Shown in pieces: positions 1 through 64,000 of a stretch of DNA of 64,000 bases. Positions within the stretch are counted from its first letter, which is position 1; the number at the start of each line of letters is the position of its first letter. The DNA is from Botrimarina mediterranea (GTDB taxonomy: Bacteria > Planctomycetota > Planctomycetia > Pirellulales > Lacipirellulaceae): assembly GCF_007753265.1 (NCBI RefSeq), contig NZ_CP036349.1:4125363-4189362 (forward strand), in the 5' to 3' direction. Below the pieces are notes generated by a model. It was not told the origin of the DNA. It did no database searches and was given only the letters and a program-made list of their open reading frames with translations. The position numbers and the translations under genes are program-made.

Positions 1-493
1 AGTACGGATGGCCGACGTAGGTCGCGTTGACGCCGCGTTCGCGCAACCATGCTTCCTCGAACGGCAACTTGCAGAGGGCATGGTCCACGTACGCCCGCAG
101 CTTCTTCACGCGCCACGCGGCCCAGCCCCACACCTGCGGTGTACCGTAGTAGAAGACAGGGATGCCGTGCTTCTTGGCGACCTTGGCGATGTGCCAGTTG
201 AAGCCGGGGAAGTCGATGAGCACGACCGCGTCGGGCCGGTGCTCGGCGAAGTACTTCTCGGCGAGCGCCTTGAGACGGAAGAACTGCGGCAGCTTCCAGA
301 AGACCTCGATGAAGCCCATCACGGCGAGCTGCGTGAGGTCGAAGAGGAGGTCCGCCCCTTCGGCCGCCATACGTGGACCGCCGAAGCCGACCGCGCGCAC
401 GTCAGCGCCGCGCCGCTGGAAACTGCGGATCAGGTTCGCGCCGTGGAGGTCGCCGCTGGGTTCGCCAACGGAGAAGAAGATCGTTTTCGCCAT
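1..493 (-). CDS. lpxB: Lipid-A-disaccharide synthase, C-terminus beyond window
   Basis: The reverse strand from 493 encodes a protein starting MAKTIFFSVGEPSGDLHG, the N-terminal signature of the GT19 enzyme LpxB, with G10-E11, S13-G14-D15 and G18 of the nucleotide-sugar fold. It continues with the family-typical stretches GFGGPRMAAEG, LAVMGFIEV, VVLIDFPGFNW and YYGTPQVWGWAAWRV, up to NATYVGHPY at the edge. LpxB joins UDP-2,3-diacylglucosamine and lipid X into the lipid A disaccharide at the inner membrane, so it implies an outer membrane containing lipid A. Only about 164 of roughly 380 residues are in the window. The frame stays open upstream of 493 to an ATG at 943, but that extension crosses a hairpin and repeats and lacks family similarity, so 493 is the chosen start. 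Confidence 0.93.
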   Translation of the reverse strand, partial: MAKTIFFSVGEPSGDLHGANLIRSFQRRGADVRAVGFGGPRMAAEGADLLFDLTQLAVMGFIEVFWKLPQFFRLKALAEKYFAEHRPDAVVLIDFPGFNWHIAKVAKKHGIPVFYYGTPQVWGWAAWRVKKLRAYVDHALCKLPFEEAWLRERGVNATYVGHPY

Positions 494-588
494 CGCCGCA
501 TCGCTTGAGGGTTTGCACAAAGAGCGCAAGCGCGGCGGGAGTATTCCAAATCGGGCCAGGCGACGCAGCGCCAGTTCCTGGGGCACTT

Positions 589-678
589 TAGGCCGTAACA
601 AGCACCAACGAAGTTGCGGCGGCGTCAGGGTATTTGGTGCTAGGCCGGTTCTGCCGTAACTGCGCTTGTTACGGCCTA
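589..678. repeat. Inverted repeat, 15-bp arms
   Basis: TAGGCCGTAACAAGC at 589-603 is exactly reversed at 664-678. A smaller GCACCAA/TTGGTGC pair is nested inside. No U-tract follows. It looks like a dispersed intergenic palindrome rather than a terminator. Confidence 0.7.
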
Positions 679-691
679 CAGGTACGAAAAG

Positions 692-732
692 TCGCCGGGC
701 TCCCCGTTCTGCAAGAACGCGGAGCCCGGCGA
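692..732 (-). terminator. Strong GC hairpin, possible terminator
   Basis: TCGCCGGGCTCC (692-703) pairs perfectly with GGAGCCCGGCGA (721-732) around a 17-nt loop. On the minus strand it is followed by CTTTTCG, a short T-rich stretch that would suit a terminator reading leftward. What transcript it would end is unclear. Confidence 0.45.
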
Positions 733-1090
733 GGAGGCATGGTTGTTGGAAGGATTTGGTTGGAAGTATTGGATGGAAGGTTTGGAATGGAAGCCGGCGA
801 TTGATCAGGCGCCGGGCCAGTTCGTGGTTGGACTCATTGGCATAGAGATAAGAACGACTCCTTTCGTTCGGATGGACCCGGCGCCGCGTCGCCGGCGAAG
901 TAGGGGAAACGTTGGCGACGACTCGCGTCACCGACGGAACCATAAAGCAACCCCGGCGCCAAAACGGGCCGGGTCGCCAGAACCGCGGAAAGAACGCGGC
1001 GCCGCTTCGATCAGGCCGTGTCCTCTGCGACATCCTTACAAAGACCGTTGTAAGCCTGACAGTCGCCAACCTCTTCGGCAGAAAAATTAA

Positions 1091-1199
1091 AGTCACCACG
1101 ACGGACACGAAGAACAGGACGGGCAACTCGGAAAAGCTACACCGTTTCGGTAAGCAGCCAATTCGACTCGTCGTGCTCTTCTTGCCCGTCGTGGTGACT
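1091..1199. repeat. Inverted repeat family C (CACCACGACGG)
   Basis: AGTCACCACGACGG (1091-1104) is the exact reverse complement of 1186-1199. The same arms, CCACGACGGACACGA and CCCGTCGTGG, reappear around 30355-30444. This is therefore a dispersed family. The right arm touches the stop codon of the MFS gene. Confidence 0.75.
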
Positions 1200-2538
1200 A
1201 TTCTTTGGTCCGGGTCTCAGCGAGCCAGAGCGACTGCACGCCGCCTGCCAGCAGGATCGTCGCCATCAGCACGAACACCGGCGCTGCGCCGAGCCACGCC
1301 ACCAGCACGCCAACGATTGGCGACATCACGATCACCGGCAGCGCCAGGCAGAGGCCGATCGAGCTGCTGTAGAGCGTGTGGTGCTCGCGGCCGACGAGCT
1401 CAAGCGTGTAGTTGAGCAGCATCTTGTTGGTGACCGGCGTGCAGCCCAGCGGCAGGAAGACGAGCCAGAAGGCTTGGCCGTCGCCAAGCCCGGCGCCCTT
1501 CGCCAGGAAGATCGCGGTGAACGGCGCGAGCGCTGCGCCGAACATCGTCATCTGCACCGCTCTTCGCGCGCCGAACCAGTCGGCGATCGGTCCGGCGAGG
1601 AAGCTGATCACCGCGACGGCCGTGTGCTGCGTGATCGTCCAAGTGACGAGCGACTGGATGTTGAACGCCTCGCCCGCCGACTCACGCGCCATCGCTTGGT
1701 AGTGCGGGAAGAGCGTGAACGCCGCGCTGTAGAGCACCGCCGAGATCGCCACGGGGCGGAGCTTGGGGTCTTCAAATGCTAGTCGTGCCGCGCGCACGAG
1801 CCGTCGCCACCCGGGCTCGCGGACTTCGGTGTAGCTATCGCTGGTTTCCCGGATCGCGAGCATCGCTAAGCCCGACAAGAAGAACAACACCGCCGGCGCA
1901 GCGAAGATCAGCGCAAATCCGTCGGGCCGCGCCAGCCAGCCCGGCATCAAGAGCCACACCGCCAGGATCGACAGCGGCGAACCGATCACAACGCCCGCCG
2001 TGAAAAGCCGACCGCGGAGGTTCGCGCGAACGAGCTTACCTTGGATGACTTGTAGCGAGAGTTGGTTGAGCCCGGTGACGACGAAGAACCAGGCGTACAT
2101 CGCCAGGAAGAACCACTTCGTCCACGGCGCCACCGAGCCGTCGGCCTCGCGCCACACTTCCGACCACCACACAGCGGCGATGATCGCGAACGGCACGCCC
2201 GACCCGGTGGTCGTCGCGTAGAGGCTCCAGCGCTTCTGCTTCATGAGCTTCAGCCGCCGCGCGTAGAGCGCCGGCGGGACGCTGGCGCCGAGGCGGTTGA
2301 GCACCATCAGCAAGCTGCGGATGATCGGCCCGCCCCCGATCGCGTCGAGGAAGTAGGGCATCACGATGCTCTCGGTCTTAAAGACCCAGCCGATGCGGAA
2401 GAGCACCTGGTGCATCACCAGCAGCGCGAAGTTGCGTTGGTCCGCGCCCGGAACGCCGCCATGGTCGGGGTCCACCACCTGCGCATCCGTCACCAGATCG
2501 GGAGCGGAGGCAGAAATCGGCGGGGCGACGCGCGACAT
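1198..2538 (-). CDS. Major facilitator superfamily transporter
   Basis: A 446-residue polytopic membrane protein with about 12 hydrophobic segments and a hydrophilic N-terminus of about 35 residues. The MFS fold is suggested by two halves separated by a cytoplasmic loop (RETSDSYTEVREPGWRRLVRAARLAFED, which starts near residue 230) and by GPIADWFGARRAV, which resembles the GxxxDRxGRR signature of the second half. The substrate cannot be read from sequence. The start at 2538 is the only reasonable ATG, although no clear ribosome site precedes it. The gene ends inside the right arm of the inverted repeat at 1091-1199. Confidence 0.8.
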   Translation of the reverse strand: MSRVAPPISASAPDLVTDAQVVDPDHGGVPGADQRNFALLVMHQVLFRIGWVFKTESIVMPYFLDAIGGGPIIRSLLMVLNRLGASVPPALYARRLKLMKQKRWSLYATTTGSGVPFAIIAAVWWSEVWREADGSVAPWTKWFFLAMYAWFFVVTGLNQLSLQVIQGKLVRANLRGRLFTAGVVIGSPLSILAVWLLMPGWLARPDGFALIFAAPAVLFFLSGLAMLAIRETSDSYTEVREPGWRRLVRAARLAFEDPKLRPVAISAVLYSAAFTLFPHYQAMARESAGEAFNIQSLVTWTITQHTAVAVISFLAGPIADWFGARRAVQMTMFGAALAPFTAIFLAKGAGLGDGQAFWLVFLPLGCTPVTNKMLLNYTLELVGREHHTLYSSSIGLCLALPVIVMSPIVGVLVAWLGAAPVFVLMATILLAGGVQSLWLAETRTKE

Positions 2539-2616
2539 GGGGCAGGAGAGGTGGGCAGAGCAAGGCGGGAGCCCTCACTCTAAGCGCCGCCATCGCCAAG
2601 GACCACCAGCCGTAGT

Positions 2617-2659
2617 CGGCAGCCCACGGTTGATCGCGCTGCAAGGCCGTGGGCTGCCG
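2617..2659. repeat. 13-bp inverted repeat between two minus-strand genes
   Basis: CGGCAGCCCACGG (2617-2629) is perfectly reversed at 2647-2659 with a 17-nt loop. It sits between the CYTH gene stop and the MFS start. There is no T-tract, so a dispersed palindrome is likelier than a terminator. Confidence 0.65.
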
Positions 2660-2681
2660 CCCTCGGCTGAGGCCCATCTAA

Positions 2682-3227
2682 CTAGGAACGCTTTGTTATC
2701 AGCATTTCGAGGTAGCTGCGCGGCTCCGCGTCCGTTAACCCAAGTTCAGCCGCGAGCGCCAGTACCGCGTGCTCGGCAGCGTCGCGCGAAGCTTCGTCGG
2801 CGAGCGTCTCGACTTCGGCAAACGCGCCGAGGCCTTCGACCTCATCGATCGTGAACTCGAACGCCCTGCCGTCTCGTTCGAGACCAAACAGCTCTCGCCG
2901 CTTCCGCACCGTCGCGACCGCACGGAAGCCGAGCCGCGTCAGGATCTCGGTCCAGCCGTCCGTTGTCTGCACCGCAAGTGGCAGCTCGAGCTCGAAACGC
3001 GTCTTGGCGGCGCTTCCTTGCTTCGGCCCTTTGTAGGTCACAAACGACTCGTCACCGACAGTCCTGAGCCGCAGCGCCTCGTCGGTCACAGCGAAGTCGC
3101 GCGCCGGGTGATTGAGGTAAGCGTCGCTCTGCGCGACCACGCCCATCGCAACGGCCCCAACGCTCACCAACCGCTCGCGCAGCGAGCGGGCGTCATCGAG
3201 CGGGAACTTGAGTTCGACTTCGAGCAT
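2682..3227 (-). CDS. CYTH-domain protein (class IV cyclase / thiamine triphosphatase family)
   Basis: The protein of 181 residues begins MLEVELKFPL, giving the ExExK strand typical of CYTH domains. It then shows the tunnel-lining residues expected of the fold: LRLRTVGDESFVTYKGPK, RFELELPL, KRRELF and FTIDEVEGLGAFAEVE. CYTH proteins bind triphosphate groups in a beta-barrel tunnel with a divalent metal; known activities include adenylate cyclase (CyaB), thiamine triphosphatase and tripolyphosphatase. Which one applies here cannot be decided. The open frame continues to 3398 but the extra 57 residues are arginine-rich and family-unlike, so the ATG at 3227 is preferred. Confidence 0.82.
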   Translation of the reverse strand: MLEVELKFPLDDARSLRERLVSVGAVAMGVVAQSDAYLNHPARDFAVTDEALRLRTVGDESFVTYKGPKQGSAAKTRFELELPLAVQTTDGWTEILTRLGFRAVATVRKRRELFGLERDGRAFEFTIDEVEGLGAFAEVETLADEASRDAAEHAVLALAAELGLTDAEPRSYLEMLITKRS

Positions 3228-3441
3228 GAGGAGTTGGCGGTGGGCAGTCCGTAGGAAAAGGTGTGAGCCGCGTCGTCCCCGACCGCGGCGGCCCTGAGAG
3301 TGAACCACGAAGAGACGAAGGACACAAAGGAGGGGCCAACGACCCTGCAATGGCGGGGCGTCCTTTGGCGCGAGGGCGAGGTGTTCACCGTCCGGCATGC
3401 CGATTGATTACTTTATGCTCGGAAATGGCCGCGCGATTTCG

Positions 3442-3447
3442 TATAAT
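3442..3447 (+). promoter_or_regulatory. Possible -10 element
   Basis: A perfect TATAAT lies in an AT-rich island 112 nt upstream of the membrane protein gene starting at 3559. No convincing -35 hexamer is seen at the right spacing, so this is tentative. Confidence 0.25.
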
Positions 3448-3558
3448 CATGTTCACAAGCGACAAAGCGGATGGCAGTTGCCGGAAAGCTTGCCGGCGTT
3501 TGTTTCAGCCGCCAGCCGTGGGCCCCCCTTCACCAAGCGGATGCTGCGAGGACAACGT

Positions 3559-4122
3559 ATGCGATTCGGCAACCGCGACCTGATCGGCCTACTGGCTCTG
3601 ATCGTGATTTGCCTGACGGCCTATGCGCTCGCCCCCGTACGCGAGGCGCCTGGCGTACACTCGGCCAATCTGATGCTGCCAATCTTTGCCGTCGGTGTCG
3701 TCCTCACGATCGTCAGTCGATACCGAGCCGGGCCGCGCCTCGCTTCCTGGCGATGGCGGCCGTTGACATGGGTCCTGTTGACGCTGGCGCCGGCATTCCT
3801 GCTGTCGATGGCGATCTTGTTCAGGCTGGCCGAGCAAACCGTGCCGGCGCCGCTGGCAGTGCTCTTCGCTGTCAGCCCCGTGATCGTATGGATCGGTTCC
3901 GTCGTGACAGTCGGGTCGAACGGAGTCGCTGCTGGCGCGGGCTTCCTAGCGTGGGATCGATATGAGTTCCGACTCCGAGAAGGCGATCGTCAACTCCGTT
4001 GGCAGCGCCGACGGAAAGGGAATGGGTTTACAACCGATTGGAGCCTTGGCGTCCCGCGCGACCTTATCGACGAAGTCCAATCGATCATCGCCGCCAAGCA
4101 AGTAGAGGGAAACCACGGATGA
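3559..4122 (+). CDS. Hypothetical membrane protein
   Basis: A 187-residue protein not recognised as any family. It has four or so hydrophobic helices in the first 130 residues (LIGLLALIVICLTAYAL, LMLPIFAVGVVLTIV, LTWVLLTLAPAFLLSMAI, PLAVLFAVSPVIVWIGSVVT) and then a basic soluble tail. The ATG at 3559 is preferred because GCGAGGA lies about 7 nt upstream; the open frame back to 3397 adds only non-hydrophobic, atypical residues. The last codons (EGNHG) and the stop lie in the palindromic repeat at 4113-4155, so the original C-terminus may have been altered by repeat insertion. Confidence 0.6.
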   Translation: MRFGNRDLIGLLALIVICLTAYALAPVREAPGVHSANLMLPIFAVGVVLTIVSRYRAGPRLASWRWRPLTWVLLTLAPAFLLSMAILFRLAEQTVPAPLAVLFAVSPVIVWIGSVVTVGSNGVAAGAGFLAWDRYEFRLREGDRQLRWQRRRKGNGFTTDWSLGVPRDLIDEVQSIIAAKQVEGNHG

Positions 4123-4155
4123 ACGCGGATCAATCATCCGCGTTCATCCGTGTCC
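4113..4155. repeat. Perfect intergenic palindrome, family B (GGATGAACGCGGAT)
   Basis: CACGGATGAACGCGGAT (4114-4130) is exactly reversed at 4136-4152 with a 5-nt loop. Related sequence recurs at 4646-4700 and 10806-10912, defining a dispersed family. It overlaps the stop codon of the preceding gene. Confidence 0.8.
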
Positions 4156-4256
4156 ATCTGTGGCTCCCAAATCAGTTCGCGAAGGCTCGAAGAACACATA
4201 GGAGGGGCGAGCAGATACACTGCATCGACAGGATTTCTCAACTTGCGGAATGCGCT

Positions 4257-4676
4257 ATGCGAATCAATCTTGCCGACGTACTGGCTATCCTCACAATCCT
4301 TGCTATTTGCTTCGGGACGGCGATGGTGATCAGCCAGCTTCAACCAGAACGATCGATCAGTGTCTTGGGAATTATTGGCGGCGCTTTGATAATGCTGATG
4401 TCTGCCTTACGTGCGGAAGGTAGTGCAAGCAATATGGCTCGATTCTTCCGCTGTCCCATCCAGCTCCAAACATCGTGGCCGGTTTGTACCTACGTGGTCA
4501 CTGGACTCGCTGCTATTTCTGTAGCTGGACTCGCTATTCGAGCCGGTCTCGTCTTTGAAGTTTGGTTGGGCATGGCATGCGGCTACGCGATTGGCGCCAC
4601 GCTTGCTCGCCACCGCGATGGAGCATCGATCACACAATCAGTAGAGCCACCGATGAACGCAGATGCACACGGATAG
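4257..4676 (+). CDS. Hypothetical small membrane protein
   Basis: A 139-residue protein starting MRINLADVLAILTILAICFG, with four hydrophobic segments (residues about 5-25, 36-52, 80-100 and 106-120) and no recognised domain. It may be read with the membrane protein ending at 4122. The frame is open further upstream to 3999, but that part overlaps the previous gene and a repeat. Its last ten residues (EPPMNADAHG) are encoded by a family B repeat copy, as for its neighbour. Base composition is less GC-rich than surrounding genes. Confidence 0.5.
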   Translation: MRINLADVLAILTILAICFGTAMVISQLQPERSISVLGIIGGALIMLMSALRAEGSASNMARFFRCPIQLQTSWPVCTYVVTGLAAISVAGLAIRAGLVFEVWLGMACGYAIGATLARHRDGASITQSVEPPMNADAHG

Positions 4677-4700
4677 CCCTTCCGTGTCCATTTGTGGCTG
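4646..4700. repeat. Family B intergenic repeat copy
   Basis: GATGAACGCAGATGCACACG followed by CCGTGTCCATTTGTGGCT matches the palindrome at 4113-4155 in arrangement. It forms an imperfect hairpin around CACGGA/TCCGTG, supplies the stop codon of the small membrane protein, and sits between two convergent genes. Confidence 0.65.
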
Positions 4701-4705
4701 ACTTC

Positions 4706-6145
4706 TTAGTCCCGCAGATAGGTGTCCTTCTCAAGCGCCGGCGGCTGCTCCGCCACGCGCTCGGCGACGCCTTCGGCGTCGAGCGCCCAGAGGGGGCTGA
4801 TCTCGACGGTCACGTCTTGAGGGACGTGGGCGCCCGCGGCTTCGAGCCAGCCGCGGTGCTGGCCGGTCAGAAACCGCTGCACGTACTCGGGCGTGTCCTT
4901 CGCGGCCCCGGGGGCGTTCTTCAAAGGGGCGAAGATCTCTTCCTCGGCGTACTCAACGACGATCGGACGCTCGGCCTGCGGCAAGAGGTCGAAGATAAAC
5001 CGCTCGAACTTGAGAGCGTTGTTCTCGGCGGGTTCGACTTGCTCCCCCTGCTCGTTGATGTGGGGAACCTTCTTCTTCGCGATGTGGAACGGGAGCGCGT
5101 CCCTCATCGAGAGCATCCGCTCCAGGAACGCCACGCCGAAGACGTGGACCGCGATGCTGCCCGCCCAGAAGCGTAGACCACCGCGGCCGTCGTCTTGGTC
5201 GGCCACGTCGTCCGGGAAGTCGCTGTACTCGATGACGCAGAGCTTGCCGTCAACCATGACGAAGTTGCCGAGCTTGTCTTGTGGCTCTTGCTTGGCGACG
5301 GCGACGCTCGTCAGTTCGCTCTTGGTGGCGAGGTGGTAGCCGATCAGCTCCGCATCGCCTATCGGGATGATGGGGTTATCGACTTGCAGGTAGAAGAGGT
5401 TCTCGACGCCGCGACGCCGCATGTGGTCGATGGCGCCTTCGCCCTTGGCGTTCTTGAACGATGCGAGCGCAGCGATCGTGCCGCCGTGGCCATCGGGGCT
5501 GAGGAAAAGTTGGCCTTTCTCGGCGAGCAGCAGCTTGCCGGTCGCCATGTCCACGGCGGGCATCGTCCCCTGGCAGAAGATGAAGAGGTCGTCCTCGGCG
5601 AGGCCGAAGCGGTTGTTGGCGTTGAGGAACTCGATCGTGTCGTCGTGCGTGACGGGGCTCGTCATTAGATAGACAGGCACTCCGACGCCATGCCGCTTTG
5701 CGAGGGCAACGGCTTTCTCCAAATGGATCTGGAAGAGCGTCGCGTCGGAGACGGGGCCGATCGGGAACATCCCCTTGGGCTTCTCGAACCCAAGGCGGCT
5801 CCCCTGCCCGCCGGCGACGAGCAGCACGCCCACCTTGCCGGCGTCGAGCGCGGCCTTGCCGAGCTTCTTCGCCTCGGCGGGCGTCACGCCGAGGCCACCG
5901 CCCTGCCCCGAACGGCGATCGGCGAGCCGCATCGCGACCGGCGGTTCGGCTCGGCGGGCCAGCTCGTGCCAGTCGGGTTGGTCCATGTCCCCTTTGTAGA
6001 GGGCGGACAGTTCGTCGAGGTCGATCGCGTTGAGCTGTGCGGCGAGTGCCTGCTGGTCAGCGGCGGTGAGCGAGTCCCAAAACATCACCGAGTGGTGCTG
6101 GCCGTGAGCGGTGAGGCGATCGACGAGGTGGCTGGGGGCAGGCAT
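4706..6145 (-). CDS. UDP-N-acetylglucosamine / UDP-glucose pyrophosphorylase (UDPGP family)
   Basis: A 479-residue protein of the eukaryote-like UDPGP type 1 family. The nucleotide-binding loop LLVAGGQGSRLGFEKPKGMF lies near residues 107-126. Further family features are the uridine-site SPDGHGGT, LQVDNPIIPIGD (metal-binding Asp), and VIEYSDFPDD, close to the VVEYSE of human UAP1. Such enzymes make UDP-GlcNAc or UDP-glucose from the sugar 1-phosphate and UTP, feeding glycan and lipid A synthesis; the exact sugar cannot be fixed from sequence. It faces away from metK, with an intergenic region that contains a long inverted repeat. The start at 6145 fits the family N-terminus. Confidence 0.85.
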   Translation of the reverse strand: MPAPSHLVDRLTAHGQHHSVMFWDSLTAADQQALAAQLNAIDLDELSALYKGDMDQPDWHELARRAEPPVAMRLADRRSGQGGGLGVTPAEAKKLGKAALDAGKVGVLLVAGGQGSRLGFEKPKGMFPIGPVSDATLFQIHLEKAVALAKRHGVGVPVYLMTSPVTHDDTIEFLNANNRFGLAEDDLFIFCQGTMPAVDMATGKLLLAEKGQLFLSPDGHGGTIAALASFKNAKGEGAIDHMRRRGVENLFYLQVDNPIIPIGDAELIGYHLATKSELTSVAVAKQEPQDKLGNFVMVDGKLCVIEYSDFPDDVADQDDGRGGLRFWAGSIAVHVFGVAFLERMLSMRDALPFHIAKKKVPHINEQGEQVEPAENNALKFERFIFDLLPQAERPIVVEYAEEEIFAPLKNAPGAAKDTPEYVQRFLTGQHRGWLEAAGAHVPQDVTVEISPLWALDAEGVAERVAEQPPALEKDTYLRD

Positions 6146-6200
6146 TGAAGTGACCAGGGTCGTTGCTATTGAGCGGCGGATTCAACCGAACGGATAACGG

Positions 6201-6283
6201 TGGGAGGCGTCTCCAGACGCCGACGACGAGCACCACGCCGGTTCGGGATGGATACCGCAATCGGCGTCTGGAGACGCCTCCCA
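6201..6283. repeat. Perfect 23-bp inverted repeat upstream of metK
   Basis: The 23 bases at 6201-6223 (core GGCGTCTCCAGACGCC) are the exact reverse complement of 6261-6283, with a 37-nt spacer. The left arm itself contains the palindrome GGCGTCTCCAGACGCC, so alternative hairpins are possible. It lies in the divergent region between the UDPGP gene and metK, about 205 nt before metK. Confidence 0.8.
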
Positions 6284-6472
6284 CAGTTTTGTGATTCCAC
6301 AGGCGTCGTTGGATATCGTCGGCCGCCGATTGTGACACAGGATGGTCCGCTTTGCAGCCGGATTCCCGCTCCCCCGGGGCGTTCACAGCCGATGGATAAG
6401 CGGTTATTCTACTGGGCTACCGCTGTCAATCCTCGGGGCCCCGCGACGGCCCCTTCCGCGTAGCGTTCCGTA

Positions 6473-6479
6473 AAAGGAG
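6473..6479 (+). promoter_or_regulatory. Ribosome binding site of metK (decides a GTG start)
   Basis: AAAGGAG ends 8 nt before the GTG at 6488. The next codons give [12 protein letters not shown], the normal MetK N-terminus, so the GTG start is well supported. Confidence 0.8.
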
Positions 6480-6487
6480 TTCACCCC

Positions 6488-7714
6488 GTGGCGTCTGGCA
6501 ACTACCTCTTCACTAGCGAGTCCGTCAGCATGGGCCACCCCGACAAGGTGGCCGACCAGATCTCCGACGCGATCGTCGACGATATTCTGGCGAACGACCC
6601 GGACCCGGCCAACTGCCGCGTCGCGGTGGAGACGCTCGTCACGACCGGCCAGGTGGTCGTCGCCGGCGAGGTCCGCACCACGCATTACGTCGATGTCCAA
6701 GAGGTCGTCCGCAACACGATCAAGAAGATCGGCTACACGCACTCGGACATCGGCTTCAGCTACGACTCGTGCGGCATCCTCAACGCGATTCACGGCCAGT
6801 CGCCCGACATCGCCCAGGGCGTCGACAAGGCGTCGGACGTTGACGGCGAGCAAGGCGCCGGCGACCAGGGCCTGATGTTCGGCTACGCCTGCAACGAGAC
6901 CGACGTCTTGATGCCGCTACCGATCCACCTGTCGCACCGCATCGTCGAGAAGCTCGCCGAGCTGCGTGCGTCGGGCGAGATCGCTTGGCTGCGTCCGGAC
7001 AGCAAGAGCCAGGTCACCGTCGAGTACGGCCCGGACAACAAGCCGATCCGCATCCACACCGTCGTTGTCAGCACGCAGCACGACGAGTCGATCCTCGCCC
7101 CGTGCGGCACGAAGATCACCGAAGAGGCCAAGCAAGAGGTCATCAAGAAGGCGATCGAGCCGATGCTGCCGGCCGAGTACGTCAGCGGCCCGATCAAGTA
7201 CCACATCAACCCGACCGGCAAGTTCGTGGTTGGCGGCCCGCACGGCGACACCGGTCTGACCGGACGCAAGATCATCGTCGACACCTACGGCGGCCGTGGC
7301 CGTCACGGCGGCGGCGCCTTCAGCGGCAAGGACCCCTCGAAGGTGGACCGATCGGCCGCGTACATGGCCCGCTACGTGGCGAAGAACCTCGTCGCCGCCG
7401 GCCTCGCCGATGAGATCGAGGTACAGCTCGCCTACGCTATCGGCGTCGCCGAGCCGGTGAGCGTCAACGTCGACACGTTCGGCACGGGCAAGATCGACGA
7501 CGAGTCCCTGATCCAGCTGATCCGCGACAACTTTAAGCTGACCCCGCGCGGCCTCATCAAGGAGCTCGGCCTGACCAAGCCCGTGATGGGCGTCACCGCC
7601 GCCCACGGCCACTTCGGCCGCGAGCCCGGCCCGAACGGCGAGTTCAGCTGGGAGAAGACCGACAAGGCCGCGACCCTGGCGAAGGCGGCGGAGTCGATGG
7701 CGGTCGCCTCTTAG
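6488..7714 (+). CDS. metK: S-adenosylmethionine synthase
   Basis: MetK makes S-adenosylmethionine from methionine and ATP in the cytoplasm. The 408-residue protein has all the family marks: [20 protein letters not shown] with the catalytic His17 and Asp19, [12 protein letters not shown] near 121-132, the [20 protein letters not shown] loop near 267-286 that binds phosphate, and a C-terminal AHGHFGR. Length is normal (family about 380-410). The start codon is GTG, supported by a strong ribosome site. AdoMet is also the cofactor of the radical SAM enzyme at 58.2 kb. A family A repeat follows the stop. Confidence 0.97.
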
Positions 7715-7724
7715 TTCCTTTTTT

Positions 7725-7827
7725 GGAACCACAGAGACACTGAGAACACGGAGGAAGCACAGAGGTTAGTAGCCTTTGTGTTTCCTCTGTGCGTTTACTC
7801 AGTGCTCTCAGTGGCTCCGTGGTGAAC
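7725..7827. repeat. Imperfect palindrome, family A (ACCACAGAGACAC)
   Basis: GGAACCACAGAGACACTGAG on the left is mirrored by CTCAGTGGCTCCGTGGTG on the right, with an inner pair GGAAGCACAGAGG / CCTCTGTGCG. Similar sequence occurs at 14137-14205 and, as a half-site, at 3300-3332. It fills the whole gap between metK and ispF. Confidence 0.7.
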
Positions 7828-7833
7828 TTCTTT

Positions 7834-8331
7834 ATGAACCAACGAATTGGACTGGGCGAAGACCGGCACCGCCTCGATCAGCCCGGCACGGGGCCGCTGC
7901 GGATTGGCGGCGTCAATGTGCCGCATGAGCGTGGGCTCGTGGGGCACTCCGACGCGGACGTGCTGTTGCACGCCATCACCGACGCCCTCCTGGGCGCGAT
8001 TGGCGAGCCCGACATCGGGCAACTCTTCCCCGACCACGACGACGCCAATCGCGGCCGCGAATCGCGGGACTTCCTGCACTTTGCGATGGAGCGGGTCCGG
8101 GCGGCCGGCTACGAGCTGGTGAACCTCGACTGCGTAATCCTCGCTGAGAAGCCGAAGCTAGCGCCCTACAAGGACGCCATGCGGCACGCGATCGCGGCGA
8201 TTCTCGAAGTCCCCGTCGCGGAGGTTTCACTCAAGGCGAAGACCGGCGAGGGCGTCGGGGCCGTGGGGCGTGAGGAGGCGATCGACGCGCGGTGCGTGGT
8301 GCTGGTATGCCGTGAGCAATCGGCCGATTGA
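7834..8331 (+). CDS. ispF: 2-C-methyl-D-erythritol 2,4-cyclodiphosphate synthase
   Basis: IspF closes CDP-ME 2-phosphate to MEcPP in the MEP isoprenoid pathway. The 165-residue protein has the metal ligands Asp10 and His12 (GLGEDRHRL) and His46 in GHSDADVLLHAITDALLGA, and the C-terminal KAKTGEGVGAVGREEAI typical of the family. Length is normal. The ATG at 7834 is chosen because the 15 codons upstream come from the right end of the family A repeat. Unusually, Glu-Asp-Arg replaces the common x-Asp-x spacing residues, but the ligands are intact. A perfect hairpin follows the gene. Confidence 0.95.
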   Translation: MNQRIGLGEDRHRLDQPGTGPLRIGGVNVPHERGLVGHSDADVLLHAITDALLGAIGEPDIGQLFPDHDDANRGRESRDFLHFAMERVRAAGYELVNLDCVILAEKPKLAPYKDAMRHAIAAILEVPVAEVSLKAKTGEGVGAVGREEAIDARCVVLVCREQSAD

Positions 8332-8361
8332 TGTCTCCTCCCAGCTGGCTTTCCTCCGCAA

Positions 8362-8390
8362 TTAGCCCCCGGTCAATGACCGGGGGCTAA
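8362..8390 (+). terminator. Perfect 13-bp hairpin after ispF
   Basis: TTAGCCCCCGGTC pairs with GACCGGGGGCTAA around a 3-nt loop. It lies 30 nt after the ispF stop. There is no T-tract after it (AATGGGCGG), so it may be an RNA-stabilising or dispersed palindrome instead of an intrinsic terminator. Confidence 0.5.
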
Positions 8391-8566
8391 ATGGGCGGCG
8401 ACGGTCAGCTCGCCGCCTGCTCTTTCCCAGATCGCCCCGAAAGCCGTACCCTTACGGTTTGACTGCTTTGTGTCGGCACGACGCGACTCGAACTACGCGC
8501 GTCGCTCGCTGATGCTTACGACGAGCCGCCGTCGGGGACGACGCGGCTCTCGCAGTGGGTGAACGT

Positions 8567-8591
8567 AATCCGCAATTCAAAATCCGCAATC
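8567..8591. repeat. Short direct repeat AATCCGCAAT before cysS
   Basis: AATCCGCAATTCAAAATCCGCAATC is two copies of AATCCGCAAT separated by five bases. It makes a false N-terminal extension possible for cysS. Confidence 0.5.
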
Positions 8592-8603
8592 AGCAAGTCC
8601 GTT

Positions 8604-10355
8604 ATGCCTGCCGCCTCGCCTTCTACCGTGTTCAATCCTGCGACGAGCGCCGGTCCGCATCCTACGCTGACCATCTACAACACGCTCTCGAAGAAGAAAG
8701 AGCCCTTTGAGACCGTCGAGCAAGGCAAGGTCGGCATCTACCTCTGCGGGCCCACCGTCTATGGCAAGGCGCACATCGGCCACATGGTCGGGCCGGTGCT
8801 GTTCGACACGATCAAGCGCTATCTCACGTTCAGCGGCTACGACGTGCAGTGGGTGGTCAATATCACCGACGTGGACGACAAGCTCATCAAGGCCGCCAAT
8901 GAGCAAGGCATCACAATGGCCGAGGTCGCGGACCTCAACATCCAGGACTACAACGACAACCTCGCGGCGCTCGGCGTCACGGAGATCGACGACTTCCCCA
9001 AGGCCACCGAGTGCATGGGAGACATCGTCGATTTCATCGAGAGCCTCGTGAAGGAAGGCGTTGCATACGAATCGCAGGGCGACGTTTACTTCGATGTCGC
9101 CAAGGACGCCGACTACGGCAAACTCAGCAACCGCACCGTCGAAGGGATGCAGGGTGACGGCGGCGGCGCGGCGGACCGCAAGCGGTCGGCTGCGGACTTT
9201 GCACTATGGAAGAGCGCCAAGGCGGGCGAGCCGTCTTGGGACTCGCCGTGGGGCAAGGGCCGGCCGGGCTGGCACATCGAGTGCTCGGCGATGAGCAAGA
9301 AGCTGCTCGGCGAGACGTTCGACATCCACGGCGGCGGCCTCGACTTGGTGTTCCCGCACCACGAGAACGAGATCGCCCAGAGCGAGTCGTGCCACCACAA
9401 GCCGATGGTGAAGTACTGGGCCCACAATGGTTTGCTACGCAAAGACGCCGCGGCAGGAAAAATCGGCGGTAAGGCCGAGCGAGAAGAAGGCGCAGCCGCC
9501 GATGACGCCGGCGGCAAGATGAGCCGCAGCAAGGGCGCCGGCGGCCTCGCCGACCTCATCGCCAAGCAAGGCGGCGAACGCATCCGCTTCTTCCTCCTCC
9601 GCACGCACTACCGCAGCACCGTCCTCTTCAGCGAGGATGCGATCGAAGAGGCCGCCGTTGGCTTGGAGACGTTCTACCGCCTCTTCAAGCGATTCACACG
9701 CATCACGAAGGCCGACTTCTACGCGCTGACGCCCCCCACCAGCCGCGGCGCGAGCACCATCGCCCTGGGCGACGACCCAACGCTCAACGCCGCCGAGGCG
9801 TGCCGTGACAAGTTCATCGCCGCGATGGACGACGACTTCAACACGGGCGGCGCGATCGCCGAATTGTTCGAGCTCGCTCGGATCACCAACAAGTACTGCG
9901 AAGACCACAAGCTCGAAGAGTCGGCCGACCCCGCCGACGTGGCTTCGCTCGAGCTCTTGATGACCACCATCAAGGAACTCGCCAACATCCTCGGACTCTT
10001 CCGCGTGCCCCCTGCGAAAGTTGGCGGGGGCGACGAGCTGTTGGCGAAGGTCATGGGGGTCGTCATCGACCTCCGCGCCGACGCCCGCAAGGCGAAGAAC
10101 TTCGCCGTGGCCGACGCGATCCGCGACGGCCTCAAGCCGGCGGGCCTGACGATCGAAGACCGCCCCAGCGGCGCCGAGTGGACCGGAGGAGGCGATGGCG
10201 CCACCGAAGCGGTGATGCAGATGCTGATCGAGCTCCGCGCCACAGCCCGCAATAGCAAAGACTTCGCCACCGCCGACGCGTTGCGCGACAAGCTGGCGGC
10301 GATCGGCGTGACGATCGAAGACCGAGCGGGCGGCACGGAGTGGAGCGCCAAATAG
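8604..10355 (+). CDS. cysS: Cysteine--tRNA ligase with duplicated C-terminal module
   Basis: Class I aminoacyl-tRNA synthetase charging tRNA-Cys. The 583-residue protein has YLCGPTVYGKAHIGHM with the HIGH motif at 57-60, NITDVDDK, the zinc-site GWHIECSAM and HHENEIAQSE, and KMSRS at 305-309. Two features are odd. About 25 extra residues rich in Gly, Ala and Glu (GKIGGKAEREEGAAADDAGG) precede the KMSKS loop. The C-terminus also carries two copies of the same 40-residue unit (about 487-526 and 540-580), each with LRADAR/LRATAR, FAxADAxRD, IEDR and EW, where most CysS have one. The ATG at 8604 is chosen because the 15 codons before it come from an intergenic repeat. Confidence 0.95.
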   Translation: MPAASPSTVFNPATSAGPHPTLTIYNTLSKKKEPFETVEQGKVGIYLCGPTVYGKAHIGHMVGPVLFDTIKRYLTFSGYDVQWVVNITDVDDKLIKAANEQGITMAEVADLNIQDYNDNLAALGVTEIDDFPKATECMGDIVDFIESLVKEGVAYESQGDVYFDVAKDADYGKLSNRTVEGMQGDGGGAADRKRSAADFALWKSAKAGEPSWDSPWGKGRPGWHIECSAMSKKLLGETFDIHGGGLDLVFPHHENEIAQSESCHHKPMVKYWAHNGLLRKDAAAGKIGGKAEREEGAAADDAGGKMSRSKGAGGLADLIAKQGGERIRFFLLRTHYRSTVLFSEDAIEEAAVGLETFYRLFKRFTRITKADFYALTPPTSRGASTIALGDDPTLNAAEACRDKFIAAMDDDFNTGGAIAELFELARITNKYCEDHKLEESADPADVASLELLMTTIKELANILGLFRVPPAKVGGGDELLAKVMGVVIDLRADARKAKNFAVADAIRDGLKPAGLTIEDRPSGAEWTGGGDGATEAVMQMLIELRATARNSKDFATADALRDKLAAIGVTIEDRAGGTEWSAK

Positions 10356-10380
10356 TCCCCCAACCTGCGGAGTCAAAGCG

Positions 10381-10578
10381 ATGCGGTACAAAGTCTCACT
10401 GGAGCGTAGCGACGAAGGCGTCGCGGCTTCGGTCCTCGGCCTCCCGGGCTGCCACTCGCAAGGCGCCGACGAAGCCGAGGCGATGGCGAACATCCAAGAC
10501 GCGATCCGCGAGTACCTGGAGGTGCAGCGCGACCTCTGGGCCGACCGCGAAGTGCGTGAAGTCGAAGTGGAGGCGTAA
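10381..10578 (+). CDS. hicB: HicB-family antitoxin
   Basis: A 65-residue protein, MRYKVSLERSDEGVAASVLG followed by LPGCHSQGADEAEAMANIQDAI, which is the compact HicB partial RNase H fold (strand, GLPGC.SxG turn, helix). It would neutralise the HicA toxin encoded 3 nt downstream. No separate DNA-binding domain is present, so autoregulation would depend on this short form or on another factor. The gene starts 25 nt after cysS and may be read through from it. Confidence 0.85.
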   Translation: MRYKVSLERSDEGVAASVLGLPGCHSQGADEAEAMANIQDAIREYLEVQRDLWADREVREVEVEA

Positions 10579-10581
10579 GCG

Positions 10582-10794
10582 TTGCCCAAGCTCCCCGGCG
10601 TCAACCACAAGGATGCGATCCGCGCCCTTGAGAAGGCGGACTTCGTCGTCGCTCGCGAAGGCAAGCACACCGTGATGACCGACGGCGAGCGCATCCTCAC
10701 CATCCCACGACACAATCCGGTCAACGCCCACACAATGGGCGGGATCGTCCGTGACGCGGGGCTAACGATCGAAGAGTTCCGCAAGCTGCTGTAG
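10582..10794 (+). CDS. hicA: HicA-family toxin (YcfA-like mRNA interferase)
   Basis: A 70-residue protein with the HicA double-stranded RNA-binding fold: PGVNHKDAIRALEKADF, then GKHTVMTDG with the catalytic His, then TIPRHNPVNAHTMGGIVRDAGLTIEEFRKLL. HicA toxins cleave mRNA. The start is TTG at 10582, three bases after the hicB stop, with GGAGG inside the hicB end as ribosome site; this coupling is typical for antitoxin-first pairs. It is followed by a family B repeat and ruvC. Confidence 0.88.
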   Translation: MPKLPGVNHKDAIRALEKADFVVAREGKHTVMTDGERILTIPRHNPVNAHTMGGIVRDAGLTIEEFRKLL

Positions 10795-10805
10795 CTATTA
10801 ATTTC

Positions 10806-10912
10806 TAGCCGCAGATGGACGCAGATAAGCGCAGATGTCCTTCGTACTGCCGACTCGAAACGGGTAGCAGTGAGATTAGCATCTGCGTTTATCTGTGTTC
10901 ATCGGCGGTTCC
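10806..10912. repeat. Family B inverted repeat between hicA and ruvC
   Basis: AGCCGCAGATGGACGCAGAT with AAGCGCAGATG on the left is reversed as CATCTGCGTTTATCTGTG and TTCATCGGCGG on the right. It is related to 4113-4155. After it comes CCTCAAGCCTGTAGCCTCAAGCC, a short direct repeat of CCTCAAGCC just before the ruvC start. Confidence 0.7.
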
Positions 10913-10951
10913 CTTCCTCAAGCCTGTAGCCTCAAGCCTCACCCCTACCCT

Positions 10952-11452
10952 GTGCGTATCCTCGGCGTTGACCCCGGCCTGAACATCACCGGTTACGGCG
11001 TTATCGACGCGTCGCGTGCCGGCGTGCGGCTGGTGGAGGCGGGCGTCGTGCGGGGCACGAAGGGCAAGTCGCTTGCGCACCGGGTTGGCGAGATCCACGC
11101 CGGGATCGCCGAAGTGATCGCAGCTCTTAAGCCCGAGGCGATGGCCGTCGAAGAGCTGTACTCGCACTACGAGCGGGTGAAGACCTCGATCCTGATGGGC
11201 CACGCCCGGGGCGTCATCGTCCTGGCGGCGACGCAGGCCGACGTGCCCGTCGCGCACTACGCGGCGACGCAAGTCAAACGTATCCTCACCGGCGCCGGCC
11301 GCGCGCCGAAGTCGCAGATGCAGCAAGCGATCCAGCGCGAGCTGGGCCTTGCCGCCGCGCCCGAGCCGCCCGACGTCGCCGACGCGCTGGCGATTGCGGT
11401 GACGCATTGGTACTTGAGTGGGCAGCGGGCAGTGGGCAGCGGGCAGCTGTAG
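10952..11452 (+). CDS. ruvC: Holliday junction endonuclease RuvC
   Basis: RuvC resolves Holliday junctions together with RuvAB. The 166-residue protein opens VRILGVDPGLNITGYGVID (catalytic Asp7), carries AVEELY (Glu) and ends with the PDVADALAIAVTHW acidic pair, so the four-carboxylate RNase H site is complete. The start is taken as GTG at 10952, directly before the first strand; codons upstream to 10895 come from repeats. The last ten residues (GQRAVGSGQL) are encoded by GGGCAGTGGGCAG-type repeat units and are not family-like. ruvA follows after a small membrane protein gene. Confidence 0.95.
   Translation: MRILGVDPGLNITGYGVIDASRAGVRLVEAGVVRGTKGKSLAHRVGEIHAGIAEVIAALKPEAMAVEELYSHYERVKTSILMGHARGVIVLAATQADVPVAHYAATQVKRILTGAGRAPKSQMQQAIQRELGLAAAPEPPDVADALAIAVTHWYLSGQRAVGSGQL
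11416..11450. repeat. GTGGGCAG-type repeat (family D) inside ruvC end
   Basis: GTGGGCAGCGGGCAGTGGGC and following bases are 7-nt units of GGGCAGt/c. The reverse complement (ACTGCCCACTGCCTGC) lies at 11784-11812 just before ruvA, so the small gene at 11479-11766 is flanked by inverted copies. Confidence 0.7.
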
Positions 11453-11478
11453 GGCTCGAAACTTCTCCGAGAGACACC

Positions 11479-11766
11479 ATGGATCTTATCACCGCTACAA
11501 AGTACGCCGAGGTCGCCGTCGGCGTTGGGCTGGTGCTGTACGTGCTTTGGCGGCAGACGATCCAGAAGCGTTCGGGGCCGCCGACGGCGGTTGAGAACTT
11601 CGGGTGGGCGGTGGTGGTGCTCTTCTTCTGCGCCGCCAACGCATTGCAACGCGACTGGATCGGCGTCGGGATGTGGATCGTGTTGGCGGGTTTGTTCTAT
11701 GTCCGGTGGCGGCGGGAGAGCGGGGCGCCGAAGCCCGGGCTGTTCGAGCCGCCCTCCCCCGACTAA
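11479..11766 (+). CDS. Small membrane protein between ruvC and ruvA
   Basis: A 95-residue protein beginning MDLITATKYAEVAVGVGLVL, with two or three transmembrane helices (about 9-25, 43-58 and 63-80) and a basic, Pro-rich tail. I do not recognise a family. It is in the same direction as the ruv genes and only 26 nt after ruvC, so co-transcription is likely. The ATG at 11479 begins right before the first helix. Confidence 0.6.
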   Translation: MDLITATKYAEVAVGVGLVLYVLWRQTIQKRSGPPTAVENFGWAVVVLFFCAANALQRDWIGVGMWIVLAGLFYVRWRRESGAPKPGLFEPPSPD

Positions 11767-11783
11767 CGTCGAGGGCTCGCCAT

Positions 11784-11812
11784 TACTGCCCACTGCCTGC
11801 TGCCCACTGCCC
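11784..11812. repeat. Family D repeat, inverted copy before ruvA
   Basis: ACTGCCCACTGCCTGCTGCC plus the next bases are the reverse complement of the GGGCAG units at 11416-11450. Immediately before it, GACTAACGTCGAGGGCTCGCC (11761-11781) is a half-site of family E. Confidence 0.65.
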
Positions 11813-11818
11813 ACCCCC

Positions 11819-12445
11819 TTGATCACCAAAATCACCGGCCATGTTGTCGCCGCTGCGGGCGACGCCGCCACGATCGCCGCGGGGCCCTTCGAGTACGAAG
11901 TGCTCATCCCCGAGTTCTGCCGCCGGCGGCTGTCGGGAATCATCGGTAACGAAACCTCCCTGCACACCATCGAGTACCTCGAAGGGGACGCGGCGCGTGG
12001 CAAGCTCACGCCGCGCCTCGTGGGCTTCACCGCCGCGGTGGAGCGTGAATTCTTCGACATGTTCTGCCAGGTCGACGGCATCGGCGTCCGCAAGGCGCTG
12101 CGGGCTATGGTGCGGCCGGTCGAAGAGCTGGCCGTCATGATCGAAGAGCAAGACGCCAAGGGCTTGGCGACGCTTCCCGGCATCGGCCCGGCAACCGCCG
12201 AGCGCGTCATCGCCAAGCTACGGCGCAAGGCGGCGAAGTTCGCCCTCCTGGTCGGCCGCAAAGAGACGCCGCTGGGCGACGTCGAAGGCGACCTCCTCAG
12301 CGAAGCGTTCGAGATCCTCCGCACCCTCGGGCACAGCGACGCCGACGCCCGCCGTTTGATCGACGGCGTCGTCACCCGCAGCAAGTCGAAGTTCAAGGAC
12401 GTCGAGGCGCTGCTGCACGCGGTGTACGAGCATCGGAACGATTAG
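11819..12445 (+). CDS. ruvA: Holliday junction branch migration protein RuvA
   Basis: RuvA binds the four-way junction and loads the RuvB motor. The protein starts (L/M)ITKITGHVV, the normal RuvA N-terminus, which decides the TTG start at 11819. It has domain I (OB fold, residues 1-65), the tandem helix-hairpin-helix region with MFCQVDGIGVRKALRAM and LATLPGIGPATAERVIAKLRRK, and a C-terminal domain III (about 150-205) that contacts RuvB. Length is 208 residues, as usual. A family D repeat sits directly upstream and may separate it from ruvC. Confidence 0.93.
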   Translation: MITKITGHVVAAAGDAATIAAGPFEYEVLIPEFCRRRLSGIIGNETSLHTIEYLEGDAARGKLTPRLVGFTAAVEREFFDMFCQVDGIGVRKALRAMVRPVEELAVMIEEQDAKGLATLPGIGPATAERVIAKLRRKAAKFALLVGRKETPLGDVEGDLLSEAFEILRTLGHSDADARRLIDGVVTRSKSKFKDVEALLHAVYEHRND

Positions 12446-12695
12446 TGGGCAGCAAGAACTCAGGCCGAACGCGCTAGCCACAAACAGCACTGCAATTTGG
12501 ATCAGCGGCGAGCGCCGTCGGCTCAATTGGGTCGGAACACTCAAAAACCCCACTGCGGGGCCGTGATTTTGCTCCGCCGCCTCCGATCGGCTAGGATATG
12601 CGGCGGAACATAGGTAGGGGCCGGCGCTGGCGGCTGGGATCGCGTCTGGGGACGTAGGCCGGCTGGGCGCTCGGACTCTAGCCCCTCTCTTCGCT

Positions 12696-14072
12696 ATGCG
12701 TTCGCTCGCTTGCGCTCTGTTTGGCGTACTGGCAGTTACTGCCTCAGTCGCATCGGCCCGAACATGGACCAATGACGAGGACCAGACGCTCGAAGCCGAT
12801 TTCGTCCGCTATCGCAGCAGCGACCGCACCGTGCTGCTCCGTGGCGAGAACGGTAAGCTCGTCCCGGCGCCAATCGATCGGCTCAGCGAAGAAGACCAGC
12901 AATGGGTCGAGGCATACCGCGACTTTGTGGCGCCGCGCATCTGGGGCGACCCGGCGAAACGCCAGCGGGGCCGGTTTCAAGTGCTCCGCGACGACCACGT
13001 CGAGGTGCGGCTGGCGAGTGAATCGCTCAGCATCCCGCTCAAGGACCTCACCGCCGAAGACGTGGCGCACCTTGAGGCGTTGTACGCTCATACCGAGGAG
13101 GAGCTGCCGGCTTATTTTGCGACCGTCAAGCGCACCGCTGTGGCGAGCCGGCCGCCCGACGGCGCCGTGGAGCGCGACTGGACCGACGCCAAGGGGCGCA
13201 CCATCACGGCCCTCTACGGCGGCACCGAGGGTGATCAAGCCGTGCTGTGGATCAAGGGCAAGCGATATGTGTACCCGCTAAGCCGCCTCAGCGCCGCCGA
13301 CCGCACGTGGGTCGGTCAGCAGAAGCTCGGGCAACTCGCTAACGATCTAAAAGGGGGCTGGTCGGCGGCCTCCACGATCGCAATGACCGGCATGGCAAAG
13401 GCAATGATGGAAGGCCGGACGCCCCCTACCATGCCGCCGATGGGTCAACCGGGCATGGCCCCGCCGGGCGGGAATCGCGGCGCGCCGTACAGCGACCCCC
13501 GCCAGATGGCGTCGAACGGATTCAATCAGCCTCCCTACGACCGCGGCTACCAAGACCCTGCTGGCACGGCCGAAGCGTCTGACCCGTCCTCCGAGGTGCA
13601 GGCCTATCAGGCGTCCGAGCCGCCCGTCGATATGCCGCCGCCTGAAAACACCGCGACAGTTGTCGATGGGGCCGCTGGCGACCAGGGACGCGGCGACCCA
13701 CCCTGGATCTCGAGTGTCGATGAGCTCAGCGGAGACGAATACGATCGCCGACTCGATGAGGCTTTCGCGTCTTATCCCGAGATCAACTATGACGACGCGT
13801 ACGCCGATGCCTATTGCTCGCATTGCGAGGGCGAGTACGTCGTCCCGGTAGGCTTCAGCACCGGGACGCCGTGCCCGTTGTGTGGCGTGGCTCTAGCAGA
13901 GGGTGACATCAGTCTGCTCGCCGACATTGATGACGGAGATTCCTCCGGCCGCCCCTGGTATATGTCGCGAACGCTGAGGCGATTGGTAATCGGGACGATC
14001 GTCGTTGTCATCGGTGTCGGCGTGAAGCTCGCCCGCAGTGGCATTCTGAGCGGCGGCGACGAAGAGGCTTGA
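12696..14072 (+). CDS. Secreted/membrane SHD1-domain protein with zinc ribbon
   Basis: A 458-residue protein with a signal peptide (MRSLACALFGVLAVTASVASA). It has two SHD1 domains (about 22-70 and 160-210), each with RxWT, a middle strand pair, and (P)LxxLSxxDxxWV. A Pro/Gly/Met-rich linker (about 245-345) follows, then a cysteine pair CSHC (374) and CPLCG (392) making a zinc-ribbon-like knot, and one transmembrane helix at about 427-448. SHD1 domains in planctomycetes occur in envelope proteins of unknown role. Topology would put the SHD1 pair outside the cytoplasm. It is preceded by a 250-nt gap after ruvA. Confidence 0.75.
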   Translation: MRSLACALFGVLAVTASVASARTWTNDEDQTLEADFVRYRSSDRTVLLRGENGKLVPAPIDRLSEEDQQWVEAYRDFVAPRIWGDPAKRQRGRFQVLRDDHVEVRLASESLSIPLKDLTAEDVAHLEALYAHTEEELPAYFATVKRTAVASRPPDGAVERDWTDAKGRTITALYGGTEGDQAVLWIKGKRYVYPLSRLSAADRTWVGQQKLGQLANDLKGGWSAASTIAMTGMAKAMMEGRTPPTMPPMGQPGMAPPGGNRGAPYSDPRQMASNGFNQPPYDRGYQDPAGTAEASDPSSEVQAYQASEPPVDMPPPENTATVVDGAAGDQGRGDPPWISSVDELSGDEYDRRLDEAFASYPEINYDDAYADAYCSHCEGEYVVPVGFSTGTPCPLCGVALAEGDISLLADIDDGDSSGRPWYMSRTLRRLVIGTIVVVIGVGVKLARSGILSGGDEEA

Positions 14073-14136
14073 GGACGAGATGCCGAACTAAGGCATCCTC
14101 GAGAAGTGTCCCATCTCCGTCGAGAGCCGGTAACAG

Positions 14137-14205
14137 GTGACCACAGAGCTACAGAGAACGCGGAGGAAGGCATCGAGGAGATTGCTCAGTGTCTTCCTGT
14201 GGCTC
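14137..14205. repeat. Family A intergenic repeat copy
   Basis: GTGACCACAGAGCTACAGAG with CGGAGGAAGG on the left and CAGTGTCTTCCTGTGGCTC on the right resembles 7725-7827. Further right, GCCCCTCC-ATGAT-GGGGAGGGG at about 14250-14275 forms a second small hairpin. Confidence 0.6.
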
Positions 14206-14282
14206 AATGGATAGACGCCGGACGGCTCGCGACGCCTGCCCTCCCCTAGCCCCTCCATGATGGGGAGGGGAATATAGCGGAT

Positions 14283-15143
14283 GTGACGTCCGCTCTCTCG
14301 TATCGCCGCCGCCTCGGGATCATTGCCTTAGGCGCCGCTCGGCTCGGCGCGATCGTCTATCTCTCGATCCTGCTTTTGATGTCGTTCTTAGAAACGCGGC
14401 TCGTGTTCCCGGCGCCTTCCGCGGCGTCAGGCAATTGGACCCCCGCGGGTGGGGATTACGAGGAAGCCTGGATCGACGTGCCAGCCGCCCCCGGCGCCAA
14501 GGCGGCCCGCATCTACGGCTGGTTCTTCGACGCGCCCAACGCCAAGCACGCTGTTCTCTACTGCCACGGCAATGGTAACGATATTTCCGACCTGCCCGAG
14601 CTGGCGCGGCTGCTGCGGGATCGACTCGACGCGGCGGTGCTCGTCTTCGATTACCGTGGATACGGCAAGAGCGAAGGGACGCCTGACGAGGCCGGAGTTA
14701 TCGCTGACGGCCTAGCCGCCCAGCGTTGGCTAGCAGAACGGACGGGCCGCACGCCAGTCGACATCGTCGTCATCGGCCGCTCAATCGGCGGCGGCGTCGC
14801 CACGGCGATCGCCGCCGAGCAAGGGGCCGCCCTGCTCGTTTTGCAGAGCACGTTCACGAGCCTGCCGGACGCGGCCGCGCGGCATTATCCGTGGCTTCCG
14901 GTGCGGTGGCTGATGAAGAATCGATTCGACTCGCTTGCGCGGATGGCGCGCTACCAGGGCCCCGTGCTCATTAGCCACGGAACGAGGGACGAGGTCGTCC
15001 CTTTTGAGCAGGCGCGGCAGCTCTACGACGCGGCCGCGGGACCCAAACGGTTCGTTGAACTCCCCGAGGGGATGCACCGCGACGCCCAACCGCTGGCGTA
15101 CTACGACGATATCCTGGCGATTCTTACGGGCAACCACAACTGA
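14283..15143 (+). CDS. Membrane-anchored alpha/beta hydrolase
   Basis: A 286-residue serine hydrolase of the S33/BEM46-like group. A transmembrane anchor (IIALGAARLGAIVYLSILLLM) precedes the fold. The fold shows the oxyanion region YCHGNGNDIS, VFDYRGYGKSEG, the nucleophile Ser166 in GRSIGGG, Asp236 in HGTRDEVVP and His265 in EGMHRDA. The substrate is unknown. The start is GTG at 14283. A second copy follows at 15385, about 60% alike in the catalytic core by eye. Confidence 0.85.
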   Translation: MTSALSYRRRLGIIALGAARLGAIVYLSILLLMSFLETRLVFPAPSAASGNWTPAGGDYEEAWIDVPAAPGAKAARIYGWFFDAPNAKHAVLYCHGNGNDISDLPELARLLRDRLDAAVLVFDYRGYGKSEGTPDEAGVIADGLAAQRWLAERTGRTPVDIVVIGRSIGGGVATAIAAEQGAALLVLQSTFTSLPDAAARHYPWLPVRWLMKNRFDSLARMARYQGPVLISHGTRDEVVPFEQARQLYDAAAGPKRFVELPEGMHRDAQPLAYYDDILAILTGNHN

Positions 15144-15384
15144 TCGCCCGTTGCGCAATCGATTGATCTCCCTACGACCAGGGTGGTCTAGGCGGAGTAG
15201 GCGGTCCCGCTAGAGTCGGCAATGCGCCAAGAGTTAATCCGCCCACAGTACTCGCCATCTTGCCGCGCTGATTGGGCGTGCATTCCCTTCGCTACGCTCG
15301 CCGATAACGAACCACGGACGACTATCGCTGCGTAGCAAGCATTGCTCGCGCGACGCTCCGCCAGAGGCTGGCGCCCGGATTGCA

Positions 15385-16230
15385 TTGGTCGCCGACTCCA
15401 CGGACCCAGGAAGAGGCCCCGCTGCCGCTACCGAAGTGATACTCAGCACCATAGAACGATCGCTGGTCTACCCCGCCCCCCCGTTCAATAGGGGGAATTG
15501 GGAGACTCGCTGGATCGATCACGAAGACATCTCGATCACGTCAATCGGACCCGGTCGGCAAAGCCAACGCTTGCACGGTTGGTTCTGCCCTCACCCGCGG
15601 TCGCGGCGGGTCGTGCTTTATTCGCATGGCCAAAGTGAGCACGTGGCGAGCCTCGTAAGCGTCGTGGTCCGATTGCAGGACGCACTGGACGCTTCGGTGC
15701 TGATCTACGACTACCGCGGATATGGCAAAAGCACTGGCCGGCCAACCGAGGCGGGATGCATCGCCGACGGACTCGCCGCGCAGCAATGGCTCGCAGAGCG
15801 CACTGGCAGGCTTCCCGAAGAGATTGTCCTGGTAGGCCGCTCACTTGGCGGGGCGGTTAGCGTCGCGGTCGCCGCCACGCGCGGCGCGCGGGCCTTGGTG
15901 CTTGAGAACACCTTCAGCCGGCTGACGGATGTGGCGGCCTACCGGTTCCCCTGGGCGCCCGTGCGCCGTGTGATGCACGAGCGTTACGACTCTATCCAGC
16001 GTATCCGCCAGTACGATGGCCCGCTGCTCCAACTCCACGGAACGCGCGACCGCATCGTCCCAGCGAAGTTCGCCCGCGAACTCTTCGCCGCTTGCCCGAG
16101 TGAGCGAAAGCGCTTCGTCATCCATCGCGGCGGCCAGCACCACGACCCGGCGCCGCTCGATTTCTACTCCCAGCTGAATCGATTCTTGGAAGAAACAGAG
16201 ACGCCCATCCCCCTACCCGTAGCGGGCTGA
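15385..16230 (+). CDS. Alpha/beta hydrolase, paralogue lacking the membrane anchor
   Basis: Tandem paralogue of the previous gene: SLVYPAPPFNRGNW, YSHGQSEH, IYDYRGYGKSTGRP, DGLAAQQWLAERTGRLP, nucleophile Ser153 in GRSLGGA, HGTRDRIVP and GGQHHD. The start is uncertain: TTG 15385 is the first usual start, GTG at about 15436 is another, and neither gives the hydrophobic N-terminus of the first copy. The 240 nt upstream are open in this frame without a good start codon, so the gene may have lost its 5' end or be anchored differently. Confidence 0.78.
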   Translation: MVADSTDPGRGPAAATEVILSTIERSLVYPAPPFNRGNWETRWIDHEDISITSIGPGRQSQRLHGWFCPHPRSRRVVLYSHGQSEHVASLVSVVVRLQDALDASVLIYDYRGYGKSTGRPTEAGCIADGLAAQQWLAERTGRLPEEIVLVGRSLGGAVSVAVAATRGARALVLENTFSRLTDVAAYRFPWAPVRRVMHERYDSIQRIRQYDGPLLQLHGTRDRIVPAKFARELFAACPSERKRFVIHRGGQHHDPAPLDFYSQLNRFLEETETPIPLPVAG

Positions 16231-16394
16231 TGCGTTTGAGACCCTTGGCGCCAGGCGCGGGTGACGCCGAGCTTGCCTCACCAATCCCACGTCACGGCGA
16301 GCCGGCGGTGTGGGTGCGAGACAAGCCCGACGCCAGTGGTTATTCTGAATCCCGCGGAGGAGGTCCGGACCCTCCCCCACAGTGCGATTCATGA

Positions 16395-17831
16395 ATGGGG
16401 CGGTTCACCTTGTCTCTACGACCCTCTGATAGCTCTTGGCGCGCCCCCTTCGTGTGGTTGGTGGCCCTCGGCCTTTCGTGCCAGGCCGCCGCGCAGTCGC
16501 TCTCTTTCGACCACCAACAACTCATCAGCTGGGGCCTAGAGACACAGGCCGAAATCGAAGCGACGCTCGGACTCGCCAATAGCCCCCTTTACGCCGAAAC
16601 TGCCCATCTCAATGGCAGTCAGTCGGGCGGCGCCGGCGGCGTCGCATTCGCTTGGCCGCTCAGCACACAGTTCCGTGTGCTCAACAGCTTGACGCGAATC
16701 GACCCGGTCACCTACGCGCCTCAGTTGCGGGCGTTCTCCGACCGGTTCCACGACGACTTCTGGTGGCCGCAGGGGAGCGGCGGCTACTCGTGCTGCGAAG
16801 GTGGCAACGATCGCTACTACGACGACAACGCCCATATCGCCTTAGCGCTGATGGAGTCCTACCGACTCACGGGCGACGATATCTACGCCCGCCGCGCCCG
16901 AGACGTCTATCGCTTCCTGCTTGCCGGCGACGTCCCCGGCTACACCGGCGGAAGCTACTGGCGCGTCGGCGACGATTCCTTCATCGACTCGGCCGCCGTG
17001 CTGCAAGGCGCTCGCGCCGGCTTCATGCTGTACGAAGAGACGGGCTCCACCGGCTATCTGAACGACGCGATCGAGCGCGTCCAGTGGGCCGAAGAGTACA
17101 CTCAACTCCCCGAAGGGACCTTCTACGAAAAGTTGTTCCTCACTGGACCTCAGGCCGGTACGGCCGGCAACTTCCCGCTTGTGAACTTCGCGGGATTCGG
17201 CATCTCGGCCAACTTGGCTTGGTTCGACGCCACGGGCGATCGCACCCGCCTCGTCGAAGCACAGCGGATCGGCAACGCCTCGCTCAACCGCTACATCAAC
17301 AAATCCACCGGCGCCCTCAACGACGAAGGCTACTGGACCTTCGAACTCGTCGACGCTCTGGTGGACCTCTACGAGCACGACGGCAACCCCAAGTGGGTCA
17401 ACGCCGCCGGCGACGCGTTGGAGTGGCTGCACGCCAATCGGCTCGACCCCGAGGGCCACTACGGGGTGCTTTGGGGCCGTGGCGGCGTGCAGTCCGCGAC
17501 CCTCACCGAGTGGAGCCTCAACGACATGGCGTCGGTCGCGCGGTCGTATCTGCATGTGGGCCTCAGTTCCCCGCTGGGCCTCGCTGGAGACTACAACGAC
17601 GACGGCGTCGTTGACGCCGCTGACTACACCGTCTGGCGCGACGCCCGCGGCACGAACGCCATCCTGCCGAACGACCACGGTATCGGCGGCGTCATCAGCC
17701 TCCGTCACCTCAATCAGTGGCGCACCAACTACGGCGCGACGCAGACCGGGAGCGCCGCGGTCCCCGAGCCGACCGCGATGGCCATCACCGCCTGCGCGGT
17801 TGTGCTATCAATATCGCGGCGTCGCGCCTAA
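16395..17831 (+). CDS. Secreted GH76-like glycosidase with dockerin and PEP-CTERM tail
   Basis: A 478-residue exoprotein. After a signal peptide ending near AAAQS it carries an (alpha/alpha)6-barrel-like domain resembling GH76 alpha-1,6-mannanases. The adjacent catalytic Asp pair is in RYYDDNAHIALALM (about residues 144-145), followed by several Trp/Tyr-rich repeats (GGSYWRVGDDSFIDSAAV). Residues about 396-447 form a dockerin-like unit ([19 protein letters not shown]). The tail AVPEPTAMAITACAVVLSISRRRA is a PEP-CTERM signal. It would be sorted to the cell surface or matrix and trim mannan-like glycans. ATG 16395 fits the signal peptide. Confidence 0.78.
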   Translation: MGRFTLSLRPSDSSWRAPFVWLVALGLSCQAAAQSLSFDHQQLISWGLETQAEIEATLGLANSPLYAETAHLNGSQSGGAGGVAFAWPLSTQFRVLNSLTRIDPVTYAPQLRAFSDRFHDDFWWPQGSGGYSCCEGGNDRYYDDNAHIALALMESYRLTGDDIYARRARDVYRFLLAGDVPGYTGGSYWRVGDDSFIDSAAVLQGARAGFMLYEETGSTGYLNDAIERVQWAEEYTQLPEGTFYEKLFLTGPQAGTAGNFPLVNFAGFGISANLAWFDATGDRTRLVEAQRIGNASLNRYINKSTGALNDEGYWTFELVDALVDLYEHDGNPKWVNAAGDALEWLHANRLDPEGHYGVLWGRGGVQSATLTEWSLNDMASVARSYLHVGLSSPLGLAGDYNDDGVVDAADYTVWRDARGTNAILPNDHGIGGVISLRHLNQWRTNYGATQTGSAAVPEPTAMAITACAVVLSISRRRA

Positions 17832-17987
17832 CGCAGCTAGTGGCCTGGCGCCCGTTCCACACCGACGGCTGGCGTCGCCGACTCGCCTTTTTCCGCGAAT
17901 GCCCGCGGATTTACCACTGCTCTCCGCGGCCGGGCGTGCATCTGTTAAGCTGTTCACTCCGCCGCTACGCACCACGGAGGGCGCCCG

Positions 17988-19073
17988 ATGCCCCGCGAAA
18001 CCATCCTCACCGCCGCCGACAGTGACGCCGCTGCCGATGACCGCGTCGAGCCGACGCGACTCGCTGCCGAAGCGCCTCGCACCGACCTCGCCACGGTTGA
18101 CGATGTCGCCCTGCGGCCCAAGTACCTGCGCGACATCATCGGGCAGCGCGCGGTGTGCGAGCGCATCCAGATCGCCGTGGACGCCGCTGCGGGCCGCAAG
18201 GAGCCGCTCGGGCACGTGCTGCTCGATGGGCCGCCGGGGCTCGGCAAGACGACCTTCGCCACCTGCATCCCGCGCGAGCTCGACGTCAGCCTTCAGATCG
18301 CCAGCGGCGCCGCCCTCTCCGCGCCGAAGGACCTGCTCCCCTACCTCACCAACGCCGAGGAGGGCTCGGTCCTCTTCATCGATGAAATCCATCGGCTCCC
18401 CAAAGCGGTCGAGGAGTTCATGTACCCGGCGATGGAGGACTTTCGGATCGACATCACGCTCGGCGAAGGGATGAATGCCCGCACGCTGAACATGAAGCTG
18501 CGGCCGATGACGATCATCGGCGCCACCACGCGCAGCGGCATGCTGTCGGCCCCGCTTCGCGACCGCTTCCCAGTGCGTGAGCACCTCGACTTTTACTCGA
18601 TCGCCGAGTTGACGCGCATCGTCGTCATCAACGCCAAGAAGCTAGGCCTGCCGATCGATGACGACGCGGCCGAGAAGATCGCCACCGCTAGCCGCGGCAC
18701 GCCGCGCATCGCGAACAACCGCCTGCGTTGGGTCCGCGACTACGCCCAGAGCCGCGCCGCCGGCGAGGCGACGCTCCCCGTCACCGACGACGCGCTAGGA
18801 ATGCTCGGCGTCGACCAAGCGGGCCTCGACCCGCAAGACCGCAAGTACCTCTCGACAATCCTGCGCGTCTTCCACGGCGGCCCAGCGGGCGTCGAAGCCA
18901 TCGCCCACACGATGAACCTGCCCGTCGATACGCTGACCGACGAAGTCGAGCCGTTCCTCTTGCGCAGCGAGCTCGTGATCCGGACACCAAGAGGCAGAAA
19001 GCTAACAACGAAGGCTTACGACCACCTCGGCGTCGAAGCGCCAAGCGAAGAAGACGCCCCGCGCCTCTTCTGA
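17988..19073 (+). CDS. ruvB: Holliday junction DNA helicase RuvB
   Basis: Hexameric AAA+ motor for branch migration with RuvA. The 361-residue protein has a leader of about 35 residues, then VALRPKYLRDIIGQ, Walker A GPPGLGKTT (about 81-89), Walker B VLFIDEIHRLP (about 128-138), sensor GATTRSGMLSAPLRDRF with the arginine finger, and a winged-helix end (EVEPFLLRSELVIRTPRGRKLTTKAYDHLG). It is complete. It lies 5.5 kb from ruvA, so ruvCA and ruvB are not one operon here. The stop is next to a CGTCGGCGCTAGCCG repeat. Confidence 0.95.
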   Translation: MPRETILTAADSDAAADDRVEPTRLAAEAPRTDLATVDDVALRPKYLRDIIGQRAVCERIQIAVDAAAGRKEPLGHVLLDGPPGLGKTTFATCIPRELDVSLQIASGAALSAPKDLLPYLTNAEEGSVLFIDEIHRLPKAVEEFMYPAMEDFRIDITLGEGMNARTLNMKLRPMTIIGATTRSGMLSAPLRDRFPVREHLDFYSIAELTRIVVINAKKLGLPIDDDAAEKIATASRGTPRIANNRLRWVRDYAQSRAAGEATLPVTDDALGMLGVDQAGLDPQDRKYLSTILRVFHGGPAGVEAIAHTMNLPVDTLTDEVEPFLLRSELVIRTPRGRKLTTKAYDHLGVEAPSEEDAPRLF

Positions 19074-19128
19074 GCCGTCGGCGCTAGCCGCTCGCTAGCG
19101 CCACGAGCAACTCCACCATCGCATCGTG

Positions 19129-19202
19129 GCGAGCCGGCGACGTTAGTCGTCGGTGGGAAGCGGGTACCCAGGTTCCACCGAGGACTAACGTCCCCGGCTC
19201 GC
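19129..19202. repeat. Inverted repeat family E (GCCGGCGACGTTAGTC)
   Basis: GCCGGCGACGTTAGTCGTCG on the left (within 19129-19156) pairs with CGAGGACTAACGTCCCCGGC (19175-19202). Another copy lies at 23245-23308, and a half-site at 11761-11781. Confidence 0.75.
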
Positions 19203-19333
19203 CGTCCATTGTGATGCTCAAGTGTTCGTGGCGCCGACGCTCTTGTCGTGCCCGACTGCGATTGGCGTAGCGACCCTCCGGGCGTCATACTTCGGCCCGA
19301 CTGGTTGGGACACCACTTCTCAAGGATGAACAA

Positions 19334-21151
19334 ATGCGTACACGAACGGCGCTGGCGGGGATCGCAGCTTGGCTGCTAGGTCTGGGAACCGTATCGCACG
19401 CGGCGTACACCGTTCCTGCGGTCAACCTGCCGGCGCAAACGCCCGACATCGTGCGCGACCGGGTGGCCCGCTCGCTGGCGTCAACCCGCGACCAAGTCGG
19501 GCGCGTGCTGCATCCGTTCCGCGGGGAGTTCCACGGCCTGGGGATCGGCGCCAGTAGGTATAGTTTCGCCGCCGATCTGTCGGGCGATGGCCGCGTTGTT
19601 GTGGGATACGACGTGACGACTTCCTTGGAGTCTCGTCCCTTCGTCTGGTCACCAGCCACCGGCAAGACGGCATACAACATGCAGCCGAGCGGCGTCTTGG
19701 GCAACGCATTTCCCACTTCAATTTCGGCCAACGGCGTCTATGTCGGCGGGCACGTTACGTCGTCCAACTATTTTTCATCGGGCTTTCTGTGGTCGCTCGC
19801 GAGTAACCAACGCCTCCCTACAACCTTGGACCGCAGCCGTGAAGTTAACGCACTTTCGGGAGACGGTAAGATTGCAGTTGGCACGCAGTATCGACGTTAT
19901 CACTTCCCAGGAACTTCAGGTCTGGGATACCATTCGGACGGAGCTTCCGATATTGGGCCGGATGCGAACTATGCCGGCGACCTTGAAAACGATGATGATG
20001 ATACGCCCTCCCAATGGGCCTACCGTTATACGCGCGGCGGCGTCCTCCAAGAGCCGGGTGTGCTAACAAGCGGCGCAGGCTATTACCTTAACTCCGCGGC
20101 GGTAGATGTCACCCGCGACGGACGCACCGTACTCCTCAATGGCAGCAATCCCACAATACCAGGACGCAGCGAGCCGTTCCTTTGGGCGGCTGATGGGACT
20201 GTTAAGGCGCTATGTGGTTACGATCATCTACAAGGAGAAAGCCACTATTACGACTCTTTCTACACACAGGCCTATGCAATTTCTGCCGACGGCACGACGG
20301 TCGTAGGTTCCGCCGAAAATTTCTACTTCGACGTTGGATGGCAAAGCGCCGCCGTCTTCTGGCGTGAATCGATCGGCTGGACCAATCTTGGGGAGATCCG
20401 CACACGGCCCGACCAATTCATCAACAGCGCCGTCGCGACCGGCGTTTCCGGCGATGGCAGCGTTGTGATCGGTGAAATCTCGAGCAGTTCGTATAAAGGG
20501 CAATGCATCGACTGTGAGTCTACCCCCTTCCTCTGGGACGAAGCCCGCGGCATGCGCGAACTCTCCGCTGTCCTCCAGCTCGACTACGGCCTCGACCTCT
20601 CCGGCTGGACGCTCAACGAAGCGACCGGCATCAGCGACGATGGCACGACGATCATCGGCAACGGCCGCAACCCCACCGGCCAGAACGAAGCTTGGCGCGC
20701 CGTCCTCGCCCGCACGACACCGCTGGGCGACATCGACTTCGACGGCGACGTCGATCCGCAGGACTACGCCCAGCTCAAGTTGAACCTCGGCGCCAACTCG
20801 GCCGACAGCGCCGTCTTCTACGCCGACGGCGACCTCAACGCCGACGGCCGCGTCGATCAAGCCGACGCCGACACGCTACTGAGCCTCTACCAGGGCCGCA
20901 AGCAAGGCGACTTCAACGCCGATGGCGTCGTCAACATCGCCGACTACACTGTGTGGCGTGACCACCTTGGACAGTTCACTGGGGGCCTCGCCGACAGCAA
21001 CGGTAACGGCTGGGTCAACCACGCCGACCTCGCCTCTTGGCGGAGCCACTTCGGCAGAGTGCTCGGCGCGCTGCTGCCGCTATCGATCCCCGAACCCGCC
21101 GCCGCGCTGCTCGCAGCAACGTCGCTCGCCTTTGTGAGCCAGCGGCGCTAG
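19334..21151 (+). CDS. HAF-repeat exoprotein with dockerin repeats and PEP-CTERM end
   Basis: A 605-residue secreted protein. A signal peptide (RTALAGIAAWLLGLGTVSHA) is followed by a beta-propeller-like series of at least six short repeats of the HAF type (SGDGRVVVGY, SANGVYVGG, SGDGKIAVGT, SADGTTVVGS, SGDGSVVIGE, SDDGTTIIGNG), each paired with an FVW/FLW block. Two EF-hand-like dockerin units follow ([36 protein letters not shown]) and then IPEPAAALLAATSLAFVSQRR as sorting signal. No enzymatic motif is visible; it is probably a surface or matrix protein. It is followed by the repeat that also ends the next gene. Confidence 0.78.
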   Translation: MRTRTALAGIAAWLLGLGTVSHAAYTVPAVNLPAQTPDIVRDRVARSLASTRDQVGRVLHPFRGEFHGLGIGASRYSFAADLSGDGRVVVGYDVTTSLESRPFVWSPATGKTAYNMQPSGVLGNAFPTSISANGVYVGGHVTSSNYFSSGFLWSLASNQRLPTTLDRSREVNALSGDGKIAVGTQYRRYHFPGTSGLGYHSDGASDIGPDANYAGDLENDDDDTPSQWAYRYTRGGVLQEPGVLTSGAGYYLNSAAVDVTRDGRTVLLNGSNPTIPGRSEPFLWAADGTVKALCGYDHLQGESHYYDSFYTQAYAISADGTTVVGSAENFYFDVGWQSAAVFWRESIGWTNLGEIRTRPDQFINSAVATGVSGDGSVVIGEISSSSYKGQCIDCESTPFLWDEARGMRELSAVLQLDYGLDLSGWTLNEATGISDDGTTIIGNGRNPTGQNEAWRAVLARTTPLGDIDFDGDVDPQDYAQLKLNLGANSADSAVFYADGDLNADGRVDQADADTLLSLYQGRKQGDFNADGVVNIADYTVWRDHLGQFTGGLADSNGNGWVNHADLASWRSHFGRVLGALLPLSIPEPAAALLAATSLAFVSQRR

Positions 21152-21340
21152 CCGCGGGTGGCGTGACGAATGACACGTTGTTATTTAACTCTGCCGCGGC
21201 TGGGCGAGCTTCTTCGACCGACGCCGTCGGACGACATTTAACGGCATTTCATCGTTTCCCTGCGGGCCAATGCCGTTACACTCACGGTTGCTGGGCCAAC
21301 TAGGCGGCCAGGGGCTAGCTATCGGTTGGGAGACGGTGCG

Positions 21341-23200
21341 ATGCGATTACATGCCTTGGGTTTCTTCGTATTGGCATTCGTGCCGATCTCGGCGTTCGCC
21401 GAGGTTCGCACTTACGACGGAACGGGCAACAACGTCGCCATTCCGACGCGGGGCGCCGCCGGGACCGGGATGATCCGCTTCGGCTACAGCGCGGAGTTTC
21501 TTGACTCGACCGGGGCGATGATCACCGACGCCCAGCGCGCTAACGCCCGCGACATCAGCAATGCGATTTTCGCCCAGTCCTCAAGCGTCAAAAGCATGCG
21601 GGGGCTCAGCGACTTCGCCTGGGGCTGGGGGCAGTTCGTCACCCACGACATCGAGCTGCTCAAGACCGACAATGGACCGGTCATTAATGGATTCGCACCG
21701 ATCGCGGTGAACAATCCCGCCGACGTTCTGGCGCCGGGTCCGATCCCGTTTGTGCGCGCCGACTTCACGACCATCCCGGGTCGCGGCGGCGGCAGGTCGC
21801 CCGTCAACTATGTGTCGAGCTACTTGGACGGCTCGGTCGTTTATGGCAGCGACGCGACGCGGGCGGCCGCCCTCCGTGACACGGGGGGAAAGCTGCTGCT
21901 CGACCCCAGTGGCTTGTTGCCTCGCAACACGGCCGGTCTGGAAGTCGAGAACAACGGCCCCCTCCCCTCGACCAGCATGTTCCTCGCCGGCGATATCCGC
22001 GCAAACGAGAACCCGCTGCTGACCTCGCTACAGACCGTGTTTGCCCGTGAGCACAATCGGCTGGTCGATGCGATCGCCGTGCAACGGCCGGGTCTCGATG
22101 ACGAGGGCCGCTACCAACTCGCCCGTCAACTCGTCGGCGCCGAGATCCAGGCAATCACCTACCGAGAGTTTTTGCCCGCCCTGATCGGCGGCGGCACGAG
22201 CACACAGAATCTCGACAACCACCAGTACCTGTCGGGCCTCGACTCCTCGGTCACCAACGCCTTCGCCAACGCCGCTTTCCGTCTCGGCCATAGCCAGGTG
22301 TCGAGCGACCTAACGCTCGTCGATGAGACTGGCGTCGATTCGACCCTGCCGCTACGCAACGCCTTCCATAATCCCGCTTTAATCGACGCGGACCCGTCGC
22401 TTGTCGATACCTTCCTGCGGGGGGCGGCCAGACAACGATCCGAAGAGATCGATACGCTTGTTGTCGACGACCTGCGGAACGCATTATTTGGCCCTCCCGG
22501 TTCGGGCGGGCTCGATCTGGCGGCGATCAATATCCAACGCGGCCGTGACGCAGGCCTTCCCAACTACCGCAACCTCAAGTCCAGCCATGGCGCCGGGGGG
22601 GTCCAGACCTTTAGCCAGATCACCTCCGACCCCGAGTTGGCTGAGGCCTTGGCGACGGTCTACGGCAACAACCTCAGCAACATCGACGCTTGGGTCGGCG
22701 GACTTGCCGAAGACCACGTCGCCGGCGGCAGCGTCGGGCGGATGTTCCACGCCATCATCGACAGTCAGTTCCGCCGTCTCCGCGATGGCGACCGACTGTT
22801 CTACACCGGCGTCGCTGCCGGTTTGTACATTGAAGGCGAGCTCGACCCGCTGATCCGCTCCCTGGTGGACCTCGACACGGTAACGTTGGCGGACATCATC
22901 CAGGTCAATACCGGCGTCACGAGCCTGCAAGATAATGTGTTCTTCGTCCCCGGCTTTACCGATCTCGCCGAAGGCGACCTGAATGGCGACGGCGTCGTCA
23001 ATGCCGCTGATTACACCCTGATCCGCGATGGCGCCACCTCGATGACCGACGACGCGATGGCGCTCTTCCGTACCCACTACGGCTACCACCTCGGCGCCTA
23101 CCCTAGTAGCGGCGGCAATCGCAGCGTTTCGGTCCCCGAGCCCACGGCCGCCGCGCTGCTGGCGGCAGTCGCAATCGCCACCGTGAGCCGTCGGCGCTAG
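21341..23200 (+). CDS. Secreted animal-type haem peroxidase with dockerin and PEP-CTERM tail
   Basis: A 619-residue member of the peroxidase-cyclooxygenase superfamily. A signal peptide ends near AFAEV. The distal His is His102 in WGWGQFVTHDIEL, and TVFAREHNRL and the proximal His317 in AAFRLGHSQV follow, as do INIQRGRDAGLPNYRNL and DPELAEALATVYGN, all classic for the family. Such enzymes oxidise halides or phenols with H2O2. Residues about 545-585 are a dockerin-like unit ([15 protein letters not shown]) and the end is VPEPTAAALLAAVAIATVSRRR. ATG 21341 is chosen because GGAGAC lies 10 nt upstream; the TTG 15 nt earlier would bury that site. Confidence 0.9.
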   Translation: MRLHALGFFVLAFVPISAFAEVRTYDGTGNNVAIPTRGAAGTGMIRFGYSAEFLDSTGAMITDAQRANARDISNAIFAQSSSVKSMRGLSDFAWGWGQFVTHDIELLKTDNGPVINGFAPIAVNNPADVLAPGPIPFVRADFTTIPGRGGGRSPVNYVSSYLDGSVVYGSDATRAAALRDTGGKLLLDPSGLLPRNTAGLEVENNGPLPSTSMFLAGDIRANENPLLTSLQTVFAREHNRLVDAIAVQRPGLDDEGRYQLARQLVGAEIQAITYREFLPALIGGGTSTQNLDNHQYLSGLDSSVTNAFANAAFRLGHSQVSSDLTLVDETGVDSTLPLRNAFHNPALIDADPSLVDTFLRGAARQRSEEIDTLVVDDLRNALFGPPGSGGLDLAAINIQRGRDAGLPNYRNLKSSHGAGGVQTFSQITSDPELAEALATVYGNNLSNIDAWVGGLAEDHVAGGSVGRMFHAIIDSQFRRLRDGDRLFYTGVAAGLYIEGELDPLIRSLVDLDTVTLADIIQVNTGVTSLQDNVFFVPGFTDLAEGDLNGDGVVNAADYTLIRDGATSMTDDAMALFRTHYGYHLGAYPSSGGNRSVSVPEPTAAALLAAVAIATVSRRR

Positions 23201-23220
23201 CCGCGGGTGGCGTTGCAGAC
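23189..23220. repeat. 3'-end repeat CGGCGCTAGCCGCGGGTGGC (family G)
   Basis: The 20-mer overlaps the TAG stop of the peroxidase gene. The same bases overlap the stop of the HAF gene near 21145-21166, and a shorter match (GCCGTCGGCGCTAGCCG) follows ruvB near 19075. Confidence 0.65.
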
Positions 23221-23244
23221 GGCGCGACTCACAAGAGCCGCAGC

Positions 23245-23308
23245 GAGCCGGCGACGTTAGTCGTCGGAGTGAATTCGAAGCAACTCCAACGACTAACGTC
23301 GCCGGCTC
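23245..23308. terminator. Family E hairpin between convergent genes, likely bidirectional terminator
   Basis: GAGCCGGCGACGTTAGTCGT (in 23245-23270) pairs with ACGACTAACGTCGCCGGCTC (in 23283-23308), a stem of about 26 bp with one mismatch. It lies exactly in the gap between two convergent genes. No T-tract is present. Confidence 0.6.
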
Positions 23309-23312
23309 CTGA

Positions 23313-23987
23313 TTACTTCGCTGCGTCCTCTTCCGGCGCTGTGTCGCTCGCCACCGGCTCGTCGCCCGTCTTGAGTGAGTCGCCCAGCAGCCGCAGCGTC
23401 TCGGTATACTCCGCCGATTCGCCTTCCCCCTCGGGCCGCACGTCTTGCACCATCAATGCAAAGACGCCCTCGGTGCTGGCGAACGTGAAGAGGTTCTGCA
23501 CCGTCACGGTGGCCGGAGATTTGCCCCGGGCGGGTGTCGTGTAGTTGAACTGCAAGCCATCGTAAGCCCGGCCAGGCGTCGTGAGCCGGACCGTCTTGGG
23601 CTTCTCGGAATCCTTGCCGGCGCTAGCGACGAGATTCTCGGCGAGCACATCGCGTAGCGACTTGGCGTCGAGGTCGTCGCCGTACTGCTGCAGCATAACG
23701 GCCGTGGTGCGGCCCTGGAGGGTCCAGACGCGTACGCCTGCATCGCCGGAGGACTCGCCCGCTTCGAGGCTCATCGGATAGCGGAAACTCACTCCGGCCG
23801 CGTCGAAGGCCTTCTCGTCGAGCATTTCGATCCGTAACGTGACGCGCTCCCCCGCGACCCGCACCGCGAAAGCCTTGCCCACCGGCACGTTGTAGACTTT
23901 CTCTCCAATCGTCAGCCGCGCCTGCTGCGGCTCAGCGGCCAGGGCCGTGGTGGCGGTGAGGAGTGCTGCGAGGGCGAAGCGGTGCAT
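23313..23987 (-). CDS. Secreted protein of unknown function
   Basis: A 224-residue protein with signal peptide MHRFALAALLTATTALAAEP. The body is mixed alpha/beta (LTIGEKVYNVPVGKAFAVRV, VRVWTLQGRTTAVMLQQYGDDLDAKSLRDVLAENLV, VTVQNLFTFASTEGVFALMVQD) with an acidic Asp/Glu-rich tail. No family is recognised. The layout, with a lone domain that may fold like a stress/lipid-binding PsbP/DcrB-type alpha-beta unit, is only a guess. It is transcribed divergently from nothing obvious and converges with the peroxidase gene. Confidence 0.65.
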   Translation of the reverse strand: MHRFALAALLTATTALAAEPQQARLTIGEKVYNVPVGKAFAVRVAGERVTLRIEMLDEKAFDAAGVSFRYPMSLEAGESSGDAGVRVWTLQGRTTAVMLQQYGDDLDAKSLRDVLAENLVASAGKDSEKPKTVRLTTPGRAYDGLQFNYTTPARGKSPATVTVQNLFTFASTEGVFALMVQDVRPEGEGESAEYTETLRLLGDSLKTGDEPVASDTAPEEDAAK

Positions 23988-24051
23988 AGTGGGCAGTCAG
24001 CAGTTGGGCAGATAACTTGAGCCGTATGCGCCGGGCGTTGTCGGCTTTCCG

Positions 24052-25041
24052 TCACTTGCTTGTTGAGTACGTTACGTGTTCTTCAATCGTTGCTGTCGCC
24101 TCACCATCGTCCTGCCCACTTCCAACTTCCCACTTCCCGCTGCCAATTTCCCCCGCGTCTTCGCGGATCGTATGGCCATTGTGCAGGAACTGCGCGCCGC
24201 CTCCCTTGGCGCGAGCGCTGTAGAGGGCCGAGTCGGCGCGGCCGAGCATCGCGGCGGCCGTATCTTCCGCAACCGTCTGGGCAAGTCCGCAACTGATCGC
24301 AATGCCTGCGTCGCCGAGCGCTCGCCGCACACGTCGAGCGAACACGCTGGCGCCGTAGAGCCGTGTGTGCGGCATCACGACGACCAGCTCGTCGATCCCG
24401 TAGCGTGCCAGCACGTCCGATTCTCGTAATTGAGGACGCAGCAGCTCGGTTGCTTGGAGGATGCGGGCCTGTTGCTCGCTGCGGGACTCGGGCGTCGCGT
24501 CCTTCGATGGATGGACGCTGATAATAGCGATCGACAGCTTGCCGCCTGTGGCGGCGTGGCCGGCGAGTTCGATACGCAGCAGCTCGCTCAACGCCCGGCT
24601 GTTGCAAAGCCCGGTGAGCGTGTCGGTCCGCCCGCCGCTGAAGCGAGCGAGGGCGCTCGACTGGCGGCGTATCTGGTCGTAGGCCGCCGCGACGCGCGAC
24701 ACCAGCCGCAGCGTCGGCTCGAGGACGCGGTCGGCTTCGTCGCGCAGCACCGTCCACGAGGCGTCGTCGCCCGCTCGGCCGCTGGCGCTGAAGACGGTTT
24801 TCTTGAAGTGCTCGACTTCGGCGCGGTGCATCGCCAAGTCGCTCCGCAGAGCGGCGGCGATCGCTTCGAGTTGGCGGGCGATCTCCGCGGCGCGGATCAC
24901 CTCGATCGGCGCGTCGGCGGGAATCTCGTCCTCTTCACGTTTCTGACTGCGGCCGAACAGATAGCCGACGAGAGCCACCGCCGCTAGTGCGACCGTTTCC
25001 GGCAAACCGAAGCCACCCCCCCATATCGACACGAAGTTCAT
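24052..25041 (-). CDS. Membrane-anchored degenerate GGDEF protein
   Basis: A 329-residue protein: one transmembrane helix (about 12-30), a coiled-coil-prone stretch (AAEIARQLEAIAAALRSDLAMHRAEVEHFKK), then a GGDEF domain from about residue 125 with DTLTGLCNSRAL. The active-site motif is GIDEL at 215-219 in place of GG(D/E)EF, while the allosteric I-site RxxD is intact as RESD at 206-209, five residues ahead as usual. It may therefore bind c-di-GMP rather than make it. The ATG at 25041 follows a 55-residue gene. The C-terminal residues GSGKWEVGSGQ are encoded by a family D-like repeat at 24112-24165. Confidence 0.82.
   Translation of the reverse strand: MNFVSIWGGGFGLPETVALAAVALVGYLFGRSQKREEDEIPADAPIEVIRAAEIARQLEAIAAALRSDLAMHRAEVEHFKKTVFSASGRAGDDASWTVLRDEADRVLEPTLRLVSRVAAAYDQIRRQSSALARFSGGRTDTLTGLCNSRALSELLRIELAGHAATGGKLSIAIISVHPSKDATPESRSEQQARILQATELLRPQLRESDVLARYGIDELVVVMPHTRLYGASVFARRVRRALGDAGIAISCGLAQTVAEDTAAAMLGRADSALYSARAKGGGAQFLHNGHTIREDAGEIGSGKWEVGSGQDDGEATATIEEHVTYSTSK
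24112..24165. repeat. Family D-like repeat inside the GGDEF gene
   Basis: CTGCCCACTTCCAACTTCCC and ACTTCCCGCTGCC are 7-nt units related to the GGGCAGT/GGAAGTG series, read on the opposite strand. The unit GTGGGCAGTCAGCAGTTGGG also occurs at about 23991-24010, downstream of the gene. Confidence 0.6.
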
Positions 25042-25090
25042 AGCAGGCCTGCCGCCCAGGAGGGTCGGGTGAGTTTTTTTGGGGTGAGCT

Positions 25091-25258
25091 TCAGCAAGGG
25101 CCGCGCTGGCCCCAGCCTTTGAGGAATAGAAAGCCGACCGCACAGCAGGCCGCCAGAACGATGAGCCACTCCTCCCGCGACAACGAATCGAACCACACCC
25201 AGAGGTCGTGGATCCGATCGCCGGCAAACGAGATCGCGTAGTCTTGCCATTCGAGCAT
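25091..25258 (-). CDS. Short membrane protein, 55 residues, upstream of the GGDEF gene
   Basis: The reverse strand from 25258 encodes a 55-residue protein: MLEWQDYAISFAGDRIHDLW, then WFDSLSREEW, then a single helix LIVLAACCAVGFLFLKGWG and the end QRGPC. It is too short to be found by length filters, but the amphipathic head, one clean helix and basic end make it look real. It lies 49 nt before the GGDEF start in the same direction, so a shared transcript is likely. No family is assigned. The start could not be confirmed by a strong ribosome site. Confidence 0.5.
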   Translation of the reverse strand: MLEWQDYAISFAGDRIHDLWVWFDSLSREEWLIVLAACCAVGFLFLKGWGQRGPC

Positions 25259-25574
25259 GGCGTCGCCCTCAGGGCTGCAAAGGTGGAATCACGGCGGCGG
25301 CGGGCCCGAAGAGGCCCTGTGCAACCGTACGCCACGGCGATCCGCAGCTATGCCCCGGCCCGACTTGCGTCGCCACGAGGCCCGCGGCGTAACCGGCCCA
25401 ACCCACCCCACCCGTCCAAGCGGCGAAAAAAAGGCTTGCCGAGAAGCCCCAAGACCCCCGATTGACGGGCCCGCCCATCCGAATAAGATTACGAATCTCG
25501 ACCGAGCGAACCGGTCGCCGCAGGGCGTGTCATTACGGCAAGCCCCCAGGCGTGGGCTACTCTTGGTCGAGTGA

Positions 25575-25648
25575 GGCGCCGTAGCTCAATTGGTTAGAGT
25601 ACTGGACTGTCGATCCAGTGGTTGCGGGTTCGAGCCCCGTCGGCGTCG
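25575..25648 (+). tRNA. tRNA-Asp (GTC)
   Basis: A 74-nt cloverleaf: acceptor GGCGCCG with CGGCGTC (one G-U), D-arm GCTCAATTGGTTAGAGT, anticodon stem CTGGA/TCCAG around loop CTGTCGA with anticodon GTC, T-arm GCGGG-TTCGAGC-CCCGT, discriminator G. The CCA end is not encoded (CT follows). A rho-independent terminator follows at once. Confidence 0.97.
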
Positions 25649-25654
25649 CTCAGG

Positions 25655-25693
25655 AAACCCCGCGAAACAGCTTGTTTCGTCGGGGTTTTTTTG
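25655..25693 (+). terminator. Rho-independent terminator of tRNA-Asp
   Basis: AAACCCCGCGAAACA pairs with TGTTTCGTCGGGGTTT (one bulge) and is followed by a seven-T run. It starts 7 nt after the tRNA. Confidence 0.9.
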
Positions 25694-26220
25694 TGCGCCG
25701 GGCCCGAGCGGGTTCGTTCGCTGGCGCCGTTGGTGTCACACTTGCTATCGGGGAAGGTCGTCGCGACCGAGGTCGGCGCCGCCGAGGCGTCTCCCCTGTC
25801 CTGGCTATGGCCCCACTATCTTCCTTCTCTCGACATCAATTGTCGCTTCGTATTGAGACGCGGGCGTCGGCGTCGACAACATGGGGCATCCGGGAGACTT
25901 GTCAGCGCTACGCCGATCCTTGTCGCGGCCTCCAAGTCGCGGCCGCTTGCACTGGGAGGACGCTGCGGTCACTGGTCCAGGAGCGGAAGTCTCCACGTTA
26001 CATGGACCGCGAAGTTTCGACTCAGAAGTTCGGAAGGGGACGCTGGCCGCTGTAGCGTGCCGACGCGGTCCCCTCTGGGGGACGGACCCTGAGCCAAGCT
26101 CGCTGGCGTCGGATGATCGGCCGCATTCTCTACATATTTCTACGCGATCGGCCTATCGCTCGACGACGACGACGCAGATAGCCTGCCTGTACGTGTCGGC
26201 TCCCCAATTGGCCTTATGCA
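25694..26220. other. 527-bp interval without a convincing gene
   Basis: Between the tRNA terminator and the GH3 gene I see no supported gene. Three overlapping open frames on the plus strand are rich in Arg/Ser and lack ribosome sites or domains. The region is somewhat less GC-rich and could hold the promoter of the GH3 gene. Confidence 0.55.
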
Positions 26221-28542
26221 ATGCCCGTACTCCAAGCTGATTCTCTGCCTCCCGCCCCGATGGACCCCCCCGCGTATCGAGACGCTTCGCTGCCTATCGC
26301 TGAGCGCGTCGCCGATTTGCTTGGTCGAATGACGATCGGCGAGAAGGTCGCGCAGATGACGTGTCTCTGGAACGAGCGGCACACCAAGTTGCTGGGGCCC
26401 GACGGCCGATTCGACCCCGACGTTGCGGGGCGGCATTTTGGTCGCGGCGACGGCCTTGGTCAGATCGGCCGGCCGAGCGACGCCGCCGGGGGGGCGAAGC
26501 CGGGGCTCGTCCCCGCCGAATCCGCCACAGAGTCCAACGTCATCCAGCGATGGTTCATCGAACACAGTCGGCTGGGCATCCCGGTGATGTTCCACGACGA
26601 GGCGCTCCACGGCCATGTCGCCGTCGGCGCGACGAGCTTCCCCCAGCCGATCGGGCTGGGAGCGACCTTCGATCCCGATTTGGTCGAGAGGCTCTACCAA
26701 ATGACGGCGGCCGAGTCGCGCTGCCGGGGCATCCATCAGGCTCTCGGACCGGTCGTCGATGTGGCCCGCGATCCCCGCTGGGGCCGTGTGGAGGAGACCT
26801 TCGGCGAGGACCCTCACCTCGTCAGCGAGCTGGGGGTCGCCGCGGTGCGTGGCCTGCAAGCGGGCCTCGGCGAGGGCCGCGGCGTGGTCGCGACGCTGAA
26901 GCATTTCGCCGCTCACAGCCAACCCGAGTCGGGCAACAACTGCGGGCCGGTCAGCGTTTCCGAGCGGCACCTCCGAGAAACCTTCCTCACCCCGTTCGAA
27001 CGCGCCATCCGGCTCGCCGACGCACGGAGCGTGATGGCGTCGTACAACGAAGTCGACGGCGTCCCGTCGCATGCCAGCAAGTGGCTGCTCGGCGCCGTGC
27101 TGCGTGGTGAATGGGGGTTCCGGGGATTCGTTGTTTCGGACTACTACGCGATCAGAGAGCTTGCCGAACGGCCCGAACTCTACGGGCATCACGTGGCCGA
27201 GGATGGGCTCCATGCCGCTGTGCTTGCGGTGCAGGCCGGGGTCAACGTCGAACTCCCCGAGGCAGACTGCTACCGCGAATTGCCGGCCGCGTTGGAGGCG
27301 GGGCTCGTCAAAGAGTCCGAACTCGACGCGCTCGTGGCGCCGCTGCTGGCGATGAAGTTTGAGTTAGGCCTCTTCGAGAACCCCTACGTCGATGAGTCGG
27401 CCCCGCCGACGATCGTTGGCGCCGCCGCGCATCGAGAGCTCGCCCTCGAAGCGGCCCGCAAGACCGTGACGCTGCTTGAGAACGACGGGATTCTCCCGCT
27501 TCGGATCGAGTCCCTCCGGACGATCGCCGTGATCGGACCGAACGCGGACCGCCCCCTGCTGGGCGGGTACAGTGGCCGGCCCGCCGCGGTCTCGACCGTG
27601 TTGCAAGCCATTCGGGAACGCGTCGGTGGCTCGGCCGAGGTGCTACACCACGAGGGGTGCAAGATCACCGTTGGCGGCAGCTGGTGGGAGGACGAAGTCG
27701 TCCCGAGCGACCCCGAGCAGGATCGCCGCTCGATCGCCGAAGCGGTCCGCGTCGCGCAGCTAGCCGATGTCGTTTTGCTCGTCGTCGGCGGCAACGAGCA
27801 GACCTCTCGGGAAGCGTGGATGTCCAACCACCTGGGGGACCGCACGAGCCTCGAACTCTTCGGCAGCCAAAACGACTTGGTGAACGCCTTGGCCGAGACC
27901 GGCAAGCCGATCGTCTCGGTGTTGTCCAATGGGCGCCCCTTGGCGGTGGCGAATTTGGCGTCGAAGAGCGCAGCGCTGCTTGAGGTTTGGTACCTGGGCC
28001 AAGAAGGGGGGCGCGCCGTCGCCGAGGCGATTTTCGGCGACTACAGCCCCGGCGGGAAACTCCCGGTGACCATCCCGCGGTCGGTTGGGCACCTCCCGGC
28101 CTACTACAACTACCGCCCCTCGGCTCGCCGCGGGTATTTGTTCGACGACGTGACGCCGCTCTACCCCTTCGGGTACGGCCTCAGCTACGCCCGGTTCGAG
28201 TTTTCGGCGCCACGCCTGTCGTCGGAGCGGATCGGAGTTGATCAGGCCGTCACCGTTTCGGTCGATCTCACCAACGTGAGCGACCGCCACGGGGACGAGG
28301 TCGTGCAGGTCTACGTACGCGACCTCGTCAGCAGCGTGACACGGCCCGTCAAAGAATTGAAGGCGTTCCAGCGGGTGACGCTTGGACCCGGCGAGACGCG
28401 CAGCGTGTCGCTTGAGTTGACGCGGGAGAGCTTCGCCTTTTGGAATATCGACACGCAGTTCGTTGTCGAGCCGGGTGATTTCGAGGTGATGGTCGGGCCG
28501 AGCTCTGCCGACCTCCAGACCGTCCGACTAACGATCGAGTAA
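26221..28542 (+). CDS. Glycoside hydrolase family 3 enzyme (beta-glucosidase/xylosidase type)
   Basis: A 773-residue GH3 enzyme with the usual three parts: the TIM-barrel (about 15-370), the alpha/beta sandwich (about 395-600), and a C-terminal fibronectin-III-like domain (about 660-770). The barrel shows LGPVVDVARDPRWGRVEETFGEDP, LKHFAAHS, VMASYNEVDGVPSHAS and the nucleophile Asp307 in FRGFVVSDYYA. The N-terminus (MPVLQADSLPPAP) is not a signal peptide, so unlike its neighbours it should act in the cytoplasm, on oligosaccharides brought in. It is most like GH3 exo-acting beta-glycosidases; beta-xylosidase would fit the GH43 neighbours. Confidence 0.93.
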   Translation: MPVLQADSLPPAPMDPPAYRDASLPIAERVADLLGRMTIGEKVAQMTCLWNERHTKLLGPDGRFDPDVAGRHFGRGDGLGQIGRPSDAAGGAKPGLVPAESATESNVIQRWFIEHSRLGIPVMFHDEALHGHVAVGATSFPQPIGLGATFDPDLVERLYQMTAAESRCRGIHQALGPVVDVARDPRWGRVEETFGEDPHLVSELGVAAVRGLQAGLGEGRGVVATLKHFAAHSQPESGNNCGPVSVSERHLRETFLTPFERAIRLADARSVMASYNEVDGVPSHASKWLLGAVLRGEWGFRGFVVSDYYAIRELAERPELYGHHVAEDGLHAAVLAVQAGVNVELPEADCYRELPAALEAGLVKESELDALVAPLLAMKFELGLFENPYVDESAPPTIVGAAAHRELALEAARKTVTLLENDGILPLRIESLRTIAVIGPNADRPLLGGYSGRPAAVSTVLQAIRERVGGSAEVLHHEGCKITVGGSWWEDEVVPSDPEQDRRSIAEAVRVAQLADVVLLVVGGNEQTSREAWMSNHLGDRTSLELFGSQNDLVNALAETGKPIVSVLSNGRPLAVANLASKSAALLEVWYLGQEGGRAVAEAIFGDYSPGGKLPVTIPRSVGHLPAYYNYRPSARRGYLFDDVTPLYPFGYGLSYARFEFSAPRLSSERIGVDQAVTVSVDLTNVSDRHGDEVVQVYVRDLVSSVTRPVKELKAFQRVTLGPGETRSVSLELTRESFAFWNIDTQFVVEPGDFEVMVGPSSADLQTVRLTIE

Positions 28543-28614
28543 CAAGCAAACGTCCGCTGGCGGACGGCGTCGAATGCGATGAGTCGATTGCGGGCCTCGG
28601 ACCGGCAGGGGTCG

Positions 28615-30231
28615 TTACTCCGTCGTCGATGTGAGTGTGTCGTCGATGTGGAAGTAATCGAAGTCGGCGTGCCCCCCGGCCGCTTTCGTGGCGAAGTTGA
28701 AGAGGCCGAAGCGGTAGCCCATGAAGTGGGGGAGGGTGTAGCGCATCGTGAGGCCATCGCCGATCGGAGTCCACGACTCGCCGTCCAAGCTGTAGGAGAA
28801 GTGGGCTGCGTCGGCGCGATCGCGGAAGTCGCACGTCGCTCGGAGGTAGACCCGCTCTTGGGCGAGCGGCATCGACTCGACGACGCGCACCGTGGGCCCG
28901 TCGGTGGGGTTGCGCTCCGCTCCACGGCGCTGTGGCGCCGCGCCGCCTTTGACCATGACGACCCTGCGTTGGTCTCCGACCACCTCAACGCCGACAAAGC
29001 CGTAGTTCTGCTGCAACAGGCAGAGGCCGGCCGCGTCGCCGTCGCGCATGCCCGCGGTATCCAAGGAGATGGTCCCCGTGCACTCGGGCCCGATGGTGCG
29101 TTGCGTGAGCGTATTGCGCGCCGCGACGAGGCTCTCGTCGAGACGCGACGTCGTGAGACGCAGATAGCCGGGGCGATCCGTCAGCGACCAGTGCTGCGGG
29201 TCCGGGTTGTGGTTCCATTGCCACACCAGCGGGAGCGCGGGGTCTCCCTCGGTGCGATCGAACTCGTCCGAATCGACGACGCCCGGTATCAGCCCCTTGC
29301 TCGCCGGCAGGTCGAGCTGCATCGGCGTCTTGCCGTCAACGCCGAGGACGGGCCAGCCCTCTTCCCACGTCACGGGGACGAGGTACGGGATGCGGCCGAC
29401 GGCGCCGTGGTCTTGGAACAAGTAGGCGTACCAGTCGCCGCCTGCCGTTTCGATCAGGCCCCCCTGAGCGACGCCTTGGTCCTGGAACGCGACCCGGCCT
29501 TCGTAGGGGCCTTCCAGTTTGTCGGCACGGTGGACGAGCACGGTCCGCATCCCGCCCCGCGGCCAGACGATGTTGAACAGATAGAACTTGCCGTCGACCT
29601 CGAACAGCTGGCTCCCCTCGGCATTCAGCATGATGTCGTCGCCCGCCGGCGCGCTGGCGTTCTCGATGATCACCTTGTTGAGGCCGCCTTCCTTGATCCC
29701 GCTGAAATCGGGCCGCAGCTCGGTGAGCCGCAGAGCGCCGGCGCCCCACAGCATGTAGACCCGACCGTCGTCGGCGAAGTAGAGCGAGTGGTCGTGCAGC
29801 GAGGGCGTGAACGAACGCCGCTCCCAGGGCGTCGTCTCGATGTCGGGAGTGCTGAAGACGTACGTCTGGTTCGTCGTGGCGCAGAACGTGGTGACGTAGT
29901 ACACGCCGTCGTGATGGCGGAGGCTGCTGGCCCACGAGCCCCGGCCGTAATCGCTCTCCCCGTTCTCCAGCCGCAACGCGTCGGCGTCGCCCAGTGTGTC
30001 GTAGGCGTAGTTGAGCAGTTCCCAATTGACGAGGTCCTTGGACTTCATCAGCGGAAGCCCGGGACTCATGTGCATCGTCGTGCTGCTCATGTAGTACGTG
30101 TCGCCAACGCGGATCATCGCCACGTCGGGGACATCCGCGAACAGAATCGGATTGGCGGCTCGCTCGGACCGAGCGTAAGGAGCTACCGCGACGACGAGCG
30201 CGGCGACGTGCGTAAGGAGTAACCGTCTCAT
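28615..30231 (-). CDS. Secreted GH43 family glycosidase with C-terminal beta-sandwich
   Basis: A 538-residue protein with signal peptide (RRLLLTHVAALVVAVAPYARS). The five-blade propeller of GH43 shows the base Asp in FADVPDVAMIRVGDTYYMSS (D33/D36), the middle Asp in HDHSLYFADDGRVYMLWG, and the acid Glu205 in NAEGSQLFEVDGKFYLF. From about residue 350 a concanavalin-like sandwich (VWQWNHNPDPQHWSLTDRPG, YSLDGESWTPIG) follows, as in GH43 beta-xylosidase/arabinofuranosidase subfamilies with that extra domain. It probably releases xylose or arabinose outside the cytoplasm. It converges with the GH3 gene, 72 nt apart. Confidence 0.88.
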   Translation of the reverse strand: MRRLLLTHVAALVVAVAPYARSERAANPILFADVPDVAMIRVGDTYYMSSTTMHMSPGLPLMKSKDLVNWELLNYAYDTLGDADALRLENGESDYGRGSWASSLRHHDGVYYVTTFCATTNQTYVFSTPDIETTPWERRSFTPSLHDHSLYFADDGRVYMLWGAGALRLTELRPDFSGIKEGGLNKVIIENASAPAGDDIMLNAEGSQLFEVDGKFYLFNIVWPRGGMRTVLVHRADKLEGPYEGRVAFQDQGVAQGGLIETAGGDWYAYLFQDHGAVGRIPYLVPVTWEEGWPVLGVDGKTPMQLDLPASKGLIPGVVDSDEFDRTEGDPALPLVWQWNHNPDPQHWSLTDRPGYLRLTTSRLDESLVAARNTLTQRTIGPECTGTISLDTAGMRDGDAAGLCLLQQNYGFVGVEVVGDQRRVVMVKGGAAPQRRGAERNPTDGPTVRVVESMPLAQERVYLRATCDFRDRADAAHFSYSLDGESWTPIGDGLTMRYTLPHFMGYRFGLFNFATKAAGGHADFDYFHIDDTLTSTTE

Positions 30232-30354
30232 GCTGTAATCGAGTTAGGACGCGTAGAGGTCCGGTAGGGGAGCGTTCCGACTCTCATGCCCCGAGTCAGA
30301 AAATCGTTCTCATTTGGACAAGCTAGTCACTGTTGGGATGCAAAGTCATGTGAA

Positions 30355-30444
30355 CCACGACGGACACGACGAGCACGACGGCTTGCCTCTTGAGGCAACG
30401 GCGCCTTAGCAGGCAGGCCGTCGTGTTATTTGTGCCCGTCGTGG
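30355..30444. repeat. Inverted repeat family C copy
   Basis: CCACGACGGACACGACGAGC and ACGACGG on the left (30355-30381) match CCGTCGTG-TTATTT-GTGCCCGTCGTGG on the right (30418-30444). The loop holds a second small palindrome, GCCTCTTGAGGC. It lies between the two GH43 genes. Confidence 0.75.
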
Positions 30445-30513
30445 ATAAATGTCTGGTCGATGACTTTGTTCTGTAGCCGTCCCAATTTAGGAACGAACTT
30501 CCAGCACAGGAGA

Positions 30514-31899
30514 CTAGCGTTCGAATCGCCAAAGATCGACGTTCGGAAGGCGATCCCCATCGCCGACGAACTTGAGCCGCAAGTCCTGAACGCCCTTGAC
30601 GCCAGAAACGTCGCACGAGACTTCTTGCCACTTATTCCACCCGCCGGTGTTGCCCACGTCGCAGGTCCCGAGGAGCTTGCCGTCGTCGCCTCCCAAGTGG
30701 ACCTCGATCTTGCCGCTGGCGCCGTCGCTCGCCACCCGGGCCATGAACTGGCTCGGGCCCTCATCGCCGAAGTTGACGCCGACGAGCTCGACCCAATCGC
30801 CGCTCTGGAGATCGGTGAGCGCAATGCCGGCTTCAACGGGTTCGGTTTCGACGCCGTGCTGGGCGTGGAAAGTCTCGGCCTCCACCGTCTCGTAGGGATC
30901 GAGATGGCCGACTTGAGCGACGCCGTCCTCGGTGTAGGTCACCGGCTCGATGGCGCCGTCTTCGGTGAATCGCATCTCTTCGATGGCGAGATTACGGCGG
31001 AAGCCGGTGGGGATGCCGGCCGCTTTGGCGACGACGCGGTTGTGATAGACGTGGAACCAGCGGTCTTTGAAATGGAACTGCGCGGCGTGGTTGTTGTCGT
31101 TATTGATCGGCGGTTGCTTGGCGACAATGCCGCCGTACTCGAAGCCCTCGATCGGATGGTCGCCGGTCATGTAGTCGATCCGCATCTCGGCGCGGGGCGT
31201 TGTCGAGTAGGTGAAGTAGTACTTGCCGTCGTGTTTGAATACCCACGCCGCCTCGAAGAAGTTGGGGGCCTTCATCTTGATCACGTCGCCATCGAGGCTG
31301 ATCATGTCGCGATTCAATTTCGCGACGCGGACGTTGTCGTCGCCGTTGCCGCCGAAGTAGATGTACGCCTGGCCGTCGTCGTCGATGAAGACGCCCGGGT
31401 CGAAGAGCCACATCCGTTCGGCCGGCTGGACGCCCGGCGTGCCGTGGTTGATGAGGTCCTTGCCCAGCGGGTCGGTGAAGGGGCCGGTCGGCTTGTCGCT
31501 CACCGCGACGCCGATGTTCGCGCCGCCGTTGCCGAAGTAGAGGAAGTAATTGCCGTCCCGCTCGATCGCCGCGGGCGCCCAGGTCTTCTTCGCCCAGGTG
31601 GTGCTGTCCTCGGCGCGGAAGACCGATCCGTGGTCCGTCCAGTTCTTCATGTCGCTGCTCGAGACGCAGACGACGTTGGGGATGTTGTACGACCCCTCGA
31701 CCGGGCTCTCATCGTCGTTCGAGCAGTAGATGTAGACGCGGTCGTCGGTCACCAGACAGCTCGGGTCCGCCAAGTACCGGTGCGACACGATCGGGTAGTC
31801 GGCCTGACACGCCGTGGCGAGCAAGAGCGCTGAAATTATGGCGGACGTGGCGCAGCGGGAGTTGTGTAGCATGGCGTTCGACGGATAACGATGAGGCAT
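30514..31899 (-). CDS. Secreted GH43 glycosidase with CBM6 domain
   Basis: A 461-residue protein. A signal peptide (SAIISALLLATACQA, with a Cys that could make it a lipoprotein although the lipobox is weak) is followed by the GH43 propeller: RYLADPSCLVTDDRVYIYCSND (base Asp45), WAPAAIERDGNYFLYFG, LFDPGVFIDDDGQAYIYFGG, and NFFEAAWVFKHDGKYYFTYS with the acid Glu. A CBM6 domain begins near residue 335 (VEAETFHAQHGVETEP, GDWVELVGVNFG, VDLWRF). The arrangement matches arabinoxylan-active GH43-CBM6 enzymes. The start at 31899 could also be the ATG at 31872; neither has a strong ribosome site. Confidence 0.88.
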   Translation of the reverse strand: MPHRYPSNAMLHNSRCATSAIISALLLATACQADYPIVSHRYLADPSCLVTDDRVYIYCSNDDESPVEGSYNIPNVVCVSSSDMKNWTDHGSVFRAEDSTTWAKKTWAPAAIERDGNYFLYFGNGGANIGVAVSDKPTGPFTDPLGKDLINHGTPGVQPAERMWLFDPGVFIDDDGQAYIYFGGNGDDNVRVAKLNRDMISLDGDVIKMKAPNFFEAAWVFKHDGKYYFTYSTTPRAEMRIDYMTGDHPIEGFEYGGIVAKQPPINNDNNHAAQFHFKDRWFHVYHNRVVAKAAGIPTGFRRNLAIEEMRFTEDGAIEPVTYTEDGVAQVGHLDPYETVEAETFHAQHGVETEPVEAGIALTDLQSGDWVELVGVNFGDEGPSQFMARVASDGASGKIEVHLGGDDGKLLGTCDVGNTGGWNKWQEVSCDVSGVKGVQDLRLKFVGDGDRLPNVDLWRFER

Positions 31900-31923
31900 G
31901 GATGGATAAAGAAGAGTAAGCCG

Positions 31924-34845
31924 TCAGAGACAACAGTGGTTGCGCTGGCGTCGTAGCATGCCAGCGCCCAACAGCGGCAGCAGCAACACGGCTCCGGTCA
32001 GCTCGGGCGTCGATTGGGAAGAAATTAGACTGATCGTCGCGCCATAGTTGCTGCTCCAGAGCTGGTAATCCAAGAGCGTGACTTCGCCATCGCCGTCGCC
32101 ATCGGCGGAATCGTACGCTGCCAAGCCTGTGGTCCCGAGGTTGTCGCGCCAGACGGTATAGTCCGCCGCGTCGACCACGCCATCGCCGTTGTAGTCGCCG
32201 GGCAAGAGGGGCGCCACCATCGCGTATCCGATCCCATCGAACCAAGTTCGTGAGGCGTTCCCGTTGAGCGTCTGCCAGTCGTCGATGAACACTTCAATGC
32301 CACCGCCCGTCTCGACGCTCTCCCGACCCAAGTAGGCGCGGTAGAGCAAGAGGTCGTTGTTGTTGGCGGCGACCGTCACGGCGTCATCGAACTGCTCTTC
32401 GAACTGATCATCTGGGGCGTGTTGCGAGCCGTACTTGCGGAAGTCCAGCAGGTTGTCGCTTTCGAGTCCTGCGAGCAGACGCCAGTCCTCGTCATTGTCG
32501 CTCCAGAAGTAGGCGAACACGTCGTAGACGCCTACCTCTATGCCGGAAGCAGTGGTTCTCAGCGTAGGGGCGTTCTCGGCGCCCGACTCGTTCGAAGTCA
32601 GCACGCTGCCGCCGTTGCCGAAGCCGGTGCGCTCGTGCCAGAGGTTGTCCGTCGCCCCGGCGGTGCTGCTGGCGGAGGTCGGGGCGATCGGCGAACCATC
32701 CATTCGGGCGGTGTTCGTCGCTGTCGCGTCCACATAAGTGACGAGCCTGCTCGGCCCGATGTCGTCTTGATCGATGATCCCGACGACAGCCGCATTGATG
32801 TCGTGGGCCGACGTGTAGTTGCCGCGGAACCAGAACACCGTTTGCGGCCCCACGCCGTGCGTGTCGGGCGCAATCGGTCGGAGGTTATCGACCGAGGAGT
32901 TCTCGGTGACCGCGTTCCAGTTCCATTGCGACCCGTCGTACTTGCCCCGGTAGATCTCGTGATTGGCGGTCTCCGTACTCCCGGTCGCGTCGCGCGGATC
33001 GATGTACGTCGAGATGTAGAGCGTGTTCTCATCGCCAGGGATCAGCGCCCCGATGCCTGTGTAGTCTTGCTCCGGGCCATACAGACGATCCCCCATCCGG
33101 GCAATCTCCTGGTTCTCCCAACTGGAGGTCGCGGGGTTCCAGCGGGCGAAGTGCAGGCGATGGTCGATCGGGTTGCTCGTGCTACCGTCGTTGGTCAGGC
33201 CGTCGGGGTTCCACCGCGACGTGTAGAGCAGCATCAGATTGCCGTCAGAGTCGAGCGCTGCGTCGGACGTCCAGAGGCGGTTGGTCCCTTGCCCTAACGG
33301 GTCGGGCGCTGCGACCGGCGTAAAGTCGGTGACGTCCGGCACGGCGCCGGCGCCGGCGCCGGCGGTCACGTTGCTGTCGAACAGATTCTCGTCGATGACA
33401 TTGCCCAGCAAGTCGAACGTCTGGCCCCCTTCGATATAACCCGCAAAGATGCTGTTGTTGTAGTTGCGAGGGTGGGTCTCGGTGGTGGCGAAGTAGATGC
33501 GATCGACGCCGTTCGAGACGTACTTCGGGTACGCCGAGTACCCCTGCGCCGCGCTCTCCAGAAGTTGCCCTCCCCACTCGACGCTATTCGTCTCGGGGTC
33601 GTAGCGGAGCACATTGGGCATGTTCTGCGCGGCGCCGTTGGTCGATAGCAGGCCGTAACTGCGGGAGATGTTGTAGACCTGATCTTCTTCCGAAAGGTAG
33701 AAGAGATTGTGGTAGCTCACGTTGGCGAACTCGGCGGTCCCGCCGGGATGCGTGTTGGCGCCGGGGACGTTCTCGAACCAGTTGTAGAGTTGCTCCTCCG
33801 ACCAGGACCTGCTGTCGCCGGGGTTTCTGGAGACACGGTAGCGAGTGAACTCGTCGCCGAGGCCGCCGTTGTTCCCGTGGTTGGCGTACATCGCCAAGTA
33901 GCGTCCGTCGGGCAGCACCAAGAGGGCGCCGACGTTGTGGTCGTCGTTCTGGATGGCGGGGTTGGTTGTCTGGTTCGACAATCGCGTCACGACGCGACGG
34001 CCCGTTGCGGGATCGAAATCGACTACGTCCACGTTGCCCGGGTAGCCGCCTCCCTGCACGGTCTCGTCGAAGCCGACCGAGTTGACGAGCACGCGGCCAT
34101 TGTTTGGATTGACGATCGCGCGCTCGTCGGTGTACCAGGTCCAGTTGCCGTCGCTATCGAACTGGATCAGATTGCCGCGCACGATGTCGGTGATGGGCGC
34201 CGGCCCTGAGGGGGGCAGGAGGCTGGCGGAGATGGCGTCGAACGCGATGTTTCGCTGCGACCCCACGCCGGTCCGCTCGGCGCCGAGCGAGACCCGCAAC
34301 CGCGCTGCGCCGGACGGGACCGCAGCCGCCTGCATGTCTTCGACATGGACCCACCCGCCTCCGGCTTGGGTGTCGCCGGCGTAACCCGCCCCGAGCATGG
34401 CGCCGCCCGCGTCGTAGAAGTCGTACGAGATCGTTCCGAGGTCGTTCGTGTCGATGTCGAAGTAGGCGTACGACAGCCCCAAGGACCAATCGCCCGCGCC
34501 GATCTGAGAACCGTAAGGCGTCAGGTCGATGTCCTGGTAAATCCGCGCGGCGTTCGCGTCGCCGCCGATCAGCGGGCCCGACCCGCTGTAACCGCCGTAG
34601 GGCCAGTTCGCCGAGATGAACTGATTGCTGCCCGCGTAGCCACCACCGGGATCGGCCCCCGCCAGCGAGCTGTCGCCAACCCAGAAGGGATTGAACCCGT
34701 CCGCCACACTCCAACCGGCAGGAATCGAAAGCGGAGCGCCCGACTCGAAGCCGCCATTGATCACGCTGAGGGCGATCGGACTTTGGGCCGCCGCCGACGT
34801 GAGCGTCAACAGGCACGCCAGCGTGAAACCGACGCTTCTCGTCAT
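31924..34845 (-). CDS. Secreted BNR-4-like protein with dockerin (possible polysaccharide lyase)
   Basis: A 973-residue exoprotein. A signal peptide (MTRSVGFTLACLLTLTSAAAQ) precedes a jelly-roll domain (about 28-215). Next is a seven-blade-like BNR-4 domain (about 220-680) with GNWTWYTDERAIV, NDDHNVGALLVLPDGRYLAMYANH, SYHNLFYLSEE, YSAYPKYVSNG, and RIYFATTETHP. These Trp/His/Tyr blocks resemble ulvan-lyase-type (PL24/PL25) and other BNR-4 proteins, so a lyase or hydrolase role is possible but not certain. A second sandwich (about 690-870) and a dockerin-like unit [20 protein letters not shown] (near 882) follow. The tail (TPELTGAVLLLPLLGAGMLRR) is a PEP-CTERM-like sorting signal. ATG 34845 opens the signal peptide. 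Confidence 0.75.
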   Translation of the reverse strand: MTRSVGFTLACLLTLTSAAAQSPIALSVINGGFESGAPLSIPAGWSVADGFNPFWVGDSSLAGADPGGGYAGSNQFISANWPYGGYSGSGPLIGGDANAARIYQDIDLTPYGSQIGAGDWSLGLSYAYFDIDTNDLGTISYDFYDAGGAMLGAGYAGDTQAGGGWVHVEDMQAAAVPSGAARLRVSLGAERTGVGSQRNIAFDAISASLLPPSGPAPITDIVRGNLIQFDSDGNWTWYTDERAIVNPNNGRVLVNSVGFDETVQGGGYPGNVDVVDFDPATGRRVVTRLSNQTTNPAIQNDDHNVGALLVLPDGRYLAMYANHGNNGGLGDEFTRYRVSRNPGDSRSWSEEQLYNWFENVPGANTHPGGTAEFANVSYHNLFYLSEEDQVYNISRSYGLLSTNGAAQNMPNVLRYDPETNSVEWGGQLLESAAQGYSAYPKYVSNGVDRIYFATTETHPRNYNNSIFAGYIEGGQTFDLLGNVIDENLFDSNVTAGAGAGAVPDVTDFTPVAAPDPLGQGTNRLWTSDAALDSDGNLMLLYTSRWNPDGLTNDGSTSNPIDHRLHFARWNPATSSWENQEIARMGDRLYGPEQDYTGIGALIPGDENTLYISTYIDPRDATGSTETANHEIYRGKYDGSQWNWNAVTENSSVDNLRPIAPDTHGVGPQTVFWFRGNYTSAHDINAAVVGIIDQDDIGPSRLVTYVDATATNTARMDGSPIAPTSASSTAGATDNLWHERTGFGNGGSVLTSNESGAENAPTLRTTASGIEVGVYDVFAYFWSDNDEDWRLLAGLESDNLLDFRKYGSQHAPDDQFEEQFDDAVTVAANNNDLLLYRAYLGRESVETGGGIEVFIDDWQTLNGNASRTWFDGIGYAMVAPLLPGDYNGDGVVDAADYTVWRDNLGTTGLAAYDSADGDGDGEVTLLDYQLWSSNYGATISLISSQSTPELTGAVLLLPLLGAGMLRRQRNHCCL

Positions 34846-34904
34846 GACGCTTTTACACGGTGGTTGAAGGCATGAGCGGACGATCGTTGGTCGTTTCACC
34901 TGGA

Positions 34905-37900
34905 TCACAAAGCCACCGCCAAATCCGCGGCTAACTCATCGAGCCATGAACTCTCTCCTTCGCCGGGCTCATCGCCCGATTCATCTGCTAGAGAGATAGT
35001 GACTCTGTCAGCGTCAAAGGCTTCGTCCCGTTGTAACGAAAGCAGAAGCAGCGTCTGCGTGTCGGTGATGGTCGGCGTCGTGACGATCCGGGCGATCCCG
35101 CCGCTGCCGGTGATGGCGCTGGCTTCGAGGCTGTTGAGGCTTTGTCCGAAAGCGTTGACGGCGCTGATCACATAGAAGTAGGCCGTGCTCGACGCCAAGC
35201 CGCTGTTGCTAAAGTTGGTCGAGGTGACGCCCGTGGCGACGACTTCGTACGGCCCACCGCTGACAGTGGAACGGTAGACGTTGTAGCTCGTGGCGCCGGA
35301 GGACGGCGTCCACGCCAGGTTGATCTGCGAACTGGATGCGCTGGTCGCCGTCAAACCGCTCGGCGCCGACGGCGCGAGGCTTTCAGCCGGGCCGAAGCCC
35401 GTGGGCGCCGGCAAGGCGTCGAGTTGGAGGACGAACTTATCGAGGCGGGTTCCGTTCTCACGGTAAGCGATCTGGAGCACATGGTCGCCGGCCCCGAGTG
35501 CGTTGACCTGCGCGTTGTCCGTCGAGAACCAAGCCCCGATTCCCGAGCGGTTGTTTTCGAGGTTCCAGCCCCCGTTATCGATCCGCCAGAAGAACGAGTC
35601 GTCCTCGGCGGAGTTGGTCATCATCCGGAACCAGAACCGGTAGTTGCCCGCCGTCGAGACGTTGAAGCTGTAGCTGACGATGAACTCGTCGGTCGTTCCC
35701 GGGGGCGCGTTGCCGGTGTGGTTGTAGGCGGGATCGACTTCGATCGACGCGCCGCCCGAAGCCGAGGTGTCGCTCTGGATTGTCCAGCGGTCGCCGACAA
35801 CGCCACTTTCCGTCTCCATCGAGACGACGCCGCCTACCTCGACGAAGAGCCGCTCGGTCTTCGCCAGCGCCTCGGCGCTGATCAGGCTGGCGCCGCCGGG
35901 GCCGACGGCGCTGACGACGTAGTAGTAGTCGCCCGGCGCGGGGGCGGGGTCGCTGAAGCTAGTCCCGGTGACGCCGGTCGCAATCGTTACATAAGGGCCC
36001 CCAGCGTTCGGCGCACGGCTGACGTTGTAGGCGGTGGCGCCCGGCGAGGGATTCCAGGAGAGCTCCACCCTGCGAGCGGGCGTGCTGCCGCCGTAGTTCG
36101 CGGCCCAGAACGCGTGGTCATTGGAATCGACAACCCCGTCGCCATCGCCGTCGGCGCCTTGGCCGGGCGTCGCTACGACGGTGTTGACGTTGTCTCGCCA
36201 GACGGCGTAGTCGGCGGCGTTGACGACGCCGTCGCCGTTGTAGTCGCCGGGCGTCGCCTCTTCGACGCCCCACGTTGCGGTTAGCCCCGTTGGGAAGGAG
36301 GGCGAGCCCGGCGCGACGATCGCCCACTGCTGGGCGGCGTCGTTCGAGGTTTCGAGGAACTGAGCAAAATCACCAACGACGGTCGAGCCGCCCGCCATTC
36401 CCACGCTGTAGCCTTGATCGACGACGACAATGTTAAAGAAACCATCGTCGGCGGGCGAAAGGACGAACCGCCGCGCCGACGCGTTGTCAAAGCCCCACGG
36501 CGTCAACCCCAGCGGGTCGCTCCCTTGCTGCGAGAAGACTGGGGCGTAGGTGTTGCTCCAACTCCAATTGCTGGCGCCTACGTTGAGGATGCTGTACTGG
36601 CCGGCGCCGCGGTGAACGAGGCTCCACTGCTCGCTAGTGGACCCGGTGTACTCGTTCTGCACCACCACGTCGCTCCCCTGCGACGTTCCGCGCTCGAGGG
36701 CCAAGCCGCTGTTACGATTGATCAGCTTGTAGACGCCGTTCGGGAGCGAGCCCGTCGCCGACGGCGTCAGCTCGATCCAGTTGAGGTTGAAGCCGCCGGT
36801 GACGACCTCCAGACGAAGCTTCTGCCTCCCCGGTTCGAGGTAGACCACTCTCTCGACGGTCGTCCAGTTCTGGTTGCCGCCCGTAGCGGGCAACTGCCAG
36901 ACGCCGGTCTTGTCGTCGTCGTGCATCAAGACACGCACGGCTCCGCCAACAGAACTCGCCGTGCGCAGCCGGAGCGTGTAGTACCCCGGCTCGCGGACGT
37001 TGAGCGTGTACTCGAGCCATTCGCCCGACACGGTATCGGTGACGTTGAAGTCGCCGAAGCGGTCGTCGGTCAGTTCGATATCGACCCCCACGTCGGGCCG
37101 CAATGCGCCGCCTAGGTTGACGCCGTCGGCGTCACTGTAGGCGACGCCCTCGGCGCCCGTGTCGAAGTGTTCCGCTTCGATGCGGAGCGTTCCCGAGAGG
37201 CCAGTCGTGTAGCGCGGCAGACCGCCGTTGCTGTAGACGCCTCGCTGGGCCGGGAACGCGCCGAAGTCGGGCGTCCATGAGAGGCCCGCCCGCTCAATCA
37301 GGTCGCTGTAGGTCCCGGGAGCGAAGATCGAGGAGGAGATGAAGTTCGGCGGGATGTGCTGAAACGTCAGCCAGGAAATACCCAGCCGCTCGTACTCCGA
37401 AATCTGCTCCACCACGAGGCCGTGGTCCAAGGAGCCCCACTCCTCGCCGGCCACCTCGGTCATGAACACCGGGTAGCCGGCGTTGATGATCGCTTCCACC
37501 GCGGGGATGGTCGCCATGCCCGCGTAGCCGTGGAACGCGACGCCCGTGTTCGACCAGTCGATCGACGCCGCCTGCGAGACCGTGTTGATGTCGGCGATGG
37601 CCGACGCCCCGTCGCCCAGCACCGCGATCGAGAACAGCAGGATCGGCGTCTCTGGCGCCAGCGAGCGGATCAGCGTGTAGGCGTCGGCCTGCATCTGCAG
37701 CGCCGGCGCTGGGTAGGGCGTTGACCAGGCGTGAGGCTCGTTCTGGACCTCAAAGATGACGTGGGTCTCGTCCTTGTAGCGATCGGCGTACAAGGCCCAG
37801 AAGTCCATCACATAGTCGTTATTGAAACTCCCGTTGTTGCCGCCGTTGCCGATGGTGAGCACGAGGTACAGGCCCTCGTCGCGGGTCATCTGCACCATCT

Positions 37901-40900
37901 GGTCGATGCGATTCATCGCGTAACCCGGCGCCGTCCCCGAACCGGGCACGCCCGACCTGTAGTCAGGGTCGAACACCTCGCCGTAGAGGTGGATCGAGTT
38001 GGCGCCGTAGTTCTTGATCTGTTGGATGTTGGCGAGCGGCGGTGGATTGCCCCATTCGGTCGAGGCGAACGGCCCCCGTAAGAGGGCGCCGTTGTCGGCA
38101 ACGAAAGTTGTCCCCGTGGTGTTGAGCGTCGGCCTGCCGCGCGGCGCCGTAATCGCCGCCTCCACACCGTCTTCTAAAGCGGCGGCGACGATCCGCCCCA
38201 CCCCTTCCTCGACCGGCGTGACGGTGAGCTGATCGAGGTTGCCGCCGCTGGAACCGGTCGCCGTCAGCCGCACGGTGTTGACGCCCGCGACGAGGGCGAC
38301 GACCTCCGCGACCGACGTGTAAGCCCCCCAACCGCCCGTCGGCGCAAAGCTTAAGCCGCTGTTGACGATCGCGCCGTTGACGGTCAGTCGCAGCGGCCGG
38401 TCTCCCGAGGCGCCGCTGGCGTAACGAAAGGCCAACTCGTAGGCGCCCGCCGCCGGTGTGTCGAAGGTCCACTCGACGTAGTCCCCGGTCGCGCTAACGA
38501 AGTCGGCGTACCCGCTGCCGGTGAAGCCTGCCCACTCGGTGCCGACGACGGCGCCCGAGAGCAACGCGTCTTCGGCCTCGAGGACGAGCGGGCCCGCCGC
38601 CAGGGTCGCGCTCGACTCGGCGCTGAAGGGACTCTCGCCGGCGCCATTGATCGCGCTAACGCGGTAGTGGTACGTCGCGCTGGTCTCGAGGCCGGCATCG
38701 CTATAGCCGTTCGCCGGCGCGCCCGCGGCGATCAACGTGTACGGCCCACCGGCGACCGCCGATCGGTAGACGTTGTAGCCCGCGGCGCCAGGGGCGGCCG
38801 TCCAGGTGAGGTCGATTTGGGCAGCGGTTGCGGCCGTCGCAGACAGGTAGGTTGGTGCGGCTGGCGCCGGGTCGTTCGCGTTGGGCAGCGTCGCCAACAA
38901 TTGGGGACGCGAACCGGGCGCCACGCTCTCGCTCGAATAGAAGCCGACAAAGTTGTTGCCGACGTTCGGCATCGACAGCCGCAGCGACAGCACGCCGTCG
39001 TTCGCCGCTTCGCTGAGAACGGCGTTGGTGATGTCGATCAACTTCGGCTGACCCACCACGAAGCCCGACACAACCGCCAACACGTTGCCCGAACCCGATG
39101 GCTGGTTGTTCCAGGTCGTGCCCGACTCGCTCCAGCTGTCGTCCGTCATCAGCTCGACCCACATCGGGTCGCCGCTGTCGATCTGGAACGGCGTCAGCGA
39201 CAGCAGCACGCTCGACGCGTTGGCGAGATCGCTGACGTCGAACCGCAAGAAGGCGTTGCGGGTAAAGCCGGCGCCGCCGTCGTTCTTGACAACGATGGTG
39301 GTGTCGTTACCGAAGTTCGCGTTGACGCTACCGCCGTCGCGCACGAAGGTGTCCGCCACCGGTTCAAGCGTCGCCGACGCGGGCGTCGAGACGCTCGCCT
39401 CGGCGCTGGCGGGGCCCTCGCCGACGTCGTTGACCGCGGCGACGACGTAGTGATAGGTCGAGTCGGCGAACAACCCGTTGTCGGTGAACAAGGTCCCCGC
39501 GACGCCGATCGCCACCGTGACGTAAGGGCCGCCGCTGCTGGTCGCTCGCTTGACGGTATAGCTCTCGGCGCCCGGCACGGCCGACCACGACAGGGCAGTC
39601 GCGTTGTAAGCCAAGGCGACCGCCGACAAGCCGCTTGGCGCCGCCGGGGGCTGGGTCGTCTTGGTGATCGCGCTGACTTCGACGCTGGGCGTGCTGGAGC
39701 CGTTCGCATTGACGGCTACGACGACGTAGTGGTAGCCGGTGAGTTCTTCGAGCCCTTCGTCGCTGTAGTCAGTCGCCGTCACCCCAGTCGCGACCGTGGC
39801 GTAGGGGCCGCCGCTACTCGTACCGCGGAGGACGGTGTAGCTGTCGGCGCCCGGAGTGGGCCACCAATCCAGATCGACCTGCGAGGCGGTGACGCCCGTC
39901 ACCGCGACTCCGACCGGCATGAAGGGCGCGTCGCCCACGGTCCAGGTCGATGCGCCGACGACCTCGAGGTGGTCGATGTTGGGCAAGCCGTTCGCGCTGG
40001 TCGCCACAAGCTCGACCGCCGAGACGCCCGCCGGCACGCTGGCGTAGGCCGTGACATATCCCCAATCGGAGAGCGAACCCGTCGGAGCGAAAAGGATGTC
40101 GGAAGCCACCGTCGCGCCGTTCACCACCAGGTCGGCGGTTTGCGGGGTCGTCCCGGCGTAGCGGAACGTGAACGACTTGACGGTGGAGGCGTCGAAGTCG
40201 AGCACCCAATCGACGCTGGCGCCCGCGGCGTTTTGGGCGTCGGCGTAGCCGGCGCCGCTGTAGCCTGAATGGGTCGCGCCGATGACGCCGTCCACGCCGG
40301 CGAAGCCGGGCGCGCCCTCCTCGATCACCAATCCGCTGCCGTAGGCGGTGGGGACCAGCACGAGGTTATCGAGGTAGAGGCTGGCCGCCCCGTTCGAGCG
40401 GGCGCGGAGTTCGATCGTGTTTTGGCCCTCAGCGAGCGCGATATCGAGCGTTGTAACGGCCCAGTCGCTGGTCGAGGCGGTTGGTGTGAACATCGGCGTA
40501 CCGGCGAAGACGCCGTTGACGTACACATCGATTGTCGAGACCGTCGCGCCGGTGACGGAGTACCGCGCCTGGAGCTCGAACACGCCCTCTTGGAGGACGT
40601 TGAAGGTGTCCCGCACCGCGGCCGACGGGTTCGTCCCGAAATTCAGGTAGCCCTGCCCCGTGTAGTTGCGGACCCCGCCCCACTGGCCGGCCGTAGTGAC
40701 GCCGCTGATGTTCTTGTAGTCGAACACCTCCGCCTCGTGCTGCAGCGCGCCCGTGTAGGCCATCGGCCGATCGGGGGCGACGATCGTCGCCGGCGTGAAC
40801 TCGGTCAGGCGGTCGGTCGCAGCGCCCGCCGCGTTGATGGTGATGTCGATCGCGCCGTTGTGCTCGACCGTCAGGATAAACACCCCGTCGGTCCAGTCGC

Positions 40901-43424
40901 TGGTGACGACGCTCGCTTGGTGGCTCGCCCGGTCGGCGTAGGACCAACTCGGTTCGGTCGTCGCGCCGTAAATTTTGATCGTGTCGGTCTTTAGCCCGGT
41001 GTCGATGACGTTGTCGTAGTTGTTGAGATAGAAGGTCAGGCTGTCGGCGTGTTCTTTGACGATCCCCGTGGTGTACTGAGAGAAGGTCAACTCCATCCGG
41101 TCGCTGGTGTTGTACTTCAGCGGGATGCTGGCGCTGGCCGTCTGACCCGTCTTGAACGGGTTGTAGACGACCCACCCGTTCTCGTGCCGGCCGGCGTAGA
41201 GGTCGCCCGTGGACTCTTCGGGGAAGAGCGCGTTTAAGTCGGCGACCTTGTCGCCGACGGTGGGCCAGAGGGCGTTGTAATCGGAGCGGTTGACCTGGAC
41301 CTCGAACGACTGGGCGAGGTCGTCGTCCAGGTCGAACACCGTCGGGATCGTGGGGTAACGGCCCGACGACTTGAAGAAGCTCTTGTTATTCTCGTAGCTG
41401 CCGTCCATGGCATAGAGCCCGTCGAACAGCGTCTGCGGCGAGGCGTACACCTGCTCGGGCGTGCCGGTGTCGACGTCGTTGACGACCACGACCTTGGTCC
41501 GCTCGATCACCTCTTCACGGGTCGGGATACGCACCGTCCCGTCGAGGACCTTGCGGAACAGATCGAAGCTGACGTTGTCGAACTGCGAGAACGTGTCCCA
41601 GTTGCGCTGCGTGTAGCCGTCGCCCGCCGGGATGCGGCCCGTCTCGTAGAAGTTCTGCGTCCAGATCAGCTCGGGGCCATCGACCACGGTCTGGCCGGTG
41701 AGCATGGCGTGCTCGAGTTGCGGCGCGGCACCGGTCACGAGCGTGAAGTTCTCGTGGTTCCCGTTGGCGTCGGTCCAGCCCGTGTCGTCGTAGCGGATGC
41801 CGTAGTTGCCGCTGTAGCCCGACAGGTAGGCCCCCAGCGTGACGCTCTCCATGTCGAGCTGGTACGACTGCTGGGTGTACTTCTCGAAGAGGATGTAGTT
41901 CTCCGTGTAGTCGCGGGCCGCCTGCGCGAACTCGGGCGCCCGCTTCATCATCGCGATCGGATTGATGTTCTCGTTCCACTGGTTGCCGCACCAGCTGACG
42001 ATCAAATAGCCGCCGTACTGGTTGCTCAACTCCAGCAGGTTCGCGAAGTGGTCCATCCGGTCGGTCCACTGCGCCGACAGCGGGTCGTTCGGGTCGTCGA
42101 ACCCCCAGAACTGCTCGGCATAGCTGAAGCCGATCAGGTTCGGGTAGTCGCGGTAGAACTCCTCGTAGACCGAGAGGTCGAAATCCGAGAACTGAGCGAA
42201 CCCGCCGCTGGAGTGTTGGATCACCGCCCACATCTGGTTCTCGGCGCACACCCGCAGCCACGACTTGGCGATCTCGTAGCCGTACTCGGCGACCTGGAAC
42301 TGGCTCGTCTCGGCGTCGTGGCTGATGGACAGCGAGATGTTCATCACCACATAGGGACGCAGGTCCTCCGGGATCAGGTCGATGATCTTCTGTGGGTCGG
42401 CGTAGTTCCATGTGTCGATGTGCACCAACCACATCGGCTGCTCCGACGAGATCGGTCGCCGCAGGTTGCTGTCCGCCGGGCTCTCGTGGTTCAGCTGCGT
42501 GACGGTGAGCTGATCGAACGCGCCGCCGCCGAGTCCCGTCGTCGTGAGCCGGATCGTATTGGCCCCGGCGCTTAATAAAGTCGAGAGCGTGACTTCCTTC
42601 CAATTCGAGTCGTCGCCGGTCGTGGCGAAGATGAACTCGGGGTTGATCAGCTGCCCGTTGACGGTCAGCTCAAGCGAGCGCGAAAGCGTCGAGTCGAGCG
42701 CATAGCGGAAGCCGAGTTGGTGCAAGCCGTCCGCGGCGGCGTTGACCGTCCATTCGATCGAGCCCCCGGTCGCCGAGGCGTAGCTCACGTAGCCATCGCC
42801 GAAGAACCCCTCGCCTGACGTCGCCTCGACCGCGCCGGAGAGCGCGGCGTCCTCGGCCTGCAATACCCGCGGCGGCGTCGCCACGTTGCTGATCGCGCTC
42901 TCGACGCCGTCCACGATCGGGGTCACGACGTAGTAGTGCTCGGCCGCGGGGGGCGCCGGGTCGCTGAACCGTTCGCCCAGCACGCCTGTCGCAATCGTTA
43001 CGTACGGGCCATCGGGCGTTGTCGAGCGTTGGATGTCGTAGCTGCTCGCGCCGGGCACAGCCTCCCAGGAGAGCTCGACGCGTTGCGTGACGGAGTTGGC
43101 GCCGTAGTTGGCGGCCCAGAAGGCGTGGTCCTGCGCATCGACTTTGCCGTTGCCGCTGCCGTCGGCGCCCGCGCCGGGCGTCAGCGTGGCGCCGAGGGCG
43201 TCGCGCCACACGGTGTAGTCCGCCGCGTTGACGGCGCCGTCCCCGTTGTAGTCGCCGAAGACCGCCGCCTCATCGCTCCAGGCAGCCGACAGCTGCGTCG
43301 ACGTCGCCGACAAGACCAGCCGCTGTTCGAGCGGCTCGAAGTGGGGCCGCTTATGGGGCCGCTTGTGGGGGTAGGCGTACGCGCCGACCCGTCGGGGTCG
43401 AGTGTTTCGTGACCGCTTTGCCAT
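34905..43424 (-). CDS. Giant multimodular exo-enzyme: GH98-like plus GH5-like domains with many CBM/FN3/ricin/dockerin modules
   Basis: A 2839-residue protein. Order, by approximate residue: leader with PHKRPHKRPH and FEPLEQRLVLSA (1-40), a planctomycete exoprotein N-terminus; dockerin-like (57-110); FN3 (115-183); CBM6/35-like (187-312); GH98-like catalytic domain (330-860; WLVHIDTWNYADP, AVIQHSSGGFAQFSDF, FSYAEQFWGFDDPNDPLSA); two CBM-like sandwiches (894-1025, 1031-1160); FN3 pair (1168-1350); DNRLRE/CBM96-like (1350-1515; TFVRDGGSVNANFGND); FN3 (1520-1610); CBM (1611-1735); GH5-like barrel (1768-2065; acid/base Glu in EVQNEPHAW, nucleophile Glu in MTEVAGEEW); CBM6 (2077-2225); ricin-B lectin (2227-2370); second dockerin (2390-2450); FN3, sandwich and FN3 (2452-2775). 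GH98 enzymes are endo-beta-galactosidases or endo-xylanases; GH5 is mostly beta-1,4-glycanase. It is probably cell-surface or secreted; no classical signal peptide is seen. Confidence 0.82.
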   Translation of the reverse strand: MAKRSRNTRPRRVGAYAYPHKRPHKRPHFEPLEQRLVLSATSTQLSAAWSDEAAVFGDYNGDGAVNAADYTVWRDALGATLTPGAGADGSGNGKVDAQDHAFWAANYGANSVTQRVELSWEAVPGASSYDIQRSTTPDGPYVTIATGVLGERFSDPAPPAAEHYYVVTPIVDGVESAISNVATPPRVLQAEDAALSGAVEATSGEGFFGDGYVSYASATGGSIEWTVNAAADGLHQLGFRYALDSTLSRSLELTVNGQLINPEFIFATTGDDSNWKEVTLSTLLSAGANTIRLTTTGLGGGAFDQLTVTQLNHESPADSNLRRPISSEQPMWLVHIDTWNYADPQKIIDLIPEDLRPYVVMNISLSISHDAETSQFQVAEYGYEIAKSWLRVCAENQMWAVIQHSSGGFAQFSDFDLSVYEEFYRDYPNLIGFSYAEQFWGFDDPNDPLSAQWTDRMDHFANLLELSNQYGGYLIVSWCGNQWNENINPIAMMKRAPEFAQAARDYTENYILFEKYTQQSYQLDMESVTLGAYLSGYSGNYGIRYDDTGWTDANGNHENFTLVTGAAPQLEHAMLTGQTVVDGPELIWTQNFYETGRIPAGDGYTQRNWDTFSQFDNVSFDLFRKVLDGTVRIPTREEVIERTKVVVVNDVDTGTPEQVYASPQTLFDGLYAMDGSYENNKSFFKSSGRYPTIPTVFDLDDDLAQSFEVQVNRSDYNALWPTVGDKVADLNALFPEESTGDLYAGRHENGWVVYNPFKTGQTASASIPLKYNTSDRMELTFSQYTTGIVKEHADSLTFYLNNYDNVIDTGLKTDTIKIYGATTEPSWSYADRASHQASVVTSDWTDGVFILTVEHNGAIDITINAAGAATDRLTEFTPATIVAPDRPMAYTGALQHEAEVFDYKNISGVTTAGQWGGVRNYTGQGYLNFGTNPSAAVRDTFNVLQEGVFELQARYSVTGATVSTIDVYVNGVFAGTPMFTPTASTSDWAVTTLDIALAEGQNTIELRARSNGAASLYLDNLVLVPTAYGSGLVIEEGAPGFAGVDGVIGATHSGYSGAGYADAQNAAGASVDWVLDFDASTVKSFTFRYAGTTPQTADLVVNGATVASDILFAPTGSLSDWGYVTAYASVPAGVSAVELVATSANGLPNIDHLEVVGASTWTVGDAPFMPVGVAVTGVTASQVDLDWWPTPGADSYTVLRGTSSGGPYATVATGVTATDYSDEGLEELTGYHYVVVAVNANGSSTPSVEVSAITKTTQPPAAPSGLSAVALAYNATALSWSAVPGAESYTVKRATSSGGPYVTVAIGVAGTLFTDNGLFADSTYHYVVAAVNDVGEGPASAEASVSTPASATLEPVADTFVRDGGSVNANFGNDTTIVVKNDGGAGFTRNAFLRFDVSDLANASSVLLSLTPFQIDSGDPMWVELMTDDSWSESGTTWNNQPSGSGNVLAVVSGFVVGQPKLIDITNAVLSEAANDGVLSLRLSMPNVGNNFVGFYSSESVAPGSRPQLLATLPNANDPAPAAPTYLSATAATAAQIDLTWTAAPGAAGYNVYRSAVAGGPYTLIAAGAPANGYSDAGLETSATYHYRVSAINGAGESPFSAESSATLAAGPLVLEAEDALLSGAVVGTEWAGFTGSGYADFVSATGDYVEWTFDTPAAGAYELAFRYASGASGDRPLRLTVNGAIVNSGLSFAPTGGWGAYTSVAEVVALVAGVNTVRLTATGSSGGNLDQLTVTPVEEGVGRIVAAALEDGVEAAITAPRGRPTLNTTGTTFVADNGALLRGPFASTEWGNPPPLANIQQIKNYGANSIHLYGEVFDPDYRSGVPGSGTAPGYAMNRIDQMVQMTRDEGLYLVLTIGNGGNNGSFNNDYVMDFWALYADRYKDETHVIFEVQNEPHAWSTPYPAPALQMQADAYTLIRSLAPETPILLFSIAVLGDGASAIADINTVSQAASIDWSNTGVAFHGYAGMATIPAVEAIINAGYPVFMTEVAGEEWGSLDHGLVVEQISEYERLGISWLTFQHIPPNFISSSIFAPGTYSDLIERAGLSWTPDFGAFPAQRGVYSNGGLPRYTTGLSGTLRIEAEHFDTGAEGVAYSDADGVNLGGALRPDVGVDIELTDDRFGDFNVTDTVSGEWLEYTLNVREPGYYTLRLRTASSVGGAVRVLMHDDDKTGVWQLPATGGNQNWTTVERVVYLEPGRQKLRLEVVTGGFNLNWIELTPSATGSLPNGVYKLINRNSGLALERGTSQGSDVVVQNEYTGSTSEQWSLVHRGAGQYSILNVGASNWSWSNTYAPVFSQQGSDPLGLTPWGFDNASARRFVLSPADDGFFNIVVVDQGYSVGMAGGSTVVGDFAQFLETSNDAAQQWAIVAPGSPSFPTGLTATWGVEEATPGDYNGDGVVNAADYAVWRDNVNTVVATPGQGADGDGDGVVDSNDHAFWAANYGGSTPARRVELSWNPSPGATAYNVSRAPNAGGPYVTIATGVTGTSFSDPAPAPGDYYYVVSAVGPGGASLISAEALAKTERLFVEVGGVVSMETESGVVGDRWTIQSDTSASGGASIEVDPAYNHTGNAPPGTTDEFIVSYSFNVSTAGNYRFWFRMMTNSAEDDSFFWRIDNGGWNLENNRSGIGAWFSTDNAQVNALGAGDHVLQIAYRENGTRLDKFVLQLDALPAPTGFGPAESLAPSAPSGLTATSASSSQINLAWTPSSGATSYNVYRSTVSGGPYEVVATGVTSTNFSNSGLASSTAYFYVISAVNAFGQSLNSLEASAITGSGGIARIVTTPTITDTQTLLLLSLQRDEAFDADRVTISLADESGDEPGEGESSWLDELAADLAVAL

Positions 43425-43832
43425 GCTCTCTGATCCGACTCGTTCGTGCCTCGATTTGGCGCCCCGCCGTTGCTTGGCGGCTCCTGACTCTGGACGCGCC
43501 TAGGCGCGTCTCTGAAGGCGTTGTTGGTTCGTCGTGGGGGTCGCGCTCAACGGATCCCAGAATGACCCCGTTCGAGGGGGTATAGCGGGCGCCGTTCCCC
43601 GGGGCGGGGAGGCGGGAACGTGGACATGCGTTTAGATCGCCATGGAGGGGTCGTAGACGCGTCCTTGCGCCGCCTTCAGGTTTTGCCAGGCCCCGGTTTC
43701 GGACGCTCTAAACGGCCTCCTGGGGCCTCCTACGGGGGCCTTTTGGAATGCAGGGTCGTCCTGTGGTGTGTTCGTCGGACCGTCGCAGTTGGGAGGCGAT
43801 TGGGCTCCGCCCAGCGGCCGGCAGGCGCGACG
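43425..43832. other. Upstream region of the giant gene
   Basis: No gene is seen in these 408 bases. The region holds an 18-bp perfect palindrome at 43493-43510 and a purine-rich stretch, TCGAGGGGGTATAGCG, near 43570. It includes the probable promoter of the giant gene and the 3' end of the lipoprotein transcript. Confidence 0.5.
43493..43510. promoter_or_regulatory. Perfect 18-bp palindrome upstream of the giant gene
   Basis: GACGCGCCTAGGCGCGTC is self-complementary over its full length and lies 70-85 nt before the ATG at 43424. It could be an operator for a dimeric regulator; no regulator is identified. Confidence 0.3.
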
Positions 43833-44282
43833 TCACTTGGCGGGCACCTCGTAGTTCACGGTCATCGAACGCTCGTCGCCAGTCACCACCAGCTGCTCCG
43901 GCGCCCAGCCGGCCGGCACGACGCTGAGCTCACGGGCCGACTTGCCTTCGCCGAGCGCGCCGGAAAAGCAGTCGATCCTCACGGTGTACGTGCCGGGCAA
44001 GAGGCCGTCGCCCTCCTCGAAGGTCCGGGCGGCGAACTTCCCGTCGGTCCGGAAGACCGCCATCCCCGGTCGGGTGGGCAGGCCGTCCCGACCTGTTCCG
44101 GCGACCTGGGTGAAGATGATCTGCCCCGGTTGGGGCGGCGGCCCGCCGGCGATGGTCACGCTGCCGGTCACCTTGGTCATCGGCATGCCCGAATCGCCAC
44201 ACCCCATCACCAGCACGGCGAAGCCCGCCATCGCAAGCAGTGGAGCATGTTGCTGGTTCAACTTCATCTTCAGCCGAGACAT
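43833..44282 (-). CDS. Small lipoprotein with carboxypeptidase-regulatory-like fold
   Basis: A 149-residue protein with a lipobox: hydrophobic helix then LVMGC, Cys28 being the lipidation site, followed by GDSGMPMTKVTGSVTIAGGP. The body has short beta strands (GQIIFTQVAG, FRTDGKFAARTFEEGDGLLPGTYTVRI) as in carboxypeptidase regulatory/transthyretin-like domains, a type that in planctomycetes very often sits next to DUF1559 genes, as here. ATG 44282 is chosen over a TTG at 44312; the ATG at 44267 is another possibility. Confidence 0.7.
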   Translation of the reverse strand: MSRLKMKLNQQHAPLLAMAGFAVLVMGCGDSGMPMTKVTGSVTIAGGPPPQPGQIIFTQVAGTGRDGLPTRPGMAVFRTDGKFAARTFEEGDGLLPGTYTVRIDCFSGALGEGKSARELSVVPAGWAPEQLVVTGDERSMTVNYEVPAK

Positions 44283-44363
44283 CGGGCGCCGCTGGTTGGT
44301 GAGGAGAAGCAAGACCGCTTCGCTGTGAAGTGAGTGTTAGTGGAAGACCCATCGACGAGCCGC

Positions 44364-45467
44364 CTACCGCGGCGGTTCGTTGACGGTCCCTTGCAGCTTC
44401 TCGCCGCCGAAGTCGCTGCCGGCCGTGGTGCCGGTCTGGCTCCACACGAGGTAGTCGATCGTGTCTTGGACGAACTGCACCGACCCGTCGCCCATCGCCA
44501 TGTTCGCGCCGCTGGGGTGGGCGCTCTTGTAGCTATTGAAGAGGTAGTAAGCGTTGGGGATGCCGTCCTTGTAGCTGCCCGGCGTGTTGATGGGCGTCTG
44601 CGTCCCAGCCAGCGGCGTGTTGAGACAGAACACGCAGTTGCGGTTGCTGTCGTCGGCTAGCGTCTCTCCCAACATGTAAGTCTTCGACAGCCCGTCGGAG
44701 ACCGTCCTGAACTTAACGCCCTCGGGATTGCGACAGAACATGCCAACACACGGCCCCGACTGGATGCAGGTCCCAGCCATGAAGCAATCGGACGCGAAGC
44801 TGGCGGGGTCGGGCGTCCCCCAGTTGCGTCCCATACAGACGTCGGGCGCGTTGTCGAACGTGCAGAAGTCTTGGACCGTGGGCCCTAGCGATCCGATGTA
44901 CGAGTTCCCCTGCGACGAGGGGGGGTTCTCGATCCCGAAGATCTTGATGGGTTGCAAGTCGGCCGACAGCGTTGACGAGTTGACCTTTAACGCGATCGAG
45001 AAGAACGGGTCGCTCGGGCAGAGCAACTCGGGGACCTGCGTGTTGGCCGCGATCGCTACGTTCGAGTTCGGGTCGGTCAGCGAGCCATTGCCGGGCCAAG
45101 TCCCGGCGGCCGCCCCCTTAGTCATGTTTAGCGTGTCGTAGACGCTCTGCTGCTCGATGAAAGGCATCAGAGCCGTCATCCAGTTCCAGTACACCTGATC
45201 GCCGTTCTGCCAGAGGCGGGCGTCGAAGTAGTTGGGATACCCCGAGCCGCCCGGCGCGCTGCCGTTGGTCGATTCGTAGTTATGCACCGCGATCGCCAAC
45301 TGGCGGAGCTGGTTGGTGCATTGGGTGCGCCGGGCCGCTTCGCGGGCCGCCTGGACCGCCGGCAGCAACAGCGCGACCAAGATGCCGATGATCGCGATCA
45401 CGACTAGCAGCTCAACAAGCGTGAAAGCCCTGCGCGGTAGGGTGACACGAATCGCTTCGGTCGACAT
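44364..45467 (-). CDS. DUF1559 domain protein with prepilin-like N-terminus
   Basis: A 367-residue protein with a type IV prepilin-like leader: RRAFTLVELLVVIAIIGILVALLLPAVQAAREAARRTQC, the standard planctomycete DUF1559 start with F-T-L-V-E at the cleavage site. The body has SYIGSLGPTVQDF, cysteine-rich loops (CMGRNWG, CFMAGTCIQSGPCVGMFC) and the common C-terminal AHPSGANMAMGDGSVQFV. The role of the family is unknown; it is probably a pseudopilin-like surface or secretion component. A good ribosome site (AAAGGAG, 45473-45479 on the reverse strand) supports 45467. The lipoprotein gene follows 81 nt downstream. Confidence 0.88.
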   Translation of the reverse strand: MSTEAIRVTLPRRAFTLVELLVVIAIIGILVALLLPAVQAAREAARRTQCTNQLRQLAIAVHNYESTNGSAPGGSGYPNYFDARLWQNGDQVYWNWMTALMPFIEQQSVYDTLNMTKGAAAGTWPGNGSLTDPNSNVAIAANTQVPELLCPSDPFFSIALKVNSSTLSADLQPIKIFGIENPPSSQGNSYIGSLGPTVQDFCTFDNAPDVCMGRNWGTPDPASFASDCFMAGTCIQSGPCVGMFCRNPEGVKFRTVSDGLSKTYMLGETLADDSNRNCVFCLNTPLAGTQTPINTPGSYKDGIPNAYYLFNSYKSAHPSGANMAMGDGSVQFVQDTIDYLVWSQTGTTAGSDFGGEKLQGTVNEPPR

Positions 45468-45524
45468 CCCTCGACTCCTTTTGGATCAAGAAAGCTGTGT
45501 CGTGCTTGTTAACTCACTTCGAGA

Positions 45525-45560
45525 GAGACGCCATGCCGCCGTCCAGCGGCACGGCGTCTC
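45525..45560 (-). terminator. Hairpin after the autotransporter-strand gene
   Basis: GAGACGCC-A-TGCCG pairs with CGGCA-C-GGCGTCTC across an 8-nt loop (one mismatch). It lies 22 nt downstream of the minus-strand stop at 45582. No T-tract follows on that strand. Confidence 0.5.
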
Positions 45561-45581
45561 GTCCCACCCCACACCCCCGCA

Positions 45582-48500
45582 TCAGTTCTCAATTCGCTGC
45601 CGCCGGGCTGCGAGCAATCCCGCGGTCAGCGCTAACATCAGAGCCGACGGTTCGGGCACGCTGGCCAACGACGACGCGGCTTGGGCGCCGTAGTTCCGAG
45701 CCCACAGCTGGTAGTCGGCGGCGTCCACCAAGCCCGCGCTATCGGCAAGCTCATTGCCGTTGCCGTTGAGGTCGAAGCTGGTGCCGACATTGTCACGCCA
45801 CACGGTGTAGTCAGCCGCGTTGACGACGCCGTCGTCGTTGAAGTCGCCGAGCAAACCCTCGAAGCTGACGACGCTCAGCTCGCCGGTGGTGAGCAGATTG
45901 GCGTCGTCCCACGTCAGGTCGGCGCCCAACCCCGGAACGTAGATCGAGTCAAAGACGCCGCTAGCGGCAGTGAAGTCCAAGAGGTTGAACACATCGCCCT
46001 CCGCCGGAGCCGGCGCTTGCGAGTCGAGCGAGAGGTCGAGGATGCCGGCGGCGGCCAAGTTGCCAGAAATACTCAGCAGGTCCGAGTTCTCGGGAGTGCC
46101 GAGGTCCAGCGCGACCGCCGAGTCGGCTTGCAGGGTCACGTCGCCCGTAACGGTCAGAGTCGCGCCGATGATCTCTTGCACCGAGACCGAGAGACCGTCG
46201 TACCAGGCGCGATTGCCGCCGCCGGTCTCACTGCTCTCGTCGAGGTACACCTGGATCTCACCCGAGGCGTTCGCGGTAAACGTGCCGAGGCTGCCGGCGA
46301 GCATCGTTCGGTTCCCCTCGGTCGTGAGCACGAGGGTCGGATAAGTCAGCGTCGAGGCGGCCACGCTGTTGGCCGGGTCGTAGAGCGACAGGTTGCTCTC
46401 CGAATCACCGGCGAGCACCCGCCAGCCGGAGCCGTCGTTCCAGAAGTTGACCCAGACCTCGTACTCCTCGCCGGACTGCAGCCCGTCAACCGTCGTCACG
46501 AGCACGGGCGCGGAGTTCGGGTTCGGCTGCGACGTCTGGCCTTGCAGTACACTGCCGCCGTTACCGAACGGGGTCCGGGCGTTCCATTCGGGCTGGTCGC
46601 CGAAGACATTGTTGAGTGGCGTGAGGGTTCCGCCGCCCACCAGCGTGGTGTTGCTCTCGGCGGCGCCCCAGGTGGCGTCGACATACACGGCGTCCGACAA
46701 CGGCAAGCCGTCGCCGCCGACCCGGATTGTCGAACCGCTGCCAGCGGTGACGTTGCCGCTAACGGTGCTCAGGTTGCCCGTCAGCATCTGCCCATCGCCG
46801 AGCACGAGGGACGGCTTTGCGGTGACGTCGAGCGTGCCGCCGTTGACTTCGATCACCGGCGACGAAACAGCCGCCGAAGCGGCCAGGGCGAGGATGCCGG
46901 TGCCGACCTTGCTCAACGCGCCGTTGTTAGAAACGTTGGCGGTGAGCGTGGCGACCGAGTTCGGGCCGACGTTGACGGTGACGACCCCCGATTCCGAACC
47001 CGTGACGTTGTTCGTGATAGCGAGGGCGTCGCCGCCGAGCCCACCGTTGACGAGGAACGTGCCGCCGCCGGCGCCGACGCTCACCGGACCGGTGAAACTC
47101 ACGGCCGACGCGTCGTTGCCCGCGACAATCACGCTGCCGCCGTTGAGCGTCATCGGCTCGGCGACCGCCAGGTTCTGGAAGTTGTACCAGATAGCCCCAC
47201 CATTGAGGGTCGTCCCCGCATCGGTGGTCCCGAAAGCGGTCGCCGAGTTCGGGAACACGGTGCCGCCGTTGATCGTCACCTCGCCGGTGAACGTGTTGGC
47301 CCCGTTCAGAGTAGCGCCCGTCTGGAAGACAACCGACCCGGCGCCGCTGATCTCACCCGAGAACGTATGGGCGCCGCCGTTGATCTCAAGGGTCGTGCCC
47401 GAGGCAAGACTGATGTCGCCCTCGTGCGTGTTCGTATTCCCAAGCGAGACCGTCACATCGCCCGTCAGGTTGAGGGGCGTCTGACCGCCGAAGCCGTTCG
47501 TGCCGGTCACCGTGTAGGTGTTGCCGGTCGAGCTATTGAACGTGACGACCGAGGGGTAGACGTCCTCACCCGAGATATCGACGGTGCTGTTGGCGCCCGC
47601 CGAATCGTCGAACGTGACCTGGTCGAGGTCGTAGAAGACTTCGGCGCCGCCATCGACCCAGTTCTGCGTGGTGTTCTTGTCCCACGCCGTCCCGTTGGCG
47701 CCGGTCCAGGTGAGACTCCCCGCCGTGCCGGTGACGTCGAGGTTCACCGCGCCGCTAGCCGAGCTGATCGCCAGCGACTGTCGCGTCGTGAGCGCGTTGC
47801 CCAAGGAATCCAGGAACGCCGGCGTGAGGCCGCTGACGTTGATCGCCGCGCCGTTGTGAGAGATCAGCTTGTACTGCCCCGCGGCGAGACTGCCCTCGGC
47901 CGCGACGACGCTGACCGTCATGCTGGGCGCGCCGCCCGCCGTCGTGACGTTGCCGTTGACGTCGATCAGGTCGCTGTCGCCGATGGCCGTGGTGTCGCCC
48001 AGTTCGAACTGGAGCGTGCCGCCGCCACCGCCGCCTGCGTTCATCACGACGTTGCCGTTCACGGTCAGCGTACCCACCCCGCCATCGCCAGGGCTGACCT
48101 GGGCGTCGTCGAAGAGAGCCAGGGTCTGGGCCTGAATCGTTCCACCACCCGAGATGAGTTGATCGACCTGCGTTGAGTAGCTCGAGAAGTTATCGACATC
48201 AAGGACCGCGCCACTCTGCACCTCGACGGGTCCCCAGAGCTCGCCGCCGTTGGCGCCGTTGGAGAGGACCACCAGCGTGCCCCCCTCGACGACCGTCCCG
48301 GCCTGCCAGTAGTCCGCTTGGAGCGTGGTGGCTGTGCCGATCGTCAGCGTGCCGGACCCACGCTTTATCACGCTAACGTTGTCTTCGGCGTTCGGGGCGC
48401 CGACGAAGGTGTCGCCGCTGGCGTTGGTCTCGGCGTCGGTGATCCGGCCGGTCAGGTTGGTGTTGCCGGCGCCCGAGAAGACGTAGGCCACCGCGCCGCC

Positions 48501-50063
48501 GTCCCCCTCGGGAGCAGAGAGGGTGCCGCTAAGCGTGAGCGTTCCAGAAGTCGATTCGATGTTGTACTGCGAGCCGGTCGCCTCACCCTTGATGTTGCCA
48601 CCCCAGGTGTTCGCGCCGCTGCTCGTCAGGTGAACCGCGTCGATCGCCGCATTTGCCCGCGGCCCGAGGACGAGGAACTCACTAGCAATATTGACGCCGC
48701 CCGTCAGGGCGAGCTTGCCGGTGTCCTCGACGCCGCCTAGTTCGTCGCCACTCACCCGTGTCCAAGTCGCCGCGGTCCCGTCCGCCGTGCCCAACGCGCC
48801 GCTGTTGCTGACGGCTAGCGTGCCGCCGTTGATGTTGACCGCGCCCGAGATCGACTTGGCCGAGTTGAACGTGACGGTCTCAGTCGTCATCGAGTTGTCG
48901 AGCACAACCGCGCCGCTGCCGGTGATGTTCCCGGCGAACGCGCCGTTGAAGCCTTCAATGAAGCGCAGCTCGCCGGCCGCTGCCATGGTGACATCGCCCG
49001 GCACGGCGCCGCTGTTGGCGAGTTGCAGCGAACCACCCTGGATGGTCGTGCCGCCCGTGTAGGTGTTGACGCCCGAGAGGATCAGGTTGTCGCCGCCGCT
49101 CTTCAATAAGCCCGACGACCCGGTGATCGTCGCGGCGATCTCGTGCGTGCCGCCACCGACCGAGATCTCGGCGTCGCCGCTCAGCGTCAGCGTCTGGGGT
49201 CCGGTGACGACGTAACGGTTGGGGTTGCTGATCGTCAGCTTGCTGAGGTTGATGCCGGGAGCGTCGAGACTGATCGTTGCGGGAGAGTTCGGCGTGGAGA
49301 GGATGTTGCCCAACAGAGCCTCGCCGCCGCTGCTCGGCGCGCCGCCGTTCCAGTTGCTGTTGAGGCTCCAGTCGCCGCCGCCGTCGATCGCCCACGAGAC
49401 CGGGCCGCCGGCCAACCCGACGAACGCCGCGGAGACCTCTCCCTGCGAGAAGCCGCCGCCGAAGCCGTCCCACGTTAGGGACTTCAAACCGGCGACGCCC
49501 GTGGCGAGTTCGTCGGCGATGCCGGCGCCGACCGCTCCGCCACCGATCGCCCCATTGGCGTTCCCCACGCCGAACAGGGACTGGATGCCGGTGGAAGTGA
49601 GCGCCGAGCCATCGGCGTTGTTGACGCCGATAAAGTTGGTGATGAAGCGATTATCGGTCGTTGTAGTGATCGAGTTTCCCGTCCCGAGGTCGGGCGCGAA
49701 GGACGTATCGACGTTGCTCAACTCGTAAACAAAGTATGCCGAGTTAGCGCTGCCGGCCGACACATTGAAGGAGAACGACCCCATATCGACGGGGTCGTAG
49801 AAGTAGAAGAGCGACGTCCGGCCGTCCTGAACGAAGCCGTCGGCAGTGGCCCCACCGAACTGGATGCCGGAGGGCGTGTAGGTGTTGTCGATGTAGGTGC
49901 CGAAGACGAGCGCGTTGCCAGACCCTTGGAGCGTGTAGTCGATGCTCCCGGCCCCGCCGGACGAGTCATAGATGCCGCTGTCCGTTCCGGACACGATGAT
50001 GACGGCCTGTGCAGCCGTCGCGCACAAGACCAGGCAAAGCAGAAAAGCCGATGTCGCTTTCAT
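45582..50063 (-). CDS. Autotransporter-strand repeat exoprotein with dockerin and PEP-CTERM tail
   Basis: A 1493-residue protein. A signal peptide ([20 protein letters not shown]) is followed by a long beta-solenoid of autotransporter-associated strand repeats. Examples are [54 protein letters not shown] and [23 protein letters not shown]. Next come [14 protein letters not shown], a dockerin-like unit ([19 protein letters not shown]) and [23 protein letters not shown] as PEP-CTERM signal. Composition is poor in Cys and rich in Gly/Thr/Asn. It is probably a surface adhesin or matrix structural protein. It lies just upstream, in transcription order, of the DUF1559-lipoprotein pair. Confidence 0.82.
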
Positions 50064-51068
50064 CAGTTGAACCCTGCTGCATCAGAGGAGAGGTGTAGAT
50101 CAACGTAGAGAAGCCGCGGGATGAGAAGGAGAAGCTGAAGAGCGCCCTGCGGCGCCCATTCATCGAGCCGAATCCAGTCGCTGAAGTTGGAAGCGTCAGC
50201 GCTACGCCTTCCGCCCATGAGCCGGGCCTCTGAGGGTCAGAGCAGAAGTGGCGGCGCTGTCACTTTATTGGCAGCGTTTCGTAGTTTGAACAAACATCGG
50301 AGGAGCAAACTCGGCGACGGGCGCGTAGAATTCGGCCACCCCTACCGGTTATTCGCAACGTTATCGCCGTGAAACCATAGTGTCAACTTAATTTAGAGGA
50401 AAAATGGCACCGCTGGCAATTCGACTCAGAACTCGCCTCGGCGCCCAGTTTTCCTCTCCGATAGAGGCGTCAGCCATCGATACCGTCGGCGACGCGAACA
50501 AATCGCTCACCGAAGACAGAACACACAGCTTGCCGTCTCGCCATCAACCTTGGTTTTTGGGGACTAGTAACTGCTTGGCTCCGCTCTCGATCGCAACTTC
50601 GCCTGCACCGTCAGACCTTCGTTGAAGGGATCGCCAGCCGTGCGATCTCAGTGAATTAGCGGCCGGTATCTCATAACTGCGTGCAACGCCTCACGTCGCT
50701 TGCATTGAAGTCGGATTTCGCGATTGACCATCGAAAGAAGAGCCGGCATCCCCACTCGAGCCGTTGAAGCGCGAATGCTTGACGCCAACTGCCAACATAA
50801 CCACTTCGCCGGCGTCCGCCCGTGTGCGAATGCGCAAAAGAATGTAGGTAAACAGCAAGCAAAAGGTGGCGCTCAGAAGCGGTCCCTGCGCTGATCTAGC
50901 GAACGGTTTGTCGAGGCCTTGGACGGCGAAATCCAAAAGGAGGCATGCGCGCCAATCGCCTTCGCTCAACCGGTAGACATAGCCTCACACCGCGGTCGAT
51001 CGATCGCTTCGCGTCCGCCTCGCCTCAAGCGATCGCAGCGGACGACAGCTGCAACAAGTACCGAGGGC
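50064..51068. other. 1-kb interval without a supported gene
   Basis: Between the exoprotein start and the oadA stop. Two weak candidates are visible. The first is a 73-codon frame at 50404 with AGAGGAAAAATG as start context but Ser/Pro-rich, low-complexity sequence. The second is a 92-codon frame from 50969 on the minus strand with one hydrophobic helix (GPLLSATFCLLFTYILLRI) behind a TTG start. Neither has family features. Base composition is lower in GC than the flanking genes, and no repeat of the families seen elsewhere occurs. Confidence 0.5.
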
Positions 51069-52862
51069 CTAGCCAAGCGTGGCCAACGCCTGCCCATTGG
51101 CGACTTGCTGCCCCACCTCAACCCCGATCGAACGCACCACACCGTCTTGGGGCGCATTTACACGGACCTCCATCTTCATCGCCTCGAGCACGAGGATCGG
51201 CTCGCCGGCGCGGACCTGGTCGCCCGGATGCGCAAGGATTCGGAGCACCACTCCGGGCATCTGTGCTGCGACTTCCGTCACGTCTTCAGAGGGGACCGGC
51301 TCGGGCGCGTCGGACTTGTCCACCATGTCAACGTCGTAGACGCGTCCGTCGACCGTCACACGCTGACCATCCACCCGTACGTCAAAGCGCTTGCCGCCGA
51401 TTCGAAGGGCGAAGTCGCCCGGATGGTCGACCGTCGTCGCGCCAGTGGCCTTCTTATCGATCTTGCGGATGCCGAGGGTCGCCTCACCCTTCAGGAAAGC
51501 GAGGCCTTTGTCCTTGCAGGTGGCGATGATGAAGAGATTCTCGTCCGTCTCCGCCAACCCGTGCTGTTGGAGCAGCTTGCGTGCCGGTTCGACGCCTTTG
51601 TTGGGGTCGGCGTCGTTCAGCTCAAGCGGTGGGCGGGAGGTCGGCTCAATGCCCAACTGCTCCGACGCCAGGGCGATAACCTTGGGGTCCGGTGGGACCG
51701 GCGTCTTTCCGAAATAGCCGAGGACCATCTTCCCATACGGCTCCGCGATCTTCTCCCAGGCTCCGAACATGACGTTGTTGAACGCCTGTTGGAAGTAGAA
51801 CTGCGAGACCGGCGTAACCGAAGTGCCATAGCCGCCGCGGCGGACGACGTCGCTCATGGCGTGAATCATCTCCGGGTAGCGGTCCATGACGCCGTTATCC
51901 CGCAGCATCTGCGTGTTCGCCGTTAGGGCGCCGCCCGGCATCGGACTCCAGGGGATCAGGGGTTCGACGGCAACCGCCTCGGGCGGAAGGAAATAGTCCT
52001 TCATGCAATCCTTGAAGACCCCCTCCGCTTCGCGGACCTTGTCGATATCGACGTCGAGCTCGAAGCGACTGCCGCGAAGGGCGTGCCACATCACCAGCAC
52101 GTCGGGCTGGCAAGTCCCTCCCGAGCAGGGCGCAAGCGACAGGTCGATGGCGTCGGCGCCAGCCTCCAATGCGGCCATGTAGGCCTGCACGCTGACGCCG
52201 GCCGTTTCGTGGGTGTGGAAATGGATGTACGTGTCGGCCGGCAGCACCTTGCGGGCGCGCTTGATCGTCTCGTGGACTTTGGACGGCACGGCCGTGCCAG
52301 AGGCGTCCTTGAAACAGACCGAGTCGTAGGGGATCTCGGCGTCGAGGATCTGTTGGAGCACGCCGGCGTAGAAGTCGGCGTCGTGCGCGCCGACGCAGCC
52401 GGGCGGCAGCTCCATCATCGTGACGACCACTTGGTGCTTCAGGCCTGCCTCAACGATGCAGCGCCCGCTGTAGACGAGGTTCTGCACGTCGTTCAACGCA
52501 TCGAAATTGCGAATCGTTGTCATGCCGTGCTTCTTGAAGAGCTCGGCGTGCAGTCGGATGACGTCGCTCGACTGGGACTCGAGCCCCACGACGTTCACGC
52601 CGCGGGAAAGCGTCTGCAGGTTCGCGTCGGGGCCGACGGTGGCCCGGAACGCGTCCATCATGTCGAACGCGTCTTCTTGGCAGTAGAAGTACAGCGATTG
52701 AAACCGGGCGCCCCCACCGGCCTCGAAGTAATTGAGGCCCGCGTCACGGGCCGCCTCGAGCGCCGGCAGGAAGTCGGCGGTCTGTACTCGTGCCCCATAG
52801 GCCGACTGGAAGCCGTCCCGGAAAGCGGTGCACATGAAATCGATTTTCTTCGCCACGGTCAA
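51069..52862 (-). CDS. oadA: Oxaloacetate decarboxylase alpha-like subunit (carboxyltransferase with biotinyl domain)
   Basis: A 597-residue protein. A carboxyltransferase TIM barrel (about 5-290) shows AFRDGFQSAYG, the Lys in VCFKDASGTAVP, and HFHTHETAG (about 216-224), which hold the metal and carbamyl-Lys positions of the OadA/pyruvate carboxylase family. The conserved carboxylase domain with MPGGALTANTQM follows, then a biotinyl domain with VLEAMKMEV, where Lys563 should carry biotin. Motifs are somewhat divergent (RDGFQSAY instead of RDAHQSLL), so the substrate could be another 2-oxo acid. It is the last of a three-gene operon; the beta gene ends 128 nt upstream. No biotin ligase is in the window. 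Confidence 0.85.
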   Translation of the reverse strand: MTVAKKIDFMCTAFRDGFQSAYGARVQTADFLPALEAARDAGLNYFEAGGGARFQSLYFYCQEDAFDMMDAFRATVGPDANLQTLSRGVNVVGLESQSSDVIRLHAELFKKHGMTTIRNFDALNDVQNLVYSGRCIVEAGLKHQVVVTMMELPPGCVGAHDADFYAGVLQQILDAEIPYDSVCFKDASGTAVPSKVHETIKRARKVLPADTYIHFHTHETAGVSVQAYMAALEAGADAIDLSLAPCSGGTCQPDVLVMWHALRGSRFELDVDIDKVREAEGVFKDCMKDYFLPPEAVAVEPLIPWSPMPGGALTANTQMLRDNGVMDRYPEMIHAMSDVVRRGGYGTSVTPVSQFYFQQAFNNVMFGAWEKIAEPYGKMVLGYFGKTPVPPDPKVIALASEQLGIEPTSRPPLELNDADPNKGVEPARKLLQQHGLAETDENLFIIATCKDKGLAFLKGEATLGIRKIDKKATGATTVDHPGDFALRIGGKRFDVRVDGQRVTVDGRVYDVDMVDKSDAPEPVPSEDVTEVAAQMPGVVLRILAHPGDQVRAGEPILVLEAMKMEVRVNAPQDGVVRSIGVEVGQQVANGQALATLG

Positions 52863-52990
52863 AAGCCTTGGTTGGTTGAGAGCCCAGCCGGTCGCGAAAG
52901 TGGATCACCCCTTCTGTGCCTCAGGTGGCTCGGCATTGGGGGTCGCAAGCCGCTTCCATCTCGCACGGCGGGACGGCAGCAGCACGCTTC

Positions 52991-54118
52991 TTACTTGGTG
53001 AGGACGGACCATAGCACGCCCGCCGCAATCGCTGACCCGATGACGCCCGCCACGTTCGGCGCCATCGCATGCATCAGCAGGTGATTGTTCGGGTCGGACT
53101 CGTGGCCTACCACTTGGACGACGCGCGCCGAATCGGGCACGGCCGACACTCCCGCCGCGCCGATCAACGGGTTGATCTTGTGATGCAGGAAGAGGTTCAT
53201 GAACTTCGCGAAGAGCACGCCGGACGCGGTCGCGATGGCGAACGACAGCGCGCCGAGACCGAAGATCAACAATGACTGTTTGGTGAGGAACTGGTCCGCG
53301 TCGGTGCTCGCGCCGACTACAAAGCCCAGCAATATCGTCACAATATCGATCATCGCGGTGCGGGCCGTATTAGCGAGCCGTTCGGTCACCGTGCTCTCTT
53401 TCAGCAGGTTGCCGAAGAACAGCATGCCGATCAACACAAGCGACCCCGGCGCGATCATCGCGCATATTAAAAAGGCGGCGATCGGGAAGAGGATCCGCTC
53501 GTGCCGCGATACCTGACGCGGCGGTCGCATCCGGATAAGTCTCTCACTCTTCGTGGTTAGCAGCCGCATGACCGGCGGTTGAATCACCGGCACCAGCGCC
53601 ATGTAGGAGTAGGCGGCAATGGCGATCGCCCCGAGGAGGTGCGGGGCCAACTTCGCCGATAGGAAGATAGCGGTCGGCCCATCGGCGCCCCCGATGATGC
53701 CGATTGCCCCCGCCTCGCTCGGCGTGAAGCCGATGAACATGGCGCCGAGCAACGTCAAGAAGATGCCTGCTTGCGCCGCCGCCCCCAACAGGACAAGCTT
53801 CGGCTCCGAGAGCATCGTCGAGAAATCGGTCATCGCCCCGATGCCCAGGAAGATGAGTGGCGGAAAGACGCCTTGGCTGACTCCGAAGTAAAGGTAGTGC
53901 AGCACGCTCCCCTCGTCGTACACGCCGAGCGCCATGTTGTCGGCGCACGGGATATTGCCGACAAGGATGCCAAACCCGATCGGGCAAAGCAGCAAGGGCT
54001 CGTAGTCCTTGAGGATTGCCAACGCGATGAAGACCAATCCAACGAGGAGCATCCCCAGATTGCCCGGCGACATCTGATAGAAGCCGGTGGTCTTCAAGAA
54101 CTCGAGCAGGATGTCCAT
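52991..54118 (-). CDS. oadB: Na+-translocating decarboxylase beta subunit
   Basis: A 375-residue polytopic protein with about nine helices, which carries the sodium transport. The hallmark IIGGADGPTAIFLSAKLAP includes the sodium-site Asp (here about residue 146); PLIFLGIGAMTDFSTMLSEP, LLGFVVGASTDADQFL and HKINPLIGAAGVSAVPDSARVV are also diagnostic. It would turn decarboxylation of the carboxybiotin on the alpha subunit into outward Na+ flow. It is coupled to oadG (54 nt upstream) and oadA. The start MDILLEFLKTTGFYQM is normal for the family. Confidence 0.95.
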   Translation of the reverse strand: MDILLEFLKTTGFYQMSPGNLGMLLVGLVFIALAILKDYEPLLLCPIGFGILVGNIPCADNMALGVYDEGSVLHYLYFGVSQGVFPPLIFLGIGAMTDFSTMLSEPKLVLLGAAAQAGIFLTLLGAMFIGFTPSEAGAIGIIGGADGPTAIFLSAKLAPHLLGAIAIAAYSYMALVPVIQPPVMRLLTTKSERLIRMRPPRQVSRHERILFPIAAFLICAMIAPGSLVLIGMLFFGNLLKESTVTERLANTARTAMIDIVTILLGFVVGASTDADQFLTKQSLLIFGLGALSFAIATASGVLFAKFMNLFLHHKINPLIGAAGVSAVPDSARVVQVVGHESDPNNHLLMHAMAPNVAGVIGSAIAAGVLWSVLTK

Positions 54119-54172
54119 CGAGCGGATTGCCGAGCGTTACGGGCTTGGTGGCGAAAACGGTAGTGCGGTGCT

Positions 54173-54496
54173 CTATCGGTCCGATTGCCGGGTCGCATGA
54201 ACGGCCCATCCGATTGCCGCAACGAGTCGCGGATCGATGTCATCGTCACGTGAGGACTTTGTCGCGGCGCCCTTGCCAGATGGCAGGTCGTGGTGCGATT
54301 CGATCTCGGGAAGGTAGGGCCCGAGCGCGCTGAGTAACCTCGGCAGAGCGGCAATGAACAGGCTGATCGCCGCTAGCGCCGCAAAAACGATCAGCAGACC
54401 GGTGATCGTGATCGCAATTCCATTCCCATCGATGATCGCTCGGACCCCGGACAGATTCTCTGCGAAGAGAACCCCGGCTTGGGCGTTCAGCTGCAT
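54173..54496 (-). CDS. oadG: Decarboxylase gamma-like subunit
   Basis: A 107-residue protein with one long helix (NGIAITITGLLIVFAALAAISLFIAALPRL) and a soluble C-terminal region that ends DPRLVAAIGWAVHATRQ, as in OadG proteins, whose tails hold the complex together and assist metal binding. The ATG at 54496 has GGAG 12 nt ahead; the open frame to 54646 adds family-unlike residues. It is first in the oadGBA operon. Identification rests on architecture and position more than on motif. Confidence 0.72.
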   Translation of the reverse strand: MQLNAQAGVLFAENLSGVRAIIDGNGIAITITGLLIVFAALAAISLFIAALPRLLSALGPYLPEIESHHDLPSGKGAATKSSRDDDIDPRLVAAIGWAVHATRQSDR

Positions 54497-54791
54497 ATCG
54501 AGCACTCCGTCAGTGGTACGCCAGCGCGCCTGCCGCAGGGGCGAGCGGCAGACATGATACCCCGCCGCGGTCTCGCTGCACGCCCCCGAAGACGGGCCGC
54601 GACGAATTGACTCCTGTAACTTCAGCGACGTCGTTCGTTCCGACACGCCGACATGCCGACATCGATTTACTAGCCCAGTCTCGCTACGGCCGAGGGCGTT
54701 GAGTTAGACTGAGGCCGCTGGCGACCGGTCGTGTAGCCGCGGAGCCCTCGTAACGGGCGACACGCCGATCGTTCCGCAACAGCAAATCGCC

Positions 54792-55544
54792 GTGAAGTGC
54801 GCCGGCTGTGGGCGGGTCTACCACCTGCCCCCGCTCACGCATGAAAAGCACGCCAAGTGCCGTAGCTGCGGGCATGAGTTCGTGATCGAGGCGAGCGTTG
54901 TCACTCGACCTGTTAGGCGGCGGGTGGCCAAGCATCAAGGGGTCGGCGAGCGCGCAATCGCCGCCGCGTTGGCCGCCAACCTCGCAGCTGTTCGCTGGCG
55001 TGAGGGAAGGTGGACGGGACGGATGCGGCCCCTCCGACAGCGCCCTCTGGTACTCGCGGCGGTTGCCCTCGCCGCCATCGGTCTAGCCGGCATCGCGCTC
55101 GTGCCGTTGGTGACGGCCGATCGCAACGAAGCCCCCACCGTCTCACCGCACCAGCGTTGGGGACGCGACGTGAAGCTCGCCGCGGCGCGAATCGACTCTC
55201 CGTTCGCCACCGTCTCGGACCTGATCCGGACGATCGAACCGGCCGTCGTACAAATCGAGACACGTATCAGGAGTGGGCAGTGGTTTTGTCCTCGACCCAG
55301 CGGGCTTGATCGTGACGTGCCTTCATTGCGTGGAAAACGACGTTTCCGCCCGTGTCGTTTTCGCGGACAATGGTGTGCTGGAGGTCGAGGGGGTTCGCGC
55401 GATGAGTCCGGGCAGAGACCTCGTCATCCTGCAAGTCGCCGCTCCGCAGCCGCTCCCCTTCCTGAGGCTCGCCGAGGCCCCGCCGCAGAAGGGCGAGCCG
55501 GTCGTGACGTTCGGGTCGCCTGCCGGACTGTCTTTCACCTTTAG
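54792..55544 (+). pseudogene. Zinc-ribbon/TM N-terminal part of a frameshifted trypsin-like protease
   Basis: The frame from GTG 54792 encodes a zinc ribbon (MKCAGCGRVYHL, then CRSCGHEF), a basic linker, one transmembrane helix (LVLAAVALAAIGLAGIALVPLV), and the start of a protease domain (TIEPAVVQIETRIRSG). After about 55272 the frame turns into Arg/Pro/Gly-rich nonsense, while the protease continues in the next frame (see the next entry). One base too many between about 55266 and 55279 would explain it. The possibilities are a true pseudogene, a sequencing error, or a programmed shift. Together the halves make a normal protein of about 366 residues, membrane-bound, with the protease outside the cytoplasm. 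Confidence 0.6.
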
Positions 55545-55893
55545 CGAGGGATCGATCAGTGCGGCGCGCACGGTAAGGGAGGTCGAGCGCATCGCGCGAC
55601 AACTTCGAGGGGGCGGCCGGCTGGACCTTTCGCCTCATTGCGCCTTGCTCCAGTTCACAGCGACTTCTATGCCCGGCCACAGCGGAGGACCCGTGTTGGA
55701 CTGGTTTGGCAACGTCTTGGGCGTGACGTCGTTCGGACTCCCCTTCGAGGGGCGAAGCTTTGAGTTCGCTATCTCGGCGATTGAGATCCGCAATCTAGCC
55801 GCTCAGCTCGACGCCAATGCGACGCCGCTCAGGGAGATGTGGCCCGAGGAACCGGCGGATCTCCCCTCCTTTGACCCGGAGAGTGGGTCCTGA
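55273..55893 (+). CDS. Trypsin-like (S1C/HtrA-type) protease domain, 3' part
   Basis: This frame continues the previous one: GSGFVLDPAGLIVTCLHCVE with catalytic His18, MSPGRDLVILQV with Asp49, and ATSMPGHSGGPVLDWFGNVLG with Ser137 (numbering from GTG 55273). All three catalytic residues are intact, with the oxyanion glycine and the substrate strand. The tail is acidic (EEPADLPSFDPESG). A separate start at GTG 55273 would have no good ribosome site, so this is most likely the C-terminal half of the protein beginning at 54792. It resembles the serine protease domain of DegP/HtrA-type envelope proteins without a PDZ. Confidence 0.68.
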   Translation: MGSGFVLDPAGLIVTCLHCVENDVSARVVFADNGVLEVEGVRAMSPGRDLVILQVAAPQPLPFLRLAEAPPQKGEPVVTFGSPAGLSFTFSEGSISAARTVREVERIARQLRGGGRLDLSPHCALLQFTATSMPGHSGGPVLDWFGNVLGVTSFGLPFEGRSFEFAISAIEIRNLAAQLDANATPLREMWPEEPADLPSFDPESGS

Positions 55894-56059
55894 AGGCGCC
55901 AGCGCCGCTGACGACCAGAGGCTTCCTCGTCGGGCAGGCGACCACCTCCCGCCGGCGGCAGCGTCGCGCACCACTTAATGCTTCGGCCGGTTACAATCCA
56001 GCCATCGCTAGCGGCGGCGGATCGCCCTCAGCGCCCGACCCCCTCTTTCAAGTAATCGC

Positions 56060-56908
56060 ATGCACTGGAACTACCTCTTAGCAACGGCCGTGTTGTTTTC
56101 AGGGATCGGCACGGCGTCCGCCTCAGGGCTCATAGGGTTTCGGTTCACGGCCAGCCTTGCCATTGAGGCAGAACTCTTCGGCCACTCGATCGGCCCCGAC
56201 GACGCCGTGAGGGGCCACGTGGTGTTCCGGCCGCACTCATCGACCCCGGCGCCCATGGCGAACTGCGACGATTGCGCCGCCTACCCAATGCGGATGTTCA
56301 ATGGCTTTGTGATGCAAGTCGGGCCGCTCTCGCTCCGCTATCACGACTACTTGGCTGGCGTTTCGAACGACGGGCCAGGGCTGTTCCCAGACACGACCGA
56401 GGACGTCATTGCCTTCTCAAAGAATGTAAGTCCTTCCGAGTCGCCAACGCGACTCGTCAGCGTCAACGGAGTGCCAGTTGAAACGGCAGCGATGGACTTG
56501 GCGCTCGTCGCCAACTCTCTGTACGTCGACTCCCCCCACCTACCGCTCGACCCTCAGCCGAGCGACTTCCCGATTGGCAATATCCTCGTCCGAGATGGCG
56601 AGAACTTGGTGTTCGGGTTCATTGATTTCGGCAGCCTTGAACGCTTCGTCATCCCCTTAGGCGACTACTACCTAGACGGCGAGGTTGACGCCCTGGACTT
56701 CACGGCGTGGCGCACCGACTACGGGACGATCGGCGTGTCCTCGGCCGATGGCAACCTCGACGGGGTTGTCGACGCCGCCGACTACACGATCTGGCGAGAT
56801 CGCTATGGCATGCCGCCGCTCGGCGTCCCCGAGCCGACCGGCGCCGCATTGACGGTGACCTTCCTGACGATGGCCTGCGGGAGCATGCGGGATGAACGGC
56901 GCCACTGA
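56060..56908 (+). CDS. Small secreted PEP-CTERM/dockerin protein
   Basis: A 282-residue protein with signal peptide (LLATAVLFSGIGTASAS), a beta-sandwich-like body (VRGHVVFRPHS, GFVMQVGPLSLRYHDYL, LVFGFIDFGSLERFVIPLG), then a dockerin-like unit whose first half is GDYYLDGEVDALDFTAWRTD and second half DGNLDGVVDAADYTIWRD, and VPEPTGAALTVTFLTMACGSMRDERRH as sorting end. There is no enzymatic motif. It overlaps the DUF1559 gene by 17 nt, so the two are translationally coupled. Confidence 0.72.
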   Translation: MHWNYLLATAVLFSGIGTASASGLIGFRFTASLAIEAELFGHSIGPDDAVRGHVVFRPHSSTPAPMANCDDCAAYPMRMFNGFVMQVGPLSLRYHDYLAGVSNDGPGLFPDTTEDVIAFSKNVSPSESPTRLVSVNGVPVETAAMDLALVANSLYVDSPHLPLDPQPSDFPIGNILVRDGENLVFGFIDFGSLERFVIPLGDYYLDGEVDALDFTAWRTDYGTIGVSSADGNLDGVVDAADYTIWRDRYGMPPLGVPEPTGAALTVTFLTMACGSMRDERRH

Positions 56909-57878
56909 GCGACACCCCTCGTGGGGCTTTACGATTGTAGAATTGCTGGTGGTCATCGCAATCCTTGCGGTGCTCGTGGCTCTCCTGTTGCCTGCATTGC
57001 AATCGTCGCGCGAGTCGGCTCGCTCTTCCGCCTGCAAGAACCACCTGCGGCAAATCGCGTTGGGTCTTTGGTTGCACGAAGAGACCCATGACTTCCTTCC
57101 GGCAGGCGCTAGTTCTGCGCCCTACCGAACGATGGGAACATCGTGGATCGTCGAGCTGCTCCCCTACCTTGAGGAATCCATCATTTACGACGCGTACGAC
57201 CGGCGGTCGATGCATAGCGGCGAGATTGGTCTGCACTCACGCAACCGCCGAGTGGTGGAAGGGAAGCTAATCCCCCCCCTGCTCTGCCCCTCGTCTCCGA
57301 TCCCAGCCATGAGTCCTTTTCACGGATCGCTATCGCCACTGACGAATCCTTCGTACGTAGGCGTTGCCGGGGCGTCGAGCGCTGAGGGCTACCTTGAAGC
57401 CCGCGTCTCGGCTTGCTGCCTACCGAGAGTCGATGGCGATATTAGCGGCGGTGGATTGCTGCCACCCGGACACGCCGTCCGCTGGCGAGAGGTGACCGAT
57501 GGCGCCTCGCGCACTCTGCTGGTGGCGGAACAGACGGACTTTGCCTATAGCTCCACGGGCTATCCACACCGGATTGACGGCGCCGTCTATATGGGCTGGA
57601 CCGCGGGGACCAGCTCGCCCGGCACTCCCCCGAACTATGCAGGAGTAAGCCCGGCCTACAACGTGACGACGGTGCGTTACCCTCTCAACACGAAGCGCTA
57701 CGAGTTGCCCGGCGTCAACGACAACCGAGGGCCCAACAACCCGCTGCTCTCGGCGCACCCCGGTATCGTCAATGCGGCGATGCTTGACGGCTCGGTTAGG
57801 GCGTTGCACGAATCGCTAGAAGTCATCGAGCTCAAGAACTTGGCGACCCGTGACGACGGCGCGGCGACTCGCTTGTAA
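56892..57878 (+). CDS. DUF1559 domain protein, second copy
   Basis: A 328-residue protein with the prepilin-like start WGFTIVELLVVIAILAVLVA, a cleavage site before Phe, LPALQSSRESARSSACKNHLRQIALG, and the DUF1559 end NPLLSAHPGIVNAAMLDGSVRAL. It differs strongly from the one at 44.4 kb in the middle region (LLCPSSPIPAMSPFHGS, LLVAEQTDFAYSSTGYPHR). It overlaps the preceding PEP-CTERM gene, which suggests that their products act together or share control. Confidence 0.85.
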   Translation: MNGATERHPSWGFTIVELLVVIAILAVLVALLLPALQSSRESARSSACKNHLRQIALGLWLHEETHDFLPAGASSAPYRTMGTSWIVELLPYLEESIIYDAYDRRSMHSGEIGLHSRNRRVVEGKLIPPLLCPSSPIPAMSPFHGSLSPLTNPSYVGVAGASSAEGYLEARVSACCLPRVDGDISGGGLLPPGHAVRWREVTDGASRTLLVAEQTDFAYSSTGYPHRIDGAVYMGWTAGTSSPGTPPNYAGVSPAYNVTTVRYPLNTKRYELPGVNDNRGPNNPLLSAHPGIVNAAMLDGSVRALHESLEVIELKNLATRDDGAATRL

Positions 57879-57940
57879 GCGAAGAACGTACGGTAAAGGA
57901 CAACGGTGCAACCTACAGTCGGCGTTCCTAAGTACAGTCC

Positions 57941-58255
57941 ATGCCACCATCGGAACCAGTGAGGAACGTGGCCGTGCCCAACAGGACAGACCCTCCAGGA
58001 CGCAAAGCCCTCTTCGTCTTGCTCGTGTTGCTATCGCCGTTGGCAGTGTTCTTGTGCGGCTTCTGCTGTTGCCTGGGAGTCATGCAGTTCGAAGGGGCGG
58101 CGATGTATGGGCTGCCAAAATCAGGCGCGATGCTGGCCTTCTATGTGGGGGTTGGCGCCGGCTTGATCTTGACGGTCTATCTCTTGATTCGCCTCCGCAA
58201 GAAGCTGTTCGCTAATCAACCAATGCCACAGGAAGACGAAGCAAATGATGGCTGA
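57941..58255 (+). CDS. Small membrane protein before the radical SAM gene
   Basis: A 104-residue protein with two helices (KALFVLLVLLSPLAVFLCGFCCCLGV and AMLAFYVGVGAGLILTVYLLIRL) and a Gln/Glu-rich tail; the Cys cluster FCCCLG lies in the first. No family is recognised. It overlaps the radical SAM start by 11 nt, so it is probably in the same operon. The ATG at 57941 is preferred; an internal GTG start is possible. Confidence 0.55.
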   Translation: MPPSEPVRNVAVPNRTDPPGRKALFVLLVLLSPLAVFLCGFCCCLGVMQFEGAAMYGLPKSGAMLAFYVGVGAGLILTVYLLIRLRKKLFANQPMPQEDEANDG

Positions 58256-59768
58256 GCCTCTCCGCGCCAGCGATCACGCCTTCCTCGGCATGACGCAAAG
58301 CCTCTGCCCCGAGTGCTTGGAGGTCGTGCCAGCGAAGATCCTCCGCCGCGACCGCCGCGTTTACTTTCGCAAGCGATGCCCCACGCACGGCGTGCGAGAG
58401 GACTTTGTTTCGGGCGACGCGGCGTGGTTCGATCGGCACGTTGGCAATAACATCGGCAAGACGCCGCATCGCAGGGCGGTCGGGCCGCGTCGGGGGTGTC
58501 CCTACGACTGCGGTCTGTGCACCGAGCACGAGCAGCACACGTGTCTAGCGCTGCTCGAGATCACCAGCTCTTGCAATCTGACCTGCCCGATGTGCTTCGC
58601 CTCGAGCGCGCCGGGCGGAAGGCATCTATCGCTCGAGGAGTGCCGCCGAGCGATCGACGCCCTTGTCGCGGCGGAAGGACGCCCCGAGGTGCTCCAGCTC
58701 TCCGGAGGCGAGCCAACAATTCACCCCGCGCTGCTTCCGATTATCGATTACGCCCGCGATCAGCCGATCGACATCTTGATGATCAACACGAACGGCGTCC
58801 GCTTGGCAAAGGATCGACGGCTGCTCGAAGAACTTGCCGCACGGCGCGATCGGTTAGAGATCTATCTTCAGATGGATGGCTTCAGGGACGAGGTCTATCG
58901 CCGGCTGCGCGGCGAGGACTTGCTTGAGACGAAGCTTGCCGCCATCGAGGCGTGCGGCGAGGCAGGCCTCAACATGACGCTGGTCGCAACCTTGCAGGCG
59001 GGCGTCAACTTCGGCGCCGGCGAGGTTGGTGAGTTGATCGATTACGCTTCCGCACGGCCGTGGGTGACCGGCGTCAGCTTCCAGCCGGCGACTTACTCGG
59101 GCCGTCACTTCTTGCCGGCGGAATTGGAGATGCGCGTCACGCTGCCGGACGTGATCCACGCCGCGGAGCGAGAGACCGCAGGCCGCTTCCGCGAAAGCGA
59201 CTTCACACCGCTGCCGTGTGCACATCCCAACGCCCACGCCATCGCTTACGCCTATCGGTCGGGCGGCCGCGTCACACCGCTGGCGAGGCTGATCGACCTG
59301 GGTGAGCACATCGATCTGCTCTCCGGCCGGATCACGTACACACGTCCGCGGGCCAAAAAACTGATCGAGGAGTACCTCAGCCGCCAGTGCTGCGGACCCG
59401 GTGGTTGCGGCACGAGCGGTTGCGATCCCATTGATTCACCCCCAGCGACGCTAGGCATGAACTTGCCCGTACTCGAAACGACGCCGAATACCGATACTGA
59501 CTTGGCGACGATCGGGCTGGAGTTCGTCGAACGAGCTATCTCCGAACGACTCGACCCGTGCGACGTCTTCCGAGTCACCATCACTAGCTTCATGGACGCC
59601 TACAACTTTGACCTGCGGCAGTTGATGCAGTCTTGTGTCGCCTTTGCGCTGCCGACGGGCCATCTGATCCCTTTCTCGGCCTACAACGTCTTGTACCGGG
59701 AAGGTCACGCGCCCTTGCCGCCAATCGCCCCGATCGTAGACCTCGTTCCTCTTGGGTCAGGTCGATGA
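58245..59768 (+). CDS. Radical SAM enzyme of the MJ0619 (COG1964) family
   Basis: A 507-residue Fe-S enzyme. The N-terminus is a rubredoxin-like knuckle: CPEC (C21, C24) and CPTHG (C45). GCPYDCGLC (C85, C89, C92) with C100 follows, then the radical SAM CX3CX2C of CNLTCPMC (C110, C114, C117), with LQLSGGEPTIHP as AdoMet-binding strand. A further cysteine cluster, QCCGPGGCGTSGC, lies near 382-395. This is the COG1964 family, whose archaeal member MJ0619 was first linked to methanopterin methylation and later to tetraether lipid formation. The gene overlaps by 4 nt with an Lgt-family gene downstream. Which substrate this bacterial homologue uses is unknown. Confidence 0.85.
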   Translation: MMAEPLRASDHAFLGMTQSLCPECLEVVPAKILRRDRRVYFRKRCPTHGVREDFVSGDAAWFDRHVGNNIGKTPHRRAVGPRRGCPYDCGLCTEHEQHTCLALLEITSSCNLTCPMCFASSAPGGRHLSLEECRRAIDALVAAEGRPEVLQLSGGEPTIHPALLPIIDYARDQPIDILMINTNGVRLAKDRRLLEELAARRDRLEIYLQMDGFRDEVYRRLRGEDLLETKLAAIEACGEAGLNMTLVATLQAGVNFGAGEVGELIDYASARPWVTGVSFQPATYSGRHFLPAELEMRVTLPDVIHAAERETAGRFRESDFTPLPCAHPNAHAIAYAYRSGGRVTPLARLIDLGEHIDLLSGRITYTRPRAKKLIEEYLSRQCCGPGGCGTSGCDPIDSPPATLGMNLPVLETTPNTDTDLATIGLEFVERAISERLDPCDVFRVTITSFMDAYNFDLRQLMQSCVAFALPTGHLIPFSAYNVLYREGHAPLPPIAPIVDLVPLGSGR

Positions 59769-60490
59769 TCGACCCGGTCTATACGCTCATCATGGCCGCC
59801 GCGGTGCTAGCCGGCGGGGTGGTGCTCCACCGCAGCCAACGGTCGCTGCCGATCGACAGAACCGATCGCCTGGCGATCGGCTTCGCCGCGTTCTGCGGGG
59901 CGATGATCGGTTCCAAAGCGCCGTTCGTGCTGGCGGGCGACGCGGCGTGGTGGTCGGCGCCGGCTTGGCTTGCCAATGGCAAGACCATCCTCGCCGGCCT
60001 CGTCGGCGGCTATTTGGCGGTCGAACTCGCCAAGTGGGCCTTGGAGATTCGCACGAAGACCGGCGACTCCTTCGCGCCGGCGGTGGCGGTTGCCGTGGCG
60101 ATCGGTCGGCTGGGCTGTTTCCGTGCGGGGTGCTGCTATGGCGTCCCGACCGACGCACCTTGCGGCGTTGTCTTTCCACTCGCAGACCAGTTGCCGCGTC
60201 ACCCAACCCAACTCTACGAAGCTGCTTTCCACGCCGTGATGGCGATCGTGCTTATCACGCTCCAGCGTCGAGGCTTGTTCCGCGGCCAGTTGCTGAAACT
60301 CTACATCATGACTTATGCCGTTTATCGGATGGCGACCGAGACGGTCCGGCCTGAGCCGACCTACATCGCAGGGCTGACTGTCTACCAAGTGGCTTGCGTC
60401 CTCCTAATTCCGATATTCGCCTTCCTGTGGTGGCGCGACGCCCGCTACTCGCACTTACCGACAGGCCCTCAGCTCGACCCTATCGAATAA
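59765..60490 (+). CDS. Lgt-family (prolipoprotein diacylglyceryl transferase-like) membrane protein
   Basis: A 241-residue protein with about seven helices and the Lgt-family block AIGRLGCFRAGCCYGVPTDAPCGVVFP then RHPTQLYEAAF, equivalent to the GxxGNxxxGE and HPSQLYE signatures of Lgt. The Cys-rich variant (GCFRAGCCYG) is that of the Lgt-like subfamily found in many bacteria besides the true Lgt. True Lgt transfers a diacylglyceryl group from phosphatidylglycerol; this variant may handle a related glycerolipid. Its ATG lies inside the TGA stop of the radical SAM gene (ATGA overlap at 59765-59768), so the pair is translationally coupled. It ends 3 nt from a convergent gene. Confidence 0.82.
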   Translation: MIDPVYTLIMAAAVLAGGVVLHRSQRSLPIDRTDRLAIGFAAFCGAMIGSKAPFVLAGDAAWWSAPAWLANGKTILAGLVGGYLAVELAKWALEIRTKTGDSFAPAVAVAVAIGRLGCFRAGCCYGVPTDAPCGVVFPLADQLPRHPTQLYEAAFHAVMAIVLITLQRRGLFRGQLLKLYIMTYAVYRMATETVRPEPTYIAGLTVYQVACVLLIPIFAFLWWRDARYSHLPTGPQLDPIE

Positions 60491-60493
60491 CCA

Positions 60494-62674
60494 TTAACGT
60501 ATCTCGTCGTAGCGGAAGAGCGGCGCCGCGCTCCGCACGCAACGAAAGCCGATCCCCCGTTTGCCGATGACGTCCGGGAGTTCGCTGCGGTTGGTGGGGT
60601 CTCGAGACGCTTCCGTAAAACGGAGGTCGCCCTCGATTGTCCCGCCGTCGCCGCCCCGCACCACCGCGAAGTCGAGCGGACGAGCCGGGTTCAACCCCTC
60701 GGCAGGCATCGTCCATTCAGCGACGCCCGAACAGAGCCCGCGGATGACCCCCTCCAAATCAAGCCGATCGATAGCCGCGACATTGCCTTCGAAAGTTGTG
60801 TCGGCATCGGGAAATGCGTCGCCCCACGGGAATCGTGAAGCGCCGCGCGCGGTCGCCGCAAACTCGTATTCTAGTTCTGTTGGCAGCCGTTTACCCAGTC
60901 GCTCGGCGATATCAACCGCCATGAAGTACGAACCGGTCCAGGCGCCGCCATCGTCGTTGCGATGCTCAATAACATCCATGTAGTACGCTGGGATTGCGAA
61001 TCGGCCGGTAGCGCCTTCCGCGCCGCCCGGTGCATAGCCGGGCGTACCGTCTACGTAGACCATATCCCCGGAGACTTCGGCCGAGGGGACCTGAATCGGC
61101 GGGAGCCGAACTCCACCTGTAGGGAGCGCCGCGTTCGTCCGATACTTGCCGGGGCTCCCAATAACGTTGTCGATCGCCCGGACGACCCGATAGACTTCGT
61201 GAAATCCACCGTCTGGCGTCACCGCGACCACGAGGTACGGTCCCGGGGCGAGCCGCGCCTGGATTCGCCCCTCGCCTCGGCCAAAGACGGCTTGCCGCGG
61301 GTCGGGAGAGTCGCCGCGATCTCCCAACGGGACGAAAGCGACACGGGCCGTGGGCGGATCCACAAGGACCTGCACGTCACGCAACGCTGCGTCGCCGGGC
61401 GCCGGGCCCATCACGTTGGCGAGCACCACCGCCGATGCCGTGATAATCGCGGCCGTTGCCGTCCAGCGAGACTCCACCGCGCGCCGGAGCCCCAGGGCCC
61501 ACCGAGAGGGATGACGCGCTTGAACCGTCTGGCCTTCCAAGTAACGCCTCAAGTCGGCGGCGAGGTCGGCGGCAGTGGCGTAGCGATCGGTGGGCAGCGT
61601 TTGCGTCGCCTTAAGACAGATAGCGGCGAGGTCGCTAGGGGCCGCCGGCTGTAACCGCCGCGCGTCTAGCCCTATGCCTGTTAGGTTTCCTGCGCGGGAG
61701 CCGGCGTTGGGGAGGGCCGGCTGGCGGCCTGTGAGGGATTCGTAGAGCACAGCGCCAACGCCATAGATGTCGGAACGCTCGTCCGCTTCCGCCGATCGCC
61801 CCGCCGCTTGCTCGGGCGCCATGTAGGCGATCGTGCCAAGAATGTCGCCGTGCTCGGTGAGGTCGCCGCTTTCGGCGCCATCCTTCGCCAATCCGAGATC
61901 CGTCAGGACGGGCTCGCCGTCATAACGCAGCAGGATATTGCCCGGCTTGATATCGCGGTGCAGCACGCCCTTCTGATGAGCATGGTCGAGCGCCTCGGCC
62001 AGTGATCGGCAAAGCTCCGCCGCCCGGGTTGGCGGCAGCGGTCCCGCTCGCAGCGCGTCCCGCAGCGCGCCCCCATCGACATACTCGATGGCTAGGTACG
62101 GTAGCACGCCGTCGTGTCCCATCTCGTAGAGCCCTACGATCCCGGGATGATCGAGCCGAGAAAGGACGCGGCCTTCGCGCAGGAACCGCAGCCGCTGATC
62201 GATCGAGTGATCGGCCCAACGTGGAATCTTGAGTGCGACACGCCTCCCAGTCATGGTGTCGCTGGCCTTCCATACTTCGGCCGCGGCCCCCTGTCCGATA
62301 CGCTGCTCGATCTGATAGTGCGACAACGTGGCGCCAGGCTGAAGGGCTGCGAAACGCCTTCGCGCTTCCTCGATTCCTCCCTCGTCCGGGTCCAGAGTGC
62401 AAAATGCCGCTTCAACGTGCCGGCCGTAACCCGGATAGCGAGTGAGAAACTCCTCACGCCGGGGACACCCGCCAGAGCGACGGGCGTAATCGATCTCCAA
62501 AAAGAGCAGTTCGGGCGCCAGCCGATCCTGCAGCCGCGTTGGGCATCGCCGCACAAGTTCGACGAGTTCGAACGGAGCGCCTTGCTTCAACCGCGTCTCC
62601 CCCTCGTCGCAAAGCGCCTCGATCGTGTCCCGATCGGCGGCGTTAGGGGGAGCTATCGGCGGGCTTGGCGGCAT
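60494..62674 (-). CDS. Ser/Thr protein kinase with C-terminal FGE-sulfatase-like (SUMF1) domain
   Basis: A 726-residue protein. After a regulatory N-terminus the kinase domain (about 125-395) shows [20 protein letters not shown], the catalytic [12 protein letters not shown] (about 241-252) and TDLGLAKD, where DLG stands for DFG, and [12 protein letters not shown] helix ([20 protein letters not shown]) follows at about 410-430, then a carboxypeptidase-like stretch, and from about 560 an SUMF1-type FGE domain ([37 protein letters not shown]). The kinase is thus likely anchored with the FGE domain outside. It overlaps the ECF sigma gene by 32 nt, so the two form a unit. Confidence 0.88.
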
Positions 62675-63281
62675 GGTCGTAGGCGTCGAGATAGCTGGAC
62701 CACCGGCCCCGGATAAGACGGAGCTTGCGTTCCACGGTTCGTTTGCTGACTCCTAAGCGCTCGCCAATCTCCTGCACATCGTAACCCACCAGTCGGGAGT
62801 GGGCGATCTTCACGAGCACCGGGTCGGCCAAGGTCGCCATCAGCGCGGCGTATTCCTCCTGCATCTCGGCAAGCAGATCGGGACTGGGGACATCACCGAT
62901 CAGCTGATCGATCCGGAAGCCGCTCCCGTCGATACGGGCAAGCGCCGACTCACCATTCACCCGGCCGCCGCCGCGTTTCTGGGCCGTCTCTCGCCGCAAC
63001 CGATCGATGAATTTCCGCTTGGCAACCGCAGTGAGGAACCACCATAGCTGGTCACGGCTGCGAACGTCCTTCAGCCGGCCCGATTCGGCCGCCGCCCAGA
63101 TTGCCGTGAAGACGCTCTGGGCCACGTCGTCGCCGTCGTACACGCCTGCCCTGTCTGGCAGCCGCCGCTCTACCTCGGCGGAGAGCGCGTCGGCGTAACG
63201 AAGCCAGAGCGACTCAAAGGCGCTAAGGTCTCCCGACTGCAGGCCGGCGATCCAGACGCTGACGGAACCAGAAAGGGTCAT
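62643..63281 (-). CDS. ECF-type RNA polymerase sigma factor
   Basis: A 212-residue protein with sigma region 2 ([60 protein letters not shown]) and region 4 ([48 protein letters not shown]). Planctomycete genomes have many ECF sigma factors linked to Ser/Thr kinases, and this pair overlaps in the same direction. The kinase probably modulates it, by phosphorylation or otherwise. Start 63281 is the natural ATG; a 236-nt region with promoter space lies upstream. Confidence 0.92.
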
Positions 63282-63518
63282 CGACGGGCCGTGCCTGCGG
63301 AAGTGGATGAGAAGTTTTTACCCAGTTCTCCGGCAAGGCCAAGTGTGTGGGTGAAAAGAACCCCCGACGCCGGAGATTTTTTCTGGCTTTCTCGTCGCGA
63401 CGTGGCGGACCTCAGGGCCGGCTTGCGACTAGAGGTTGGCTCAGGGTCGATCGGGCGGGGAAGACGCTCAGAGCCACAGGGGTAGCCGACAACGCCAGCA
63501 TCACCAAAGAAACTCGCC

Positions 63519-64000
63519 ATGCAATCGCGAATTAATCGTTTGATCGTCCTGCAAAGGGCCCTCGCAGGTCGCCCTTCGGCCCGCGTCAGCGATCTGGAAG
63601 CGGAGTTAGGAGTCAGCCGCAGGACCATTTTCCGCGACATTCGAGCACTCCGAAGCGCTGGCCTCGAGATCCGCTTCGATCCCTCACGAAAGGGACACAC
63701 CAGCAGCCGCGACGATGACGATAGCCTACCCGACCCCGAAGCTCTTTTGACACTATTGCGTCACGCCGCAGCGACGTCATTGCCCGCAACGACTACCCAA
63801 CGGCGGCAAGCGGCAGCGGCTGCTGAGGCTCTCGCCACTCGCCTCCCGCCCGCGCAACGGGAGGAGTACGAGCAGTTCCAGGCGAGCGTTATGGTACGGG
63901 CGTTGCCGAGCGACCAGCTGCGTTACGCCGGGGTCCTGGAGGCGGCGCAGCACGCCGCGTCGGCTGGCCGATGCATCGACGTGTTGGCGCCGCTCCCCGC
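63519..64000 (+). CDS. HTH/WYL-type transcriptional regulator, C-terminus beyond window
   Basis: The frame from ATG 63519 is open to the right edge. It begins MQSRINRLIVLQRALAGRPS, then the winged helix VSDLEAELGVSRRTIFRDIRALRSAGLEIRFD of the HTH_11 type. That is followed by the alpha-helical linker LPDPEALLTLLRHAAATS and YEQFQASVMVRALPSDQLRYAGVLEAAQHAA, where the WYL ligand domain would start. Such proteins sense ligands through WYL and act as repressors or activators. It diverges from the ECF sigma gene and may share its upstream region. Confidence 0.85.
   Translation, partial: MQSRINRLIVLQRALAGRPSARVSDLEAELGVSRRTIFRDIRALRSAGLEIRFDPSRKGHTSSRDDDDSLPDPEALLTLLRHAAATSLPATTTQRRQAAAAAEALATRLPPAQREEYEQFQASVMVRALPSDQLRYAGVLEAAQHAASAGRCIDVLAPLP

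Follow-up and report, generated by a model that had tools for sequence, protein, structure and literature searches.

The window, a 64,000-nucleotide stretch of the Botrimarina mediterranea genome, carries a gene whose product combines two catalytic domains, of families GH98 and GH5, with numerous accessory modules (Table 1). The original prediction had placed both glycanases in one 2839-residue frame, and the Pfam and PDB matches bear this out. The Pfam models GH98M, GH98C, Cellulase/GH5, CBM6, CBM35, CBM96, fn3, RicinB and Dockerin_1 all score over the whole-protein cut-off, with five stretches of CBM6, three of CBM35, four of fn3, two of RicinB and two of Dockerin_1. HMM comparison identifies the barrels as GH98 (PF08306, PF08307) and GH5 (PF00150), and the best PDB sequence matches, with E-values of 8.8e-255 for GH98 and 5.2e-195 for GH5-CBM6-CBM13, exclude a chance resemblance of either. 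A frameshift or assembly artefact fusing two genes is ruled out because the independent genome of Botrimarina colliarenosi has the same frame, 2909 residues from stop to stop.

The protein is probably secreted. The planctomycete leader that had been predicted exceeds the cut-off of the LEPR-XLL model NF012209 (17 bits) in the genome search, with 21.6 bits, but lies just under it in the protein scan, with 16.7 bits. Profile scans of the fusion protein gave no match to PEP-CTERM or another anchor. Promoter and terminator scans yielded no signal exceeding that of shuffled sequences, and a PHROGs scan of four proteins yielded no match.

Table 1 Features of the fusion gene and its neighbours, in window coordinates. 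Here and in the text, PMC5063996, PMC4491172 and PMC7717034 are cited from the available excerpts of these papers.
Feature	Coordinates	Strand	Evidence
Whole gene, GH98-GH5_34 fusion	34905..43424	minus	2839 aa, ATG start, single unbroken frame
Leader, residues 1-45, LEPR-XLL-like motif (...FEPLEQRLVLSA)	43290..43424	minus	NF012209
Dockerin-like repeat 1, residues 57-101	43122..43256	minus	PF00404, 30.1 bits
CBM35, residues 187-315	42480..42866	minus	PF16990, 31.2 bits; relatives 2w47, 2vzp/q/r, Xyn30D CBM35
GH98 catalytic barrel, residues 318-631	41532..42473	minus	PF08306, E 5.1e-72, 243 bits (cut-off 23)
Codon of Glu437 (catalytic Glu361 of B. ovatus GH98)	42114..42116	minus	Alignment; E361A is the inactive mutant 9h6g; invariant in 9/9 rows
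Codon of Asp546 (catalytic Asp467 of BACOVA_03433)	41787..41789	minus	Counted on the alignment; invariant in 9/9 rows
GH98 C-terminal beta domain, residues 636-890	40755..41519	minus	PF08307, E 2.9e-11 at 636-804, 43.8 bits (cut-off 25); within 9h6f match
CBM6-like end of GH98 region, residues 891-1023	40356..40754	minus	In 9h6f chain match; PF03422, 21.6 bits (below cut-off 28.9)
CBM6/CBM35-like module, residues 1028-1160	39945..40343	minus	PF03422, 37.3 bits; relatives 2w46, 2w87, 2w3j
Two FN3 repeats, residues 1161-1348	39381..39944	minus	PF00041, 2 stretches
CBM96 (DNRLRE), residues 1350-1510	38895..39377	minus	PF24517, E 2.2e-28; NF033679
FN3, residues 1523-1606	38607..38858	minus	PF00041, 35.2 bits
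CBM35, residues 1610-1735	38220..38597	minus	PF16990; 2w47, E 5.4e-30; 2vzp, E 1.9e-26
GH5_34 catalytic barrel, residues 1757-2085	37170..38156	minus	PF00150; CtXyl5A 5g56/2y8k
Segment with the -2* pocket residues Glu1790, Tyr1814, Asn1864 (CtXyl5A Glu68, Tyr92, Asn139)	37833..38057	minus	Alignment; roles from PMC5063996
Codon of Glu1896 (acid/base Glu171 of CtXyl5A)	37737..37739	minus	Alignment; role from PMC5063996
Codon of Glu1990 (nucleophile Glu279 of CtXyl5A)	37455..37457	minus	Alignment; role from PMC5063996
CBM6 of CtXyl5A core, residues 2113-2220	36765..37088	minus	PF03422; 5g56, 2y8k
Ricin-type CBM13 of CtXyl5A core, residues 2222-2380	36285..36761	minus	PF14200, best stretch 2227-2284; 5g56 match reaches residue 2384
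Dockerin-like repeat 2, residues 2392-2438	36111..36251	minus	PF00404, 34.3 bits
Weak module, residues 2546-2682 (GH115_C-like end)	35379..35789	minus	PF17829, 31.5 bits in whole protein, 22.7 for the piece alone (cut-off 24.1)
FN3, residues 2686-2767	35124..35369	minus	PF00041
Next gene, BNR_4 protein with dockerin-like repeat	31924..34908	minus	PF15892, PF00404
GH43-CBM6, arabinoxylan arabinofuranosidase-like	30514..31899	minus	PF04616, PF03422; 5a8c, 3c7e
GH43 with C2 domain, near GH43-CE protein and HiAXHd3	28615..30231	minus	6mly, E 2.1e-224; 3zxj, E 5.1e-60
GH3, beta-xylosidase-like	26221..28542	plus	7zb3, E 4.5e-185; NF052329 below cut-off

Residues 316-1023 match the Bacteroides ovatus GH98 endoxylanase (PDB entries 9h6f, 9h6g and 9h6h) with an E-value of 8.8e-255 and 51% identity, whereas the blood-group GH98 galactosidases share 16-18% identity, with E-values of 2e-15 at best. 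The domain thus lies nearer to the endoxylanase, in the xylanase clade of the family, and a galactosidase-type GH98 is rejected on these identities. The titles of the B. ovatus entries include "in complex with arabino-xylooligosaccharide" and "E361A"; from the species, the family and E361 we infer that the three entries represent BACOVA_03433. The barrel, the C-terminal domain and the CBM6-like end align with that enzyme over ~708 residues, and Glu361 and Asp467, the latter named as catalytic in PMC4491172, are kept. The two proteins differ in that the solved chain lacks a GH5 and begins with ~177 residues that find no match here. Among the xylans tried, BACOVA_03433 cut only corn xylan, a complex one, and the reducing end it created was a xylose (PMC4491172). 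The GH98 part is predicted to be an endo-xylanase that needs decorated xylan, a specificity transferred from one enzyme at 51% identity. AlphaFold, proposed earlier as a check, was run on the GH98 region with nine sequences but gave a weak model (mean pLDDT 60.3), and the Foldseek superpositions were poor (best hits: TM 0.30, rmsd about 25). From the fold search only the entry titles and identities were taken, and the identities quoted rest on sequence.

The Pfam Cellulase/GH5 match covers residues 1787-2021 (E 1e-16). The closest characterized relative is CtXyl5A (CtXyn5A) of Clostridium thermocellum (5g56, 2y8k, 5la0-5la2), with which the catalytic module shares 163 of 295 aligned query residues; the resulting 55% lies at the low edge of the 55-80% identity to CtXyl5A of known GH5_34 members (PMC5063996). 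All nine CtXyl5A residues checked (Glu68, Tyr92, Asn139, Asn170, Glu171, His253, Tyr255, Glu279 and Phe310) are kept, and these include the catalytic pair and the -2* pocket. Glu68, Tyr92 and Asn139 are present in all GH5_34 members, alanine at any one of them abrogates CtXyl5A activity, and every member tested is an arabinoxylanase (PMC5063996). Judged by the CtXyl5A identity and these marker residues, the GH5 domain is a member of subfamily 34, and it is predicted to be an endo-xylanase requiring decorated xylan. The order GH5_34-CBM6-CBM13 is also that of CtXyl5A, in which Fn3-CBM62-dockerin follows and a second catalytic domain is absent; here GH98 and many modules precede the core.

Both barrels thus keep the catalytic acids on which the original prediction depended (Glu437 and Asp546; Glu1896 and Glu1990). 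The two domains had been called unrelated, which is correct in that they belong to different families, but this does not extend to two substrates: the tested members of both clades cut beta-1,4-xylan only if it is decorated, so that one substrate is expected rather than two. The proposal of a decorated polymer as the likely target holds, as both domains resemble enzymes needing decorated xylan.

The accessory units foreseen for the chain (CBM6/35, CBM96, ricin-B, FN3 and two dockerin-like units) are all present, but the count of at least a dozen binding modules was too high. There are about eight carbohydrate-binding-like modules, two of them weaker (residues 891-1023 and the stretch ending at 2681), in addition to four fn3 and two dockerin-like units. 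FN3-looking stretches at about residues 116-186 and 2456-2545 had no Pfam match. Glucuronic-acid-binding CBM35s are among the nearest solved relatives of both CBM35 modules; 2vzp/q/r match residues 187-315 with an E-value of 3.9e-18 and residues 1610-1735 with 1.9e-26, and the title of 2vzr names glucuronic acid. Going by this kinship, the CBM35s probably serve to anchor the protein on side chains of glucuronic acid.

The same architecture is found in B. colliarenosi, with identities of 96% in GH98M and 89% in GH5. Between the two species, dN/dS is 0.038 for GH98M and 0.093 for GH5, the lowest two values of 20 segments, and ranges from 0.21 to 0.54 in the four FN3-containing segments beyond residue 1161. 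Both barrels are under purifying selection. An alternative reading is that a single barrel matters and that the other catalytic domain is an inactive, binding or structural module. Lost activity is known for some fused glycoside hydrolase domains, and the accessory modules exceed the catalytic ones in number, but the low ratios of both barrels and the presence in both of the catalytic residues checked make this improbable.

Downstream of the fusion gene lies a BNR_4 gene, the real start of which is probably near residue 45, where the homology with B. colliarenosi begins. Neither the single sequence nor a 10-sequence profile found a solved relative of its product; the profile gave just two matches attributable to chance, with E-values of 0.1 and 0.34. 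The two GH43 genes and the GH3 gene beyond it are of xylan type, in line with two xylanases in the fusion protein. The GH43-C2 and GH3 genes were not found within 54 kb around the fusion gene in B. colliarenosi. The AXHd3-like GH43 would strip the double arabinose decoration, on which GH98 may depend; as it would thereby remove possible GH98 sites, the two enzymes would need to be separated in space or to work one after the other.

This neighbourhood also bears on the reading that the protein attacks two polymers, with GH5 acting on xylan and GH98 on a glycan of marine or host origin (galactan, ulvan or mucin-type). The source of B. mediterranea is seawater (PMC7717034), and GH98 before BACOVA_03433 comprised solely endo-beta-galactosidases (PMC4491172), but the 51% identity to the endoxylanase as against 16-18% to the galactosidases, together with a partner domain and three neighbours of xylan type, leaves this reading slightly less probable still. 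Blood-group galactan, ulvan and mucin, earlier named among possible substrates, are not favoured because the GH98 is of the xylanase kind. B. colliarenosi came from wood particles (PMC7717034). Grass-type arabinoxylan is not an obvious food in seawater, which counts against two xylanases in the protein, as does the absence of both domains from two of the four Botrimarina genomes.

Membership in a cellulosome-like complex, for which the Dockerin_1 matches speak (two in the fusion protein, two in that encoded at 19334-21151 and one in the BNR_4 protein), is the least probable reading because a search of the genome (5.87 Mb, 95.4% complete) gave no cohesin match at E <= 0.001; among 14 control genomes it gave a match in one. 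With no anchor matched and no cohesin in the genome, we only infer the "surface machine" of the original prediction.

The search for this architecture in other planctomycetes recovered the fusion in B. colliarenosi; beyond the two Botrimarina species, it was not found among the genomes sampled. Of the 43 genomes from the organism's own family, two have GH98; both are Botrimarina, and the remaining two genomes of that genus lack it. Two of 392 genomes in the phylum sample matched, one being that of B. mediterranea; in the other, a frame of 700 residues matched only distantly, at 41.6 bits. A protein search with the GH98 barrel matched one genome among 395 Bacteroidota and one among 398 in the phylum of a Ruminococcus MAG, in each case just the centre genome; these samples are thin, as the Bacteroidota one evidently omitted three further Bacteroidota genomes with known GH98. 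A scan of genome contigs gave 16 GH98 stretches and 6 loci, with GH5_34 in one locus (L004) only; seeded by short peptides, it finds close kin only, missed the B. ovatus enzyme and may thus overlook distant fusions. The GH5_34-CBM6 query matched 16 of 384 phylum genomes, with the whole core in B. mediterranea and two others, 12 matches at the CBM6 end and one weak match to the barrel (30%). Within the family, the GH5 barrel matched 3 of 43 genomes, namely the two fusions and one partial match (38%).

Related proteins share one half of the fusion each. In Bacteroidota GH98 proteins (L005-L008) the xylanase-type region is 64-68% identical, and 54% in a second copy in L008; neither these loci nor their assemblies contain GH5_34 (E <= 1e-5). 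A GH43-GH5_34 protein (L030) and an esterase-GH5_34 protein (L031), from two other planctomycetes in another family of the phylum, have the GH5_34-CBM6-CBM13 core and an N-terminal partner enzyme, as here, and lack GH98. In VbGH5 and AcGH5 the GH5_34 core is likewise fused to a second xylan-acting domain, GH43_10 or CE6 (PMC5063996); the partner there removes side chains, whereas here it would be a second, endo-type xylanase. As originally supposed, the architecture appears undescribed: the literature searched, a set outside which CAZy and most subscription papers fall, contained no account of it, and the available excerpts of PMC5063996, which names both GH98 and GH5_34, describe no such fusion.

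The gene very probably encodes an exported enzyme with two endo-xylanase domains in a single chain, directed at heavily decorated (glucurono)arabinoxylan; its parts are known, and their combination appears to be new. Like BACOVA_03433 acting on corn xylan, the GH98 barrel would cleave beta-1,4-xylan where the substitution is complex and multiple. Cleavage by the GH5_34 barrel would fall where the active-site xylose bears an O3-linked arabinose or xylose, with that sugar held in the Glu1790/Tyr1814/Asn1864 pocket. The adjacent CBM6 and CBM13 would mainly keep the GH5 barrel in shape, and the CBM35s would hold the chain on glucuronic acid side chains. The oligosaccharides freed would then be debranched and finished by the adjoining GH43, GH43-CBM6 and GH3 enzymes.

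Highly branched arabinoxylan resists ordinary xylanases. Two uncommon solutions, the GH98 xylanases and the GH5_34 arabinoxylanases, have been described separately. A bolder extension, which we hold tentatively and at somewhat below even chances, is that the protein is a decoration-dependent depolymerase, in which two endo-xylanases with different side-chain demands attack the same xylan molecule. GH98 would cut at complexly, perhaps doubly, substituted sites and GH5_34 at O3-substituted sites, and densely branched glucuronoarabinoxylan would be converted into soluble pieces prior to any debranching; the GH98 half would have been acquired from Bacteroidota and then joined to the GH5_34 core within Botrimarina. 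Should the two sites cooperate over the ~730 intervening residues, this would be, to our knowledge, the first natural enzyme composed of two branch-requiring endo-xylanases. The fusion offers a direct test of cooperation between two such cutters and could be of use on corn or cereal bran, and it suggests that aquatic planctomycetes may degrade complex hemicellulose from land plants; in other respects it is biologically an ordinary multimodular enzyme of plant-wall breakdown. A GH5_34 member has been likened to the GH98 xylanase in its use of infrequent decorations (PMC5063996).

A single unbroken window reading frame of 2839 residues (34905-43424, minus strand) carries both a GH98 and a GH5 domain, which confirms the observation in the original prediction. 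Its interpretation, a surface machine of two unrelated glycanases with at least a dozen binding modules, is partly supported. About eight carbohydrate-binding-like modules were counted, and "unrelated" does not hold, as the GH98 half is nearest to a Bacteroides ovatus endoxylanase and the GH5 half to the Clostridium thermocellum arabinoxylanase CtXyl5A. By this family kinship, both halves are predicted to be branch-requiring xylan cutters. The fusion protein combines known families in a new way, which does not make it a new kind of system, and it is a good lead for enzyme discovery.

Modules of the fusion protein (residues) and neighbouring genes (window positions)
Feature	Location	Strand	Remark
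LEPR-XLL-like leader	N-terminus	minus	
Dockerin-like repeat 1	57-101	minus	
CBM35	187-315	minus	
GH98 barrel, C-domain, CBM6-like end	316-1023	minus	
CBM6/35-like module	1028-1160	minus	
FN3 x2	1161-1348	minus	
CBM96	1350-1510	minus	
FN3	1523-1606	minus	
CBM35	1610-1735	minus	
GH5	1757-2085	minus	
CBM6	2113-2220	minus	
CBM13	2222-2380	minus	
Dockerin-like repeat 2	2392-2438	minus	
Weak module	2546-2682	minus	
FN3	2686-2767	minus	short tail to C-terminus follows
BNR_4 (PF15892) protein	31924-34908	minus	downstream; dockerin-like repeat
GH43-CBM6	30514-31899	minus	downstream; nearest 5a8c, 3c7e
GH43-C2	28615-30231	minus	downstream; nearest 6mly, HiAXHd3
GH3	26221-28542	plus	opposite strand to fusion gene; near beta-xylosidase 7zb3

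The nearest solved relatives of the GH98 region (residues 316-1023) by PDB sequence match are 9h6f, 9h6h and 9h6g (E 8.8e-255 to 5.8e-254), with the titles "Bacteroides ovatus GH98 endoxylanase in complex with arabino-xylooligosaccharide" and "Inactive ... E361A"; we take them to be BACOVA_03433. Identity is 51% to the B. ovatus endoxylanase versus 16-18% to the blood-group GH98s listed by the fold search, which supplies titles and identities only and no proof of fold because the AlphaFold model is weak (mean pLDDT 60.3). Glu437 and Asp546, the counterparts of Glu361 and Asp467 (the latter position counted along the alignment with the solved B. ovatus GH98), are invariant in 9/9 alignment rows of Botrimarina, Bacteroidota and Ruminococcus relatives. 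According to PMC4491172, Glu361 and Asp467 are key catalytic residues of BACOVA_03433, which produces large oligosaccharides from corn xylan exclusively, leaves xylose at the reducing end that it creates, and fails to cut if an enzyme removing O3-arabinose from doubly substituted xylose acts beforehand.

The GH5 half matches CtXyl5A through all three modules, GH5-CBM6-CBM13 (5g56, residues 1761-2384, E 5.2e-195). Catalytic-module identity is 55% (163/295 aligned query residues), which lies at the bottom of the 55-80% range given for GH5_34 members in PMC5063996. All nine mapped CtXyl5A residues are kept (Glu68, Tyr92, Asn139, Asn170, Glu171, His253, Tyr255, Glu279 and Phe310). The same source assigns Glu68, Tyr92 and Asn139 to the side-chain pocket, describes CBM6 and CBM13 as structural supports of the barrel, reports that the tested GH5_34 enzymes cleave arabinoxylan from rye, wheat and corn but not xylan from birchwood, and in its discussion likens one member to the GH98 xylanase in exploiting infrequent decorations (PMC5063996).

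The same architecture was sought in other planctomycetes, as originally proposed, and was found in B. colliarenosi Pla108 (stop-to-stop frame, 2909 residues). Among 20 segments compared between the two fusion proteins, dN/dS, used for ranking only because dS is near-saturated in several segments, is lowest in the GH98 barrel (0.038; 96% identity), followed by the GH5 barrel (0.093; 89%) and the GH98 C-domain (0.104; 91%). The corresponding values are 0.21-0.54 for the four FN3-containing segments past residue 1161 and 0.33 for the second dockerin-like repeat. Judged from sequence, both barrels look functional. No cohesin was found in the organism's own genome (5,871,207 bases, one contig), so the dockerin-like units do not count as evidence for a cellulosome.

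Neither domain was found in the two other Botrimarina genomes searched, and the fusion was not found elsewhere among 43 own-family, 392 (GH98 search) and 384 (GH5_34-CBM6 search) planctomycete, 395 Bacteroidota and 398 Ruminococcus-MAG phylum genomes, samples that are thin outside the family. No GH5_34 match turned up in the assemblies of the five genomes that carry the remaining nearest GH98s. In a midpoint-rooted tree of nine GH98 regions, the B. ovatus sequence not included, the Botrimarina pair falls among Bacteroidota sequences with moderate bootstrap (84-88, below 95), a placement that suggests, and does not prove, acquisition by transfer. A Ruminococcus MAG carries two tandem GH98 genes (L009, 7569-12151) and a third copy elsewhere. 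The GH5_34-CBM6-CBM13 core occurs in two other planctomycetes, behind a GH43 and behind an esterase. The former is one frame, GH43-GH43_C2-GH5_34-CBM6-CBM13-LamG-FN3-MAM (L030, 2556-8078), similar in plan to VbGH5, a GH5_34 enzyme with a second catalytic domain; the latter fuses an esterase-like alpha/beta hydrolase to the core and runs off the contig end (L031, 346-5457).

In the mechanism we propose, the fusion protein would be exported by the planctomycete leader route, its CBM35s, sequence kin of glucuronic-acid-binding CBM35s, would tether the chain to glucuronoarabinoxylan, GH98 and GH5_34 would, as their families suggest, cleave the backbone at sites that differ in decoration, and the GH43 and GH3 enzymes may finish the oligosaccharides. 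Among the nearest matches of the two GH43 neighbours, 3c7e is an arabinoxylan arabinofuranohydrolase, and HiAXHd3 has doubly substituted xylose as its substrate. PMC7717034 gives wood particles as the source of B. colliarenosi, consistent with feeding on plant cell walls, and coastal seawater as that of B. mediterranea Spa11, the probable strain of the window, a habitat that is at best neutral on this point.

Upstream of the fusion gene lie a DUF1559 gene and the gene of a PATR repeat protein. The B. colliarenosi order is the same (PATR, DUF1559, fusion, BNR_4, GH43-CBM6), with 82-88% identity for the four neighbours; GH43-C2 and GH3 are absent from the 54 kb read at that locus. The BNR_4 protein, 84% identical in B. 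colliarenosi over residues 45-969, is matched in 12/324 planctomycete genomes, its own counted, and neither single-sequence nor profile search found a solved structure; it may represent a new carbohydrate-active enzyme within the arabinoxylan cluster. The PATR beta-strand repeat protein (1493 residues, 45582-50063), which shares synteny with the fusion gene in the two Botrimarina species, has a PEP-CTERM match below cut-off. At 51069-54118, a biotin-domain carboxylase adjoins a Na+-transporting oxaloacetate decarboxylase beta subunit. Next to an animal-type haem peroxidase (PF03098, E 1.4e-122; 21326-23200) lies a protein at 19334-21151 that has two dockerin-like repeats.
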